DNA from: Yponomeuta sedellus
Lineage: Eukaryota > Arthropoda > Insecta > Lepidoptera > Yponomeutidae
Reading direction: 5' to 3'
Length of the DNA: 64,000 nucleotides
Assembly (NCBI GenBank): GCA_934045075.1
Contig: OW203731.1
Location: forward strand, 14,083,062 to 14,147,061
Shown: positions 1 through 64,000 of the stretch, piece by piece
How positions within the stretch are numbered: the stretch's first letter is position 1
Layout of the letters: every line of letters starts with the position of its first letter
Notes under the pieces: model-generated
Told to the model about the DNA's origin: nothing
What the model saw: only the letters and a program-made list of their open reading frames with translations
Databases searched by the model: none
Translations under genes and position numbers: made by a program

Positions 1-539
1 ATTTTGGATGTGCGGCAAGTTGATCGACCAATCAGATACTTAGTTTCATTTTATGGCAGGCCCCGCGCCTTTGTTGCTATTGGTTGATTCAACGTCATCG
101 ATGCAGGTGACTATTAGTTTGGCAATATTAGCTTGAGCGAAATAGGTAGCGCTACTGCGGCAATCAATTCTGCACCTTAACCGTATCGGTTAAAGATCAT
201 GTTGAATGTACTTATAGCTTCGGGTACTTTCGTTACACTTCTTCCTAGTCTGCGCGACCGTAGATTCCCGAAGGGACTTTTATGATGTGTAGTACTGTAC
301 ATCATATTAAGAATCGATGCATCAAACTATGAAGAGAAAAACCCTGCTAGTCTGCATCACATCACCAAGACTTATTCAAGGACAAAGAGTATCAAAACAG
401 TCAGTCTGGGCATTTCTGGTGGTCGTCCACGAACCCTGAGTTGGCCTTTGCTTGGAATGATGATGGTTCCGACGGATGACGTCAGCGACGGCTTCTCCAA
501 ATGTTTCTCACACACCAACCCGGGATAGACAGACTCGCG
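1..539. other. No supported gene (window start)
   Basis: AT-rich sequence without a supported gene. Bases 19-93 carry an imperfect inverted pair built on CGACCAATCAG and CTATTGGTTGATT. A similar arrangement recurs at 7185-7262, so a short decayed fold-back element is possible. Short open frames here lack splice context or family resemblance. Confidence 0.4.
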
Positions 540-603
540 CCACAATCCCGGTCTCATCCGGTACGCGAGGGTTCTCGCGTACCGGGTGAGACCGGGATTG
601 TGG
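540..603. repeat. Near-perfect 30-bp inverted repeat (hairpin)
   Basis: Two 30-bp arms (540-569 and 574-603) surround a 4-base loop GGTT, with a single mismatch in the stem. The arms begin CCACAATCCCGG and end CTCGCGTACC on the other side. The stem is GC-rich and would form a very stable cruciform or RNA hairpin. No polypyrimidine terminator logic applies in a eukaryotic nucleus. It could be a tiny fold-back element or the remnant of an inverted duplication. Confidence 0.85.
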
Positions 604-938
604 AGCGATTCTGTAACTATTTTGCGTGCGGACGATACGGGCTCCTTTGATACTGAAGCAGGTAGTGGTCAGAGCCTTGAGAAACTACAAATATAGTTAT
701 AATTGTCAGTCACTTACTAGGCGTTCGCGTGGATAGGGGGGAGTCGGGCTCCCCCCAGGTGCTCTAGTGCTCATTTCAGGATGTTGGGTTACTGCATACA
801 TACACGTACGGGTGGCTTCCTGTTTTCAGGCCCAGACCCTTGAAAAATAACACTTAGGGTACTAAAAAGTTGTAGCTTTTTGAAACAGGGCTAGATGTTC
901 GCTCATGGATGCACATTGCGACGTCCCGTAGTATGTTT
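604..938. other. No supported gene
   Basis: About 330 bases between the hairpin and a possible exon. Nothing beyond short spurious frames is seen. Confidence 0.4.
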
Positions 939-1156
939 CTAGAGCTCGGAGTCACTTTTAGCGCCAGACTTTTTCATCAGTATCTTGTCTAAGGGCGGTG
1001 CGGCGCTCTTACTGCGAGGCTTCCTCCGCGGCCGGCGTCGCAGTTTGCGCAACCGGCCCCCGGTCGCCGCCGGCGCTGGAGCCCTGGCCGCCTTCGCCTC
1101 CACCTCCACTTTGACCCGCGCGAACATATCGTAGTTTGTTATCGCGCACATTTTGC
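939..1156 (-). CDS. Possible terminal coding exon, Lys/Arg/Ala-rich
   Basis: An open frame runs from about 1156 to a stop at 939. A plausible acceptor (TTCGAATTCCAG) lies just upstream at 1157-1158, and the exon would enter in phase with two bases. The encoded 71 residues start KMCAITNYDMFARVKVE and then become very basic and Ala/Pro-rich (RRRPRRKPRSK), ending in KSDSEL. The GC content is much higher than its surroundings, as for real exons or CpG-rich promoters in this genome. The frame continues a few codons into a MITE at 1184, so any real coding start must be an upstream spliced exon. No family is recognised. It could equally be a GC-rich noncoding patch. Confidence 0.25.
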
Positions 1157-1183
1157 CTGGAATTCGAAAATTATGGCTCTTTA

Positions 1184-1482
1184 TAAGGCGCTTCGGGCAG
1201 CTAACTAGCGCCACCAATGGAAAAAATCGTAACTTGTTTTATTATACGTTTTTATCTAAAAATTAACATGAGAAATCTTAACTGTGATATTTTTAGAACC
1301 TACATTCTAGAACCTAGGATCAATAGGCTAGACTTTAATCGATCTTTTCTTCTTGTCCTTGGTTTTTGATTCTAGGTTCTTGACTGTAGGTTCTAAAAAT
1401 AGGTGTCCCAGTTGTTAAGATTTCTCATACAAGTTATGATTTTTCCATTGGTGACGCTAGTTAGCAGCCCGAGACTCCTTAA
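1184..1482. mobile_element. MITE, family A copy 1
   Basis: A fold-back element with long imperfect terminal inverted repeats. The left end reads TAAGGCGCTTCGGGC followed by GCTAACTAGCGCCACCAATG, and the right end is the inverse. The middle is also self-complementary (AGAACCTA arms around 1300-1395), so nearly the whole element can pair with itself. Related copies lie at 10313-10652 and 58742-59159, with a possible end fragment at about 55074. It carries no coding capacity and is presumably moved in trans by an unidentified DNA transposase. Confidence 0.75.
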
Positions 1483-1840
1483 GCTGCATTTTCACAATAT
1501 TAGCTGTGATATTAGTAGGCAGTTAGTTTCGTACACCAACCGAATGAGATATCGGTTATTTTCAGTGTTTAATTGGGGTTTTCAGCTTTTGATTCGGGCC
1601 AGCTGATAGGATAACAGGAAGTCGTGCGTGGTACATACCTACATATGCGCTTAACTTTCCGTAGGTTTTGTAATTTATTATGGTTACATTTGCACTTAAA
1701 AATATTGTGCGTAGAATAACTTAAAAAACCTACCAAGTGTAGCCGCCCATCCACACATCTACATTTCATGTTTTCTACGAAAATGTAAAGCGAAGCAGAT
1801 AAATGTGCCTATTTCTGCTCGGTAATAGCTTTTTTAATAA
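1483..1840. other. No supported gene
   Basis: Intergenic sequence downstream of the small three-exon gene that ends at 1841. No clear poly(A) hexamer was found near that stop. Confidence 0.4.
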
Positions 1841-2635
1841 CTAGTGCATGTTGTTTAATAGACTTATTATGCAGATCCATGTGTCGAGAAAAAAAACTCC
1901 CGTTTCTAATGTTAAATTCAACAAACCATTGCAGTATTCCTCTCCGCACTCGGTGCACGAAACGATTCTCGTTTCGGTGACGCCCGACCGGTTTTTAGAT
2001 TTTCTCATCATCGTATTTTTAGCGAATTCCCTCTTGTCTCGCGCTTTTGTTCTCATCTCCGATTTGCCCAGCTCTACCAACCTGTAAAATACTAAGTGTT
2101 ATAAAGATTCTTTTTGCGAAAGTACCTGACATGTAGGTACTAGGGAAATGCCCCTGAGCTACCTATTAAAATATTCTTCGTCTTGCTTTAACTTTGGTCG
2201 AATAGAGGTTAGCATTCTCCACTCAATGGGCACAGTGCACAGTTCTTCAAATTTCAAACCTTTCATTTCGACAGGTATTGGATCCATAAACGTGAAGTAT
2301 TTCCCTTCGTAACCACGGGTTCCTAGCTTATCGTATTCGCGGATTTCTTTACGAGAAGTTTTTGTCTTCTGGTCTCCACGGGAATCTTTTATTTTTATGT
2401 CTTCTGCTCTCACCTGAAAATTTATTTATAATAAGTTGAAAATTACGGTGGTCAGGGCTAATGCGTGAATGTTGAATTTTATGAATTTAGATACCTTTTC
2501 AGGCCTTGTCTTGAAGTCAGGAACTTTATCTAAAACTGCTCTGTATTCCTCGGCTGTATTTATCACAGTCTTGGACAAATCTAGCATAGGTGCCTCATCT
2601 TTCTTCTTATCAAATAAATCATCTATCTTAGACAT
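1841..2635 (-). CDS. Three-exon gene of unknown function (210 aa model)
   Basis: The exons on the minus strand are 2635-2495, 2413-2163 and 2081-1841. Donors and acceptors fit (AAG|GTATCT, TTTTCAG|GTG, AATAG|GTAGCT, TTTTACAG|GTTGG) and the phases close. The start is ATG at 2633-2635. The protein begins MSKIDDLFDKKKDEAPMLDL. Its middle is charged, with the segment YEGKYFTFMDPIPVEMKGL. A basic helix follows (MRTKARDKREFAKNTMMRK), and then a small Cys cluster, CTECGEEYC, that may bind a metal. If the second donor were not used, the protein would stop after 131 residues. The hydrophobic final stretch (GVFFLDTWICIISLL) may be intron read-through from an undetected donor. It lies 189 bases downstream of the CCDC66-type gene on the same strand. 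The residue pattern looks conserved rather than random, but I do not recognise the family. Confidence 0.55.
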
Positions 2636-2823
2636 TTCTGCGGTACGAACACGACAACGACTTAGCTAAAAAGTGAAAATGCTTATTGATCCAACTCCAC
2701 TCTTTGGTATATCGTAGCAACAGTTGGATCGATCGATTCTCCTCATTACTTATTATTTTGACTGTATATTGGACGACTAGCTACGTGCGGACACTGTAGT
2801 GAATTTAATACTAAATGAAGCGT

Positions 2824-5635
2824 TTAATACTTCGTGTTAATAACATAATCTTGGTGTTCGTTACGATCTAAGAAGTCTCGTTTGGCTATATTTATCTGGT
2901 CCAAAATTTTCTTTCTGTTCTCAGTGTCTATTTGTAATCCGTTCGATTTGGAGGCGCCGTCGTCGATCCATAACTTCCTATTTCCGTATTTGTCGTTGAT
3001 GAACTTTTGAGAGAGCGTGATTCGCTTATTTGGGGACATTTTATTGCTGTCGGAGGGTGACTTTTTGTTATCATCGCTTGGTACTCCTATTTGTCCAAAG
3101 TTTGATTCTGTCGATGAATTCGCATTTTCTGTTGTATTATTAGGTTTTAGTAGATCTTGATTAGTTCTCTTGTTCCTCCAATAGGATTGGCTTAGCGAAT
3201 TTCGTCCTTTCGCTATGTTGTCATTCATTGAACGACTCATTGGCGGACTGGGCGACCTACTGTCCTCACTAGACTGAAAAAGATATTGTCTAGTTTGAGT
3301 CCTGTACTTGTGCCTCATTTTCCGTTTTTGACTATAAAATGGGTCCTTTTCGCTTTGTTTCTTGTACTGAGCTGCGGGCCTGTTCACTCCCCATTTCGGT
3401 CGGTTCTCTATTTCTTTCTTGTATCTATCCTCTGAGCGATAACGTCTATCTTTTTTTAAGTTACTATGTAGATTATCTTGTGGGGCATTTTCGTCGATTT
3501 GAGAGTAATCCTTATCGACGTTACCGTCGATGTCATCAGTCTCATGGGCTTTATCGGCAGTATATTTGAAAATACTTTGGTCTGTTTGTGTCGTCGCGTC
3601 TTTGCTTTGCCCTGAGCGATACTTCCTTGGAGTTAGAACTTTCCCACCTTCTGGTGAAACGTTTACATTGTTCAGTGAATTTAAGGAAAGGCTGATGCCA
3701 TTGCTCCGATTTTGTGGCACAAGGACAGCTAATTGTATCCCACTCTGTTGACCGTTTATGACTTCTCCATTGATTCCAAGAGGGACTATGCTGTATTGAT
3801 TGTTATCAGGCAGAGATAATGGGGGCACATTGTGTATAAACAAGTTTAGATTTCCTGGTCCTAGTGATCTCGGTGAATTGAATTCTGTGGTTTGATGGGA
3901 GTTAAAGTCTTTGCTCTGAATGTTTTGACTTTTGGCGGAATGTAAATCATACGTTCTGTTAGTTTTTGTGGGGCTTTGAGTTTCGTTGCGTCGAAGTACT
4001 TCCTCTTCGATCTTGAGTTTGGCTTCTACTTTCGGCTCCACATTGTTTTCTGGCTTCTGTTCACTGCTGTAACTAGATACTTTGGGTTCATTAGCTATAT
4101 TTGCATTCATAGTTTGTTTTAGGACAGTAAAACGTTTCTCCTTTTCTAGTCTTGCTTTTCTTTCGGCGTCTTCTAAGGCTTTTTTCAACGTTTCAAGCTT
4201 ACGCTGTTCTAGAAGTACCTTCTCTTGGTTCTTTCGTTTTTCTTGCTCTAACTTTTGTCTGTCTTCCTCCTGTTGTCTTTGTATGCGACGATCTTCTAAC
4301 TTTTCTTCCCTAAGTTTACTCTCCCTCTCTTCTTGGCGTCTTTTTTCCCTGTCTTCTAACTGACTCAACAAAGCTGATTGTAGCTCTAATGCTTTAATTC
4401 TTTTGTTTTCCCTTTGAGCTTTGATTTCTTCATCTATTGGAACATTTTGTCCTCTGATAAAGGTTCTGTAAAGAAGCGGATCATTAAAAATGTGGTTCTT
4501 CGCTAGTATGTAGGTACATTTATATAAAAAAATAGGTAGTCCAAAATCTTTATTATATAATCTAAATTAAAGGTGGTAAATTTTTGTAACGAAAGTAAGT
4601 GAATGAAATATTACAACTTACTTTCCTTCGTCGCTGCCATTGCACGATGATCGATCGCATTCGAAACCAGAGTTCGTGGAGCTTCTTTGGTCAATGACTA
4701 GTACTTCTGCCGTGTTGTCTATCATATTCAATCCACGTTCCACCCAAGATGGTGTCCCTTTCTTTTGATTTGGCATCTGGCAAATAACCGATCTATATCT
4801 TTTTGTACAGAACCTTAAGAAAACTTTAAATTTATAATTCTATCAAGCATTTACATGCCACGACGTAGATACGTAACTTTTATGTGTGAGGTACACAAAA
4901 GTAAATTTTTTTTAGTGTTTTCATCGCTTTATTTCTGACATTTATAATTTCCTTAAATAATTTACCTGAGGCAATCTAGCTGTAGGAGCTGTAGGTTCCC
5001 AGAGCCTCCCTGTGGCAACACCGCGGTCGCCCCACCTGGGCCGGCCTTCTTCGGCGGTGGTGCTGCGTGGGCTGCGTCCCGACCAGACTCCATCTAGAGA
5101 ACGGCCACCACTGTTGGGGCGATTCCTTAATCTAGATAATTCGGGTTAGTTAGCGTGTACCATTTTGTTAGACATTGCAGAGGAGGCTGGTCGAAAAGAT
5201 TGAAGCACCTCCTATAAGAAGTAAGTAGTGATGACGTTTTTACCTGTTGTCATCGGATTTCTGTTGCCACGCTAGCACAGGATCTAGGCTGATACTAACA
5301 TCATTCAACCCCCCGTTCCTCATGCCATGGTTGATCGTCTCACTTCCGTAACCTGATGTATCCCCTTCACCGTCTTCGTCGTAGAACGCAAACCTTTTTG
5401 CGGCAGAAATGTTTCTATTTAGAACCTCCTTGTTTCTTCGGCCTACTTGGTCTTCCTTGGTTTGGTCTACATTGTGTATAGGAGGCAAACTGGGGCTACG
5501 TTGACGCTGTGTGGGTTCTTGGTATTCGTACGAAGATTGTTTGTGAAGTTCAAGGGAGCTTGCGAACTGGTTTCGAACTTGCAGTCGGTTCCCATAACGG
5601 TCAGTTGCACCCCACGGCAAATACAGATGAGACAT
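2824..5635 (-). CDS. Ccdc66: CCDC66-type centrosome/cilium coiled-coil protein
   Basis: Coding exons on the minus strand are 5635-5244, 5131-4966, 4776-4622 and 4465-2824, with matching phases, giving 784 aa. Vertebrate CCDC66 is a microtubule-associated protein of centriolar satellites, centrosomes, spindle and cilium. Three things point to it. The last exon opens with TFIRGQNVPIDEE and leads into a long Glu/Lys/Arg/Gln coiled coil (about residues 250-370), as in the CCDC66 domain. A KDATTQTDQ motif follows, like the DTGVQTD of the human protein. Then comes WGVNRPAAQY...SEK, like the human WGINKPDYQY...SEK block. The rest is Ser/Asn-rich and probably disordered. An acceptor (CACTTTTTCAG) sits five bases before the chosen ATG, so this exon may be preceded by untranslated or coding exons not found here. 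CSPP1-like proteins are the main alternative. Confidence 0.72.
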
Positions 5636-5640
5636 TTCTT

Positions 5641-7455
5641 CTGAAAAAGTGCAAAGTACAAAAATAGATTTTTCTTTTAACCAAATAGTAACCCAGCCAC
5701 GTTGATGGCAAATAAGGAATGAAATTTCTTATGTGGTTCATAAAAAACCACCCCTATTTTTTCTGAAAGGGTTCTGGAGTTTAATCGATAACGTAAAGGA
5801 TAAGACATGCAAGGAAATTACTCGTCATAGTTGTGCCTTGTGGTTTCTTAAGAAACCTGCATGTGTGGCTAGGGACACAGGATGGTACTAGGTGGTACGA
5901 TCCTTTAGAAACTCAATTTCATGTACCTACTAGGTACCCTTCTGAAACTTCTAACTGATGAGCACAACGCTCTATAACACTGCGAATTAAAGAAAGAGAC
6001 TGGACACATATTCGCTTCTCGCTTTTACAATAAAGCCGACCATATTAGCTGAGAGAGATCAAATAGTATATTAAAAAATATCTATTTAATAACAATTCAA
6101 TAGTTTACCTAGCAAATAGTTACGATTAGACCTCTTTCTTATATTAACAGTAATCAACATTATCATGTATTTATAATATTATTGGGGTAAGTAAGTGAAC
6201 TTATTTAAATGATGTAAAAGGAGCAATTAACTTTCTCAAATTACTGCAGGTGTGCTAATGTCTAATTATTCAATTTACATAATTTTGAATCACTCTCCAC
6301 CTAACAAGATACACTTGGCAGGAGAATATACATACCTATATACAACATATTTTAACAGTATAATGTAAACCGCACAAACATAACAATGGCGTTTGTTTTC
6401 ATGCGGTCTAAGCAAGCACATTTATAAATGTTTTTTATTCTAATCGAGGTAATTACGGCGCTTAGGTAAGTATTTCAGGCGGTTGGTAACGTGGAACAAA
6501 GGCAGAGAATCAATGATACAAGCAAGTCATACAAGTGGACTAAGCTATTCAGGTTTTCTTACGAAATTCCGCTGATTCATGCAAGCGACTTTACCTTCTA
6601 CCTATAGTCCATTTGTTTAGGTACTTAAAAAATGGAAACAATCTTGATATGTAGGTACGTCTTTTTATCGAAATACACATTTTTTGAATCAAAATCTTTA
6701 CACTTCAATCCTAAATTTAATGTAGTTTCAAGAAATTCAAGTAAAATGTAAATATTTTCTATTTATAAATAAGTGCATATGTTTTCCCACAGATTCATAA
6801 TAATTTTAGAAAAATTGCTTTAATCTTCATCAAACTTTAGTTTATTACTAAAATATAGATTTTTTAAAATAATAACTGTGACGTTATGGAAGAGGATGGA
6901 AAAATCTTTCGTCTTGCCAACCGGACCGGTTGATTGTTTTTTTTTCTTTTTTAATTAGTCTTTAATATCGTAGAACACGATTTTTGTTCTTTTATTCTGG
7001 TAGAGTGAAGTAAGGGTCATTAGCACATTATGTAAGAAAGTAGCCCTGTATTATAATATAAGTACCTACTTAATTTAAAAGTAAAAATACTGTTAGGTAG
7101 GTTATCGAAACTGATCAATTTAACTAGTTTGGCAAGCTTCATCGTACCTAAGTCTATGGACACAAGCATTGCCACTGTCGACATCGACCAATCAGAGAGC
7201 AGTGTGTTATTTGCCGTATTTTATAAAAGCGTAAAATTAAAAGCTCTTCAGTGATTGGTCGAACTGTTTAGAATCTTACGTTAGTTTATAAATTTACCAC
7301 GAGACTTCGCAAATTGATAAATTTGCGAAAATGTGGGCGTAAAATAATACAATTTATCTCTCGTTTACAATCCTACGAAAGTTTATAAATTTCCTAGGTA
7401 ATTTATAAACTTGCGGATCTTGTTATATTCCGGTGACATATACATATTTCAATTG
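5641..7455. other. AT-rich, no supported gene
   Basis: Sequence upstream of the CCDC66-type gene. It should hold its promoter and any 5' untranslated exon, but no convincing one is seen. Bases 7185-7262 contain an imperfect inverted pair (CGACCAATCAG / GTGATTGGTCG). Bases 7280-7420 repeat TTTATAAATTT-like words in both orientations. Confidence 0.4.
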
Positions 7456-7754
7456 AAGCGCTCGGGTGGCCTATTCGAACCGAGTGACAAGCGCGGTCAG
7501 GTACAGAATGGCAAAGAGTAGTGCAGAATGGGTGACCGTCCCGTGACTACCGCTAGTGGCATTTTCTCCGAGCGCTCCTGTGCTTCGCAAGTAATGGCAG
7601 TCGTTAAGCCATGTCTGAGGCCTTATGGGCGGCTTGAAAATTCCTGACTGTAAGGCTCGCCATTGTCTTGCAATTCTACACCAACCCCGGACTTGGCCCC
7701 CGTGGTATGGCCTAACCTTCCTGCGACGCATAAAGAGACCCGCGAAGTGGGGAA
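7456..7754 (+). mobile_element. 5S rRNA-derived SINE, copy 1 (decayed head)
   Basis: The 5S internal promoter core is visible as GAATGGGTGACCGTCCCGTG (about 7527). It is followed by the family body: GCTAGTGGCATTTT, CGTGCTTCGCAAG, GGCAGTCGTTAAGCCATGTC, GGCGGCTTGAAAA, ACTTGGCCCCCGTGG and a GAGACCCG...GTGGGG tail. The 5' head is diverged compared with the best copy at 61380-61745. Confidence 0.7.
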
Positions 7755-10312
7755 AAAGAAAGTATTGATATCACGATATCACCATCATAATATTTCAATA
7801 AAAAAGAGTAATGAAGATTATTTACATTTACTTATTTAATTACCTAAATAAATGGACTATATCTTCTTATCGCGTTGGTGACAATCATTCAAATTGTGTT
7901 GGCCTAGAACACCTTGTTCTTGGAACTAGCCTGGCATCACTTCGGATGCGCGACACAAATATATTTATTTTCTCCAGTTCACAATGCACTTAAAATCAAA
8001 GCCCGCCAGTTCTACCTACGTAGTACCTACAGTCGACATGTCAACCTTTATAAAGTCGTACACGTAGGTACCCGTAACATATATGAGTAGAGTGGACGCG
8101 TGTAAAAGTTTATGTGCTGTCGACTTCGCATGGATGTCTAACTTGCCCCAAAAGTTTAAAGTTATATCTGCGGCGGTGTGCGGCGATGTACCTACCATTA
8201 CTGCGTTTTCGTCGACTTGACGACTTTTCTCTAGACGTACAGAAAACGTTGAGTAAGAATGGTACGCTAGGGAACAATACGTCTTTGGTCCTAGGTCAGT
8301 ATTTCAAGGAATAGGTAGCCCTATTTTCTGCGGGTAATTCTTAAATTTGTACGTCAATTTTGTTATAAGTATATAAAGATTCATTTAAGTACCTAGTGTT
8401 GAGAAAAAAATAAAACTGAATAGATATTTATATAGGCCCCCTTTTCTTGAAAGTGCAATGTGTGTCTTTACCCTGGAGCGTAGGTAGTCCACATTCATCC
8501 AACTAAACTTTCGTAATCTCAATAGATATATTGGCACGTGTGTCCCTGATGCAAGTTTACAGAAATCGAGACTCATCATAATTTATACTGCATACTTGCA
8601 TCGACTTGACGAATGTTTTAATTAACGCTGTATTAACGCGAATTTTAAGAATGAATGAGAAATTCAACAATTTTAAGTGCATAACTTACAAATTCATTAG
8701 CTCGATAATATGAGGCTAAAGGAAATTACAACACAGTACAAATTTTCAGACATTCGTAAAGAGTACCTATCTGGGTAGTTTAGTTATGTTATTTATGAAT
8801 AACGGACATCTTCTATTGCTAGGTTTCTTTCTTCATGCTTCTAACTAATGCAACGTAGTTTTCCCGCTGACAACTGTGTCAAAAAGTCAAAGTCAAAAAG
8901 TATAAAAACAGAATGTCTACTTAATGAACGTCACAGCTGTTTACTTCGGATTAGTCTTAAAAAAATTTCACTTCAAATCATTTTTCAAACGGAATTACCG
9001 TGCGAACTACAAAGTCAGAATTTTTTTTCACTATCAAAACAAAATATTACGTAATGAACGTCAAAGCTGTTAAGTTCACAATTAATAGATTATGTCCACA
9101 TAATTTCTTCTCCAGAAGAAACTAACATAGGTAATATTCTTTTCAAAACAGGTTTTAACTTCATTAACAGAGTTTTCAACTTAAGTTACATTACACTAAA
9201 CTTAATCGTGTAATCGTCCCCATTAACATTATTTTAATACCAGACATCTTTGTCTTCCAAATAATCCTTAGTGTTCATGTTCATGGTCGTTAAAATATGT
9301 TTGAAACAGGGATCGAATGACGATCAGTCACTTGGGAGCTTTATTACTGAGATGATTCTTGATTGGTTTATTTATTAAGGAAAACTAGTGACTAAAGCAA
9401 TTGGGCCAGCTTTCAGTTAGACGTTTAAACGTCTCTGCTAAAATGATTTTGGTAAACGGGTTGTTGTTACGCTCTCGTGGTCACGCAAACTGGCGCAATA
9501 AAAATATTTTATTTTGTTTGTTTCACGCTATGTTAACTGAGTGGGTAGTGTAAATGGATACTGTAGGTACCTACTATCCTTTCATTTTACTTTAATTAGG
9601 CAATATTTTTGTGCACTTTGCGTGACGGATCAAATCTGTCTCGCCCGAGCATAAACTAAAGTATGGTCTACAGATTATAGAACCACCATGGATCTTGCAT
9701 AGGACATGCAATCCCATCCCAGCATACCGGAATCCCGATCGAAATACCGGGATCCCACATGCGTTTTGCGAAACTAATCTAGTCCTTTAGGTCGGAATTT
9801 TTTCGAGATTCCGCTGGACTGCCACGACAACTCAGCCGAGTAGAAAATACAGAGAAGAATCGGTTACGGAGACTTTGAATGTTGAAAGTTTGATGTGCTG
9901 TCGACTTATGTAGGAAAGTATGTACGCCTAAGTAGACACCTCACCCTACTTAAAAGTGTATTTTATTGTAAAAAGCGTTACGTTGGTACCTTCCTATATA
10001 CAATCGTGTCAGGCTAACGTGATGCGGTGCTGTTTAGTCCGTCAATACCAAAGTATCAAACAATGAATTTGGCAGGTATTTCAGGTGTCGCCGACTGTAA
10101 AGTAGGTAGGTAGCTACTGCCCAAATATAAATATCTAAACAAGGTCAAAGGCCGTGGCGGGCTAACCGCGGTAAGAGATTGACCGCCCTCTTTACAGAAA
10201 GTCTACCCCATCATTGGCATAGGACAGCATGGTTAGAAAAATACTTCCATGTTCGTGTTGTAATTGGCCTAACAATGGCCAACACATGCCAAAGTCGTCC
10301 GGAGGGGTTTGG
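7755..10312. other. AT-rich, no supported gene
   Basis: About 2.5 kb with no coding signature. A partially repeated phrase (AATGAACGTCA...AGCTGTT) occurs near 8926 and 9053. Confidence 0.4.
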
Positions 10313-10652
10313 GGTGCTAACTAGCGCCACCAATGAAATAAAAATCATAACTTGTATTAAAATACGTTTTTATCTAAAAGTGAACATGAGAAATCTTAAC
10401 AACTGTGACAACTATTTTTAAAACCTATGTACAGTCTAGAACATAGGGACAACAATTTAATCGGTTTCCGTCAAAAACGGCCATTTTTAGCGGAAATCTA
10501 TTTAAGTAATAGGATATAATACTACATTCTAGGCTATAATGTTCTAAAAATAGTTATCACAAATATTAAGATTTTTGATGTTTACGTTTTGAAAAAAACG
10601 TATTATAAAGCAAGTTAAGATTTTTATGTATGGAGTTGTCAGATTTAGCGTA
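10313..10652. mobile_element. MITE, family A copy 2 (right end decayed)
   Basis: The left end contains GCTAACTAGCGCCACCAATG at about 10315. The interior shares TCTAAAAGTGAACATGAGAA and AACGGCCATTTTTAGCGG with the other copies. The right terminal repeat is recognisable but strongly diverged (CAAGTTAAGATTTTTATG). Confidence 0.6.
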
Positions 10653-10789
10653 ATCCGAATAATCCGACAACAAAACGGGCGAAGTGGCTAAAACATCCTT
10701 GTCGAAGAGTGGTCAAACATATACATCTCTTTACACTTTGGAGTCGTCTATGCTTACACGATAAAGCGGAAAGTTACGAGATACAAGGG

Positions 10790-10960
10790 CTGGTCCTAAA
10801 TTAGGATTCCCTGTTCTATGGCAACTAGGCAAAGACATCCATCACAAACATGGAAATACAGCACCCAGGCTGACCACAGCAAAGGTAGACTATGTGTACG
10901 GCCCCCCGTGGGAATCGAACCCAACCATAGTTGCTGTCGCCTGCCATGCAAGAATCAATC
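10790..10960 (-). mobile_element. Probable tRNA-derived SINE fragment
   Basis: Read on the minus strand, a B-box-like GGTTCGATTCC lies near 10915. It is preceded by TGGCAGGCGACAGC and followed by a body with no coding potential. This is typical of a tRNA-headed SINE, but no second copy in the window allows a boundary to be set. Confidence 0.35.
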
Positions 10961-11126
10961 ATAATTACAATTTTAATAACATATTTTTTTGGTAAGAATC
11001 TTTTTGCCTCGTATTTTTTATATGAAAGATGATAATACTACTTACTTAAGTATTTATTAAAAATTTCATTTCAAAAACCGGGGGAAATCCTGACACGAAT
11101 GGGAAGTAAATATGAAACATTGTGTT

Positions 11127-11415
11127 GTGCTGAACAGGGCCGGATCTACCTAAGGGCTGCTTGGGCTGCAGCCCGGGCCCCGAGGTTACAAGGGGCCCCC
11201 AGATCCCGCTAAAAACAGTAGGCGATAATTTGAAAAAAAAAACAGTAGCGCTGCTTAACGTAACGTCTGACGTGATTTTGTTTTTTTTCCGCACTTAATA
11301 TTATATCATTATAGAAACAGTTTTTTGACATGGCTATTAGTTGAGTACTTAGATAGGCCCCTGAGTAGTTTCAGCCCAGGGCCCCACAAATTCAAGATCC
11401 GCCCCTGGTGCTGAA
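11127..11415. mobile_element. hAT-type MITE with 8-bp target duplication
   Basis: The element spans 11135-11407 and is bounded by inverted ends CAGGGCCGGATCT and (inverse strand) CAGGGGCGGATCT. It is flanked by perfect 8-bp duplications GTGCTGAA at 11127-11134 and 11408-11415. An 8-bp duplication with a CAGGGGCGG terminus is characteristic of hAT elements. Its subterminal sequence is rich in GGGGCCCC-type words. At 273 bp it has no transposase and must have been moved in trans. Confidence 0.9.
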
Positions 11416-13746
11416 TGTGCCGAGTTGAGAAACACAGGAAAGGGTGTTTGCTTCCCGTGGATTCGATACCCAGGACAATTTATTAGGTAGGTAGTAATAA
11501 AGTAGCCATTTAATATTCGTCAAGTGCATAGTCGCACTTGAAAACGTAACAACACAACTTACCAACACTTTCAAAATCCACAAAGACCGTGTCACATGTG
11601 CTGTGGACTTATCACAGGACTTACATGGAAGAGACGACTAGGTTTGTGAAATCACATTTATTGCAGCACAAAACAAACAATGACAAGTACATGTGCGCCA
11701 GCGCCGGCCACACTGCCCTTCGGGGTGCGAGCAAAACATTGAGTGAAGACAAGCGTCAAGCTACGCACCTCTCTCCCGCGCCCACTGTTGCTTCTTTTGT
11801 TGGACAAGCGACGATGGCTTGCTCACAGACAACATTGCACCGCGCTGCTGTACATTACACTTTCTATAACGCCCCGTATTGCTGCACACCACACTTGATG
11901 CGTTTCGAGTGGAGTTACAGAGTTACGGTGCACCGAGTAATGAGTGCCTACTCTCGCAAATTAATGAAGGCTCGCTCCCGCCTGCCCGTCGCGGTTCGCT
12001 ACGCTTGTGCACTCATTGTCCACTCCGTTGTTGCGCTTCCGACAGACACTCCGTCATTTTGGACCGTGGTCATTGTACACAGGTCAGTGGTAGACTAGCC
12101 GATTGCGTTGTATCGATTAATAAGCGCTGTGTATTACAGGCACACACAGGTATCGCGCTGCCGATCTAGAGACATTTTGAGCGGCCGCGGTTTCAGCGTG
12201 CGTCACGCGAATGGAAAAGCGTTTCAGAAGAAAGCCTCAGAAAAACCTCCGGTCGATACTGTTGCCGTGGAGACGTATTGTTTCACGTAAACCGTGAGGA
12301 AGCTTGGTGGTTGCTCCCATTTGTATTTCAGGCCACGAGGCGACGCGAAAATTGTTATTTAGTACCTAGGTGTAACTGATTAGTTTACTGGCTACGTGAG
12401 TACCATTGACTGTACTCACGTAGCCTAATTAGTTTTGTATTGGGCTATCACCAACTGAAGTACTTCTTAAAGCACGTGACTTACTGCGTGCGAGTGTATG
12501 GTTTAAGTTACCTATGCGTCTCGCCGATGCAGTCGATAGCACATCAGCCTTTACATTTAAATTTCAACGTAGTCAACCGTAACGTAACAGAGAAGATCTG
12601 TGCAATCTAATCAGTTATGAAGGATGACTTTGCAACAAAAATGTAAAGGTTGACCCGCTGTCGACTGTACCATATATCGGTACCTACTTGTACAATCTAC
12701 AGCAACTCTCCTCAATCATATTACATGGGAGATTAGGCAAATTTCGTACGGTCGTCCTACCTGTTACACCTAGGCAGTTGGTTTGAGTACTTACAAAGAG
12801 GTCACCTGGGATTGAGTCCAAATGGAAAGTCACTAATTGGTATTCAGGTTAGCTGGTAACTACCTATCACTCCAATGGCAAGTGGGGCCTGTAGTTGTGT
12901 GGGGTGGGGATGGATGAAAGTAAGGATGACAATAGGGAATTATATCATGCGTTGTATAATTTACGTTAGTGCAATGCAACGGAAGATGAATTGGTGTTAC
13001 CGTTTCGATTGCGCGGCCATGTTATGTTTTCAAAAAGTGCTTATGTCAGGATTTTGTCGAAATTTGTCAAAGCAGTAGTAAAGAAGTTATTGAGGTTTGA
13101 AGATGGCCGCGCGAACGGCTTGAATTGGTTCGTCTGCTTTAAATAAGACATCACGGAAAGAGTAGTGGTGGTGATGCCTACGAACTTTGCTGATTTATAC
13201 TTGACGTTATCATCACAGAAGCGTATGACGCTATAAAATAGACATAGTTTTGCGAACTACAACCAGCCCACAAAGTTACTTTTGAGATACCTAATTGACC
13301 TTTTTTGTTTCAAACGTTCGTCTCTAAGAATCTGTGGCTTTTAGTTTGCGTTCTGCAAATTCTGTAGAAAACGGTAGGAACCATGCGGCAAGGTTCTATT
13401 TGTCCGTTAAAAATGGACTGTTTCATAAGTTAGTTCCCTAGGTGGCTTTTGTTTCTCCTTTATGGCTAGAATTTTTTTTAAACTCCTTTTAGGACATAGG
13501 TAAAACACACACTTGGGAGGTCATCTATGAATCTTTTACCCAAAATGTGGGTTGGTCCTAGTTCGCAAAACTATGTCCAAGTAATATTTTTATTTTGTAC
13601 CACAATGGTTTAATAAAGTTGTTATTCATTACAGGCCACTTCGGAAAATGTGAAGGTCGATGTGTAACAGTGCTATACTCAATACCTACATAATATACAT
13701 ACTCTTATTATGGAAATTAAAGATTCAGATTATGTAATTTGCCTTA
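11416..13746. other. No supported gene; GC-richer block and a hairpin
   Basis: Bases 11690-12290 are GC-richer, and open frames of up to 169 codons overlap in several frames. None starts at a good ATG or shows a family signature, so I do not call a gene. Bases 12390-12402 and 12413-12425 form a perfect 13-bp inverted repeat (GGCTACGTGAGTA) with a 10-base loop. The rest is unremarkable. Confidence 0.4.
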
Positions 13747-13752
13747 TTTATT
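13747..13752 (-). promoter_or_regulatory. Poly(A) signal AATAAA of the SF3B3 gene
   Basis: On the minus strand AATAAA lies 43 bases beyond the stop codon of the SF3B3 coding sequence, a normal distance for a short insect 3' UTR. Confidence 0.6.
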
Positions 13753-13794
13753 TTCTAGGAAATCTTAGCTTAGTACATACTACAACAGATTAAA

Positions 13795-16700
13795 TTAGAA
13801 AGCGTATCGGGTCCTAATGTCTTCAAGTTTCTTAGATACTTCAGCCGGAGTTCTCTCTAGGTCTCCCGCAATGGATTTCTGTTTAGCTGGCTCAAGAGAA
13901 TTAAACTGTTCACAGAGATCGCCATCGATCACATTCTGCAACAAGAAAAAAAACTTCGTTAGATTGATAATTAAAAAAATATGAAGAGTTGGAAAAGAGA
14001 ATGGTTGAATGATTGTTCATTCCAAATACTACGGTTGCGCCGATAGCGACGCTGCCGACTCTCGGGAACTCTCGCTTGGTGCAGCGGACCGAGGCCCGCC
14101 ATAACGGCTAGCGCACGGGCGCCGCACCGCGCGTTACTCTACCAATAGTGTAACACAAGTGCGATCGTCAAGAGGGCACCTGTTGACTTACTTTGGATGG
14201 ACAACATGCAGACTGCAAAGGTTCAAAGAGTGTATACTACGTTTATACTTAATTTCACACTAATGCCCTGTTTCTAAGGCTCAAATAGGCCTTTACAAGG
14301 TTGACAGATATAAGCATTGCCTGACTCCTAAAAAGATCTCACCTTCACTGGATAGTAGTAACTTCTGTATGACAAGTGGTCACGTCCACAGATAGGCGCA
14401 TTTTCGCTTCTCATGTGCATTTCGAGATGTTGAAAGAAGTCATGATCTTCTCTCGAAGTGAATGGTAGGAGAACCCCTAGGGATCCACTGACTGTGGCGT
14501 ATAGGAGCGCTTCGGAACCACCAGGGATCAGGGTGGCTCTCTGTAGAGAAGTTATCGTTTCGCCAATGTGGAAGTTGACGACAACTTCACCTTTTTGTGA
14601 CGCGCCGTTTAGGAGACCTGTGAAGAAAATTGTTGGTTTAGTTTTTGTCACACACAGACAGCATGTGGTTGTGAGTTGGGGTTATTCAGAAGGAAATAAA
14701 AAATCATTAAATTTCATTAGTCTAGCATGTGAATATTATTGTTTCATCATGTAATAAAGTTCTGCCACAAAATGTTATAGAGAAAGTAGCTTACCTCGGT
14801 CCCAAAGAGCTTTGTTTCCAGTTGGGTCTTCGTCCACGTCATCGCTGACGGAATGCGGCAGTCTCATAATCGCGACATTGCCGAACTTGTCTGCCATGGC
14901 CACACTATCGTAGTCTAGAATGCAAGTGTTTGTGATCCATCTTGGGTTGGTGTCGTCAGCGAAAATAATCAACTGGTTCTCTCGCTTTTTGTATTTGACG
15001 CAAAATACAGATTCTTGGACATCTGATGCAAATATTCTCTGCCCAATGGTCTTGAGATCCGCAATAAGGTTGGGAATGTGTCTGTTCTCACATTTTCTAA
15101 GCAGTTTCCGCTTGCCAATATCATATAGTCGCAACATTTTACCGACCCCAGCAAGCAGACGTCCATTGAATGCTGCCAATGCTCCAGGGTACTCATCTGT
15201 CGGAGTTTTGTGGACCAGCTCAAGTTTTCCTGTGTTTGCGTAAATCTGAAATCAAGCAAATAGTGAATTAATATAAAATTCAACTAAACAAAAGTAGATT
15301 TGGTGCGAAAAAAGTTCAGTACTGCAGGAGTATCTTCAAAGGAATTAGGGAAGTGTGTAAATTTGTCATCACTAAATTAATTGTATATTTACTATGCTGT
15401 ATTGAATTTGGCTAGAAAAAATATTACTATTAAACTATATAATCCAGGATTCTAATCACCCCTATCTAACCTTGTAGACATGAAGGCTTCCCTCGACGCA
15501 GGATCGCGGTGACAAAACCATATCTTTCGCCACGCCTACAACTAGATGTGGTTTCGCATGTTCAGAGTGTGCAGCCCAATGAATGATGCACAGCGACACA
15601 GCAGCTTCGTTTTGTTCCAGAGGCAACTTGAACAGTGTGTTAGGCTGTGCTCCGCCGATGCCCATGTCTACCACGCGTATTTGTGACGCCCACATACCTA
15701 GTAAAAAAAGAAAAACCATGACATGATTAGACACTGGAACAAATAACTTTGTACAGAACTAGAATGAAGGTAGAGTTATGTTTCCCGAACTTGAATCAAA
15801 TGTCTTTTATTAAGATCATCTGGGATTAACGCCGGGAATTGTTATCGCCACACCCGATTAGAGACAGTATGCTCACAGTCATACCCTGCTCTTGCCCAGA
15901 GAATGTGGCTAGGATTAAAGAATAGTCTAGTATTCTTGACATACCTGCTCCAGCTTTTGGCGATGAAAAGGTGTTCTCTGGCAAAACATCAGATACAAAA
16001 GCATCTGCCATTTCGTTGGCTAACTGTTGCTCCTCAGGTCCGCCGCCAGCCGCCGCTTCTCGCATTTCTAGAGCCATTTGCACTCTTCTCTGTTTTTTCA
16101 TCTCTTCTGTATAAGCATTGTGATCAGTCTCCAAGATAATGATGTGATTAGAGTCGGGGTTGACGACGAACTTTCGGGGAGTGTATTCCAGTGGCACGTA
16201 AGTTTGATTAAATACGGCGCCCAGTTTTTCGAGTGCGAGAATCCGTAGTGTGTTGGAGGAAATAGCGACGATACCCTCAGCACATTGTTCTGTGAAAGGA
16301 ATGAACAATTTAGCAAACCACTCAGCGAAATCTATATGGCGCATATTTTTAAGTTACTAGAAAAGTGTTATCCACGGCATGGTTTTGCCGCCTTCACAGT
16401 CTGACAGACTCCAGCTTGGCTATGGAATATGCCGAGTTACAGCCCCTAGGCCTAAAAGCCCGAGGGCTGGATATAATCTGCGACGTTGTGGGCTTATCAC
16501 TGCATGCGGCAGCTACGCACCACCCTCACGTGACATATCCGCCCGAAAGTGGACATGGCACGCAAACACGTCAGAAGCCATGACTTACAAATAAGTGCTT
16601 AATTTTTACCTGAACTGAACCCAGCAGCGTATTCCAGGCATTCATAGGAAAGTGGTGTGAGATGGAATCTGTTCTGATAATGATATCCAAGCCAGGTTCG

Positions 16701-19700
16701 CGATGATACTGCTAATACCGCCTCTGCTGCTTGCACACGAACTTTAAAAAGTTTTACAGGGCGCGATCCCAGGTACCTGGAAAGTTAAGCTGGTATTAGG
16801 AATTAGAAATCCATGAACAATTCTTGATATTCTTTGAGAACCTCAGATCTGGTTAAGCATTCGTCAAAGTCTTTCAGATGAAACACGGAGCAAAAATTTC
16901 ACATCATAGGGAGGACAAAGAACTATCTTGCAGTTTTAGAAAGGAAAGTACAATTTTTACCTTGTGCGTGTATCTGCCAAATCACCTGTGACTGAATCTA
17001 ATGTTGTTCTCAACAATACTCCATTGCTTAAGCCAATGTTGAGATGAAGGGCAGCTTTTGCGCCAGACTCAAATGGCTGTTCCACAATACACAGAGACTC
17101 CGCACCAGCTGGTAGCGCCTGCATAGACCTTGGTGACAGACAATCCTGGAAAAGACCAGGTGATGTTAGCGAATGTTTCAAGAGGTAAAAGAAATATTAA
17201 AAAAAGTATATAAATCAGTTAAATCAAGAATAACGCATTTTAGGTTGATGTAATCACATAAAATAAGTGGTGTCCTTGTTTCATCATTTAAAACCTAATG
17301 AATATTAAAATAGAAGATATGTATAGCACTTACAGCTGGATCCAAAGAGATGATTCTGACAGTGTTGTCATTCAGTCCAACAGCCAAAAACCACGCTCTC
17401 TGTGCGCCGGCCGCTACTGATCCCAGAGCCATGCAAGAGACATCTGAAGACAACTTCTTTCGCTCTGTGTACTCATTAAGCTGACCAGTCTAAAAAAGAA
17501 TAAGAAAGTTAGGATTTTCAGGATACTAAATATAAAATATTGACACGAGATAAAGATTGAATTGAGAGGTTTTGTCCACAGCATGGTTTTGCCGCCTTCA
17601 TAGTCTGACAGACTCCAGCTTGGCTATGGAATATGCCGAGTTCCGGCCCCTAGGCCCGAAAGCCCGAGGGCTGGATATGCTCTGCGACGTTGTGGGCTTG
17701 TCACTACATGGGGCAGCTACGCACCACTCTCGCGTGACGCATCCGCCCGAAAGCAGACGCGGCATGCAAACACGTCGGTTCACAAGATATCACATATATA
17801 AAATAACTTACAGGATCCATTTCAAAGTAGACCAACTCTCCGCCTGTCAAAGCAATAACAACTTGTCTTTGATTGACGGCGCATTTGACGATAGTTTTCT
17901 TTCCAGGTGCTTTCCACTCATTGACTCTCTTGTCCGCGCGAATGTGTCTGATTCCGTCAGGATAGACTTGTACAAGAGCATCATTTCCCAGCGCATGGCA
18001 GCTGAGTGTAGGAGTGGTGCCAAGGAAACCAGAGTCTGTCACTTCCTCAACCGTTTCGCCGATAGACAGTACTAGCGTGGCGTTTACGAATGAGACAATG
18101 ATGTATGAATCGTATTCCTCTGCAACCAAAGAGAAATTCCAATATAATGAGTTGTTTCTTAGGTCTACATTTGGTAGTATCTTCGGCTGATGTGGTGCCC
18201 AACTGTGCTGTATTGAATCTGGTGAGATGCCTACCTTTCGCTTAGCTCTTTGTTGGAGGTTCTATTCGTTCATCGCCCAATAGAAGATTCTGAAAAGAAA
18301 AACCACTGGTGTTTATGTATGACAAACAACCAGGGTTTTATTAGTAACTTGTTGATAAGGAGGAGTATTCATAAGTGGTTTCTTGGTAACGTCACAGCAT
18401 TTCAGTAACACGGACCAATTTGTATAATCATTATACTCCATTTATTTATTGAAAAGACTTGTCAGCCATAACCTACTTAATTTCTACTTTAATTAGAATT
18501 TAGCTGGAAACAGGAATTTCGGGAATCTTAATTAGCTACATACACTGCTTTGATTTGACTGTATTCTTTTATTATTTATTAATCTTCTATAGTTGATCTA
18601 TCAACAAACATTCATTCACATCTCAGAAGTTTATATTAAATGAAATCTTACCATCTTTATGTCGACGCACAGTCCACACAGCATTGGGGGAGCCAGGCAA
18701 CTCCGACACTGCCATCTCTGCCACTTCCAGACCATGCCTTAGTGCCCTGATCGAAGACCTGGGTCCACGGCCACAGGCCAAGTATACTTGCGGTGTGTCT
18801 TCACCAGTCAAATCAGCCACGTGGCTAGCTGTAAGAGCAGGAATTAATTAGTAAAGATTAACTTAAAATGTAACTCTCAGGACTGAATTATTAGGTATAT
18901 CAGATCTGGTTAAGTAATCTTCATGAATTTCAGATTAATTAAGGAGCGAATATGTTTTGTCATCATTGGAAAACTGTTAAATAATTGATAAAAAATATAT
19001 AAATAAAAGTGTCTTACACAGAATGGGCGAAAGGGAGTCTAACTCATCCACAAGGACTAGATTTCGGAGAGGTCTTGGTGCGAAGAAAAAGGTGTCCCCC
19101 TCTTCCAGTGGCATAGCTGAACTAAACTCTGGTTCATCGTCATCATCACCCAAGTGAGCAATTTGGTAAAGGTAGCTGAAAGTAAAAGTTAAATTTAGAA
19201 CATAAACTGTAATAAGATAATACTGATAGATAAAGGGGTCAGGGTGTAGCAAAGGGTGTGCAAGGGAAATAAATACAAAAATTTCACGCATAAGTTTTGT
19301 TAGGGTTATTGTGGGTCTCATATCAGTGTGACCAACCCCATAAAGAAGGTGGACCTTGGTTCAGAGACTTCTTATCTTAGCAGGTTTACAATGTGTCACT
19401 CTGTGTTTGAAATGGAAATCCTAACACACAGGCTCACATGCTGTATGTTTTTGAACCTATTTCGTTGCCGTCATATTGTGTTGGTATTGGGGGTAATATA
19501 TAATAAAATCAGTTTCAATCATGCAATCGTTTGAATTACGCACACCCATACTTTTACAGCCTACTTCTTTCAGGTTAGGAGTTATTTCTAACATGTCTTG
19601 TTTAAGGTGTCGATTTGAAAAAAATTAGATTCTTAGGGAGTCCTCTATGATTGAAGCCACTTTGACCAAATTCATAAGATAATATCATAAGATTCATAAG

Positions 19701-21323
19701 AACAATTCAATAAAAGTTTGATATCTACCAACAGAAGGCATTAAGAGATACTTACTGGTTGCCAAATTCACAAGCCACAAATAAGAAGCCAGTCTTCAGC
19801 ACACACATTGATGTAGCAACAGGGACTGTGTCAAAGTATTTCAGCTTGATTTCTGTGACCATGTCTTCATCAGTTTCTATGGTGATTTTGAAGATGTCTC
19901 CTTGCTCAGTTTGTGCCAGGAAAAAGAACATCGACTTGGTTTTGTGGGTGGCTGAACAGACAAAGATCATGCCTCTTTCAGGGTCATCCAGATCATTCCG
20001 ACGACGAGGTATTGGACATCTAATGTCATGCTGGTCTCCCAGGTTCTTGTAAGTCAGGTAGTTTTCAGAACAAATTAGCACTCCTGAGGGTCCATCATTG
20101 CCACCAGGTACAGTGATTAGGAAGTTTGCATGTTCTTCTAGAGGCTCAGAATATTTTCTTACAACATGGTTTAAGCCTAAGTCAAGTTCATAGAATGTTA
20201 GTGTTTGTTGGGTTTTCTGTGCAGCTTCACCTGTATAAAAGCAATTGTGGCATTAATACAATAGAAAGTACAGTGGTTCCATGTTCAGGAAAAAAGAAAT
20301 TCATAACAATAGTTTGAGCGTCACAAACATTCAGAAACACGGAAAAATAATAATCATTGAAAAGAGCCTGAAATAAAAGATATAGAACACAAACAAAACA
20401 AACCTGATGGATCAGCATCTGCTTCTTCGTAGTCTATCTCCAGACAGGCAAACATGGGGTTTTCAAAACCAACATCAACACCAACCATGTGGTAGACCAA
20501 TGTGTTTGATTTGTGGGCTTCAAGCGGTGATGATATAGTTAGTCTGGCCTCAGCATCTCTGTTCAAAATGTAGACTAGTTTCTGTTTCTCAATTGCACCA
20601 ATCATTACAGCTCTGCCCTTAGGGTCGATTGAAAGATATTGTCCGGGAACTATTCTGCGGCACCCAGATTTGCCAAAGGTTTCTTGATGTACTTTCTCAA
20701 GTATATTCTTGGCAGGAATGTATTCTAATATCACAATACGGCCAGAGTCTGAGCCAACGACAATGTAATCTGTAACAAAAACCAGGAATGTTTAAAATTT
20801 GCTCTAGAATTAACAGCATTGTAGGTATAAGTTTTATCATGTGCCACGCTACATTCAGACCCGGCAAAGTTTGTTGTAAATTGCCAAGAGCGACGCGCAG
20901 GCTTATCACTCTTTGCATCTAGTTATCCCATACTCTCCTCTTTGTGGAGGCATGGAGCAAGACGATGCAAGCCAAAGGGCGTAGCAGGCGCTACTACTCT
21001 GTCAAGCTACAAGATGGCGGGCGTGGCAATTGCAAAACCACACGAGGTTACTTTTTAGGTTAGATTATCACAAAATAGTAACAAAGGGGACACTAACCTT
21101 TAGTTCCACCGGTAAGGCGAAAAGCCATCATCGAACGTACGACTCCAAATATCTCCACTTTCATGAGAGTATGAACTTTACCGGTGTTGGGGTCGGGCCG
21201 TAGCAGTTCCAAAGTTTTACCACGTGAAATTACTATCTCCTGCTGTTTTGTACCCGAGAAATTACCGTGCACAGCATGGGTAATGGCTGTTGAGCCTTGC
21301 AGAGTCAAGTTGTACAAATACAT
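13795..21323 (-). CDS. SF3B3: Splicing factor 3B subunit 3 (SF3b130/SAP130)
   Basis: SF3B3 is a core subunit of the U2 snRNP SF3b complex, which helps recognise the branch point. It is a nuclear three-beta-propeller protein of the DDB1/CPSF160 fold. Coding exons (minus strand): 21323-21098, 20769-20404, 20230-19756, 19175-19018, 18828-18652, 18119-17812, 17489-17334, 17145-16961, 16776-16610, 16289-15945, 15697-15471, 15245-14795, 14617-14343, 13935-13795. All junctions are GT/AG and the phases close to 1218 codons plus stop, against about 1217 in human. Near-identical blocks include [88 protein letters not shown] and the C-terminal [12 protein letters not shown]. The acidic linker before LNIGL in exon 8 is shorter than in human. 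A non-coding first exon lies upstream. Two copies of a 202-bp repeat sit in introns. Identification is secure. Confidence 0.97.
16371..16572 (+). repeat. 202-bp interspersed repeat in an SF3B3 intron, copy 1
   Basis: It lies in the intron between exons 9 and 10, antisense to the gene, from TCCACGGCATGG to GCAAACACGTC. It matches 17575-17776 over its full length without gaps at roughly 90% identity (counted by eye). Both copies stay open in one plus-strand frame. No terminal repeats or poly(A) tail are visible, so it may be a fragment of a larger element. Confidence 0.8.
17575..17776 (+). repeat. 202-bp interspersed repeat in an SF3B3 intron, copy 2
   Basis: Second copy of the same repeat, in the intron between exons 6 and 7, in the same orientation and of the same length as the copy at 16371. 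It runs from TCCACAGCATGG to GCAAACACGTC. It sits only 36 bases from the donor of exon 6. Confidence 0.8.
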
Positions 21324-21343
21324 TGTGCCGGCCTTACCCTAAA

Positions 21344-21780
21344 CCTGAAAAGAAAGTTTTAAGCTACAGCAAAGTGGTTTCAAATATAATAGGTAACTCA
21401 AAGCTCCGATTTTGTTACGAAATGTAAGGTTCGTAACTGACGAAAACAGAGAACAGCTTGTGTTTTCGAATGGGTGAACATAATTTTTTCTAGCACCGAA
21501 AAAACGACCACGATAACCATGAAGATTATAGTGGAGATACCTAGTGCAAATATGTAAAATAAACAAAACCTAGAATAACTTAAGAATGATTCACTAACTT
21601 ACCGGTTTGATATGACGTGCGATTGACGCGACACGGCTGGATTTTATTTTCAATTTCACCAGCGGCTCTGTCAAACCAGTCGCGCCGCAAAATGGCGGAG
21701 AAAAAATTCATCACTGATTGACTTCCGTTCACTATTCAACACTGACCAATCAAGAAAGAGCATTTGGCAAAATGGCGCGT
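21344..21780 (-). promoter_or_regulatory. SF3B3 5' untranslated exon and promoter
   Basis: A strong acceptor (CTTTCTTTTCAG) at 21345-21346 precedes the ATG exon, leaving 21 untranslated bases. A strong donor (CCG|GTAAGTTAG) lies at 21602-21603. A non-coding first exon therefore ends at 21603 and is joined by a 257-base intron. Upstream are two AAAATGGCG words (about 21689 and 21769), resembling YY1/Pho-type initiator elements, and a CCAAT word near 21746. There is no TATA box, as expected for a housekeeping gene. The exact start of transcription is not visible. Confidence 0.6.
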
Positions 21781-24700
21781 CTTTTTATACTGTGAAGTTG
21801 CCATTATAAAAAAAATATTTTATCTGCAGTCTGAAAAGCTTCTGCTACTCAGCAATAGATAGCGCTACTTTATATAATGAAATGTTTAACACTGCCATCT
21901 ATTGAGCAATAGGTGCTACTAAGAGTCAACTGTTAACTAATACAGATGGCAGCATTACATTCAAGCAGTTAATGTGCATGAGATATAATAATATAATAGA
22001 TGTCACTGTTAGTCCATTCATTAGGTGTAAGGTGTGTTTTGCGGTCCATAGAGTCCAAGATGGTCCAAGTCAGGTTAATAAAGAGACGCAGCAATCAATA
22101 AAAGTCGTACTAGGAATTCTTATCTTTAGGATAAAGATAAATAAATATAAACTGGAGTTTTAAGCAATACCCGCTTGAAACTGCACTGAGCGCCCAGTGG
22201 GGAGAAAATCCATAATGACGGATCGTGGGGCTTGGGCCTTCTTTCAGAAAAAAGCTATGGGCTTAATTACCACGCATGCGGATTGGCAAATCCAACCGCT
22301 AAACCCTGGGAATTGCTGTAACGTAAGAAACGTAAGGGTTCAAAGTTTAAAATATTGTTCTAATGTCATCTGTATTTAGAGTATTCTTTTGGGTAGATAT
22401 GAGATAGAGCATATTGATAGAGCAACCATTATATTTTAATTGCAAGGTCGCCAGTAGGTAGGGACTGTAACTGGGAAGTGTGCACTTATTAAACCGCGAT
22501 TAATATTTCAGTATATTTTACCTATCTAATTTTGCTGAATTATGAAGTTCGACTGTACGTTCAAATTATGGTCAGTGCTTAGAATATTTTATGCTTGATT
22601 CAATCTCTGCGACAAAACGTTGTCGATTCACAATAATATTGTTAAAGCGACCGGAAAACGTCGTTTTGACATTTACCAGCCCGTGATGATCAGTAGCAAC
22701 TAGCAATAATAGCAGTAGATAACATTTCGCGGGCTATTGTTACGAGGAACGTAATGGACAATGCACCACGGCGTCACACAACAGGGCCCATTGTTGGTCA
22801 CAACAATAATATCAAAATAACGCGGAACCCGGAGCCACACTCACTTAAAAACACACTTTATCACAGATACTTGTAAACCTCAAAATCGGTTCGCCAAGCC
22901 GGTCGAGATGCGATCTTCCTGCTTTGTCACGTCCATTTGTTGTGGAGTGGCCGCCGGAACACCTGAAGTCTGTTTCGGGAGGATTTAAAATTCCAATACG
23001 TATTTGTGTTTCACTCGAAAGGGCCGTGCATTGTGGCGCGTCGTTTAATTCTATTTTTCCGCCGGCGGCGGCGGGCGCGCACAATGTATCGCCCGTTCAG
23101 TGACGCGCACACCTGAGTATTCGGTGCCATCGGCTTTGTAGGCCGCCGCCGCCCTGTAGGACTAGATCGGGACCCAACGGTCGTTTATTCCTTGCGGATG
23201 CTTCTAATGCCAGATATAGAGGCAGAGATTCTTCTGTGCAAGGTGCAGAAAGTTGTATGTAGAGTCCACGAGGTGTGATATTCACCTGGTTGACTCTTCA
23301 TACCACCGTTTCATTCGCTCTCCCGGTAGGAGGTAGTATTCGCAAGACCTCAGCCAAGTAATGGAGGAGTGGACTCTAAATAGGTTTTTTAAAATGGAGT
23401 CATATTCATGCCTTGTATATATTAAGCTGGCAAAGCTTGTGATCAACATACATTTTAATACTTGAAACCCTGCAAAATCCATAATCGAGCGAACATAATT
23501 GTATGTAATTACTTTATTTTATGCTGTTACAGTTATACAGGTAGAGTCAGCAAAAGTGAAAATAACCAAATAAAGTACCTATAGGTACTTTATTTGGTTA
23601 TAAATATTATAAAAGGACGTTAGTACTTTATACTTAATTGATTATAATAACTTCCACACAACACAATCATTTGCCCCTATTCCAAATACGAGGTCCTGTA
23701 CGATTAACTAAGCAAGGACTTCACGATCACGGAAATCACCCTTCTATGGTCAATTGGACAAATCAAGTACTCGTATACCGGCCTCCAGTAGAAGTCGAAA
23801 ACACGTCCTTGCTTTGGTAGTTGTATGTGTTAACCGGCTGACAAATGAGGCTGCTATCGTTTCTATTTTTACGTAGACAACAGTTGCAATACAAACGACA
23901 ATACTACTTTGTTTTCTGTCTTAGGAAAATGTCCCTAGTTTGTTACTTCTTTGAGTAAAGTGATGCATTGCTAAGACAACCTGCGTATAGTTTAATTTCG
24001 CATGCTTTACAATTTTAAACTTTTTGGCCGTGGCGGTGGCGTCAATAGCATTATGTACAAGATTGCATCACTCTGATATGGATTTTGATTTTACAGATAT
24101 AAAATCACTGCTAAGTATTAAATACTAACAATTGGCTAAGTTCTATATTCATTGCTACAAACAAGATATTGGATCATGTTGTCTGTAAATAATTAAAGTC
24201 TGTAAATAGATAAATTTGTAAATTGATCTTTTGAGCTTGAAATTGCCAATTCGCGATGGGCACGCCTGGTAAATAAGCCCTTACTCTCTCTTTCTGAGAG
24301 AAGGCCTGTGGGCTTCAGTGGGATGTAAGTAGGCTGGATAAAAACGCTGTTTGGTAATTGCTTTTTGTTTGAGCCAAAACTGCAGCTGCGTACTCTACCC
24401 GTAGTCCACAAAATGGTAGCCGTCGATTTACGAACGCGCCCAGTTAGATATTCAATAACGTCGAATGGGCAGCGCCGTTAGCAATTAGCCCAACACCGGT
24501 AGTCTGATCTGACGCTGATTCTGCAGATAGCAGCGGGAGCAGTTGATCTGAACACCATTTTGCTTTACGGCTACATAATGGGTAATTTGTTGCGTGGGGC
24601 AGTCCTCTATAGATTGGAAACTTAACACTGGCTGTGGAGTAAAGAATTGGCAAGTTGGGTCCGGTTTAGTATAACTACAATTCTTGACAATCCGATGTAC

Positions 24701-24922
24701 ATTGTAAAGCAGAGGCTTCTTAATTGATAATCTAAGTTTATCGATTTCGCAGGATAGATCGAACTGTCATAGTAAATAATAGATTGTAGGCCCTTGGAAA
24801 TAGTTTTATCCGTGAAATAAAAACTCCAAATATAGATTTTTAAACTAGCACGGGGTATCCTAGTTTGTGGGACTAGAGGCTGTGTTAAATGTGTGAAAGT
24901 TATTTAATCTTCTATCGATAAT
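21781..24922. other. No supported gene; GC-rich patch and a palindrome
   Basis: Bases 21840-21965 contain related words in both orientations (AGCAATAGATAGCGCTAC, GCCATCTATTGAGCAATA). Bases 22830-23150 are GC-rich with CGCCGGCGGCGGCGGGCGCG. They carry open frames but no family signature. The remainder is plain AT-rich sequence apart from the palindrome listed separately. Confidence 0.4.
23562..23601. repeat. Perfect 40-bp palindrome, no spacer
   Basis: Two 20-bp arms (ATAACCAAATAAAGTACCTA and its exact inverse) meet with no spacer. Perfect spacerless palindromes of this length are usually unstable, so this may be young or part of a small fold-back element. No flanking duplication is obvious. 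Confidence 0.9.
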
Positions 24923-25140
24923 AGGAATTTTATTTATATGTTCTATATATAAATAAAATTCCTGACTGACTGATTGACTCACTCGCCAACGCCCAGCCCA
25001 AGCCGTTGGACCAAGGAAGCTGAAATTTTGCACAGAAGGTATATATATAATATTGTAGGCAAGGAATAAGACCGGATTTTTTTAAATCAACCCGTAGGGG
25101 GGCGAAAAGGGTTGCCAAAATTTGTATTGGAGGTATAAAG
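24923..25140 (+). repeat. Hairpin-headed interspersed repeat
   Basis: A perfect 16-bp inverted repeat (AGGAATTTTATTTATA, 24923-24938 and 24947-24962) opens a segment with CTGACTGACTGATTGACTCA, AACGCCCAGCCCAAGCCG and GCTGAAATTTTGCACAGAAG. That combination recalls short non-autonomous elements common in arthropod genomes. There is only one copy here, so family and borders are uncertain. Confidence 0.4.
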
Positions 25141-25292
25141 AATGTTGTCTAATTTTCTTGAAACTTAAAATAAATACTCATCGACACCATTGATTAAACA
25201 CGTGTTTCGCCGTTTTTTTTTAAATTTAACCCTTAAGGATCATTACAACCCCGCATTCAAAGACGTCTTCGCACCAACATCTTCTAAGAGTC

Positions 25293-25545
25293 TATTTAGA
25301 GACTAAAAATTCCACCCATGCCGGGATTCGAACCCGCGAGCTCTGGCTATCGTACGTAATACAGGGAATATTGTAAAGAGGTTCGAAATTTCACTGATGC
25401 CGGCGAGTCGCCCCTTAGCTCAGTTGGGAAGAGCGCTGGCACGGATAGCCAGAGGTCGCGGGTTAACATCCCGGCATGGGTGGAATTTTTAGCCTCTAAA
25501 TAGGTTTTTAAAATTGTCCTTAGCACGGGTTAGTGCATTAAAAGA
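25293..25545. mobile_element. tRNA-like repeat (family T), inverted pair
   Basis: A minus-strand fragment of the tRNA-like domain (25293-25352) is fused head-to-head to a plus-strand copy (25353-25545). The two arms (25293-25352 and 25447-25505) are inverse copies of about 59 bp around a spacer of about 95 bp. The plus copy shows TAGCTCAGTTGGGAAGAGCG, CTGGC/GCCAG, then ATTTTTAGCCTCTAAATAGG and CTTAGCACGGGTTAGTGCAT. Confidence 0.75.
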
Positions 25546-26157
25546 GTATAATCTTCTATGAGATAAACAGAGGCTTCAGCTCATAAAATCCGGCCCACGT
25601 TTTCACTCTCAAAGTGACAAATGGCAAGTCGCCGCATATTAGTCACTCCATATCACTGGTATCTAGTCAGAACAGTATGTCGGGTAAAGCCGCAGCGCGG
25701 ACTGTCTACAGCTCATAAGCCTTTTCATGCAGGCACTATTCAGTTACATTACGGTCTATTTTGCAACGAAATTGTACAGTTCGTCTGTACGTCTCGCCCA
25801 CGACCTCACGGGAGTCGCCCGGATAATGTATCTCTCGGTCCGACAGATATACGCGGCTGAGTTATCATTATCGGCTGTTCCATCGGCGAGTTAATGCTAA
25901 TGGTTCGATCGCGGAGGGAGGCTGTCGGCATAGAGTAGCGGTGACCGGCTGAAGGACTTAGGAACTTAGGTTTCTGAATTGAGAACTTCACTAAGTAACT
26001 TATCTTATCTTCAGTAAATACTTAAGTAACGTCCGAATAATTAAGTAACGAAATTCGAAGAGACAACACTAGAGTTAACTACTTATTTAGCGACATTCTT
26101 AATTCTGAAACAAGGGCTTAGTGTTTTGTATTATTCGTTGTTATTAATCAACGTTTT
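25546..26157. other. No supported gene
   Basis: About 600 bases between two family-T repeats. The open frames are short and unsupported. Confidence 0.4.
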
Positions 26158-26310
26158 TCTGTACGTAATACAGAGAATATTGAAAAGAGGTTCGAAATTT
26201 CACTGATGCCGGTGAGTCGCCCATTGGATCGGTTGGAGGGAGCGCTGGCACGGGTGGCCGGAGGTCGCGGGTTCTGGAATTTTTAAACTCTAAAGTTTTT
26301 TTTAAAAAAC
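26158..26310 (+). mobile_element. tRNA-like repeat (family T), diverged copy
   Basis: It begins GTACGTAATACAGAGAATAT, continues GAGGTTCGAAATTTCACTGA and TGCCGGTGAGTCGCCC, then a diverged tRNA-like domain (GAGCGCTGGCACGGGTGGCC). About 20 bases spanning the end of the T-arm and the acceptor 3' strand are missing before GGAATTTTTAAACTC. Confidence 0.7.
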
Positions 26311-26735
26311 GTTTTCTTGTAAACGTGTCCATCCCACTGGACGCCATCCGACTAGGTGGTATGACGATCTGCGAAAAATTTAAGGCAGATGCTGGATGCG
26401 GCAAGCTGAAGACAGGGCGCTAGTGTAGTCTGACGACGGATCAACGTTTGGCAAACCATAGCCCACGTATAAGATCAGTATTTATCCTTACTTGTCCATT
26501 TTAGTAAACAAGGTTTTAGCAGTAAAGTACGACTTTTTAGTCTAAAATTGCCATATTCCCATAGATGAAGTAACCTTTACCGCGCCTCTTCTGTGTGGGC
26601 GCTGGCTTAGGTGTGTTTCAAATATTCAAGATTCTAAGACAGCAATTCTCTCTTTCTTATGTGAGTCCACAAGCGAATGTCGCTTTTTTACTATAGATAC
26701 AAGTCAATGTATAATAATATCTAACTATGTTTTAT
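26311..26735. other. RTE-like LINE remnant, otherwise empty
   Basis: Bases 26373-26440 (AGGCAGATGCTGGATGCGGC, GACAGGGCGCTA, CTGACGACGG) resemble the 3' coding end of RTE-type non-LTR elements. A second copy is at 38036-38135. The rest shows nothing. Confidence 0.4.
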
Positions 26736-26789
26736 ATACCTATATAAAAACTAATTATACATAGGTATAATTAGTTTTTATATAGGTAT
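26736..26789. repeat. 24-bp-arm palindrome at the BEL insertion point
   Basis: Arms 26736-26759 and 26766-26789 are perfect inverse copies around a 6-base spacer. The right arm ends GGTAT, which is the 5-bp target duplication of the retroelement starting at the next base. Confidence 0.9.
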
Positions 26790-27381
26790 TGTCGCGAATC
26801 ATCACGAAGTTACCAAAACCGTAAGTACAAGTATGCCCACAGATTATTCACTTCCATAAATAAGTTGAAGCTATCTTATTTGTCTGTGCTTACTGAAGGG
26901 GTAGCTTAAAACAGAAATGATGATTGTGGAGAGCATGGCGGGAACGACGTCTTAAATGTGTGCTGTAGCCGAAATATTGGTGAGTTTCCAGAACTAATAA
27001 CTCTTTGACTGTATTGAACATGTGTCTAAGGAGAAATGAAACAAGGCTTACTGAATAAAATAATATAGTAAATCATGAAATGGCACAGTAAGTGGTTATG
27101 AATGAATATGAAATACGAGCTGAATGTGCCTAGCTCGTGGTGGAGAATAAGGGCAGGACTGTAGGGGTGTGTGAGGAGGTCCTGGGGGAACCGGAAGGTT
27201 TCCCTACAAATGAATGAGTACGTGTGGCAAGAAGCGCACGTCCTCACCTAAAGTTGAATTGAATTAGAAAAGGAAATCTTTGTTTCATTGTCACCTTAAA
27301 TTTGAATTACAAATCTTTCTGTTACTTGTCGCTATGATATTTAATAGTATGAACCTAGGCATTAACACTCATTGCGCGACA
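26790..27381 (+). repeat. 5' LTR of the BEL/Pao element
   Basis: 592 bp, starting TGTCGCGAATCATCACGAAG and ending TTGCGCGACA. It differs from the 3' LTR at 27142 (G against C), at 27332 (C against T) and by three extra bases near 26911. It should carry the promoter and poly(A) site of the element. Confidence 0.95.
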
Positions 27382-27384
27382 AAT

Positions 27385-27400
27385 TGGTGGAGGAGCTGGG
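27385..27400 (+). promoter_or_regulatory. Probable primer-binding site
   Basis: TGGTGGAGGAGCTGGG lies three bases inside the 5' LTR, where a tRNA 3' end (..CCA) would pair to prime minus-strand synthesis. Which tRNA is used cannot be decided by eye. Confidence 0.5.
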
Positions 27401-27540
27401 ATATTCAATAAGTATTTCACACAACCAAAACCAAAATCATGCCCATGATGAATTGATGATACATTCCGACAGATAAAACGAATTGATTTGAGATAGGTAC
27501 CTACCGAATGAATTTGAGTAGGTATAACAACCACACACAA

Positions 27541-28180
27541 AAGGAGGCCGACGTAGTGGCCACCGCGGGCTATCGAATAGTCCGTGGTGATCGTCACGAA
27601 CGAATCGTGACGACTCCTACTGAATCAAACAAAAGGAGGCCGACGTAGTGGCCACCGCGGGCTATCGAATAGTCCGTGGTGATCGTCACGAACGAATCGT
27701 GACGACTCCTACTGAATGACACAGAAGGAGGCCGACGTAGTGGCCACCGCGGGCTATCGAATAGTCCGTGGTGATCGTCACGAACGAATCGTGACGACTC
27801 CTACTGAATGACACAAAAGGAGGCCGACGTAGTGGCCACCGCGGGCTATCGAATAGTCCGTGGTGATCGTCACGAACGAATCGTGACGACTCCTACTGAA
27901 TCACACAAAAGGAGGCCGACGTAGTGGCCACCGCGGGCTATCGAATAGTCCGTGGTGATCGTCACGAACGAATCGTGACGACTCCTACTGAATCACAAAA
28001 AAGGAGGCCGACGTAGTGGCCACCGCGGGCTATCGAATAGTCCGTAGTGATCGTCACGAACGAATCGTGACGACTCCTACTGAATCAAATTATCAAACAA
28101 AACGAAGACTGAGGAAGCGGCCATCGCGGGCTAAGGAATAGACCGTGGTGATTGTCACGATGAATTGTGATAATGATAAC
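27541..28180 (+). repeat. Six 92-bp tandem repeats in the BEL leader
   Basis: Unit starts are 27541, 27633, 27725, 27817, 27909 and 28001, an exact 92-bp period, with a degenerate seventh unit to about 28180. Each unit has AAGGAGGCCGACGTAGTGGC, a GCGGGCTATCGAATAGTCCG block and a hairpin (CGTCACGA, 5-base loop, TCGTGACG). The units are almost identical, with changes mainly in the linker. They lie between the primer site and gag, where packaging, translation or enhancer functions would be expected. Confidence 0.92.
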
Positions 28181-28969
28181 TCAAAAGTCAAATAGAGTTT
28201 CTGCTTTTTTTATATGGTTCGGCACTTAAAGCAACACGAAATCAAACCAAAATAACATTAATAAAACCAACAAGCTCTCTTTCTATTTTTTTGCAACAAT
28301 TTATTTTATTTCTCTTCGATGGACAAACGAAGGTACAAGCAAGATACAAATAAAATCTGATCTACTTATGGACTGTGTTTTATTCGCTATTCGTTTATTT
28401 ATTTTTTCTTTCGAATACTGCTCAACCCACCGATGCAGTGGGTTTGTCCTCAGCCTAGGACCGACCAAACAGGTTGTGGTACGTACAACCAAATCCGCTG
28501 GTCCGCTCATAATACCACACATAATACTCTGTTTTTTTTTATTTTTCGTTGGCAACAAGGAAGGTGGAGCTATCTGTATCTGTGTGCTCAGATTATTCTG
28601 AGTCTGCGTATCTGACACAGTATAATTAAACCAAATCTGACTTGACCTTCGTTATCTGTGATAAATTTTCTTGTTCCCGCGAGGTACCTACCCGCCCGAA
28701 ACGATAGCAAAGTTTTGAAATAACTTCTAATACGATATATTCAGTGGTAATTTAGTGAAAAGGGGTACACTATAACCCACGGGCTATTGCGTCAGTGTAT
28801 CTTCTCCTTTAGCAAACGCCAATTTGGTAAGAAGCATTATTTTTTCTTAGATTCGAAAATGTAAAATATGTGAACTTGTTAACAAGTTTTCGTTAGTGTA
28901 TTTTTGTAAATCCAAACCCTGAACGTCAGAGTGGTTTCCAGTTATTGGTCGGGTAGTACTGTTTGAATC
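28181..28969 (+). other. BEL leader region before gag
   Basis: Untranslated leader downstream of the tandem repeats. No frame resembling a known protein is seen. It presumably holds packaging sequence. Confidence 0.5.
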
Positions 28970-29020
28970 GTGACGATAAAGTACCAAATTTACCAAATTC
29001 CAGAGGCGCAAAGAATCAAG

Positions 29021-30235
29021 ATGGAAGAAGCCTACAAAACCCGACTTCAACTCATGGAAAATCATCTAGACAGCCAGCTTTCGAGTGCGTCTGACGTGCT
29101 GTCCAACATAAACAACGGAGGGGTTGAACTACAGGAAATCATACTTTTGAAAACCCAGATACGACAAACTGCTGCCAGGTACGCGACATGTATTGATGCC
29201 TACATGACACAATGCACTAACCCGTCTACCGAGATCATAACATCCTCCACGGTCAAACAAATGGCAGCAGACGAAATGCTTGCCAAACTCGAGGTCATCA
29301 TGCACATGTCTGAGACAAAAATAACTTGTCAGCCGGCACCAGCGCATCATAGTAAACTCCCGACGCTACCACCCCCGCGATTCTCAGGAGATATACTCGA
29401 CTACAATGAGTTTTGGGACAAGTTTCAATCAACCATTGGCAGACGTAATCTTGAAGATGTAGACAAGCTGTCATACTTAATTGCTGCCGTGGATGGTAAA
29501 GCAAAAGAAGCTCTGAGTGGTCTAAGCATCTCGTCAGCCAACTACAAAATAGCTGTAGACACGTTAAAGCGACAGTTTGGAAGTAAAGATGCTCAAATTG
29601 ATGCACATTATGAGGCTCTGAAGCAGCTACCGCCTGCTCAGAATTCTAAAAGCTGCAGACAGACCCTAAACTCTGTGGAACACCACCTCCGTGTCCTACA
29701 AACACTTGGCGAGAATACGGACGGAAATCACCTTAGCACCACAATAACGAGCAAGTTTCCAAATCAAATAATGTATGAAGTGAATATGACCTTGTCCGAG
29801 GAAGAAAATACTGTACCTCACATAAGAAAAGCTTTGGAAAGGGTGATAGTAGCCTTTGAACGTGCCAATCCATTGATGGATTATCAAACAGTTACACCAT
29901 GTGAAACTTATGGTTCAGAATCTGAGACAACCACAACACAGGCATTGCTACAACCCGAAGGCAAAGGTAGAGGGTTCCATAAGACACTTTTGGGAAAACG
30001 GAGAAGGCAGGAAGAAACTCAACATGCCAAGTCAAATAAACTAAAAAGGAAATCCTGCATATTCTGTGATGGAGCCCACTATAACAGTGACTGCACGAAT
30101 TTCATGTCCTTGGAATCACGAAAAGAAAAACTAGGTGACCGATGTTATAGATGTCTAAAAAAGGGTCACAGGTCCAATGAGTGCAGTCTCAAAGGTTTAA
30201 GAAAGTGCTACTACTGTAGAGAAGACCACCACTAA
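29021..30235 (+). pseudogene. gag: BEL/Pao Gag (DUF1759, CCHC knuckles), interrupted
   Basis: The frame is open from 28970. The first ATG in frame, at 29021, is the likely start. The N-terminal part is helical. A DUF1759-type capsid-like domain follows with LPPPRFSGDILDYNEFW and LSYLIAAVDGKAKEAL. The C-terminal part has zinc knuckles CIFCDGAHYNSDC (CX2CX3HX4C) and CYRCLKKGHRSNEC (CX2CX4HX4C). A third knuckle starts CYYCREDHH and is cut by TAA at 30233-30235, while the same frame continues past it. The stop therefore looks like a nonsense mutation or a readthrough site rather than the natural end of a BEL Gag, which is normally fused to Pol. Confidence 0.9.
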
Positions 30236-31018
30236 GCCTTATGCCCTAACAGAAAGAAGGGTGAGAATATGAAAAGATCAAATCACTCTATAACATCGAA
30301 CCTATTTCTGAGTTCTACTTCATTTTTACAGACGGCAACGGTGAAAATTGCAAACGCCAGTAAAGAAAGAAACTGCAGGCTCCTGCTTGACAGTGGCAGC
30401 CAGCGCAGCTATATGACAGCGAGGATGGCAAAGGAGTTGAAGGTTGTCGCTGACAAGGAAGACCTGCTCATAATCTACACCTTCGGGTCAGAACATCCAT
30501 CCGAGACTTCAAGCCCGTCCGCCAAGATTGACATAGTGACAAAACGTGGGATCTGTAGAACAATCCGTGTCAATATTGTTCCATATATCACTGATCGAAT
30601 CCCTGTGCCAGAAATAAAAGCGAATGCCACAATAGATGTGATAGCGGACGATGAAAGTGCAGGTGAGAGAGTTGACCTACTAATTGGGAGTGATCTATAC
30701 ATGTCTTTTATGAGAAACAAAACTGTAAAAGTACAAGACAACCTGTTCCTCATTGATACCGATTTCGGTTGGATTCTCACCGGAAAAACTGACTCTTTAG
30801 CGGAAAATGAGAACACCCTGTCTGTGATCACCTATTGCCATTGTCAAGATCCTGAACAAGTCTACTTTACTGAACCTGACCTTCCATTGCGAGATAAAGA
30901 CGTTAGCTTCCTATGGACACTCGAAAGCATCGGGATTACAGACTCTGCTAAAACTACCCGGGAAGATGAAGCCGTAAAACATTTCACCGAAACTGTCAAT
31001 TATAACGACAGCAGGTAA
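30236..31018 (+). pseudogene. pol: BEL/Pao Pol segment: aspartic protease
   Basis: It continues in the gag frame. The retropepsin active-site motif LLLDSGSQRSYM has its Asp codon at 30389-30391. A flap-like region and the DUF1758-type segment VDLLIGSDLYMSF follow, then GWILTGK. A TAA at 31016-31018 interrupts the linker to reverse transcriptase just before HVKWPW, which normally lies in the open frame. Confidence 0.88.
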
Positions 31019-31465
31019 CATGTAAAGTGGCCTTGGACTGAATATCCGCCTGACTTACCCACAAATCTTGGTCTAGCTTATGGCAGACTAAAAAGCTTAG
31101 TCCAACGACTAGATAAGAGCACCATGAAAGAATATGACACCATTCTTCAAGAACAGTTGAATGCAAATATTATCGAGGTCGTTGACCCTCAACCAGTCAC
31201 TGTAACTCAAGGAACACCGCCTATTCATTATCTGCCCCACCACATAGTCAAACATGAAGGAAAAAAAAGAAGAATTGTTTATGACGCATCTGCTAGAGTA
31301 AAGGAGCAACGAAGCTTAAATGAATGCATGTATCGAGGCCCATCCATGCTAGAAGACGTAATAAACCTGCTCATCAAATTTCGTACAAATAAAGTCGGTA
31401 TTACAGCCGATGTAGAAAAGGCCTTTCTACAAGTAGGTCTCCAAGAAACCGACAGAGATTTGTGA
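31019..31465 (+). pseudogene. pol: BEL/Pao Pol segment: reverse transcriptase N-terminal half
   Basis: Same frame as the protease. Recognisable RT motifs are YLPHHIVKHEGKKRRIVYDA and GITADVEKAFLQVG, the latter carrying the first catalytic Asp. The frame is lost by a single-base shift at about 31450-31462, right after ETDRD. The downstream RT continues in the +2 frame. Losing one T in a short T run is the simplest explanation. Confidence 0.88.
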
Positions 31466-32868
31466 CTAGATTTTTGTGGCTGAAGGACACTAAGAAAATG
31501 CCTTCTGAAGACAACATCTTGCACTTGAGATTCTGCAGAGTGCCATTTGGAATAATTTCCAGTCCATTTTTGCTGACAGCTACAATCCGCCACCATCTGT
31601 CTACAAAAGGCCAGGAACTTGTATCGAAAATTGCAGACCGAGTTTACGTAGACAATCTTGTCACTACAGCTTCGTCTGGCCCGTCTGCTTACGATCTCTA
31701 TCTTGAGACTAGAAAGGCCTTCACTGAGCTCTCCATGAATATCAGAGACTGGGCGTCGAACGACCAAGATTTCATTGAGAAGATTCCTAAAGAACATCGG
31801 GCTAAAGACACAGAGAGCGTAAAAATTCTAGGTCTTACATGGACTCTGAAAGATGACAACCTACAACTAAAATTGAATGACCAAATCTTTAACGAAGAAA
31901 GATCTAAAAATACAAAGAATAAGAGAGATGTCCTAAAAATACTGGCCTCATTGTATGATCCATGTGGGTTTGCATCACCCATTGTACTGCCAGCTAAAAT
32001 CTTTCTACAGGAGTTGTGGAAAAGAAAACTCAAGTGGGATACTCCGTTACCAGAATACATGAAGACCAAATGGCAGGAAATCGTTGAAGCTCTACAAACA
32101 GCCAAGGAAATAAAAGTTCCACGTTACATTGGTAACGAGAAGTCAATCGAAGGAAGTGCAGACCATGAACTTCACTGCTACACAGATGCATCATCCGTCG
32201 CACATGCAGCTGTTGTTTTCCTTCGAGTAACAACTGAACAGGGTAGCAGAACAGTTTTCATCATGTCAAAGTCACGCGTGAATCCCTTGACTGAGAAAGA
32301 AAACCTTAAAATACCAAGACTAGAGTTGCTCGGCTACGTAATTGGAAGTAGATTACTGTCCTATGTGAAGAATGCTCTTGATATTCCTATCAGAAAACAG
32401 TATCTCTGGACTGACAGCCTCATCGTCTTAAGTTGGATGAAATCAACTAAGTTGTTACCACCATTTGTAGCCAGAAGAGTCAATGAAATTAAGCAAAACG
32501 CTGGAGTTGAAATGTGCTACATAAACACCGAACAAAATCCAGCGGACCTAGCAACTAGACCGGAACTTTGGACGCAGAAGAGGGAGCTTTGGTTTAATGG
32601 ACCTCCATTCCTTTCTAAGAAAAAAACATCTTGGCCGATTGACATGTATCTCAAACACCATCACACAACTCTGTCCGCGGTGGCGGAGGGTCTGGACATA
32701 GAAGGTCCAGAAAGCACAGAACCCTCAAGAACTTGGGAGACAGACGAAGTTTTACATGAACAGACAGAAACAAATCATACCATACAAGAAACTATGGCTC
32801 ATAACAATCCATTGAGTTCACAATTACTGGAAATAAAGAAGTTGCAGTCAACATACTTCAAAGAATAG
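31462..32868 (+). pseudogene. pol: BEL/Pao Pol segment: RT C-terminal half and RNase H
   Basis: It begins TRFLWLKD and contains RVPFGIISSPFLL. The catalytic box is VYVDNLVT (31642-31665), a YVDN rather than YVDD version. The RNase H domain has YTDASS, PRLELLG and WTDSLIVLSW, which supply Asp, Glu and Asp, and then QNPADLATR. TAG at 32866-32868 cuts the connection to integrase in frame. Confidence 0.9.
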
Positions 32869-34521
32869 ACAAAGGGAAAGGAAACGCACTTGAGTAGGAA
32901 TTTGGGTCTGTTCGTAGATGTAGATGGAATCTTAAGATGCAAATGAAGAGTAATGCATACAGACTGGTCCTATGAAACGAAACATCCAATCCTTCTTCCC
33001 AAAGACTGTGAATTCACATCAAAAGTAATCTTGGAAGCACATGTGCAAAACTATCACGTAGGAGTGTCACACACATTGAGCATAGTTCGACAACAGTATT
33101 GGATACCTCAAGGTAGATCCCAAGTTCAGAAGATTTTGAAGAGATGTCCACAATGTGTAAAACATGGTGGTGGACCCTACGAACTACCTCCGACCCCAGA
33201 TTTACCACCCGAACGAGTAACATTTAGCCCAGCGTTCACATACACTGGAATGGACTATTTTGGTCCTATGTATGTCACCACAGAACAGGGAAAAGAGAAA
33301 CGATGGATCTGCCTCTATACATGCCTTGTTATAAGAGCTATCCATTTGGAAGTGGTCAGAAATCTGACAGCCGAAGAATGCCTCCTATCTTTGAGAAGGT
33401 TTGTGGCAACCAGAGGAACTCCGTCACTGATTGTTTCTGACAATGCCCTTCAATTTCGACTGACATCCGAAGTCCTCGCAAAACCATACTGCAGTAAAAA
33501 TAATATCAAATGGAAGTTCATTCCACAACTTGCACCATGGCACGGTGGCGTGTATGAAAGACTGGTTGCAGTGGTGAAACACTGTCTTAAGCGAACACTC
33601 GAGAAGCATCTTCTAGGTGACAACCAGCTGATCACCGTCATAAAGGAAGTTGAATCAGTATGCAATACAAGACCCTTGACATACGTGAGTTCAGAACAAG
33701 AGCACATTCTGAAACCCGCAGACTTTCTATCTTTGGGAAAATGTCTGAACCTTGACCTGTCCCACGAACAGATGCTACCAGAAGGTACAGTGCTGAAACA
33801 GAATTTAATAGTCGGATGGAGACGAGGTCAGCGAATCATGACAGAATTCAAGGAAATGTTCGTTGGGCAGTACTTAACCAGCCTTAGAGAGAGATATCGC
33901 CATTCACAGAAACAACCTCGAGTAAAATCTAGAAGGACACCGTGTATTGGAGATGTAGTCCAAATAAAAGGAGAATTGAAGAATCGTGAAGGTTGGAAAG
34001 TCGGGAAAATAACTTCTCTTATCCAAGGTTCAGATGGAGAATGCAGAGTAGCTAAGGTGTTAGTAGGAGACTCAGAATTTACCCGTTCAATCGGACATCT
34101 GTATCCACTGGAAGCTGATATCATTGCAGATGCAGAAAGTGGAAATCAAGACCCGGAAAGAGCACCTACTACTGAAACAAGTTATACCGACATTTCTGAA
34201 CTGCTTTCAATCCCAAGAAGGATTGAAGAAGACAAAACAACCCCTACTGCTTCTCCAGACATATCATCCAGAAACCCATGCCACATCGAAGATGAAAGGA
34301 ACGCGTCTCAAACCCAACGGGAAATGATGGACTTAGAGGATAACGAAAACAATATGTTGCAGAATAATCAAACAAACTGTGACAGCTCTCTCAAGGACTC
34401 TGACAAGGGAATGACCGAAGGACAAAACCATATTGAGGTGAGAGGACAGAGAGTGGCAGCCATGAGAGCAAAAGAAAAAATTGCTGAATGGACGCGTCTC
34501 CTCTTCACTCTGCTGAAGTAA
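32869..34521 (+). pseudogene. pol: BEL/Pao Pol segment: integrase and DUF5641-like end
   Basis: Same frame as RT/RNase H after the TAG. A second stop, TGA at 32944-32946, precedes ATG at 32953. The H2C2 zinc domain is AHVQNYHVGVSH with CPQC. The catalytic residues are Asp in TGMDYFGP (33253), Asp in VSDNALQF (33439) and Glu in VYERLVAVV (33556). The C-terminal GDVVQIKGELKNREGWKVG and IGHLYPLE fit DUF5641. A poorly conserved Asn/Glu-rich tail follows, ending at TAA 34519-34521, 22 bases before the 3' LTR. Confidence 0.9.
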
Positions 34522-34531
34522 GAATTCTTTT

Positions 34532-34543
34532 GGCGGTCGGGAG
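34532..34543 (+). promoter_or_regulatory. Probable polypurine tract
   Basis: GGCGGTCGGGAG directly abuts the 3' LTR, the position of the plus-strand primer in LTR elements. It is interrupted by two pyrimidines. Confidence 0.5.
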
Positions 34544-35132
34544 TGTCGCGAATCATCACGAAGTTACCAAAACCGTAAGTACAAGTATGCCCACAGATTA
34601 TTCACTTCCATAAATAAGTTGAAGCTATCTTATTTGTCTGTGCTTACTGAAGGGGTAGCTTACAGAAATGATGATTGTGGAGAGCATGGCGGGAACGACG
34701 TCTTAAATGTGTGCTGTAGCCGAAATATTGGTGAGTTTCCAGAACTAATAACTCTTTGACTGTATTGAACATGTGTCTAAGGAGAAATGAAACAAGGCTT
34801 ACTGAATAAAATAATATAGTAAATCATGAAATGGCACAGTAAGTGGTTATGAATGAATATGAAATACGAGCTGAATGTGCCTAGCTCGTGGTCGAGAATA
34901 AGGGCAGGACTGTAGGGGTGTGTGAGGAGGTCCTGGGGGAACCGGAAGGTTTCCCTACAAATGAATGAGTACGTGTGGCAAGAAGCGCACGTCCTCACCT
35001 AAAGTTGAATTGAATTAGAAAAGGAAATCTTTGTTTCATTGTCACCTTAAATTTGAATTACAAATCTTTCTGTTACTTGTCGTTATGATATTTAATAGTA
35101 TGAACCTAGGCATTAACACTCATTGCGCGACA
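34544..35132 (+). repeat. 3' LTR of the BEL/Pao element
   Basis: 589 bp, the same ends as the 5' LTR, followed by the target duplication GGTAT at 35133-35137. Confidence 0.95.
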
Positions 35133-35137
35133 GGTAT

Positions 35138-36383
35138 CATAGGTAAGGTTTTGTTTTTAAAAGTAGTGTGATTTAATTGTCAATAAAGTTTTAACTTTTT
35201 TTGATAAGTTGTAAAAGGAAAATAAAAACTAATCTGGAATTTGAGTACTGCCTGTTATTTTACAATTCAGAAGTACAAGTAAAGGACTTGCCCGGGTCTG
35301 AATTTTTCAGTGCAAAATAATAGAATTCTCACCACGCAGTGCGTGCCGTTTATATCTCGGATCAGTGCAAGGCAGACTCGTAATTTTGTTAAAGCCTTAT
35401 TAAATACGGCGGCGGTTGCGTGGCGTCGCCTCTGATAACAATCGCGTATTTTATGGCCTCGAAGGCGATCTGGACCCGTATAGTTTTCTTGTCGAGAAGT
35501 TAGGATTGCGTGCAAGAAGGAAGGTTGCATGAAAGGAGCTTCCCGAACGACGTACTCACCGAGTCCGTACGTCTGGCGCACCCTGGGCAACAACCAGCGA
35601 ATCCCTAACGCTGATTGGCAAATCCTTTCACCACGATGGCTTGCCATCGAAACGATGAGAAGAAGAAAGAATGGGCAATTTAGTTACATTGTTGACTAAT
35701 ACAAGAACCACAGATTGAATAGTAACATGATAGTAGTGACAGCAGCCACGTTAAAGCAATGCGAATCATTAAACAGTGGTCTAATTATGGGCGTCAAATA
35801 CTGAGCAATTCCAATCGTCTATCAAATTCCGAACTAATTTGATAGTTAGACAATTGGAATCGTTTAGGATTTGGTGTTCGTAATATGGGGGCTAATCGTG
35901 AGCTAGATAGACACCATTCAATAAACCTGGTCATATGATTATCAATTTGCCTGTCCAGCACAGGTGAGGAATTGTAGATAGATATTTTTTTGAACTAAAA
36001 CTTTCGTTAATACTACACTATATTGATTACTGGTCGGACTCTTCCGACAAAAAGTTTAATCCTAGTAAGTTTATCCGGTTATAATTCTATAAGATTGATA
36101 TTTGTCCACAGCTTACTAATGTTTGAATCAAACTAGAATGTGTACCGAGCTTTCTCGGGCTTACCGGGCATCTAACCGAGAGGAATGGAAGGACAACGTG
36201 AGCTCTGCAGCGCACCGACCAAGAACAAGAAGAATGTGTACCTACCTATTTTAACCATCCGACGCCTTTACCTGGTTGCTTTGAGCGAAAACCTTAAAAA
36301 TATATAAGTAGGACTTAATCGCACACATAAATAATATTATTTACAAAGATTCTAGTTCTTAACAGTAAACAATCGGCGGTCTT
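35138..36383. other. No supported gene
   Basis: It contains a 126-codon ATG-initiated open frame on the minus strand (35267-35647) in a GC-richer patch, with no recognisable family. An imperfect inverted pair lies at 35808-35868 (ATTCCAATCGTCTATCAAAT and its near inverse). Confidence 0.4.
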
Positions 36384-36425
36384 ATTTTTAGGTTCTCTTG
36401 AAGGACTTGAAGAGAACCTAAAAAT
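36384..36425. repeat. 16-bp-arm hairpin
   Basis: ATTTTTAGGTTCTCTT (36384-36399) and its exact inverse (36410-36425) enclose a 10-base loop. Confidence 0.85.
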
Positions 36426-36491
36426 TAAAGACTGTACTGAAGGAACACGAGAGTAGGTAGGCGCATAAGAAAGCATGCATTAATTATTTCG

Positions 36492-36710
36492 ACGACCTCT
36501 GTGGCGTAGCGGTAGCGCGTCTGCCTACCATGCAAGAGGTCCCGGGTTCGAATCCCGGCTGGGAACAAAAAAAAGCCCAGGTCTTGGACGTTTACATGTT
36601 TGTGATGTCGTTGTTTCTGGTTCCCACGACGCAGGGTATCCTAGTGTGGGGCCAGAAGCAATGTATGTGCTTGTATGTAAATGTTATGTTATGTTATTTG
36701 ACTTAACATT
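36492..36710 (+). mobile_element. tRNA-headed SINE (family S), copy 1
   Basis: The head is tRNA-like, with an A-box region TGGCGTAGCGGTAGCGCGTC and a B-box GGGTTCGAATCCC. The acceptor arms do not pair, so it is not a tRNA gene. An A-run follows, then a body GTTTACATGTTTGTGATGTC, the stem-loop TTCTGGTTCCCACGAC...GTGTGGGGCCAGAA, and a GTTATGTTATG end. The body stem-loop is the sequence at the centre of the large palindrome. Other copies lie at 37601-37803 (-) and 47236-47385 (-). Confidence 0.8.
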
Positions 36711-37534
36711 CGGTATCGCATTCTCTCTTCTCGGCAAAAGAGATGTATTTTAGGGGCCATCGTAGCTGGCGTCGATCGGATTGTATTCTCGTATATCCAA
36801 TTACGGTCTGCCGGAAAAATGGCCTGCGTGCGAGTTTATTTGTCACTTCAGTCGGCTAATGAAGTTCGCTACACGAAATATACAGCCGTTGGACCAGCTG
36901 CTTATTACTTGTAGAGTCATTAATAACAAGTGCAGTCGACAGCATATTAACTATTCGTGCACTTTGCTTTGTTAAATTACAAGCAAAACGTAAAGTTTGA
37001 CGTGCTACCTACTGTACTTACAACTAGGTGACCAAAGTCAGAACCCTATGGGCCCACTGCCTCCTGAAGGTGAGTCAAATGTTCAGGCGACCTTGCAACC
37101 GTGTCTCCTTGGACGTGCTTCATAAAACTACAATAGGCATGACGAAAAAATTTTAATCCTCTTCCATAACACATTTATTATTTACAATAAAACCTATATT
37201 TCAGTAATAAACTAAAGTTTAACGAAGGTAAACCCATTTTTTAAAAATTATTTTAAATCTGTGGGAAAACAGCTCGCAGTGTCATGGCGTCGAATCTGAC
37301 GTCACGCCCAGGTAAACAAAAATCGTAATCAGTAGTCAAAGTACGGGTGAAGTTTACCAATGTTAACCTAAGCGAGACGTCACCCGGTGTCATGAGTGTT
37401 TTAGTCAAAATGGCTGAAAGCAGTATTATAATCTTTTATTTGATTGAAAATATTGATAATCTCTTTTTTTTTAAGTATATCAGTGTTTTAAATCCTTTTA
37501 ATACATTATGTACGTCTCAATTTCTCCTTCTGCA
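36711..37534. other. No supported gene
   Basis: AT-rich. Nothing recognised. Confidence 0.4.
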
Positions 37535-37897
37535 ATATTTCCGATTTAAGGTTGCCTGGAAGAAATTGCTATCAGCAATAAGGCCGCCAATTGAACCTCT
37601 TCTTTTAACATTTACGTACAAGCACATACATTGCTTCTGGCCCCACACTAGGATACCCTGTGTCGTGGGAACCAGAAACAACGACAACACAAACATGTAA
37701 ACATCCAAGACCTGGGCTTTTTTTTTTTTGTTCCCAGCTGGGATTCGAACCCGGGACCTCTTGCATGGTAGGCAGACGCGCTACCGCTACGCCACAGAGG
37801 TCGTCAAAAAAAAAGGTCGTCGTTTTGTAACTGTTGTCTCTGTAATTATTTTCTGGTGTGTACAATAAAGAATATTTTTATCTCATCTTATCTTATC
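37535..37897 (+). mobile_element. LINE 3' tail interrupted by a SINE
   Basis: The left part (GGTTGCCTGGAAGAAATTGC, GCAATAAGGCCGCCAATTG) and the right part (GTACAATAAAGAATATTTTT, then ATCTCATCTTATCTTATC) are the two halves of a common lepidopteran non-LTR 3' end. The same end appears uninterrupted at 40640-40766. The family-S SINE lies between them in reverse orientation. Confidence 0.7.
37601..37803 (-). mobile_element. tRNA-headed SINE (family S), copy 2, inside a LINE tail
   Basis: Full head on the minus strand (TGGCGTAGCGGTAGCGCGTC, GGGTTCGAATCCC), an A-run of 12, and the body with the CCAGAA/TTCTGG stem-loop. It splits the LINE tail listed around it. Confidence 0.82.
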
Positions 37898-38035
37898 TAC
37901 TTTCTCCTAATATCGTTAGATCTTTGATTATTTGATATTGTCGTCATTCCATTTCCATTTTTATGTACAATACAGTGTTCTCTAACTATCTATCTATTCA
38001 TTCGAAAATTGTTTATAAGTAACTACTTGTTTTTC

Positions 38036-38135
38036 AGGCAGATGCTGGATGCGGCAATCTGAAGACAGGGCGCTATGGTGCTCATTAGGGGAGGGCTATG
38101 TCCAGCAGTGGACTAATATAGCCTAACGACGACGA
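38036..38135 (+). mobile_element. RTE-like LINE 3' coding remnant
   Basis: AGGCAGATGCTGGATGCGGC, GAAGACAGGGCGCTATGG, GAGGGCTATGTCCAGCAGTG, then ATAGCCTAACGACGACGACG. This is the usual sequence at the end of RTE-type reverse transcriptase frames in Lepidoptera (protein level: ..YVQQW..), here with stops and indels. Confidence 0.55.
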
Positions 38136-39261
38136 CGACTTGTTATTCACTGGGTTAATCGACTTTGCAATGTACATCGAATAGCACACCATGAATTTAT
38201 ATAGTTCTATGACACAGGCTCTTACTGCTATCAATGTATGCTGTCACCTGGTAACCCTGTGTAGATTGAGTCACCATGTTTGGACTTGGCGCGTGGCCCT
38301 GTCTTTTGTCTATGATGATTTGTTTTTAAAACAAGCTATTTCGTAGAACTTAACGCCATTATCATAAATCCTAGGTTTATAAGAAGAACGTCTTCGATCG
38401 GGAAAATATGGCATAACTTATGTTAAATGTAAGCCCTTACTATATTAGTGTTGCTTGTATTTTGTAACAGAGAAAATGGCACTTTTGTAAACCTAGAGAT
38501 CCTAAGTAGCTATTGTTAATTATTAAATGTTTGATTTGATCTGTTTATTCTTTGATTTCAACTCTCTATTCTTCAAATTGGGACATAGGTTAGTACAATA
38601 ATTAACGTACCTATCTAAAATTAAAAAGCCTATTCAGAGTTATTTCTTAAATGCGCAATTCTTGTAACCGAAAAATATTTGAATTTCGGCTTTGTTTCCG
38701 ATTTGTGATCGCACTATTTAATTAAACAACCGTATTCTGAAAACCGTATTTTGCGTTTTATAATCATATATGAAAGCAGCGGCGCTAGAAAGCCTGTAAA
38801 GCGAATTTAGTAAAATAATGTACACTCTGACATTTCACAAAACATAAATCTGAGAAAAACTCATAGACAAAAGTTGCAATAAAACACAAACTCTAATTGG
38901 AATATTTCAAGAACTGCGCTTTTCGGAAATAATCCTGGCTGGATAGCTTTTTTTCTTGATGGCAACTCGAATACGGCTGGATAGTACTTACGACGATGCT
39001 AGTTGTTCATTTTAAATGTCAAAAGTCAGGACTTTCCAGTACATTAATTGTAAAATTCTGACGTTTAGCGCCACAAAACGCGCGACTCGTACCATCGCAC
39101 TACCCATACTGCTTACGTCTCACTGCGGGCCACAAACCTTCTCATAAAGACGAGTAAACTAAGCGTGGTTGCTCGAACTGAAAACTGCCGATTTTATTTG
39201 TAAAACACGATTTTTCTAAAGTAGTCGCTAAAGTTATTTTATTTAATCAGTGGTATCGTTT
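38136..39261. other. No supported gene
   Basis: AT-rich. Nothing recognised. Confidence 0.4.
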
Positions 39262-39345
39262 TTTCCTCCATCTCCACCACATCGATATCAACCCTTGTAT
39301 GTCCCCACTGCTGGGGCACGGGTTTCTTCCTGCATCGCATGAAGG
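39262..39345 (-). mobile_element. 5S-derived SINE, tail fragment
   Basis: It carries the reverse of the family tail (ATCAACCCTTGTATGTCCCC, GGGGCACGGGTTTCTTCCTG) without head or body. Confidence 0.5.
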
Positions 39346-39611
39346 TAATGTTGTATAACTTTTATAAATAATTAAAACTGGAACGACTTCAACTCTTGCT
39401 TTATTTGTAGATATAAGTTAATTTCAACTGTTATTTTATAATAAGAACAGAAAAACTGGATAAAAACGGATAAGCAGGTAAATAGTCAGATCTAATCGAT
39501 GGGTAAAGTTGTAAGTTGTTATGATGAAAATGAGGGAAGATTCGAAATGTGTGACGTAATTTAAATATTTGAAAATGATAGATAGGAAAAGAAGTATAAA
39601 AAATGGTGTAA

Positions 39612-39836
39612 AGAGGTTTGCACCGTTACAAAGGTTAGGCCATTCCACGGGGGCCAAGTCCAGGTTGGTGGAGGATTGAAAGACAGTGGCGGGCCTTACT
39701 GTCAGAAGTTATCAAGCCGCCCATAAGGCCTCTGACATGGCTTAAGGACTGCCATTACATGACAGCCGGCTCCAACGGCTAAACGTGCCTTACGAAGCAC
39801 GGAACCGTTCGGAAAAAATGCCACTAGCGGCAGTCA
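39612..39836 (-). mobile_element. 5S-derived SINE, body copy
   Basis: Inverse of the body blocks: CCACGGGGGCCAAGTCC, AAGCCGCCCATAAGGCCTC, GACATGGCTTAAGGACTGCC, CTTACGAAGCACGGAACCG, AATGCCACTAGCGGCAGTCA. The 5S head is lost at its right end. Confidence 0.75.
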
Positions 39837-40431
39837 CACCACATAGTACTTTAATTATCTATCTATCTACTGTAATAAGCGTTTTTCGGGTGTTTAAGAA
39901 ATCGTGTTTTTTAATCGTGATTTGAGTCGTCTACGGACGCACAGTGTTATTAAACAATGTGCATCTATAGACGACTCAAAACGAATGTTGAGCTCTACAT
40001 CCGTCTTACTTACTCTGTGCCCTAGGGACTCGTGTTTGTGGAATCGGTGCATCGGGTACTTGTTGACAACTTGACACTCGTTCCATGTCATATCTCGTTG
40101 ACTCACACATCCTTCGACTTGCAGGCTCGCGCTCGCCCTGGCCCATTGACAAAACATTGTCATTTGAGAGTACGATTTGGATAGACTGAAATTGGCTGAA
40201 ATTGATATTAATTGACATTCATATCATGTCACAACATTAAATTATAGTATAACATTAATTACTACAGGCGATCAGTGCACTGTAGGTGTAGAGATCTTCA
40301 CATAATTGATCCATAATAACTAGCGATTAATTTAATTAACGACTATAATTTAAAATCACTTTTAGCTCGCAAAGGTAACTGGAATAATAATTTAATATGT
40401 GCTATAAACAAACAATAAAACTAATTTGCAC
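39837..40431. other. No supported gene
   Basis: Nothing recognised. Imperfect inverse words (GAGTCGTCTACGGACGCACA / GCATCTATAGACGACTC) occur at 39925-39978. Confidence 0.4.
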
Positions 40432-40495
40432 GCGTGTGTGTGTATGTGTGTGTGAGTCTCAGAGAGAGTTAGAAAAAGTATGTATGTATAAGTAT
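40432..40495 (+). repeat. Impure TG/TATG microsatellite
   Basis: TGTGTGTGTATGTGTGTGTG, then AGAGAGAG and TATGTATGTATA runs. Confidence 0.8.
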
Positions 40496-40604
40496 AGAAA
40501 ATATAAGGTGAATTAATTAAACAAAGAGTAGTAAAATATATAATGTAATTGTTAATGAAGGTATACTGCTATTTATATAAGTAGTGTTATTGTTATTCAT
40601 ATTT

Positions 40605-40766
40605 GCACCGACTACCCGCCTCTTATTTCCTTCAGCAACTTTCCGTCGTAAGGTTGTCTGGAAGAAATTGCTTTTAGCAATAAGGCCGCCAATTGTACTT
40701 TGTATCTCTGCATGTTTTATAATATGAGCTTTGGTGTACAATAAAGAATATTCTTATCTTATCTTA
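40605..40766 (+). mobile_element. LINE 3' tail, uninterrupted
   Basis: GGTTGTCTGGAAGAAATTGC, TTTTAGCAATAAGGCCGCC, then GTGTACAATAAAGAATATTC and a TTATCTTATC repeat end. It is a 5'-truncated non-LTR element ending in a simple-repeat tail. Confidence 0.65.
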
Positions 40767-43236
40767 AAATCCTAAATAGGTACATCCGAAAATTACGGTT
40801 CCACTTGTCACTTCGAACAACTTTAAAATGAGGAAAAAGAAATATATTTCAATTTTTTTAGTCTCCCTTTGCATTTGCATTTAGGTAACTCTAGACTAAA
40901 CAAAATACGCCTCCAGCTGTGGCATGTGCGCGAACCCTATGCAATGACGTTAAGGGCGAATTTTAAATGACTTTGTTTTATCAGCAATCGCCTGTACCTA
41001 ACTATTATTTCGATAGTAATATCAAAACAATAGAATATAAAGTTGTATCCGAAGGTAATGGTTTCACAGCTTATAAAACGAAGCGCTGCAATAAAGGGGT
41101 GTCACGCAGGTTCACAGTGTGTATAGGAATGCAATATTGCCAACCCTAAATCCCAGTGTAAACATTTCACTCTGTCTAGGGGCAGTCGATCAATATTCAG
41201 TGCAGTGGATAATTAGGGTTGGCGGATAAATCACTCAGTTTTATATTTACACTATCTACAAAATTATTTTGTCGTTAAGAAAGGCGCGCATGAACAATGC
41301 CTACCCAAAGGATTAGATGGAGATTTTGTTTTTCACTAATATTCTAACAGAGTCCGGGTATCAGGCAACAAAACTATGTAATTCTGTTCTTAATCCTCTG
41401 TAGCAACCCTGAACTCCCTCATACCAGTTGCCCTTCTTTAATAAAACATCTCGATAATGAAAAGTCAGGCAGTCACGGAGGGTGGCTGCGCCCCCTCGCC
41501 AGCGCGAAACTAAGTTTTATGACCCAGGGCACAATTGCTAAAATTAAACGATGCTCCGTAGCGGGTAATAACTTATATGATATGGAATCAGAAAGTATCT
41601 CCGATTGTTCCCGACGGGAGAAAGTCCTAAGCGACAGAGGGGGTGGAGGGAATGAGTGCTTGAGCTTTTAACTGAGGGTTCTTTATGGCTTCGCCTGGTG
41701 ATGTTATTGCGCGTGCTTCCTCGGGGCTTCAGTCGACATTTGACATTCATTGCGTTATATTGGAGGCGGCACGTGCAGGGCCACCTGTCGCGACTATACA
41801 CTTGTTCCAGCTCCGCAAATTGCTAACAATTACCTCCTTCATAATGAGAGATACGCAGCGAGATTCTGCCAAGACGACATCAATATTACTTCCCGCTTTG
41901 CCGTACGTCATCAAGTCATCGAGGAAATGTTGCTTCTTCTGCTGAAAGGTGGGTTTCGATTTCTTTTTCAATCACTCGACGTTCCGTGGGGTCTCTCTTC
42001 GTAAAACTACAATTCACGGTTATTACAACAATTCGATGTACATTGCGTTGCCGATTCCTACTTCTTAATCAGTGAGTTAATCGGCGATGTAATGTAAAAC
42101 GAATTGCCATAGTAAGCTGTAGTTCTATGAAATAGAGTCCTGCCCGTGTAGTACGACGTTGCGAGTCACGCGTGTTGTGGCGATGAAATTCCAGAATTTG
42201 ACAATTAATGTAATGTCGTAACTTTTGACGTTAAAGGGCGCGACTTCCGTCGTCGTACTACCCAGGCTGACGTCTTTATATCGAAGTTTCATTGGCTCGG
42301 CTAGTCATACTGGCTCCAGGCCACTTGGAATCGATGAAACTTATTAGTTAATTGAATAATCGAGGTAGGCCGCGCGGCGCCCGGACGCGGACCTCCCAGG
42401 ACCTCCCAGCCACAATGCAATCACATTGAAATCGTATTCAAAATGGCGCCTGGCTCACCTAATGCCTCGCCGTGACTTGTAACTATTAAACACATCCTCT
42501 TCACTACGTGAAACGATTAACATTTGATTCTGTAAAAGGCTGTGTCGCCTCGCCTTTGGTATCGGCTTATTTATTTCTTACATCTATCTTGATATCTTTG
42601 ATATGACCGCAGTGTAATGTAAGTACGTTGGTACCAATAATGTACCAGGATTTGGATCACCTGATCGATTACTCAATATCTTTATCTACTCTGTCTATCA
42701 ACAGTCCAGTAGATAGTTATATTCTGTGCGGGCTATTGGGCTATTATTAGTATGTAGGCGGGCGTGAGAGTATGTTATTGGCACATTATTCTGATGGAAA
42801 TACTCATAAACCTAAACCCAACGAAACCACGCAAATAGCCGAAGAATTACGTAAAACAAGGCTAAGCCTCAACAATTCGTGTGCCATTCGTTACTGAACT
42901 CATGCAATCGCTTAGCTCGGCTTATGGAATTCATGTCAATCATAATTTAGCCGGCTAGCTAACAATGCGTCGTTAGCTTTGTGGTAAAAACAAGAGCTCG
43001 GTAATACTCTAGTGAGTGGGCAACTCGTGACCCACGTGTTGGTTAAGGGCTCGTAGAGCGATGCGAAACTGATCACGAACTTGCGGATAGTTTGCTTGAT
43101 AGTGGTCCTTTATTCTCATATTGTATCTAACTACGATATAAAATAAACGACGTCGATATTTTACAATATTTTTAAAGAACCCGTGTCACTGGGTCAGGTT
43201 TGTTTATAGATCAAGTATAGTAGTTTTAGAAAACAT
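40767..43236. other. No supported gene
   Basis: About 2.5 kb. A GC-rich patch at 42365-42460 includes a direct duplication of GGACCTCCCA and an AAAATGGCGCC word. Short overlapping open frames at 41685-42004 have no family signature. Confidence 0.4.
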
Positions 43237-43435
43237 ATTTAGAGGCTAAAAATTCCACCCATGCCGGGACTAGAACCCGCGACCTCTGGCTAACAGTGCC
43301 AGCGCTCTCCCAACTGAGCTAATGGGCGACTACCCGGCATCAGTGAAATTTCGAACCTCTTTACAATACTCTCTGTATTAAGTACAGGCAGCAACATCTG
43401 CCTGAAGCAATTTGCATCACTTGCAGCCCCGAGTC
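43237..43435 (-). mobile_element. tRNA-like repeat (family T), single copy
   Basis: Minus-strand order: GCAAGTGATGCAAATTGCTT, CAGGCAGATGTTGCTGCCTG, GAGGTTCGAAATTTCACTGA, GCCCATTAGCTCAGTTGGGA, GCGCTGGCACTGTTAGCCAG, GGAATTTTTAGCCTCTAAAT. The anticodon-loop segment differs from other copies, and TTCGAAT is changed to TTCTAGT. Confidence 0.78.
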
Positions 43436-43619
43436 CCATGACAGCAGACAGCAGAGGCTGAGTCCTTCAATATTTTTTGTTTTAAGTCCAGTCAAGCAGT
43501 GGAAGAAGGAGGAGGAGGCAAGCTGTGATAAAAACGATCTAAAGTAAAAAAAAATGAATCTCTCGTAGCCCCGGCTATACGACTAAACGATCACGAAGAT
43601 TAAGCAATACAGAGCACGT

Positions 43620-43910
43620 TCAGTGCATGGATGGGTAAGCCATCTATGACTAACGCTAGTGGCATTTTTCCAAGCGGTTCCGTGCTTCGCAAGGCACGTT
43701 AAGCAGTTGGTGCCGTCTGCCGTCGATAGATGGCAGTCGTTAAGCCAAGTCAGAAGCCTTAGGGCGGCTTGAAAACTTCTGACAGTAAGACCAGCAACTA
43801 GTCTTGCAAGCCTCCACCAATCCGGACTTGGCCCCCGTGGTGGAGTATCGCCTATCCTTCCTCAGTGAAGAGACCCGTGGCCCTCGGTGGGGACATATTG
43901 GGTTGATGAA
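43620..43910 (+). mobile_element. 5S-derived SINE, body copy
   Basis: It starts at GCATGGATGGGTAAGCC, the 5S C-box region, and continues with CGCTAGTGGCATTTTTCC, CCGTGCTTCGCAAGGCACG, ATGGCAGTCGTTAAGCC, TTGGCCCCCGTGGTGGAG and AGACCCGTGGCC...GTGGGGACATA. Confidence 0.78.
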
Positions 43911-44027
43911 GAAAGTAAAAAGTGAAACGCTTGATCAGCTGTAGGTAATGGATTTGACTTCACTCATTATTCATTTGTGTGGTAAGCCTGGTTTCTATAT
44001 TCTACATGTTCTAGTTTGCAACCATAA

Positions 44028-44115
44028 CAAGTGACTGCGTCACACACGTAGACGTTAGGTATTTACCATTTCAAGTGACTGCGTCACACACGTAGACGTA
44101 AGGTATTTACCATTT
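44028..44115 (+). repeat. 44-bp tandem duplication
   Basis: CAAGTGACTGCGTCACACAC opens two adjacent 44-bp copies (44028-44071, 44072-44115) that differ at one base (GACGTTAGG against GACGTAAGG). Each holds the palindrome TGACTGCGTCA. Confidence 0.9.
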
Positions 44116-44328
44116 CAAGATTACAATTGAAGTTAATCCTCAAAAGTGGTCGAAGATTAAGAGACGCCATGATGGAATCTCTGACACAAAGGGACATTAA
44201 ATATTACCATGTCCCTGTCGTCTCCGGAATGGTAAATTAGGCTCCAGACACACCTGTGTGGGCCCCGACACCGCCGGGAAAAAACCGAGGACGCAACCCG
44301 CACTAAACGAATTATACCCACCGCCTAC

Positions 44329-44519
44329 CTGTGCCGCTTCCTTAGGCCCCGATCCACTGATTTGACTTTCAGATTTCTTTTCGTGTTTGAAATACAATGC
44401 GCGTTCTGATACCCTTCCAGAAGGCATAGGAGATCGAGACACAGTAAGTGAAGGTGTACTGGTGGCACTTCCACGTGTCAGATCAGTAATGCTCAACATA
44501 TTAGTCAAGTGGTCTCCAC
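44329..44519 (-). CDS. Orphan internal coding exon (Ser/Thr-rich)
   Basis: An open minus-strand frame lies between a plausible acceptor (CTGACAATGTAG at 44520-44521, with the branch-like CTGAC) and a donor (GCACAG|GTAGGC at 44327-44328). It enters with two bases and leaves in phase 0. The encoded stretch reads GGDHLTNMLSITDLTRGSAT, then STPSLTVSRSPMPSGRVSER, ALYFKHEKKSES and ends PKEAAQ. It looks like a regulatory, phosphorylatable segment of a larger protein. The frame stays open upstream to about 44569, so an earlier acceptor is possible. No neighbouring exon was found. I do not recognise the gene. Confidence 0.4.
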
Positions 44520-44569
44520 CTACATTGTCAGGTGCATTTTTGTATAGAAGAAGCGATTGTTTTTTTGTA

Positions 44570-47166
44570 CTGTTTCACGGGGCCTTCTTAAAGCGTCAAG
44601 TCGTTTCCCATGATTTGTTAATAAGCGCATTTTTGACTAGTCATTCACCGTCGTTATAAATATTGGGCCTATTTGGTCGCTTTTTGAAAGGTTTTCTGGC
44701 CTATATTGAGCGTTTTTGTGCGTCTATAATTTTAGATTTCGTTTGTTACGCATAATTGGATGTAAGTTTTTTCCCAGGACGTGTGTCGTTTTGAAATTAT
44801 CTGAGAAAACGGTCGCGTTTGCTTGGCCTGTTAGGCCCCCGTTTGTTCCTCGAAGATTTTATACTGATTTTTAGTACTCTAGGCACTTTGGCATCCTTTG
44901 ATGACTATTGTTAGACAAAATTTTAACCAATCCAATTAAATAACAAATCTCAAAATAACTTTTTATACATTTATGTACGACAGTAAAATAGTCACCACCC
45001 CATGTATTTTATTTAATTTTTACATGTTTGCAAACTGTTGATAGAAATCGATAAAATACTTGTACGAGAAGCTACAGACTATTAAGTTATTTGCTCGGCG
45101 TCTCAATAATATTAATTGAAAAAATATCATCCCCTAATTAATTTATAGACTACGACTACGGTATTAAAACAAAAAGTCTACTCCTAGACCAAAATTAAAT
45201 GAAACGAAATACTCGTATGAAAGACGAAACTTCGTGACAATCTTCAAACGTGTTCCCCAGTAAACAATTAGTAAGCACCTTATCTCTTCACGCATTCCAC
45301 ATTATTGTCCGTCATAGTGAGTAATGGACCAAAGTGGACTGCGGTTAGTGCAGGCCAGGCACCGGCGGTAGTGATAAGCCGGCGCCTGGCTGCCGGCCGC
45401 GGTGATAACAACGAGACATCAACAAGACTGCAGCTGACATCGTAACCAATTGAAACTTGTCGTAACCAATTCAGAGCAATTTTTGGGGAAGGTACCGTCA
45501 GCGAAACCAAAACCAATTTTGAGAAACCTGCGGTCCTTACGTCCGTTGAGAACCATATATAAACTTCTACTTTGGTTCTTCCAAAGGTTTTTTTTACAAA
45601 TTTAAACCGTGAGAATTCCTTTATAAAATTTATGTAAAACGACGACTAACACAATGTCCTTTCACCAAAAGCTGTGAACTAAATTGTTAATAGATTGTCT
45701 GCTAAAGATGACAAGTCTATCAAGGTATTACGTGAAAACTACTGAAATTCTAGAAACTATATTGTACTATTTGTTAAAAAGGCGGTATTCCAGAAACACG
45801 TCAGTTGACGTTGGTCATTTACAACCGTTTTTATTTTACCTTCCACACCAAAAAAAGCGTAAAAATCTAAAAGTAATAACTAAATTCCAATATTTTACGT
45901 TGTTAATAAAATAAAAGAGCCTACTGAATCTTCGAAACCGCAGATTGATACATTATATTGCCGGACCAAAAGAATCGATTACTTCTTATTCGTTGTGCGA
46001 ACAATCCAGCTGTTAACTAATGACATCAATTATACCAAATGATTCCTTTACTCCTCATCCCTTAAAGACAAAGCTACTAAAAAGCCTAGTACTCATATTT
46101 ATTATAAAACTGTGGGGTCATAAATATGTATGCCCTAACCTTTTATGGGACATGCGCTTACATATCGGTTGGGAGACGCACTGATTTCTTTTTGCAAGCT
46201 AAACGAGTCTCGGGTTCTTGATTCTCGAAGACCAAACTGGATGTCTCTCGGGAAATTGTACACCCAATTCACCTAGAGCCGTCGAGAGTTTGCTATGGAA
46301 CTTAGAGAATAGGGCGTCAGGTCAGCATCAACTTTCCTTGGGGAGTTAGAGACAAAAAGTCAGAGTTGTCAGCACAAGTAAAGGGTCTACCGATATGGTT
46401 GTTGGAATCACGGTGCGATTTCATATGGGCTCTTACCATAAACTGGAGGATCCGTGAGAGACATACTAAGTAGGTTCGATCTGGTTCCATTAGTTAAGGA
46501 TTATTATTTATCTTTATGTTGCAATAATATCCACCTTATATTGCAATAAAGGCTCATTTGTCCGCTATTTCGTCGACACAATTATCTCCACCTGGGGCGT
46601 TTCTGGACCCTTTGGGCCTTGCGTCGTTACACCCTACGAGCATTCGCCTGGCGAATTACATAGATAGATAGAATATTCTTAAGTGTACACAGAAATTACA
46701 GTAACATAAATAACCTATATACAATTATAGTACAATTATTTCTTCTAGCCTACTCTAATGGTTTCAGATGTCTTCAGAAAATTCATATCAGCGAATACCG
46801 TTGAAAGGCTAGCCAAGCTCACAGTCCGCTTCGGAGGTCCACTTTGGGCCAATTTTGTACCAAATAAAAGGAAGCCACATTATCCATCATCCAAGCTAAG
46901 GCAAGCTTAAGCCGAGGGTGACGTCATCCTCGAGATGCGCCGCCGCAGCCTCCGCGACACCTGCGCGAGTCAATGATCTTTGCTGAGCTCAATCGCTGCA
47001 CGTGTGTGGCCCATCCACCTCCGCACTGCCGCTGTATCACCAATCGCCAGATATGTAGCGCTTGAGTAGGTACTAAGACCTTTGCCTGACAATATGTATG
47101 CTATGCTAGACTTTTTGCAAGCTGACGACCACTACGTTCCGGCGTGAATTGTCCCTTTGCTGAATT
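44570..47166. other. No supported gene
   Basis: About 2.6 kb with no clear element. A GC-rich patch lies at 45345-45415 (GCCGGCGCCTGGCTGCCGGC). Possible flanking introns of the orphan exon. Confidence 0.4.
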
Positions 47167-47252
47167 GCCTTCGGTTCGTTGTCTGCAAGAGATCTTTTTT
47201 AGTGATAACTTAACATTAACATAACATTTTTACATACAGGCACATACATTGC
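47167..47252 (+). mobile_element. LINE 3' tail fragment beside a SINE
   Basis: GGTTCGTTGTCTGCAAGAGA and TTTTAGTGATAAC match the first half of the LINE tail. The second half (GATAAGGCGGCCGTCTG, GCAATAAAGTGATTTCTATC) resumes at about 47389 after the reverse-oriented family-S SINE. Confidence 0.5.
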
Positions 47253-47385
47253 TTCTGGCCCCACACTAGGATATCCTGTGTCGTGGGAACCAGAAACAAC
47301 GACATCGCAAACATGTAAACGTCCAAGACCTGGGGTTTTTTTTGTCCCCAGCCGGGGTTCGAAGCCGGGACCTCTTGCATGGTAG
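47236..47385 (-). mobile_element. tRNA-headed SINE (family S), copy 3
   Basis: Reverse-oriented SINE: body stem-loop TTCTGG...CCAGAA at 47253-47295, A-run (as T8), B-box region GGGGTTCGAAGCC. The A-box half of the tRNA head is missing: the sequence passes from CATGGTAGGC straight into GAGATAAGGCGGCC. It is the undisturbed copy of the sequence at the palindrome centre. Confidence 0.75.
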
Positions 47386-47610
47386 GCCGAGATAAGGCGG
47401 CCGTCTGTTCTCTTCGGTTAAGAAATATTTGTGCAACTTCCTATTTTATGAGCAATAAAGTGATTTCTATCTATTCATCTAAACAGGGCTGTAAAGGCGT
47501 CGGTACACTTGACACTGGATAATGCTTCCTGTGCTAAGTCAAACGCAAATCATATTCTTTTTCCTAGATGTAAACAAACCGTTCATAGAAATTGTTAAAA
47601 TATGTAATAT
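47253..47610 (+). repeat. 358-bp direct copy of the palindrome's right-arm start
   Basis: Matches 50366-50723 base for base without gaps, with a single difference noticed (G at 47422, A at 50535). It also matches the left arm inverted (50408 back to 50051). It is thus the third copy of this segment in the window. Confidence 0.92.
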
Positions 47611-47615
47611 ATAAT

Positions 47616-50371
47616 AATCAATTAGCTAGTTCCAGCTGTCAGTCGTCATAAGCATTAAGTCAGTCAAAACAGCCGGGATCCTAAGGATTAATGTGCGCCC
47701 TGGAATATGGGATAGATACATATCAATGATTGGATGTACGTTTTTATTTAATTTATTCAAGCCTTTTCTTAATAACAGTGGTGACTAATTAGTTATATTA
47801 TATGTTTACTTAAATTTTCATGATATGTGTCACTTACATTTATATGTTTTTCTTATGTACACGCCACTCAGATAGACAGAGAATACTTTATTGCACAACC
47901 AGAAAGTTATACAAGGTCTGAAAAATTAACTAATTATTATTAACGTCCTAACCTATAGGTAACGCTCACTTCAAATCTTCAACAACTATGTAGTTGATTA
48001 AGGACTACAAATATTTGAAAATATATATTAAAAAAAATTATGTTGAATTTCTAGATTTCCTACTTCACGGTACACGACGGGTGCCAACGGTATTCCGGTA
48101 GCCCGAGGCCGACTCGCACTTGGCCGATTTTTGCGATTTAAATAATAGCTTTGCATGGCGCTGGGGAACCCTCAGCTACTGTGAATATTTTATTTTATTA
48201 TATTAGGAAAAATAAATAAAATAAAATAATATAAAAATAAAATAGCCTTTTATTCACAAAATTATATCAAGACCATGATAAATTATAATTGTTTCTTATA
48301 ACTACGTATCGATTTTACTCATTTTTTGAATGCACTAACCCGTGCCAAGGACAATTTTAAAAACCTATTTAGAGGCTACAAATTCCACCCTTGCCGGGAT
48401 TCGAACCCGCGACCTCTGGCTATCCGTGCCAGCGCTCTTTCTTAGCTTAGCTTCTACATTACTTTCAAACGAAATACACAACATTTAAAACATAAAAATA
48501 CCCTTCCATCGGCTACAACATTGATCGGACTCATACAAAAAATAAACCCCTTTTTAGACTAAAAAAAGCCGAAGTACCTGGTTTCTTATCGCAGCTTGTG
48601 TAAACAACACAAAACAAAATAGGTACGTACTACTCGAGAAACACGTGCACTTAAGTGGCATTTAAGCACCAATATAATAGATACAAATCCCTGCAGTTGC
48701 ATCACAGATAACTGGATTTGTGTCCACCAGAAATACAACCTAAAAGTAGCATTTACTTACAACTTACGGTAACTGTGAAGGAAAACATCGTGAGGATACC
48801 CCCGAGTTAGTTGGCTCCGCACGTTTTTCCTGTGGGCTAAGCCGACTAAGCTGTCAGGATGGTATAGGTGCTAGGCAAGTCTACATCATCTAAAAAACAA
48901 TGTCCCAGGCACTGCAGCGTCCGAGTGGTCCCTTCACCCATCTAGTATGAGTGAAGGTGCCACTGGACGCTGTATACATCATCTCATTACGTTGCAACAT
49001 ATGAGATACATACACCATATTTCCTGATTCAGGTCGATTAGACTTGGTTCTCATATAAAGTCACTACATATGAATGCCCGCCTGGGACGTCCTTACTGCC
49101 CTATCACCCACATTCGCTACTATTAAAATGATCATTATTTCCTAAAAATGCATCCTGAGGAAGCTTCAAAAAAACCAAAACAAATACGAGCTAAGCAGCG
49201 GGGATAAGCCTTAGAACATAAATTAACGAGGACATCAGACGAATGATATTACTTTGCCTTTTCAAGTCAAACTAAAAATTGCACGACTGAAACATAAAGC
49301 ACGTATGAGCAATGAACAGTTACTCCACGTACCTACAGCGCGGCATGCTTTCAATGTTAATTTAGCTTACGCTCAGGAAAATGTACACCTACTAAGATGC
49401 CTCTAGCATTCAGACGTGACGAGAGAAAAGTGGATAGTCATTATTATCTTGCTCCTGTTAGTGATACGCCATGATTCATGTCTAAGTAATAGCTTCAGTT
49501 CAGCTAACTTAAAAAAACAGCCAAGCAAAAACGCAATAAACTTTCTTTACAACAAGTCAAGAGAGTGGGTCGTTAGAAATGGTATTGCGAAGGTCTTTAA
49601 CATTTATCGTGTCCGCCACCACTGAAAGCTCTGAGCGCTATCGCCATCTTATTACCAAGCTTAAGTTTAACAATATGCTAGCTCCTCTAGCGCTTTTGTA
49701 GGAAGTTTACTATGGCTGGAACCGCTCGATTAGCTGCCGTAATCCTGAAAGAGTAGTTACCGCTCAACATTGATGATGACACTTAGTATTTCGGTCCGAA
49801 ATACTTAAGGGAGTCATTATCGAGACAGCAATTTCGAAGTATCACAAATCATAATTAATAACATAACAGAGAGCTGTCTCTGGCTATCCAAAGTCCCTCT
49901 TTGGACAGTACAATATTGGAGGCCCCGTAAGACACCGTCTTTTGTTATTACGTGAATTAATCAAATGAAAATGAATGCTAGGATGAGTAATCAACTTGAT
50001 TGACATTATTTATTTAACTTGATATATATTACATATAAAATAATATAAAGATATTACATATTTTAACAATTTCTATGAACGGTTTGTTTACATCTAGGAA
50101 AAAGAATATGATTTGCGTTTGACTTAGCACAGGAAGCATTATCCAGTGTCAAGTGTACCGACGCCTTTACAGCCCTGTTTAGATGAATAGATAGAAATCA
50201 CTTTATTGCTCATAAAATAGGAAGTTGCACAAATATTTCTTAACCGAAGAGAACAGACGGCCGCCTTATCTCGGCCTACCATGCAAGAGGTCCCGGCTTC
50301 GAACCCCGGCTGGGGACAAAAAAAACCCCAGGTCTTGGACGTTTACATGTTTGCGATGTCGTTGTTTCTGG
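47616..50371 (+). repeat. Giant palindrome, left arm (2756 bp)
   Basis: Inverse complement of 50403-53158 with no net length difference. The only mismatch found by eye is C at 50239 opposite A at 50535. The arm holds a family-T repeat fragment (about 48320-48440), AT-rich low-complexity sequence (48180-48250) and a 69-codon open frame with a hydrophobic N-terminus (49416-49625). No gene is supported. Confidence 0.95.
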
Positions 50372-50402
50372 CCCCACACTAGGATATCCTGTGTCGTGGG
50401 AA
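50372..50402. repeat. Palindrome spacer (31 bp, SINE hairpin loop)
   Basis: The spacer CCCCACACTAGGATATCCTG... is exactly the loop and upper stem between TTCTGG and CCAGAA in the family-S SINE body, as seen intact at 47253-47295. It is itself partly self-complementary (AGGATATCCT centre). Confidence 0.93.
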
Positions 50403-53158
50403 CCAGAAACAACGACATCGCAAACATGTAAACGTCCAAGACCTGGGGTTTTTTTTGTCCCCAGCCGGGGTTCGAAGCCGGGACCTCTTGCATGGTAGGC
50501 CGAGATAAGGCGGCCGTCTGTTCTCTTCGGTTAAAAAATATTTGTGCAACTTCCTATTTTATGAGCAATAAAGTGATTTCTATCTATTCATCTAAACAGG
50601 GCTGTAAAGGCGTCGGTACACTTGACACTGGATAATGCTTCCTGTGCTAAGTCAAACGCAAATCATATTCTTTTTCCTAGATGTAAACAAACCGTTCATA
50701 GAAATTGTTAAAATATGTAATATCTTTATATTATTTTATATGTAATATATATCAAGTTAAATAAATAATGTCAATCAAGTTGATTACTCATCCTAGCATT
50801 CATTTTCATTTGATTAATTCACGTAATAACAAAAGACGGTGTCTTACGGGGCCTCCAATATTGTACTGTCCAAAGAGGGACTTTGGATAGCCAGAGACAG
50901 CTCTCTGTTATGTTATTAATTATGATTTGTGATACTTCGAAATTGCTGTCTCGATAATGACTCCCTTAAGTATTTCGGACCGAAATACTAAGTGTCATCA
51001 TCAATGTTGAGCGGTAACTACTCTTTCAGGATTACGGCAGCTAATCGAGCGGTTCCAGCCATAGTAAACTTCCTACAAAAGCGCTAGAGGAGCTAGCATA
51101 TTGTTAAACTTAAGCTTGGTAATAAGATGGCGATAGCGCTCAGAGCTTTCAGTGGTGGCGGACACGATAAATGTTAAAGACCTTCGCAATACCATTTCTA
51201 ACGACCCACTCTCTTGACTTGTTGTAAAGAAAGTTTATTGCGTTTTTGCTTGGCTGTTTTTTTAAGTTAGCTGAACTGAAGCTATTACTTAGACATGAAT
51301 CATGGCGTATCACTAACAGGAGCAAGATAATAATGACTATCCACTTTTCTCTCGTCACGTCTGAATGCTAGAGGCATCTTAGTAGGTGTACATTTTCCTG
51401 AGCGTAAGCTAAATTAACATTGAAAGCATGCCGCGCTGTAGGTACGTGGAGTAACTGTTCATTGCTCATACGTGCTTTATGTTTCAGTCGTGCAATTTTT
51501 AGTTTGACTTGAAAAGGCAAAGTAATATCATTCGTCTGATGTCCTCGTTAATTTATGTTCTAAGGCTTATCCCCGCTGCTTAGCTCGTATTTGTTTTGGT
51601 TTTTTTGAAGCTTCCTCAGGATGCATTTTTAGGAAATAATGATCATTTTAATAGTAGCGAATGTGGGTGATAGGGCAGTAAGGACGTCCCAGGCGGGCAT
51701 TCATATGTAGTGACTTTATATGAGAACCAAGTCTAATCGACCTGAATCAGGAAATATGGTGTATGTATCTCATATGTTGCAACGTAATGAGATGATGTAT
51801 ACAGCGTCCAGTGGCACCTTCACTCATACTAGATGGGTGAAGGGACCACTCGGACGCTGCAGTGCCTGGGACATTGTTTTTTAGATGATGTAGACTTGCC
51901 TAGCACCTATACCATCCTGACAGCTTAGTCGGCTTAGCCCACAGGAAAAACGTGCGGAGCCAACTAACTCGGGGGTATCCTCACGATGTTTTCCTTCACA
52001 GTTACCGTAAGTTGTAAGTAAATGCTACTTTTAGGTTGTATTTCTGGTGGACACAAATCCAGTTATCTGTGATGCAACTGCAGGGATTTGTATCTATTAT
52101 ATTGGTGCTTAAATGCCACTTAAGTGCACGTGTTTCTCGAGTAGTACGTACCTATTTTGTTTTGTGTTGTTTACACAAGCTGCGATAAGAAACCAGGTAC
52201 TTCGGCTTTTTTTAGTCTAAAAAGGGGTTTATTTTTTGTATGAGTCCGATCAATGTTGTAGCCGATGGAAGGGTATTTTTATGTTTTAAATGTTGTGTAT
52301 TTCGTTTGAAAGTAATGTAGAAGCTAAGCTAAGAAAGAGCGCTGGCACGGATAGCCAGAGGTCGCGGGTTCGAATCCCGGCAAGGGTGGAATTTGTAGCC
52401 TCTAAATAGGTTTTTAAAATTGTCCTTGGCACGGGTTAGTGCATTCAAAAAATGAGTAAAATCGATACGTAGTTATAAGAAACAATTATAATTTATCATG
52501 GTCTTGATATAATTTTGTGAATAAAAGGCTATTTTATTTTTATATTATTTTATTTTATTTATTTTTCCTAATATAATAAAATAAAATATTCACAGTAGCT
52601 GAGGGTTCCCCAGCGCCATGCAAAGCTATTATTTAAATCGCAAAAATCGGCCAAGTGCGAGTCGGCCTCGGGCTACCGGAATACCGTTGGCACCCGTCGT
52701 GTACCGTGAAGTAGGAAATCTAGAAATTCAACATAATTTTTTTTAATATATATTTTCAAATATTTGTAGTCCTTAATCAACTACATAGTTGTTGAAGATT
52801 TGAAGTGAGCGTTACCTATAGGTTAGGACGTTAATAATAATTAGTTAATTTTTCAGACCTTGTATAACTTTCTGGTTGTGCAATAAAGTATTCTCTGTCT
52901 ATCTGAGTGGCGTGTACATAAGAAAAACATATAAATGTAAGTGACACATATCATGAAAATTTAAGTAAACATATAATATAACTAATTAGTCACCACTGTT
53001 ATTAAGAAAAGGCTTGAATAAATTAAATAAAAACGTACATCCAATCATTGATATGTATCTATCCCATATTCCAGGGCGCACATTAATCCTTAGGATCCCG
53101 GCTGTTTTGACTGACTTAATGCTTATGACGACTGACAGCTGGAACTAGCTAATTGATT
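50403..53158 (-). repeat. Giant palindrome, right arm (2756 bp)
   Basis: Inverse complement of the left arm. Similarity stops after CTAATTGATT at 53158. The following CCAAAATTACACC has no partner on the left, so this arm is probably the original chromosomal copy, continuous with its right flank. It contains the mirror copies of everything in the left arm. Confidence 0.95.
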
Positions 53159-53957
53159 CCAAAATTACACCTCCATAGCACTGCAAAACAAACGGTACTA
53201 TTTAGTAAGTACTCACGGTACTCTGCACTCTTGTTGTATGTTCAAATAATTTACACTACAGAAGACCCTCATGTACTAATGACAAATCGAATCTATTAAT
53301 TGTATGCGATCCCACTCTAACATGGGATAAATAAACAAAACCACAGTTAATATTTCTGGTAGAAACAGATTAGAGAGTAGAACGAGATATTTTTAATCGT
53401 ACACCGGAATTGCTCTAAGTGCTTCTTGTGCCAAGTCTCTGGATAAGAATTAAATAGATAAATACGTATCTACGGTTATAGGAATAGGTAATTCATTGAC
53501 AGGGTTGTAATTCATACAATTTACCAATGGCGACATTTATTTACATGAAAGCCATGTCATGTAAATAAAATAATATCATGTCATATAGCTGATAAAATGT
53601 CATGGTGCCAGACGTTTTTGTAATTATTCCTTGGATAAACATATAGATATTACTGTCTGAGAGCGTTGACGCAAGCCAGCTAAGAGTATTGAGTTAAGCT
53701 GTTGTAGGTAGTGAACATCTTGGCCAAGCGTGAGAGCCTGCGTCTTTTGTATTTCACCGACAATGTGAGGCTTCATCGAAGTTAAGTGAAGCCTACTTCA
53801 CTAATGACTGTTCCACGACTTGAACGAATCTCGTTAGCCATTGAATTTAGGCCGGAAGTTCATTAGCTGTTTAGTCCTGATGTTATACAAGCATTTTTAC
53901 AACCCAGATTTTACGAACGACGTTTTTATAACCTACTAGCAGTGCTCCCAACTACAT
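53159..53957. other. No supported gene
   Basis: AT-rich unique sequence to the right of the palindrome. It contains a small inverse pair ATGTAAATAAAAT/ATTTATTTACAT near 53535-53575. Confidence 0.4.
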
Positions 53958-54058
53958 CATCATCAACCCATTATGTCCCCACCAAGGGGCACGGGTCTCT
54001 CCCCTGAGGAAGGTATAGGCCATACTCCACCACGGGGGCCAAGTCCGGATTGGTGGAG
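53958..54058 (-). mobile_element. 5S-derived SINE, tail fragment
   Basis: ATCAACCCATTATGTCCCC, GGGGCACGGGTCTC, CCACCACGGGGGCCAAGTCC, GGATTGGTGGAG: the inverse of the 3' third of the family. Confidence 0.7.
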
Positions 54059-54628
54059 TAGTACATACCAATTAGATACGCGTGGTTAATGGATTAGCCT
54101 ATAGTCTATGCTCACCCTGAAGGTCTATTCTACTGGTAAAAGATTTTGTGACATCAAGTACGATTACCCCTTACATACAAACTTTTCCTCTTTATAAACA
54201 GGTATAGATATAGGTGCCAGATCGAACTAAAAGCTTAGAGAATAATGTAGAGAACAAATTTTCAAGAACTCAAATGGAAAGGGATTCGACGTTCAGTATT
54301 AGAAGCTGAACACCGGTCGCTAAGCTGACTAGAAACAACTTAAATGAAAGACCAATAACAATATTTGCTCACAGCACATTGAACAAACGTAATTTTGGCA
54401 TTGACAAAGCTTTAATCCACCGTGTCTTGTTGCAGACGAACAAATGCACGGGTAATGTGCAACAACAGGGCCTTTCAAAGTTGCAGGTTTTGAATAGAAT
54501 ATGTGCTACAGTACAAACCGTAGAAGTTTTAGAAGACCGGATTCGTTAATGGTATGGCTTAAGGAGGGTTGTGTTCTTTAGCAAAATAGTAAAACACGAT
54601 AACTTTATTAAGTAATTTCACTTATTTT
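54059..54628. other. No supported gene
   Basis: Nothing recognised. Confidence 0.4.
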
Positions 54629-54900
54629 AAAAACCTATTTAGAGGCTAAAAATTCCACCCATGCCGGGACTCCAACCCGCGACCTCTGGCTATACGTGCC
54701 AGCGCTCTTTCAACTGAGCTAATGGGCGACTCACTCACCGGCATCAGTGAAATTTCGAACCTCTTTACAATACTCTCTGTATTACGTACAGGCAGCGATA
54801 TCTGGTTGAAGTAATTTGCATCACTTGCAGTCCCGAGTACCTACTTTGCAGTTAGCTTAAAATTGTCCTTAGCACGGGTTAGTGCATTAAAAAGAATATA
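54629..54900. mobile_element. tRNA-like repeat (family T), minus copy fused to a plus fragment
   Basis: The minus-strand unit (54629-54855) runs from ATTTAGAGGCTAAAAATTCC through the tRNA-like domain to CTACTTTGCAGTTAG. A plus-strand fragment (AATTGTCCTTAGCACGGGTT, AGTGCATTAAAAAG) follows directly at 54860-54900. It is another inverted junction within this family. Confidence 0.75.
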
Positions 54901-56040
54901 ATTTCACTTATGTTTACACCTATCTATTTTAATTAATTTTGGAATTATTTTTCAAACCAAGATTTTTTTAAAAGAAATATACATTAACTAATTCGCTTTT
55001 GTAAAAAAATAATAATTAGCTAAATTACGATTAGAGCGATAGTGCCCTTTATGGATCAGACAGTCAGGCCGACGTAACACAGTGCCACCAATGAAAAATA
55101 TCATATGTTTTTAAGCGACTTCAAAAAAGGAGGAGGTTATGAAATTCACGCGTACCTACCTATATTACTTATTCACAGATCACTTTTGCAAAAAGCGGCT
55201 CGGCAAACATGTTAATAGTGATTTTTAGGACCCACGCCGGAGGACCCAAAATCACGGACCTGGGACTAGAGAACATTTATGCTAGAAACTACCATTTTGG
55301 CGTTAATGCAATCTAGTCTTGGATTTTTGGCTTAAGGCCATGACAGTTCTAGCAAAAACGATTTGTAAAAACGATACGATTTTTTTCGGTTGGTAAGCCA
55401 GTGTTAATGCATGGAACGTTAATTCGTCCTTTGGCGCTCTTCGGGTAGGCTACCGTAAAAGCTATAGCCATGAGATATCTGGACGGCGTATATCTTCTGT
55501 ATCATCCCAGTCGGCGTCTCGCGTTTTGAATAGCGCGTCGGCTGTCAACCGTACTGTTGCGCGTAGCTTATTGCCCATTGTTCGGACAAACGCAGGAAAC
55601 AGCAGAGAGCTGTTAGACTTCCCGGTACCGACAGGTAGGTCGCAGGTGTCTCGAGAGGCTCAAGTAAACAACCCTATAAACAATGTCGAGCACCCGTAAA
55701 GAACCTACAATCCTCTTACATATCGCGATGCGGTCGCCCAAAGGATTAATATGAAAGGAGAGGAAGTACGCCTTTGTTCGGGTTTGCCAAAATGTAAAGA
55801 TGTATTTCAATTATGTTAGCATTGTCGGGTCGGTAACGGTGTTGGTGCAACATTACTTGGCTTGTTTGAAGAGGATGGAAAGCGCATTCACAATGGCGAT
55901 GCTTGAGTTGATGTTCAAAGGCTCATTCAAACGCTCATTCAATTATTTTTGCATGGTTTTCAATATAAGTAAAATTTTTTGAAACGTTAGTTGCCAAATG
56001 ATAATCGGCCGAAAATGTTTCTGCAAAAAGGCAGAGAACC
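54901..56040. other. No supported gene; MITE A end fragment
   Basis: A short match to the MITE family A terminus (GTGCCACCAATGAAAAATAT) lies at about 55080. Otherwise nothing is recognised. Confidence 0.35.
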
Positions 56041-56050
56041 GTTTTTAAAT

Positions 56051-57030
56051 TTGTCCTTAGCACGGGTTAGTGCATTAAAAATAAAAATAGTATAATCATG
56101 TGGGTAGGTACAGTGATATCGTTCCGATGTAAAACCTAACTGTAAAGTAGGTAGTCGGGGCTGTAAGTGATGCAATTTGCTTAAGCCAGATGTCGCTGCC
56201 TGTACGTAATACAGAGAATAGTGTAAAGAGGTTCGAAATTTCACTGATGCCGGTGAGTCGCCCATTGGCTCAATTGGAAGAGCGCTGGCACGGATAGCCA
56301 GAGGTTGCGGGTTCGAATCCCGGCATGGGTGAAATAAATTTTTAGCCTCTAAATAGGTTTTTAAATTTGTCCTTAGCACGGGTTAGTGCATTAAAAATAA
56401 AAATAGTATAATCATGTGGGTGATATCGTTCCGATGTGAAACCTAACTGTTAAGTAGGTAGTCGGGGCTGTAAGTGATGCAATTTGCTTAAGCCAGATGT
56501 CGCTGCCTGTACGTAATACAGAGAATAGTGTAAAGAGGTTCGAAATTTCACTGATGCCGGTGAGTCGCCCATTGGCTCAATTGGAAGAGCGCTGGCACGG
56601 ATAGCCAGAGGTTGCGGGTTCGAATCCCGGCATGGGTGAAATAAATTTTTAGCCTCTAAATAGGTTTTTAAATTTGTCCTTAGCACGGGTTAGTGCATTA
56701 AAAATAAAAATAGTGTAATCATGTGGGTACAGTGATATCGTTCCGATGTAAAACCTAACTGCAAAGTAGGTAGTCGGGGCTGTAAGTGATGCAATTTGCT
56801 TAAACCAGATGTCGCTGCCTGTACGTAATACAGAGAATAGTGTAAAGAGGTTCGAAATTTCACTGATGCCGGTGAGTCGCACATTGGCTCAATTGGAAGA
56901 GCGCTGGCACGGATAGCCAGAGGTTGCGGATTTGAATCCCGGCATGGGTGAAATAAATTTTTAGCCTCTAAATAGGTTTTTAAATTTGTCCTTAGCACGG
57001 GTTAGTGCATTAAAAATAAAAATAGTATAA
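56051..57030 (+). repeat. Tandem trimer of the ~312-bp tRNA-like unit (family T)
   Basis: Unit starts (TTGTCCTTAGCACGGG) are at 56051, 56367, 56674 and 56986, giving periods of 316, 307 and 312, with the last unit cut after about 45 bases. Each unit carries, in order, AGTGCATTAAAAATAAAAAT, TATCGTTCCGATGT, GTAGTCGGGGCTGTAAGTGA, CAGATGTCGCTGCCTGTACG, TTCGAAATTTCACTGATGCC, the tRNA-like domain and TAGCCTCTAAATAGG. Units differ by scattered substitutions and small indels. Lying head to tail makes it satellite-like rather than a set of independent insertions. Confidence 0.92.
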
Positions 57031-57410
57031 TTAAGGAGATTAACAACATGAACGAGTGCTGTTCGTGTGTCGAATCTGGCCGCGGCACTTGTTATGTTTT
57101 CACGGCCTATGCAAAACAATTAAATAATGCTTTGGTATTTAAAATTTATTTATTAATGGCAATCATGGAATTTCATACGTATAGGTGGTAATTAATGTAT
57201 TAGATTTAACAGGACTTGAGAAAAGATAGTCAGAGTGGAGTATTTTTTCCCGCTGCCTTTTTCTCCACTACACTATGGCCCGAAGGCAGCGGCTTTCCCG
57301 TTCATGTTATATTGTACTTTGACATTCAGCAAACAGAATTTAAATTCTTTACGTTGAAATTAATTGAATTGAATTGACATTCATTTGAAATAAATGAATT
57401 GATTATACTA
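57031..57410. other. No supported gene
   Basis: Unique sequence between oppositely oriented family-T repeats. Nothing recognised. Confidence 0.4.
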
Positions 57411-57862
57411 TTTTTATTTTTAATGCACTAACCCGTGCTAAGGACAAATTTAAAAACCTATTTAGAGGCTAAAAATTTCACCCATGCCGGGATTCGAACC
57501 CGCAACCTCTGGCTATCCGTGCCAGCGCTCTACCTATTGAGCCAATGGGCGACTCACCGGCATCAGTGAAATTTCGAACCTCTTTACACTATTCTCTGTA
57601 TTACGTACAGGCAGCGACATCTGGCTTAAGCAAATTGCATCACTTACAGCCCCGACTACCTACTTTGCAGTTAGGTTTTACATCGGAATGATATCACTGT
57701 ACCCACATGATTATACTATTTTTATTTTTAATGCACTAACCCGTGCTAAGGACAAATTTAAAAACCTATTTAGAGGCTAAATTGGTAGAGCGCTGGCACG
57801 GATAGCCAGAGGTTGCGGGTTCGAATAGCGGCATGGGTGAAATTTTTAGCCTCTAATTAGGT
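57411..57862. mobile_element. tRNA-like repeat (family T), minus unit plus inverted fragment
   Basis: A full minus-strand unit (57411-57725) is followed by the start of a second minus unit up to AGAGGCTAA (57779). It then flips to a plus-strand fragment starting inside the tRNA-like domain (TTGGTAGAGCGCTGGCACGG) and running to TTAGCCTCTAATTAGG. Confidence 0.82.
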
Positions 57863-57877
57863 TTATAAATGAATTGA

Positions 57878-58276
57878 TTAAAACTGTTTTTATACGGATT
57901 TCACTCGTTTATTATATTTTTAAAATTTTCCGACGTTTCGGCACTTTTACAGGTGCCGTGGTCTCGGATGACTGAGGTGATAGGTTTCTTTTTGAAAGCA
58001 TTAACTGTTACTTTACTACCCTCGGCAAAAATTACAAAAGTTAATTATGAAGTTACGTTCCAAAATAGGTAAATCAATTATTTTATATAAAGTCAACAAT
58101 ATTGATTATTAGTAATTGAAGTTAAAAATTAAATTTATAAGCCAATTATTTTACACGAACTAAAAATATTGATTTACCTCAGTCATCCGAGACCACGGTA
58201 CCTATAAAAGTGCCTAAACGTCGGAAAATTGTAAAAATATAATAAACGAGTGAAATCCGTATAAAAACAGTTTTAA
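57878..58276. mobile_element. TTAA-flanked fold-back MITE
   Basis: Terminal inverted repeats of about 100 bp (57882-57985 and 58170-58272) begin AACTGTTTTTATACGGATTT and include CCGACGTTTCGGCACTTTTA and GTCTCGGATGACTGAGGT. The 391-bp element lies between TTAA at 57878-57881 and TTAA at 58273-58276, the duplication type made by piggyBac-like transposases. The interior is AT-rich and non-coding. It sits directly beside a family-T fragment. Confidence 0.8.
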
Positions 58277-58741
58277 TTATGTCTAGTACTCGTGTTAACC
58301 TTAGAAAATACTATAAATGAATTGAATTAAGTTCTCAATAAAAAACAAAATTTTGTATTTTAAGTGTAATGTAGAGGTAGGAGTGCACAGAAGATTTCAT
58401 CCTTCTGAGGTGTCTACCGACATGCATGACAGACAGTTTTTGATTCTTAGTGTCATAGATCAAAAATCCCTAATTTGTGGTGCAATTTATTGGCTTTGAA
58501 TATAATATTGGCATCTCTAAGCAGTTGACCGAGATATTCTGTTTTAGCTTGTATTACGCCTTGTATCTTCCTGGCCAACTAATTCCGTGATCTACCTGTA
58601 ACTACATGCCTCTCACATGTTTCCTGCCACGTAGGTGTACATTTTCTAACCTGTTTCACCCAAGTAGCCATTTTGTTCATTTACTAACTTATTGATCTTA
58701 GGCATATGACGTTGATATAAGGGTAAACCTTAAAAGTAAAC
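58277..58741. other. No supported gene
   Basis: Nothing recognised. Confidence 0.4.
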
Positions 58742-58982
58742 TTAAGGCGCTTCCGTTTCTAACTAGCGCCACCAATGGAAAAAAGATCATACTTGTTTTA
58801 TAGTAGGTTTTTTTGTTCAAAAAGTAGATATTTTAGAACTTAACAACTGTGATAACTATTTGTATAACCCATAGTCCAGATCCTAAGACTTTAATGGATT
58901 TCCGCTAAAAACGGTCGTTTTTGGAGAAGATTTTTCCTAGATTGTTGGTCCTAGGTCTTTGTTAGTAGGTTCTAAAAAGAGC

Positions 58983-59074
<92 letters not shown>

Positions 59075-59159
59075 AGATCTATGATGTTCGCTTTTTCCAA
59101 ACACGCGTTATAAAAGATTTTTTTATTGGTAGCGCTGTTTAGCATGGATAGCGCCTTAA
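58742..59159. mobile_element. MITE, family A copy 3, with an AT microsatellite inside
   Basis: The left end TTAAGGCGCTTCCG is followed by CTAACTAGCGCCACCAATGG. The right end is the inverse (ATTGGTAGCGC...GCGCCTTAA). The interior keeps GATTTCCGCTAAAAACGGTC. The pure TA run at 58986-59072 lies between the internal arms. Confidence 0.8.
58986..59072 (+). repeat. (TA)n microsatellite, 87 bp
   Basis: Uninterrupted TA dinucleotides (43.5 units) inside MITE copy 3. The tract is self-complementary and adjoins the inverted arms of the element. Confidence 0.97.
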
Positions 59160-61379
59160 AGAGTTGTGGGCTCCATAAGGTTCACTTGTAACGTTGCAAA
59201 CCTCTTTACATTTTTTTTTTATAATTCTTTAAATCGGTCTATCATTTTCAAAAAAATTAAATTACGTCACCCATTTTTGAGATTTCCCTCATTTTTAGCA
59301 TTACTACTTCACATCTTGACTAGACCTGACTATTTTTACCTGCTTATTCCATTTTTATGCAGTTTTCTGTTTATATTATAAATAAAACAATAAAACATAC
59401 TATAAATAAAGCACAAAGTTAAAGTCGTTCCAGTTTTATTATCTATCAAAAGTTATACAACATTACACACTAATGAAATAAATCATATCTTTTTTTGAAA
59501 AAACCGATGGACAACCGAGAAACCCGATTTTTGGAAGTCATATTTTATCAAATAAATAATTAAATTAAACTTTGTTTGCGGTTAAAGTTAGGTAACTAAT
59601 AAACCAGTCAGGTCTCACGATATTTTCCATCGTTTAGCGCTGTACATAATAAGGAAAATTTCCACCCAAACAAGGTCATGTAAAAATAGCATGCAGACAG
59701 AGCCTTCCCCTATGTACGACGCGGTTGCTAGGCGACGGTTTTCCATAGCGACGCGCATTGGCCGGGAAATTCAAGATGGCCGCCGTCTATCGATCGTGGG
59801 GACCCGAGAGGGCACTCTGACGTGGACTGTGGAGGTGATTCAGAACGGTTTGCAACGGGGAGATGCAGGGAAATTGTTTTAGGTAGAGAAAGGCAGGTAA
59901 TAAGAATAGAAGAGATTCGGAATACACTCTAGTTTGCTAGGAAGTATTTGAAAATATCAACTGGATTGAACGTTGACCAAAAGTCAGTTATTTTTGTAGC
60001 TTCAAAAGGATCTTTTTGGAAATAGTTTCTCAATTAATGTTTGGCTTTAAAAGATAATTTTATGAAATAATATTGATTTTTAGTAGAAAAGTTTTAATTG
60101 ACACATATTTTTTTATAAATAAGCCTCTCTGTTGTGGGCTATTCTTGAAAATGTCTAATTTGTATGCAGGAAACACAAATCATAGTAGGTACCAATTCTC
60201 AATTCATACGGTAGGGGTAGAAATTACAAACATTTAATTGATTACAACTACCGAGCCTACTCAAAGAGAGTTCGTATCAAAATAATTGCACTTTGTCTGT
60301 CGTTAGTTTTAATTGTCAGTCGGATGCAACAATAGAATGTTGTCCCACATTTCTAATTAACTTAATTTTGGACTACCTGTTCAAGCTAAAAGTGTAGAAG
60401 CAGAGACCACCAGTTAATGACGTTTGATTGAACTGCCACACGTGTGTCAGGATATTTTTAAATTTGGAAGACGCGGCGCCGCCGCCCGCCGATTGGTATT
60501 TGAAATGTCACCGGTGCATAAAACAATAGTTATTGTATCGGCTGCCGATATAGAATCAGCTGAATTCAAAAGCGATCAGGAATGACAGATTTTCTTTATA
60601 GTTTTTGTTTTTATACGGTGAATGAACTGGTTAAACGACGGACGAACCCACACGAAAACGTAGTATGTAAAGAAATTGAATATTGTTATATTTACTTATG
60701 TTATACATTGAACTTTTCGCTTCCAGCAGCCGACAGCACTCCATGAAAAGCGGACAAAGTGTTACTTCTCAGCAAAAGGCCAATCTTACTACAGCAGGGC
60801 CGCGTTTTATGAAACTACAGTTCGTAGTTACCTAATATTTTTAACCAAAATTTTCGTAAGTACCTACTACACTCAGTTCTATCAATAAAAGAAAAAAAGA
60901 AACTTCCGACAAAAAATTAAGTAAGTGAATCCGGAGTTAAGTTAATAATTCGTGGTTTACTTATTAATCTGTGGGCGTGTCTGTGGGTAATTCGATTTTA
61001 CAATGTACACCGAATTGTCATAGACTATGAATTGTATACTTATGATATGATACAGGCCCCAGGTTGATAATTTTATTTCGGACGCCAACTAATTAGGTGG
61101 GTGAGCGTGATTTGTATGTCGATAGAATTAGATTAGGCAGTTCTCTCGTTTAGCAATTAAAGTCCGTATTCATTGATCAATTTGTTTAGACGTAACTGAT
61201 CCTACTACATTCAAGCAGAAAAAAGAGTAGGTAATCATTATTAAAATTATTTCTTGCACTAAAGTACAAACAACACTGTAATAAAAATATTGGTGCATAG
61301 GAATATAATGTTCACGTAAAATAAAAGGTACAGCGGGACATTCTTTAATGTATTTCTAACTTCTTTTCGAACGTTTTAA
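59160..61379. other. No supported gene; CpG-richer islands
   Basis: Bases 59710-59840 and 60465-60500 are CpG-richer (the first is listed separately as a possible regulatory island). A 63-codon ATG frame at 59691-59882 overlaps the first but has no recognisable family. Confidence 0.4.
59724..59784 (+). promoter_or_regulatory. Possible RFX-like and YY1-like motif cluster
   Basis: GTTGCTAGGCGAC at 59724-59736 resembles an RFX X-box (GTTGCYNNGCAAC type, one mismatch). CAAGATGGCCGCC at 59772-59784 resembles a YY1/Pho site. Both lie in a local CpG-rich patch. No transcript start or gene can be tied to it here. Confidence 0.3.
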
Positions 61380-61745
61380 CGAAGCCCTCGTGGCTGAGTC
61401 GAAGCGAGTGATAGGCATCAATCACTTGAGTTAAGCAACAACAGGCGCGTTTAGGTGCTGGATGGGTGACCGTCCCGTGACTACCATTAGTAGCATTTTT
61501 CCGAGCGCTTCCGTGCTTCGCAAGGTTCGTTAGGCCGTTGGTGCCGGCTGTCATGTATAGCAGTCGTTAAGCCATGTCAGAGGCCTTATGGGCGGCTTGA
61601 TAACTTCTGACAGTAAGGCCCGCCACTCTGTCTCACAATGCTCCACCGACCCGGACTTGGCCTCCGTGGTGGACTATGACCTAACCTTCCTGCGATTTAG
61701 GAAGACACCCGTGTCACAGCAGTGGGGACATACAAGGGTCGATAA
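61380..61745 (+). mobile_element. 5S rRNA-derived SINE, best-preserved copy
   Basis: The head matches 5S rRNA: box A as AGTTAAGCAACA (61429-61440) and box C as GATGGGTGACC (61461-61471), separated as in a 5S gene. The body follows with TAGCATTTTTCCGAGCG, CCGTGCTTCGCAAGG, GCAGTCGTTAAGCCATGTC, TATGGGCGGCTTGATAAC, ACTTGGCCTCCGTGGTGG, and a tail CAGTGGGGACATACAAGGG. RNA polymerase III should read it from the internal 5S promoter. This is the SINE3 class, distinct from tRNA-headed SINEs. Confidence 0.85.
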
Positions 61746-61979
61746 CGTATCGTAACTTATTTTCGAGACAATGTTGCATACATAACATACAAAATTTTGG
61801 ACCAACACAATGCTGCGTATAGACTAGGCAACATTGGGTTGTGTTGCATTTTGTTTTGCTGATTGCGGTATCACTTGCAGTCCTAGGCCACCCTAGGCTC
61901 TTCCTGAATGCAGACGTTGTTAGGGTATTTCTCTTCGCTTTATTCGTTCTTTGAAACGAAAAAACGTTCAAATAATGCC
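61746..61979. other. No supported gene
   Basis: Nothing recognised. Confidence 0.4.
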
Positions 61980-62090
61980 TCTCCTGTTCCTCCTGCGTGT
62001 TGTCTGGTAGAAAATTCAATTAACATTAAGTCCTCCTTTTGTACATTATCGTATGTGCAATAAATAATTAATAATAATGATAACGTTCTT
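61980..62090 (+). mobile_element. LINE 3' tail-like fragment
   Basis: GTGTTGTCTGGTAGAAAATT, TGTACATTATCGTATGTG, CAATAAATAATTAATAATAA resemble the poly(A)/simple-repeat end of a non-LTR element. Confidence 0.35.
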
Positions 62091-62130
62091 TGATTGTTGG
62101 TATAATGGGTAGGCGAGTAGTGAGTAGTAA

Positions 62131-62404
62131 TTATACTATTTTTATTTTTAATGCACTAACCCGTGCTATGGACAATTTAAAAAACCTATTTAGAGGCTAA
62201 AAATTCCACCCATGCCGGGATTCGAACCCGCGACCTCTGGCTATCCGTGCCAGCGCTCTATCCAACTGAGCTAATGGGCGACTCACCGGCATCAGTGAAA
62301 TTTCGAACCTCTTTTTACACTATTCTCTGTATTACGTACAGGCAGCGACATCTGGCTGAAGTCGATTGCATCAGTTACAGCCCCGACTACCTACTTTGCA
62401 GTTG
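62131..62404 (-). mobile_element. tRNA-like repeat (family T), minus copy
   Basis: Nearly complete unit in reverse orientation, from TAATGCACTAACCCGTGCTA to CTACTTTGCAGTT. The tRNA-like domain is at about 62205-62282. Confidence 0.85.
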
Positions 62405-62410
62405 AAGCAG

Positions 62411-63058
62411 ATTTTTTAGCCTCTAAATAGGTTTTTAAAATTGTCCTTAGCACGGGTTAGTGCATTAAAAATAAAAATAGTATAATCATGTGGGTACAGC
62501 GATATCATTCCGATGTAAAAATCTAACTGCAAATTAGGTAGTCGGGGCTGTATGTGAAGCAATCGACTTCAGCCAGATGTCGCTGCCTGTACGTAATACA
62601 GAGAATAGTGTAAAGAGGTTCGAAATTTCACTGATGCCGGTGAGTCGCCCATTAGCTTAGTTGGATAGAGCGCTGGCACGGATAGCCAGAGGTTGCGGGT
62701 TTGAATCCCGGCATGGGTGTAATTTTTAGCCGCTAAATAGGTTTTTAAAATTGTCCTTAGCACGGGTTAGTGCATTAAAAATAAAAATAGTATAATCATG
62801 TGGGTACAGCGATATCATTCCGATGTAAAAACCTAACTGCAAATTAGGTAGTCGGGGCTGTAAGTGATGCAATCGACTTCAGCCAGATGTCGCTGCCTGT
62901 AAGTAATACAGAGAATAGTGTAAAGAGGTTCGAAATTTCACTGATGCCGGTGAGTCGCCCATTAGCTCAGTTGGATAGAGCGCTGGCACGGATAGCCAGA
63001 GGTCGCGGGTTCGAATCCCGGCATGGGTGGAATTATTAGCCTCTAAATAGGTTTTTGA
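62411..63058 (+). repeat. Tandem dimer of the tRNA-like unit (family T)
   Basis: Unit starts at 62441 and 62751 give a 310-bp period. They are preceded by a leftover end ATTTTTTAGCCTCTAAATAGG that directly follows the minus copy. The second unit has the best tRNA-like domain in the window (62956-63029): acceptor-like CGCCCAT/ATGGGTG, D-stem GCTC/GAGC, anticodon stem CTGGC/GCCAG, T-loop TTCGAAT. Confidence 0.9.
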
Positions 63059-63097
63059 AAGTGAGTAGTAAGTAAGTAACTTATTAGAAAACAAAGT

Positions 63098-63174
63098 CAT
63101 CGGTTCCTCCGGGATTCAAACCCCTAACATCGTGTATGTGAGGCGAGCGTTCTACCGTTGCGCTACCCCTCACA
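63098..63174 (-). mobile_element. tRNA-like SINE head fragment (third type)
   Basis: Read on the minus strand it has an A-box-like TAGCGCAACGGTAGAACGC and a B-box-like GGTTTGAATCC at normal spacing. The acceptor arms do not pair, so it is a tRNA pseudogene or SINE head rather than a gene. Confidence 0.5.
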
Positions 63175-64000
63175 TTCATCTAATCCGAATCATTTCGTTG
63201 ATACTCTGAAACACGCCAATCAGAATTAGTCATTAATATATTTTTTGTTTTTTAACAAGCACATAATGAAGCGAAAATTTTATAAAATCTTATACAGTTT
63301 ATTATATAAAAAAAATATAAATATAACAAAATCTTGAAATGAAGTTGATGTAACACAGCGTATTTTTGAAGTAAGCCTGTTATAGTGGTTTGTCTCATAC
63401 CGAAGGTTTCTTCAATGATGGTGTCAAAATATCGTGAAGAGATGACTTCCTAGCTTCCAGTCTTCCACGCTGTTGTAGCTTCATTGTTCGTCACCTTGCC
63501 GGAAGTAGCATCGATTTCCCGCTCTCTTTGTCGCGAGGGGACGATACTACGTGGGGTATCATCTTGTGACTACTGTAATAACAAGGTACTTACTTAAAAC
63601 TTTCAGACATTGTCTCTTATCATTGCACTACAACGTTTGTATCATTTGCATACCTCTGAATAGGAAGTAGAACATGTTTTTGTTGCATAATATCGCATTG
63701 TACAAAAGATTAAATAATAAAACAAAAAAGTCGAAGAAGCCAATATACATACAAAAAATATTTTTCGAACTGTCAAGTATGAGTTATGTCATGACAATAG
63801 GTAATATTTGGAATGAAAACGAGTGGATCGAGCGTGAAAGAAAAGTTTTTATAGTTGTATAATAAACTTTTGTTTTTTAGATTTAGTAGCATTCGGTGCT
63901 GATTTATAGCCACCCAAGCTCTTTCTTTCATTCACAACAATATTTTCTTAATGGACCATTCAGCGGCACTAAAATCTTTCTAGCAGTTTTATCTCCATGT
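63175..64000. other. No supported gene (window end)
   Basis: AT-rich. A short ATG frame at 63674-63862 has no signature. Confidence 0.4.

Follow-up and report, generated by a model that had tools for sequence, protein, structure and literature searches.

A long palindrome at a SINE hairpin in Yponomeuta sedellus: a probable interstitial inverted duplication by template switching

Our analysis indicates that the long palindrome described here is probably a recent interstitial inverted duplication on a chromosome of a lepidopteran. A single nascent strand would have switched template twice during one episode of replication or repair (foldback/MMBIR type). The sequence of one exon likewise places the host among the Lepidoptera. 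In the window (the whole 64,000-nucleotide stretch of contig OW203731.1 that was analysed), the assembly displays the layout, both junctions, 6 bp of inverted homology at the axis, an axis-stem base that matches the opposite stem, and near identity of the copies.

Anatomy of the palindrome and its third copy

Sequence comparison within the window showed that the arm at 47616-50371 is the reverse complement of the arm at 50403-53158. Each is 2756 bp long and they are complementary at 2755 of 2756 bases, the sole mismatch being 50239 versus 50535. The spacer (50372-50402) is 31 bp, the axis lies at 50387, and mirror symmetry ends at 47615/53159. Arms of such length cannot be chance. An earlier note on this DNA had reported the palindrome with these arms, this spacer and one mismatch, all of which we confirmed; the mirrored frames it cited (49416-49625 and 51149-51358) agree with the axis, the stop-to-stop frames being 49407-49625 and 51149-51367. 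Its two-arm layout was correct as far as it went but overlooked a third, partial copy. The parts of the locus are:

47253-47610, plus strand: third, partial forward copy, 358 bp, differing only at 47422 (G, versus A at 50535)
47611-47615, no strand: junction 1, five bases between forward and inverted copies, from sequence comparison
47616-50371, minus strand: inverted copy (left palindrome arm)
50372-50402, no strand: spacer (loop), 31 bp; the left SINE copy has the same loop at 47259-47289
50403-53158, plus strand: forward copy (right palindrome arm), which runs on into the right flank and is taken as the original copy
50535, plus strand: single base differing among the copies, A in the right arm and G in the other two

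The partial copy is a direct repeat of 50366-50723 at an offset of 3113; a further difference, at 47252, falls outside the 358-bp repeat and marks the junction. From the left flank rightwards, the partial forward copy is followed by the inverted copy, the forward copy and finally the right flank; the outer flanks differ in sequence. The interstitial insertion amounts to 3113 bp with two readable junctions, and the distal flank is not lost, sequence continuing on both sides within a 24.2-Mb contig. The inverted copy adjoins its source across a short spacer, as expected of foldback or template switching, and the return to the original direction that characterizes the two-switch form is present at the second junction, 47610/47616. 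Junction 1 has no clean microhomology or overlap and consists of either 2-5 filler bases or slippage. Its first three bases also extend what may be a slip at an 11-bp repeat (47600-47613 = 50738-50751), and slippage there would be compatible with the junction. We rejected a tandem duplication with subsequent inversion, a route that does not yield a 358-bp segment three times, one of them inverted beside the axis.

Twenty 10-kb pieces of the same genome (200 kb in all) were screened with BLAST for inverted repeats of at least 150 bp and at least 75%; in this small sample none had arms of 400 bp or more.

The SINE hairpin at the axis

The axis falls inside a tRNA-Gly-type SINE, at the element's own quasi-palindrome TTG-C-TTCTGG-N31-CCAGAA-A-CAA; ARAGORN calls related copies of this SINE tRNA-Gly. 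The relevant features are:

47211-47390, minus strand: left-edge SINE copy of the tRNA-Gly type, 93% to 36520-36696 and 90% to 37606-37776
50366-50371, plus strand: inner axis stem TTCTGG; the base adjoining it on the outside, 50365, is T, against C at the corresponding 47252 of the left SINE copy
50403-50408, plus strand: other stem, CCAGAA, from sequence comparison

Other SINEs and the left copy carry TTCTGG-N31-CCAGAA as well, and this short inverted repeat of the source sequence sits exactly at the axis. The left copy spans the hairpin intact, its outer 5′ head being gone beyond 47390, and both axis copies begin at the stem, covering just SINE positions 39-180. Because the left copy is intact through the hairpin while the axis copies start at the stem, the polarity of the rearrangement is readable.

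The axis copy reads TTGTTTCTGG, and the left copy and two other SINEs in the window read TTGCTTCTGG. The changed axis-stem base is the one dictated by the opposite stem, CCAGAAACAA, so that the mismatch is "repaired" in the axis copy only, as would be expected were the axis copy templated by the other stem. A mere mutation at 47252/50365 was set aside in view of this signature, though the signature alone is weaker than it appears because the C-to-T stem change also arises without any palindrome.

A stem of at least 6 bp occurred at 0.24% of 200,000 random axes with 31-bp spacing (window positions 1000-47000), the observed axis stem being 6 bp. The SINE strand folds into a hairpin, as do 5 of 200 shuffles. 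Since short inverted repeats are dense (perfect 6-bp pairs with spacers up to 60 number about 29 per kb), a stem near a break is unremarkable, and only its position exactly at the axis stands out.

Contents of the arms

None of ten left-arm frames had a Pfam match above the curated cut-off (two weak matches fell far below it), the longest stop-to-stop frame contained in one arm is 72 aa, and the arms have no Rfam family at the gathering threshold. This bears out the earlier view that the arms carry no supported gene. The arms thus lack the recognised gene expected of a gene-bearing ampliconic palindrome, with the proviso that small exons could escape such a search. Two repeats lie within them:

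48308-48459, mirrored at 52315-52466, no strand: tRNA-Ser-type SINE fragment, mostly 84-91% to several SINE copies in the window
48766-48994, mirrored in the right arm, no strand: dispersed repeat, arm positions 1150-1379

The dispersed repeat accounts for at least 39 of the 49 matches listed, at 87-88%. When the arm was compared with the genome, whole-arm matches occurred at this locus only among the best 40 of 8056 candidates, the other matches listed being repeat fragments; with that number scored, the count of genome matches is a lower bound. Likewise, the many copies with the same ends that would mark a TIR transposon, MITE or foldback element were not seen among these 40. A TIR DNA transposon (47253-47610 and 50051-50412 being TIR-like) was rejected on this ground, and also because the outer end of the supposed TIR lies within a SINE. 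We likewise rejected an LTR element: the direct repeat 47253-47610/50366-50723 holds a SINE, and the LTR element in the window sits elsewhere, at 26790-35132.

Proposed origin

The earlier interpretation stands with respect to the anatomy, the near identity of the arms and the absence of any supported gene, but it proposed no origin. Based on the flanks and the partial third copy, we suggest a double template switch at the SINE hairpin. A leftward-growing strand would first have replicated the right-hand segment as far as the SINE, at about 50403, and gone on through its hairpin. At the SINE's short inverted repeat, the 3′ end would have folded back or jumped to the other strand (CCAGAA pairing with TTCTGG around a 31-nt loop), after which 2756 bases of the segment would have been copied back to 53158. 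With a second switch, leftward synthesis would have resumed 358 bp behind the first turning point, and the resumed strand would have passed the SINE a second time before entering the left flank. The replicative character of the event, the direction of synthesis and the enzymes involved are inferred. The ancestral state was presumably the right-hand copy without the insertion. The copies differ among themselves at one base, and the event is likely to be young. One point against template switching of this kind is that the terminal deletions or triplications of foldback cases, as described in the published excerpts available, are absent here.

The palindrome has no evident function. Local instability, in the form of a hairpin or cruciform or of arm deletion, is expected. 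Instability is the rule for long, near-perfect palindromes, and an example that still displays its formation is useful: with both junctions and an unrearranged SINE copy side by side, a single assembly suffices to read in which order the template switches took place.

Alternative origins

It is rather unlikely that the locus began as an ODIRA-type inverted triplication and that a later deletion took most of the left copy together with a second palindromic junction. The forward-inverted-forward order is that of an inverted triplication, and deletion eroding one palindromic junction is described in the portions of PMC10766186 and PMC10766183 available. The inverted repeat including its spacer is 43 bp, within the 40-80 bp range that the Fig 6B legend there gives for repeats plus spacers; taken as spacing alone, 31 bp is below that preferred range. 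This route requires an extra step, however, and its two defining traces are missing: instead of two full direct copies around the inverted one there is a left copy of merely 358 bp, and a short inverted repeat is seen at the axis but not at the other junction, from which a later deletion could have removed it.

Double-strand break repair, in which a resected end folds back at the SINE hairpin, extends 2.7 kb and is end-joined with small filler, is improbable. The 6-bp stem and 31-nt loop suit foldback at breaks, as does a junction 1 with 2-5 filler bases and no clean microhomology. The joined ends overlap by 358 bp, however, which a single break in one chromatid cannot produce without a sister, a homologue or filled-in staggered nicks. 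Moreover, the foldback chromosome of the yeast model has a terminal deletion in the part of PMC10622511 available, whereas both flanks are kept here.

An assembly or library artefact arising from foldback or chimeric reads, or from a missed adapter, is likewise improbable. Some long-read libraries contain many foldback artefacts, at about 0.55-0.6% of ONT gDNA reads according to the available text of PMC12870357. The same text reports virtually no PacBio HiFi foldback reads, a figure from three PacBio samples only, which would apply here if the assembly was built from such reads. An artefact read returns into the same flank, but here the second side enters a different one. The second junction, the direct repeat of 358 bp and the one base at which the copies disagree also argue against it, and a missed adapter or foldback read would not by itself produce the stem-repair signature. 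The palindrome probably exists in the animal, and presumably in its germline.

A maintained functional palindrome is highly improbable. If transcribed, the near-perfect arms of 2.7 kb and their 31-nt loop would form a long hairpin RNA, a source of small RNAs for which the SINE pieces in the arms could be targets, but the tested frames contain no recognised gene. Nor is there any sign of gene conversion holding the arms alike, since 50535 is the sole changed base in both the arm and the left-copy comparisons, although 358 bp is too short to test for conversion.

The SINE stem as a possible recurrent seed

Template switching at this SINE raises the tentative and rather doubtful idea that the hairpin built into its tail has repeatedly served polymerases as a turning region, leaving scars of template switching that grade in size from inverted tracts of roughly a dozen bp up to the 2.8-kb inverted duplication. 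The perfected 9-bp stem, pattern TGTTTCTGGN{10,35}CCAGAAACA, occurs at 304 places, of which 20 were read: the first 18 in listing order, and L047 and L048, chosen for odd strings. Seventeen of the 18 have arms of just 9-10 bp and resemble ordinary SINE copies by eye; the remaining one, L039, is among the 4 places that carry the pattern CTGGTTCCCN{6,12}GGGAACCAG. The other three of these were read too, as was one further odd place from the 304. A 14-base pattern, GTCGTTGTTTCTGGN{10,35}CCAGAAACAACGAC, gave 6 places including the window and its opposite-direction counterpart gave 6; all 11 places other than the window were read and none has kilobase arms at its axis.

Other copies of the same SINE do hold short inverted tracts, and L048 and L054 are miniature forward-inverted-forward arrangements within it; the axis of L055 falls outside the SINE. 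Kilobase arms are absent from all 35 other places read, a result that weakens the outer stem as a strong hotspot. Nor is that stem established as a hotspot at all, because by eye only the window, of the 12 places with either 14-base pattern, keeps the family's ordinary loop between outer stems. Should the hairpin prove to seed such events repeatedly, inverted duplications would arise from a source dispersed as a mobile element, and an abundant SINE would scatter palindrome seeds across a holocentric genome.

Comparison with known systems

Ampliconic palindromes of sex chromosomes have long, near-identical arms, as at this locus, but the arms here are shorter and without a recognised gene. The ODIRA inverted triplication, as presented in the available parts of PMC10766186 and PMC10766183, shares the forward-inverted-forward order and a junction at a short interrupted inverted repeat; it differs from the locus in the extent of the left copy (358 bp here) and in the number of inverted-repeat junctions (one seen here).

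Four-point template-switch mutations, in the sections of PMC7954356 available, similarly combine two switches with an inverted tract between them, and when point 4 lies before point 1 the outcome is one large insertion. Quasi-palindrome correction, in the corresponding sections of PMC8604942, likewise makes an imperfect inverted repeat perfect. The events in these excerpts are short-range, whereas the inverted tract at the locus is 2756 bp.

In foldback inverted duplications (yeast GCRs and human INV-DUP), the available text of PMC7467729, PMC10622511 and PMC3907307 describes an inverted copy whose start is marked by a short inverted repeat, the arms being separated by a loop, and the stem and loop lengths of the locus are within the range reported there. 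For human inverted duplications, the portion of PMC3907307 available gives 2-8 bp of inverted microhomology at 13 sequenced junctions. In contrast to these cases as described, the locus is interstitial and keeps both flanks, with no terminal deletion or telomere capture, and at 2.8 kb it is far shorter than human INV-DUP.

Structure of the palindrome and of the locus

The window (G000:C11:14083062-14147061) lies on a 24.2-Mb contig of a 657.5-Mb assembly in 57 contigs; the other contigs whose size was seen measure about 10-27 Mb, except two of ~50 kb. Comparison of the window with itself bore out the palindrome of the earlier note, with equal 2756-bp inverse-complement arms, one mismatch and a 31-bp spacer. 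At 47615 and 53159 the symmetry breaks off abruptly. Twenty 10-kb pieces sampled from this genome, a small set, yielded no inverted repeat whose arms reached 400 bp. Absent from the earlier note was a third copy: 47253-47610 repeats 50366-50723 in direct orientation, at an offset of 3113. Between the left and right flanks, the order is as follows.

Layout of the locus
47253-47610: 358-bp partial forward copy
47611-47615: five bases (junction 1)
47616-50371: inverted copy (left arm)
50372-50402: spacer (axis 50387)
50403-53158: forward copy (right arm)

On the right, the forward copy is continuous with the flank; on the left, a SINE copy (47211-47390, minus strand) runs on into the flank there. 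Without 3113 bases the locus is a single unbroken segment, so that the event, as assembled, combined the interstitial insertion of an inverted copy with a short duplication in direct orientation.

A SINE at the axis

The palindrome axis falls within a tRNA-Gly-type SINE. Its left copy is whole through the hairpin (TTG-C-TTCTGG-N31-CCAGAA-A-CAA), whereas the copies at the axis start only at the stem. The axis copy reads TTGTTTCTGG, that is, its base is set by the opposite stem; judged from the sequence, a foldback or strand switch priming on CCAGAA with the segment as template would give exactly this base. Inverted homology of at least 6 bp occurred at 0.24% of random axes with 31-bp spacing (n=200,000, window positions 1000-47000). 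The single-stranded hairpin has a predicted folding energy of -11.1 kcal/mol, equalled by 5 of 200 shuffles. An identical hairpin sequence is found in two more SINE copies of the window (36615-36657 and 37635-37677), and the TTCTGG/CCAGAA pair in SINE copies of five of 20 sampled loci (L010, L013, L023, L026, L027). SINEs of this family at 36487-36686 and 37606-37809 form an inverted pair, 95% alike and 920 bp apart.

Other palindromic forms of the SINE hairpin

The genome was searched for palindromic forms of the hairpin with 14-base arms. Six places, including the window, were found on the body side and six on the other side, and the sequence of all 11 non-window places (L053-L063) was read. 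L039 and L047-L052 in the list below are additional to these.

Places read elsewhere in the genome (L handles)
L048 57-262: miniature in the forward-inverted-forward order of the window, inverted tract ~46 bp, same SINE family
L054 1447-1631: miniature forward-inverted-forward template-switch scar, same SINE family; apparent short inverted tract within the SINE copy
L056 1370-1604: 238-bp palindrome, 91%, in a tRNA-Gly-type SINE, arms extending to the SINE head
L057, L060, L061, L062, L063: apparent short inverted tracts inside the SINE copy
L058: the same, less clear
L049: inverted tract of ~13 bp, by eye
L051: SINE piece ending in a 22-bp foldback
L039: short palindrome derived from the SINE
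L053: short foldback, diverged
L059: SINE kept only in part
L052 (chosen for its short loop): SINE without a longer palindrome
L055: axis outside the SINE
L047, L050: palindromes without a SINE

Inverted tracts thus recur in the tRNA-Gly-type SINE, a statement of plain counts and not of preference over other sequence. Turning points vary among places, with both directions represented. Only in the window do the outer stems still enclose the ordinary loop (matched strings of both 14-base searches, by eye), and none of the 35 other genome places read has kilobase arms at the axis. The palindrome in L056 could also stem from two SINEs or from self-primed cDNA. L056 further holds an imperfect palindrome of ~750 bp (24-774, 74%) away from the SINE axis.

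Content and age of the arms

The arms contain SINE pieces and a dispersed repeat. As the earlier note had held, they carry no supported gene: ten left-arm frames had no Pfam match above cut-off, Rfam at gathering threshold was empty in the arms, and these searches revealed no function. Instability would be an expected consequence of the palindrome.

Over the stretch shared by the three copies, the only difference is at 50535 (A, against G in the other two), which is also the sole mismatch between the arms. At a lepidopteran mutation rate of 2.9e-9 per site per generation, a single change over 5870 bases gives an age of ~59,000 generations (95% Poisson range ~1,500-327,000), which arm-to-arm conversion could mask, the left copy being too short to reveal it.

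The rest of the window

Further features
2824-4371 (minus strand): large exon with a CCDC66 family match
10338-10627: 290-bp imperfect palindrome, diverged, 74%
26790-35132: BEL/Pao-type LTR retrotransposon (DUF1759, DUF1758, Peptidase_A17, integrase zinc-binding, DUF5641); LTRs ~590 bp, 99.2% alike, TG...CA ends, GGTAT on either flank
27534-28170: tandem array of ~6 copies of a 92-bp unit, immediately inside the 5' LTR of the BEL/Pao-type retrotransposon
56041-57031, 57400-57781, 62130-63060: tRNA-Ser-type SINE cluster, ~91-97% alike, partly head-to-tail tandem arrays (307-310-bp unit), partly inverted
58986-59072: perfect TA repeat, 43.5 copies

Among the 93 relatives listed for the CCDC66 exon, the best has 77% identity; the named ones with 49-64% are all Lepidoptera (among them Plodia, Plutella, Spodoptera, Manduca and Bombyx), and named beetles, bugs and a stick insect have at most 43%. 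On this basis a lepidopteran is the probable host. Lepidopteran chromosomes are holocentric.

Mechanism

The simplest account of the inverted duplication, as read from the sequence, is a single strand that switched template twice. At junction 1, the forward copy ends at 47610 in ATATGTAATAT; a second ATATGTAATAT lies 25 bases further in the original segment, and 47600-47613 matches 50738-50751. Slippage of the polymerase from one repeat to the other, right before the switch, may have left two untemplated bases. Alternatively, all five bases are filler, or 25 bases were lost at a later time. Slippage, if it occurred, would favour an unstable replicative intermediate, without proving it.

ODIRA is possible, with most of the left copy lost afterwards. 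The interrupted repeat at the axis, 43 bp including the spacer, fits the measure in a figure legend of PMC10766183, but its spacing of 31 bp is below the 40-80 given in the text of that paper, and repeat size is therefore not decisive for ODIRA. Break repair with end joining is also a possible origin of the duplication.

Searches of one open-licence collection listed no study of the locus or of this SINE as a foldback seed, and the main text of PMC8010984, on lepidopteran SINEs, mentions neither hairpin nor palindrome. Stems and loops of foldback events are reported in PMC7467729 and PMC3907307, and the stem and loop at the palindrome axis match them.
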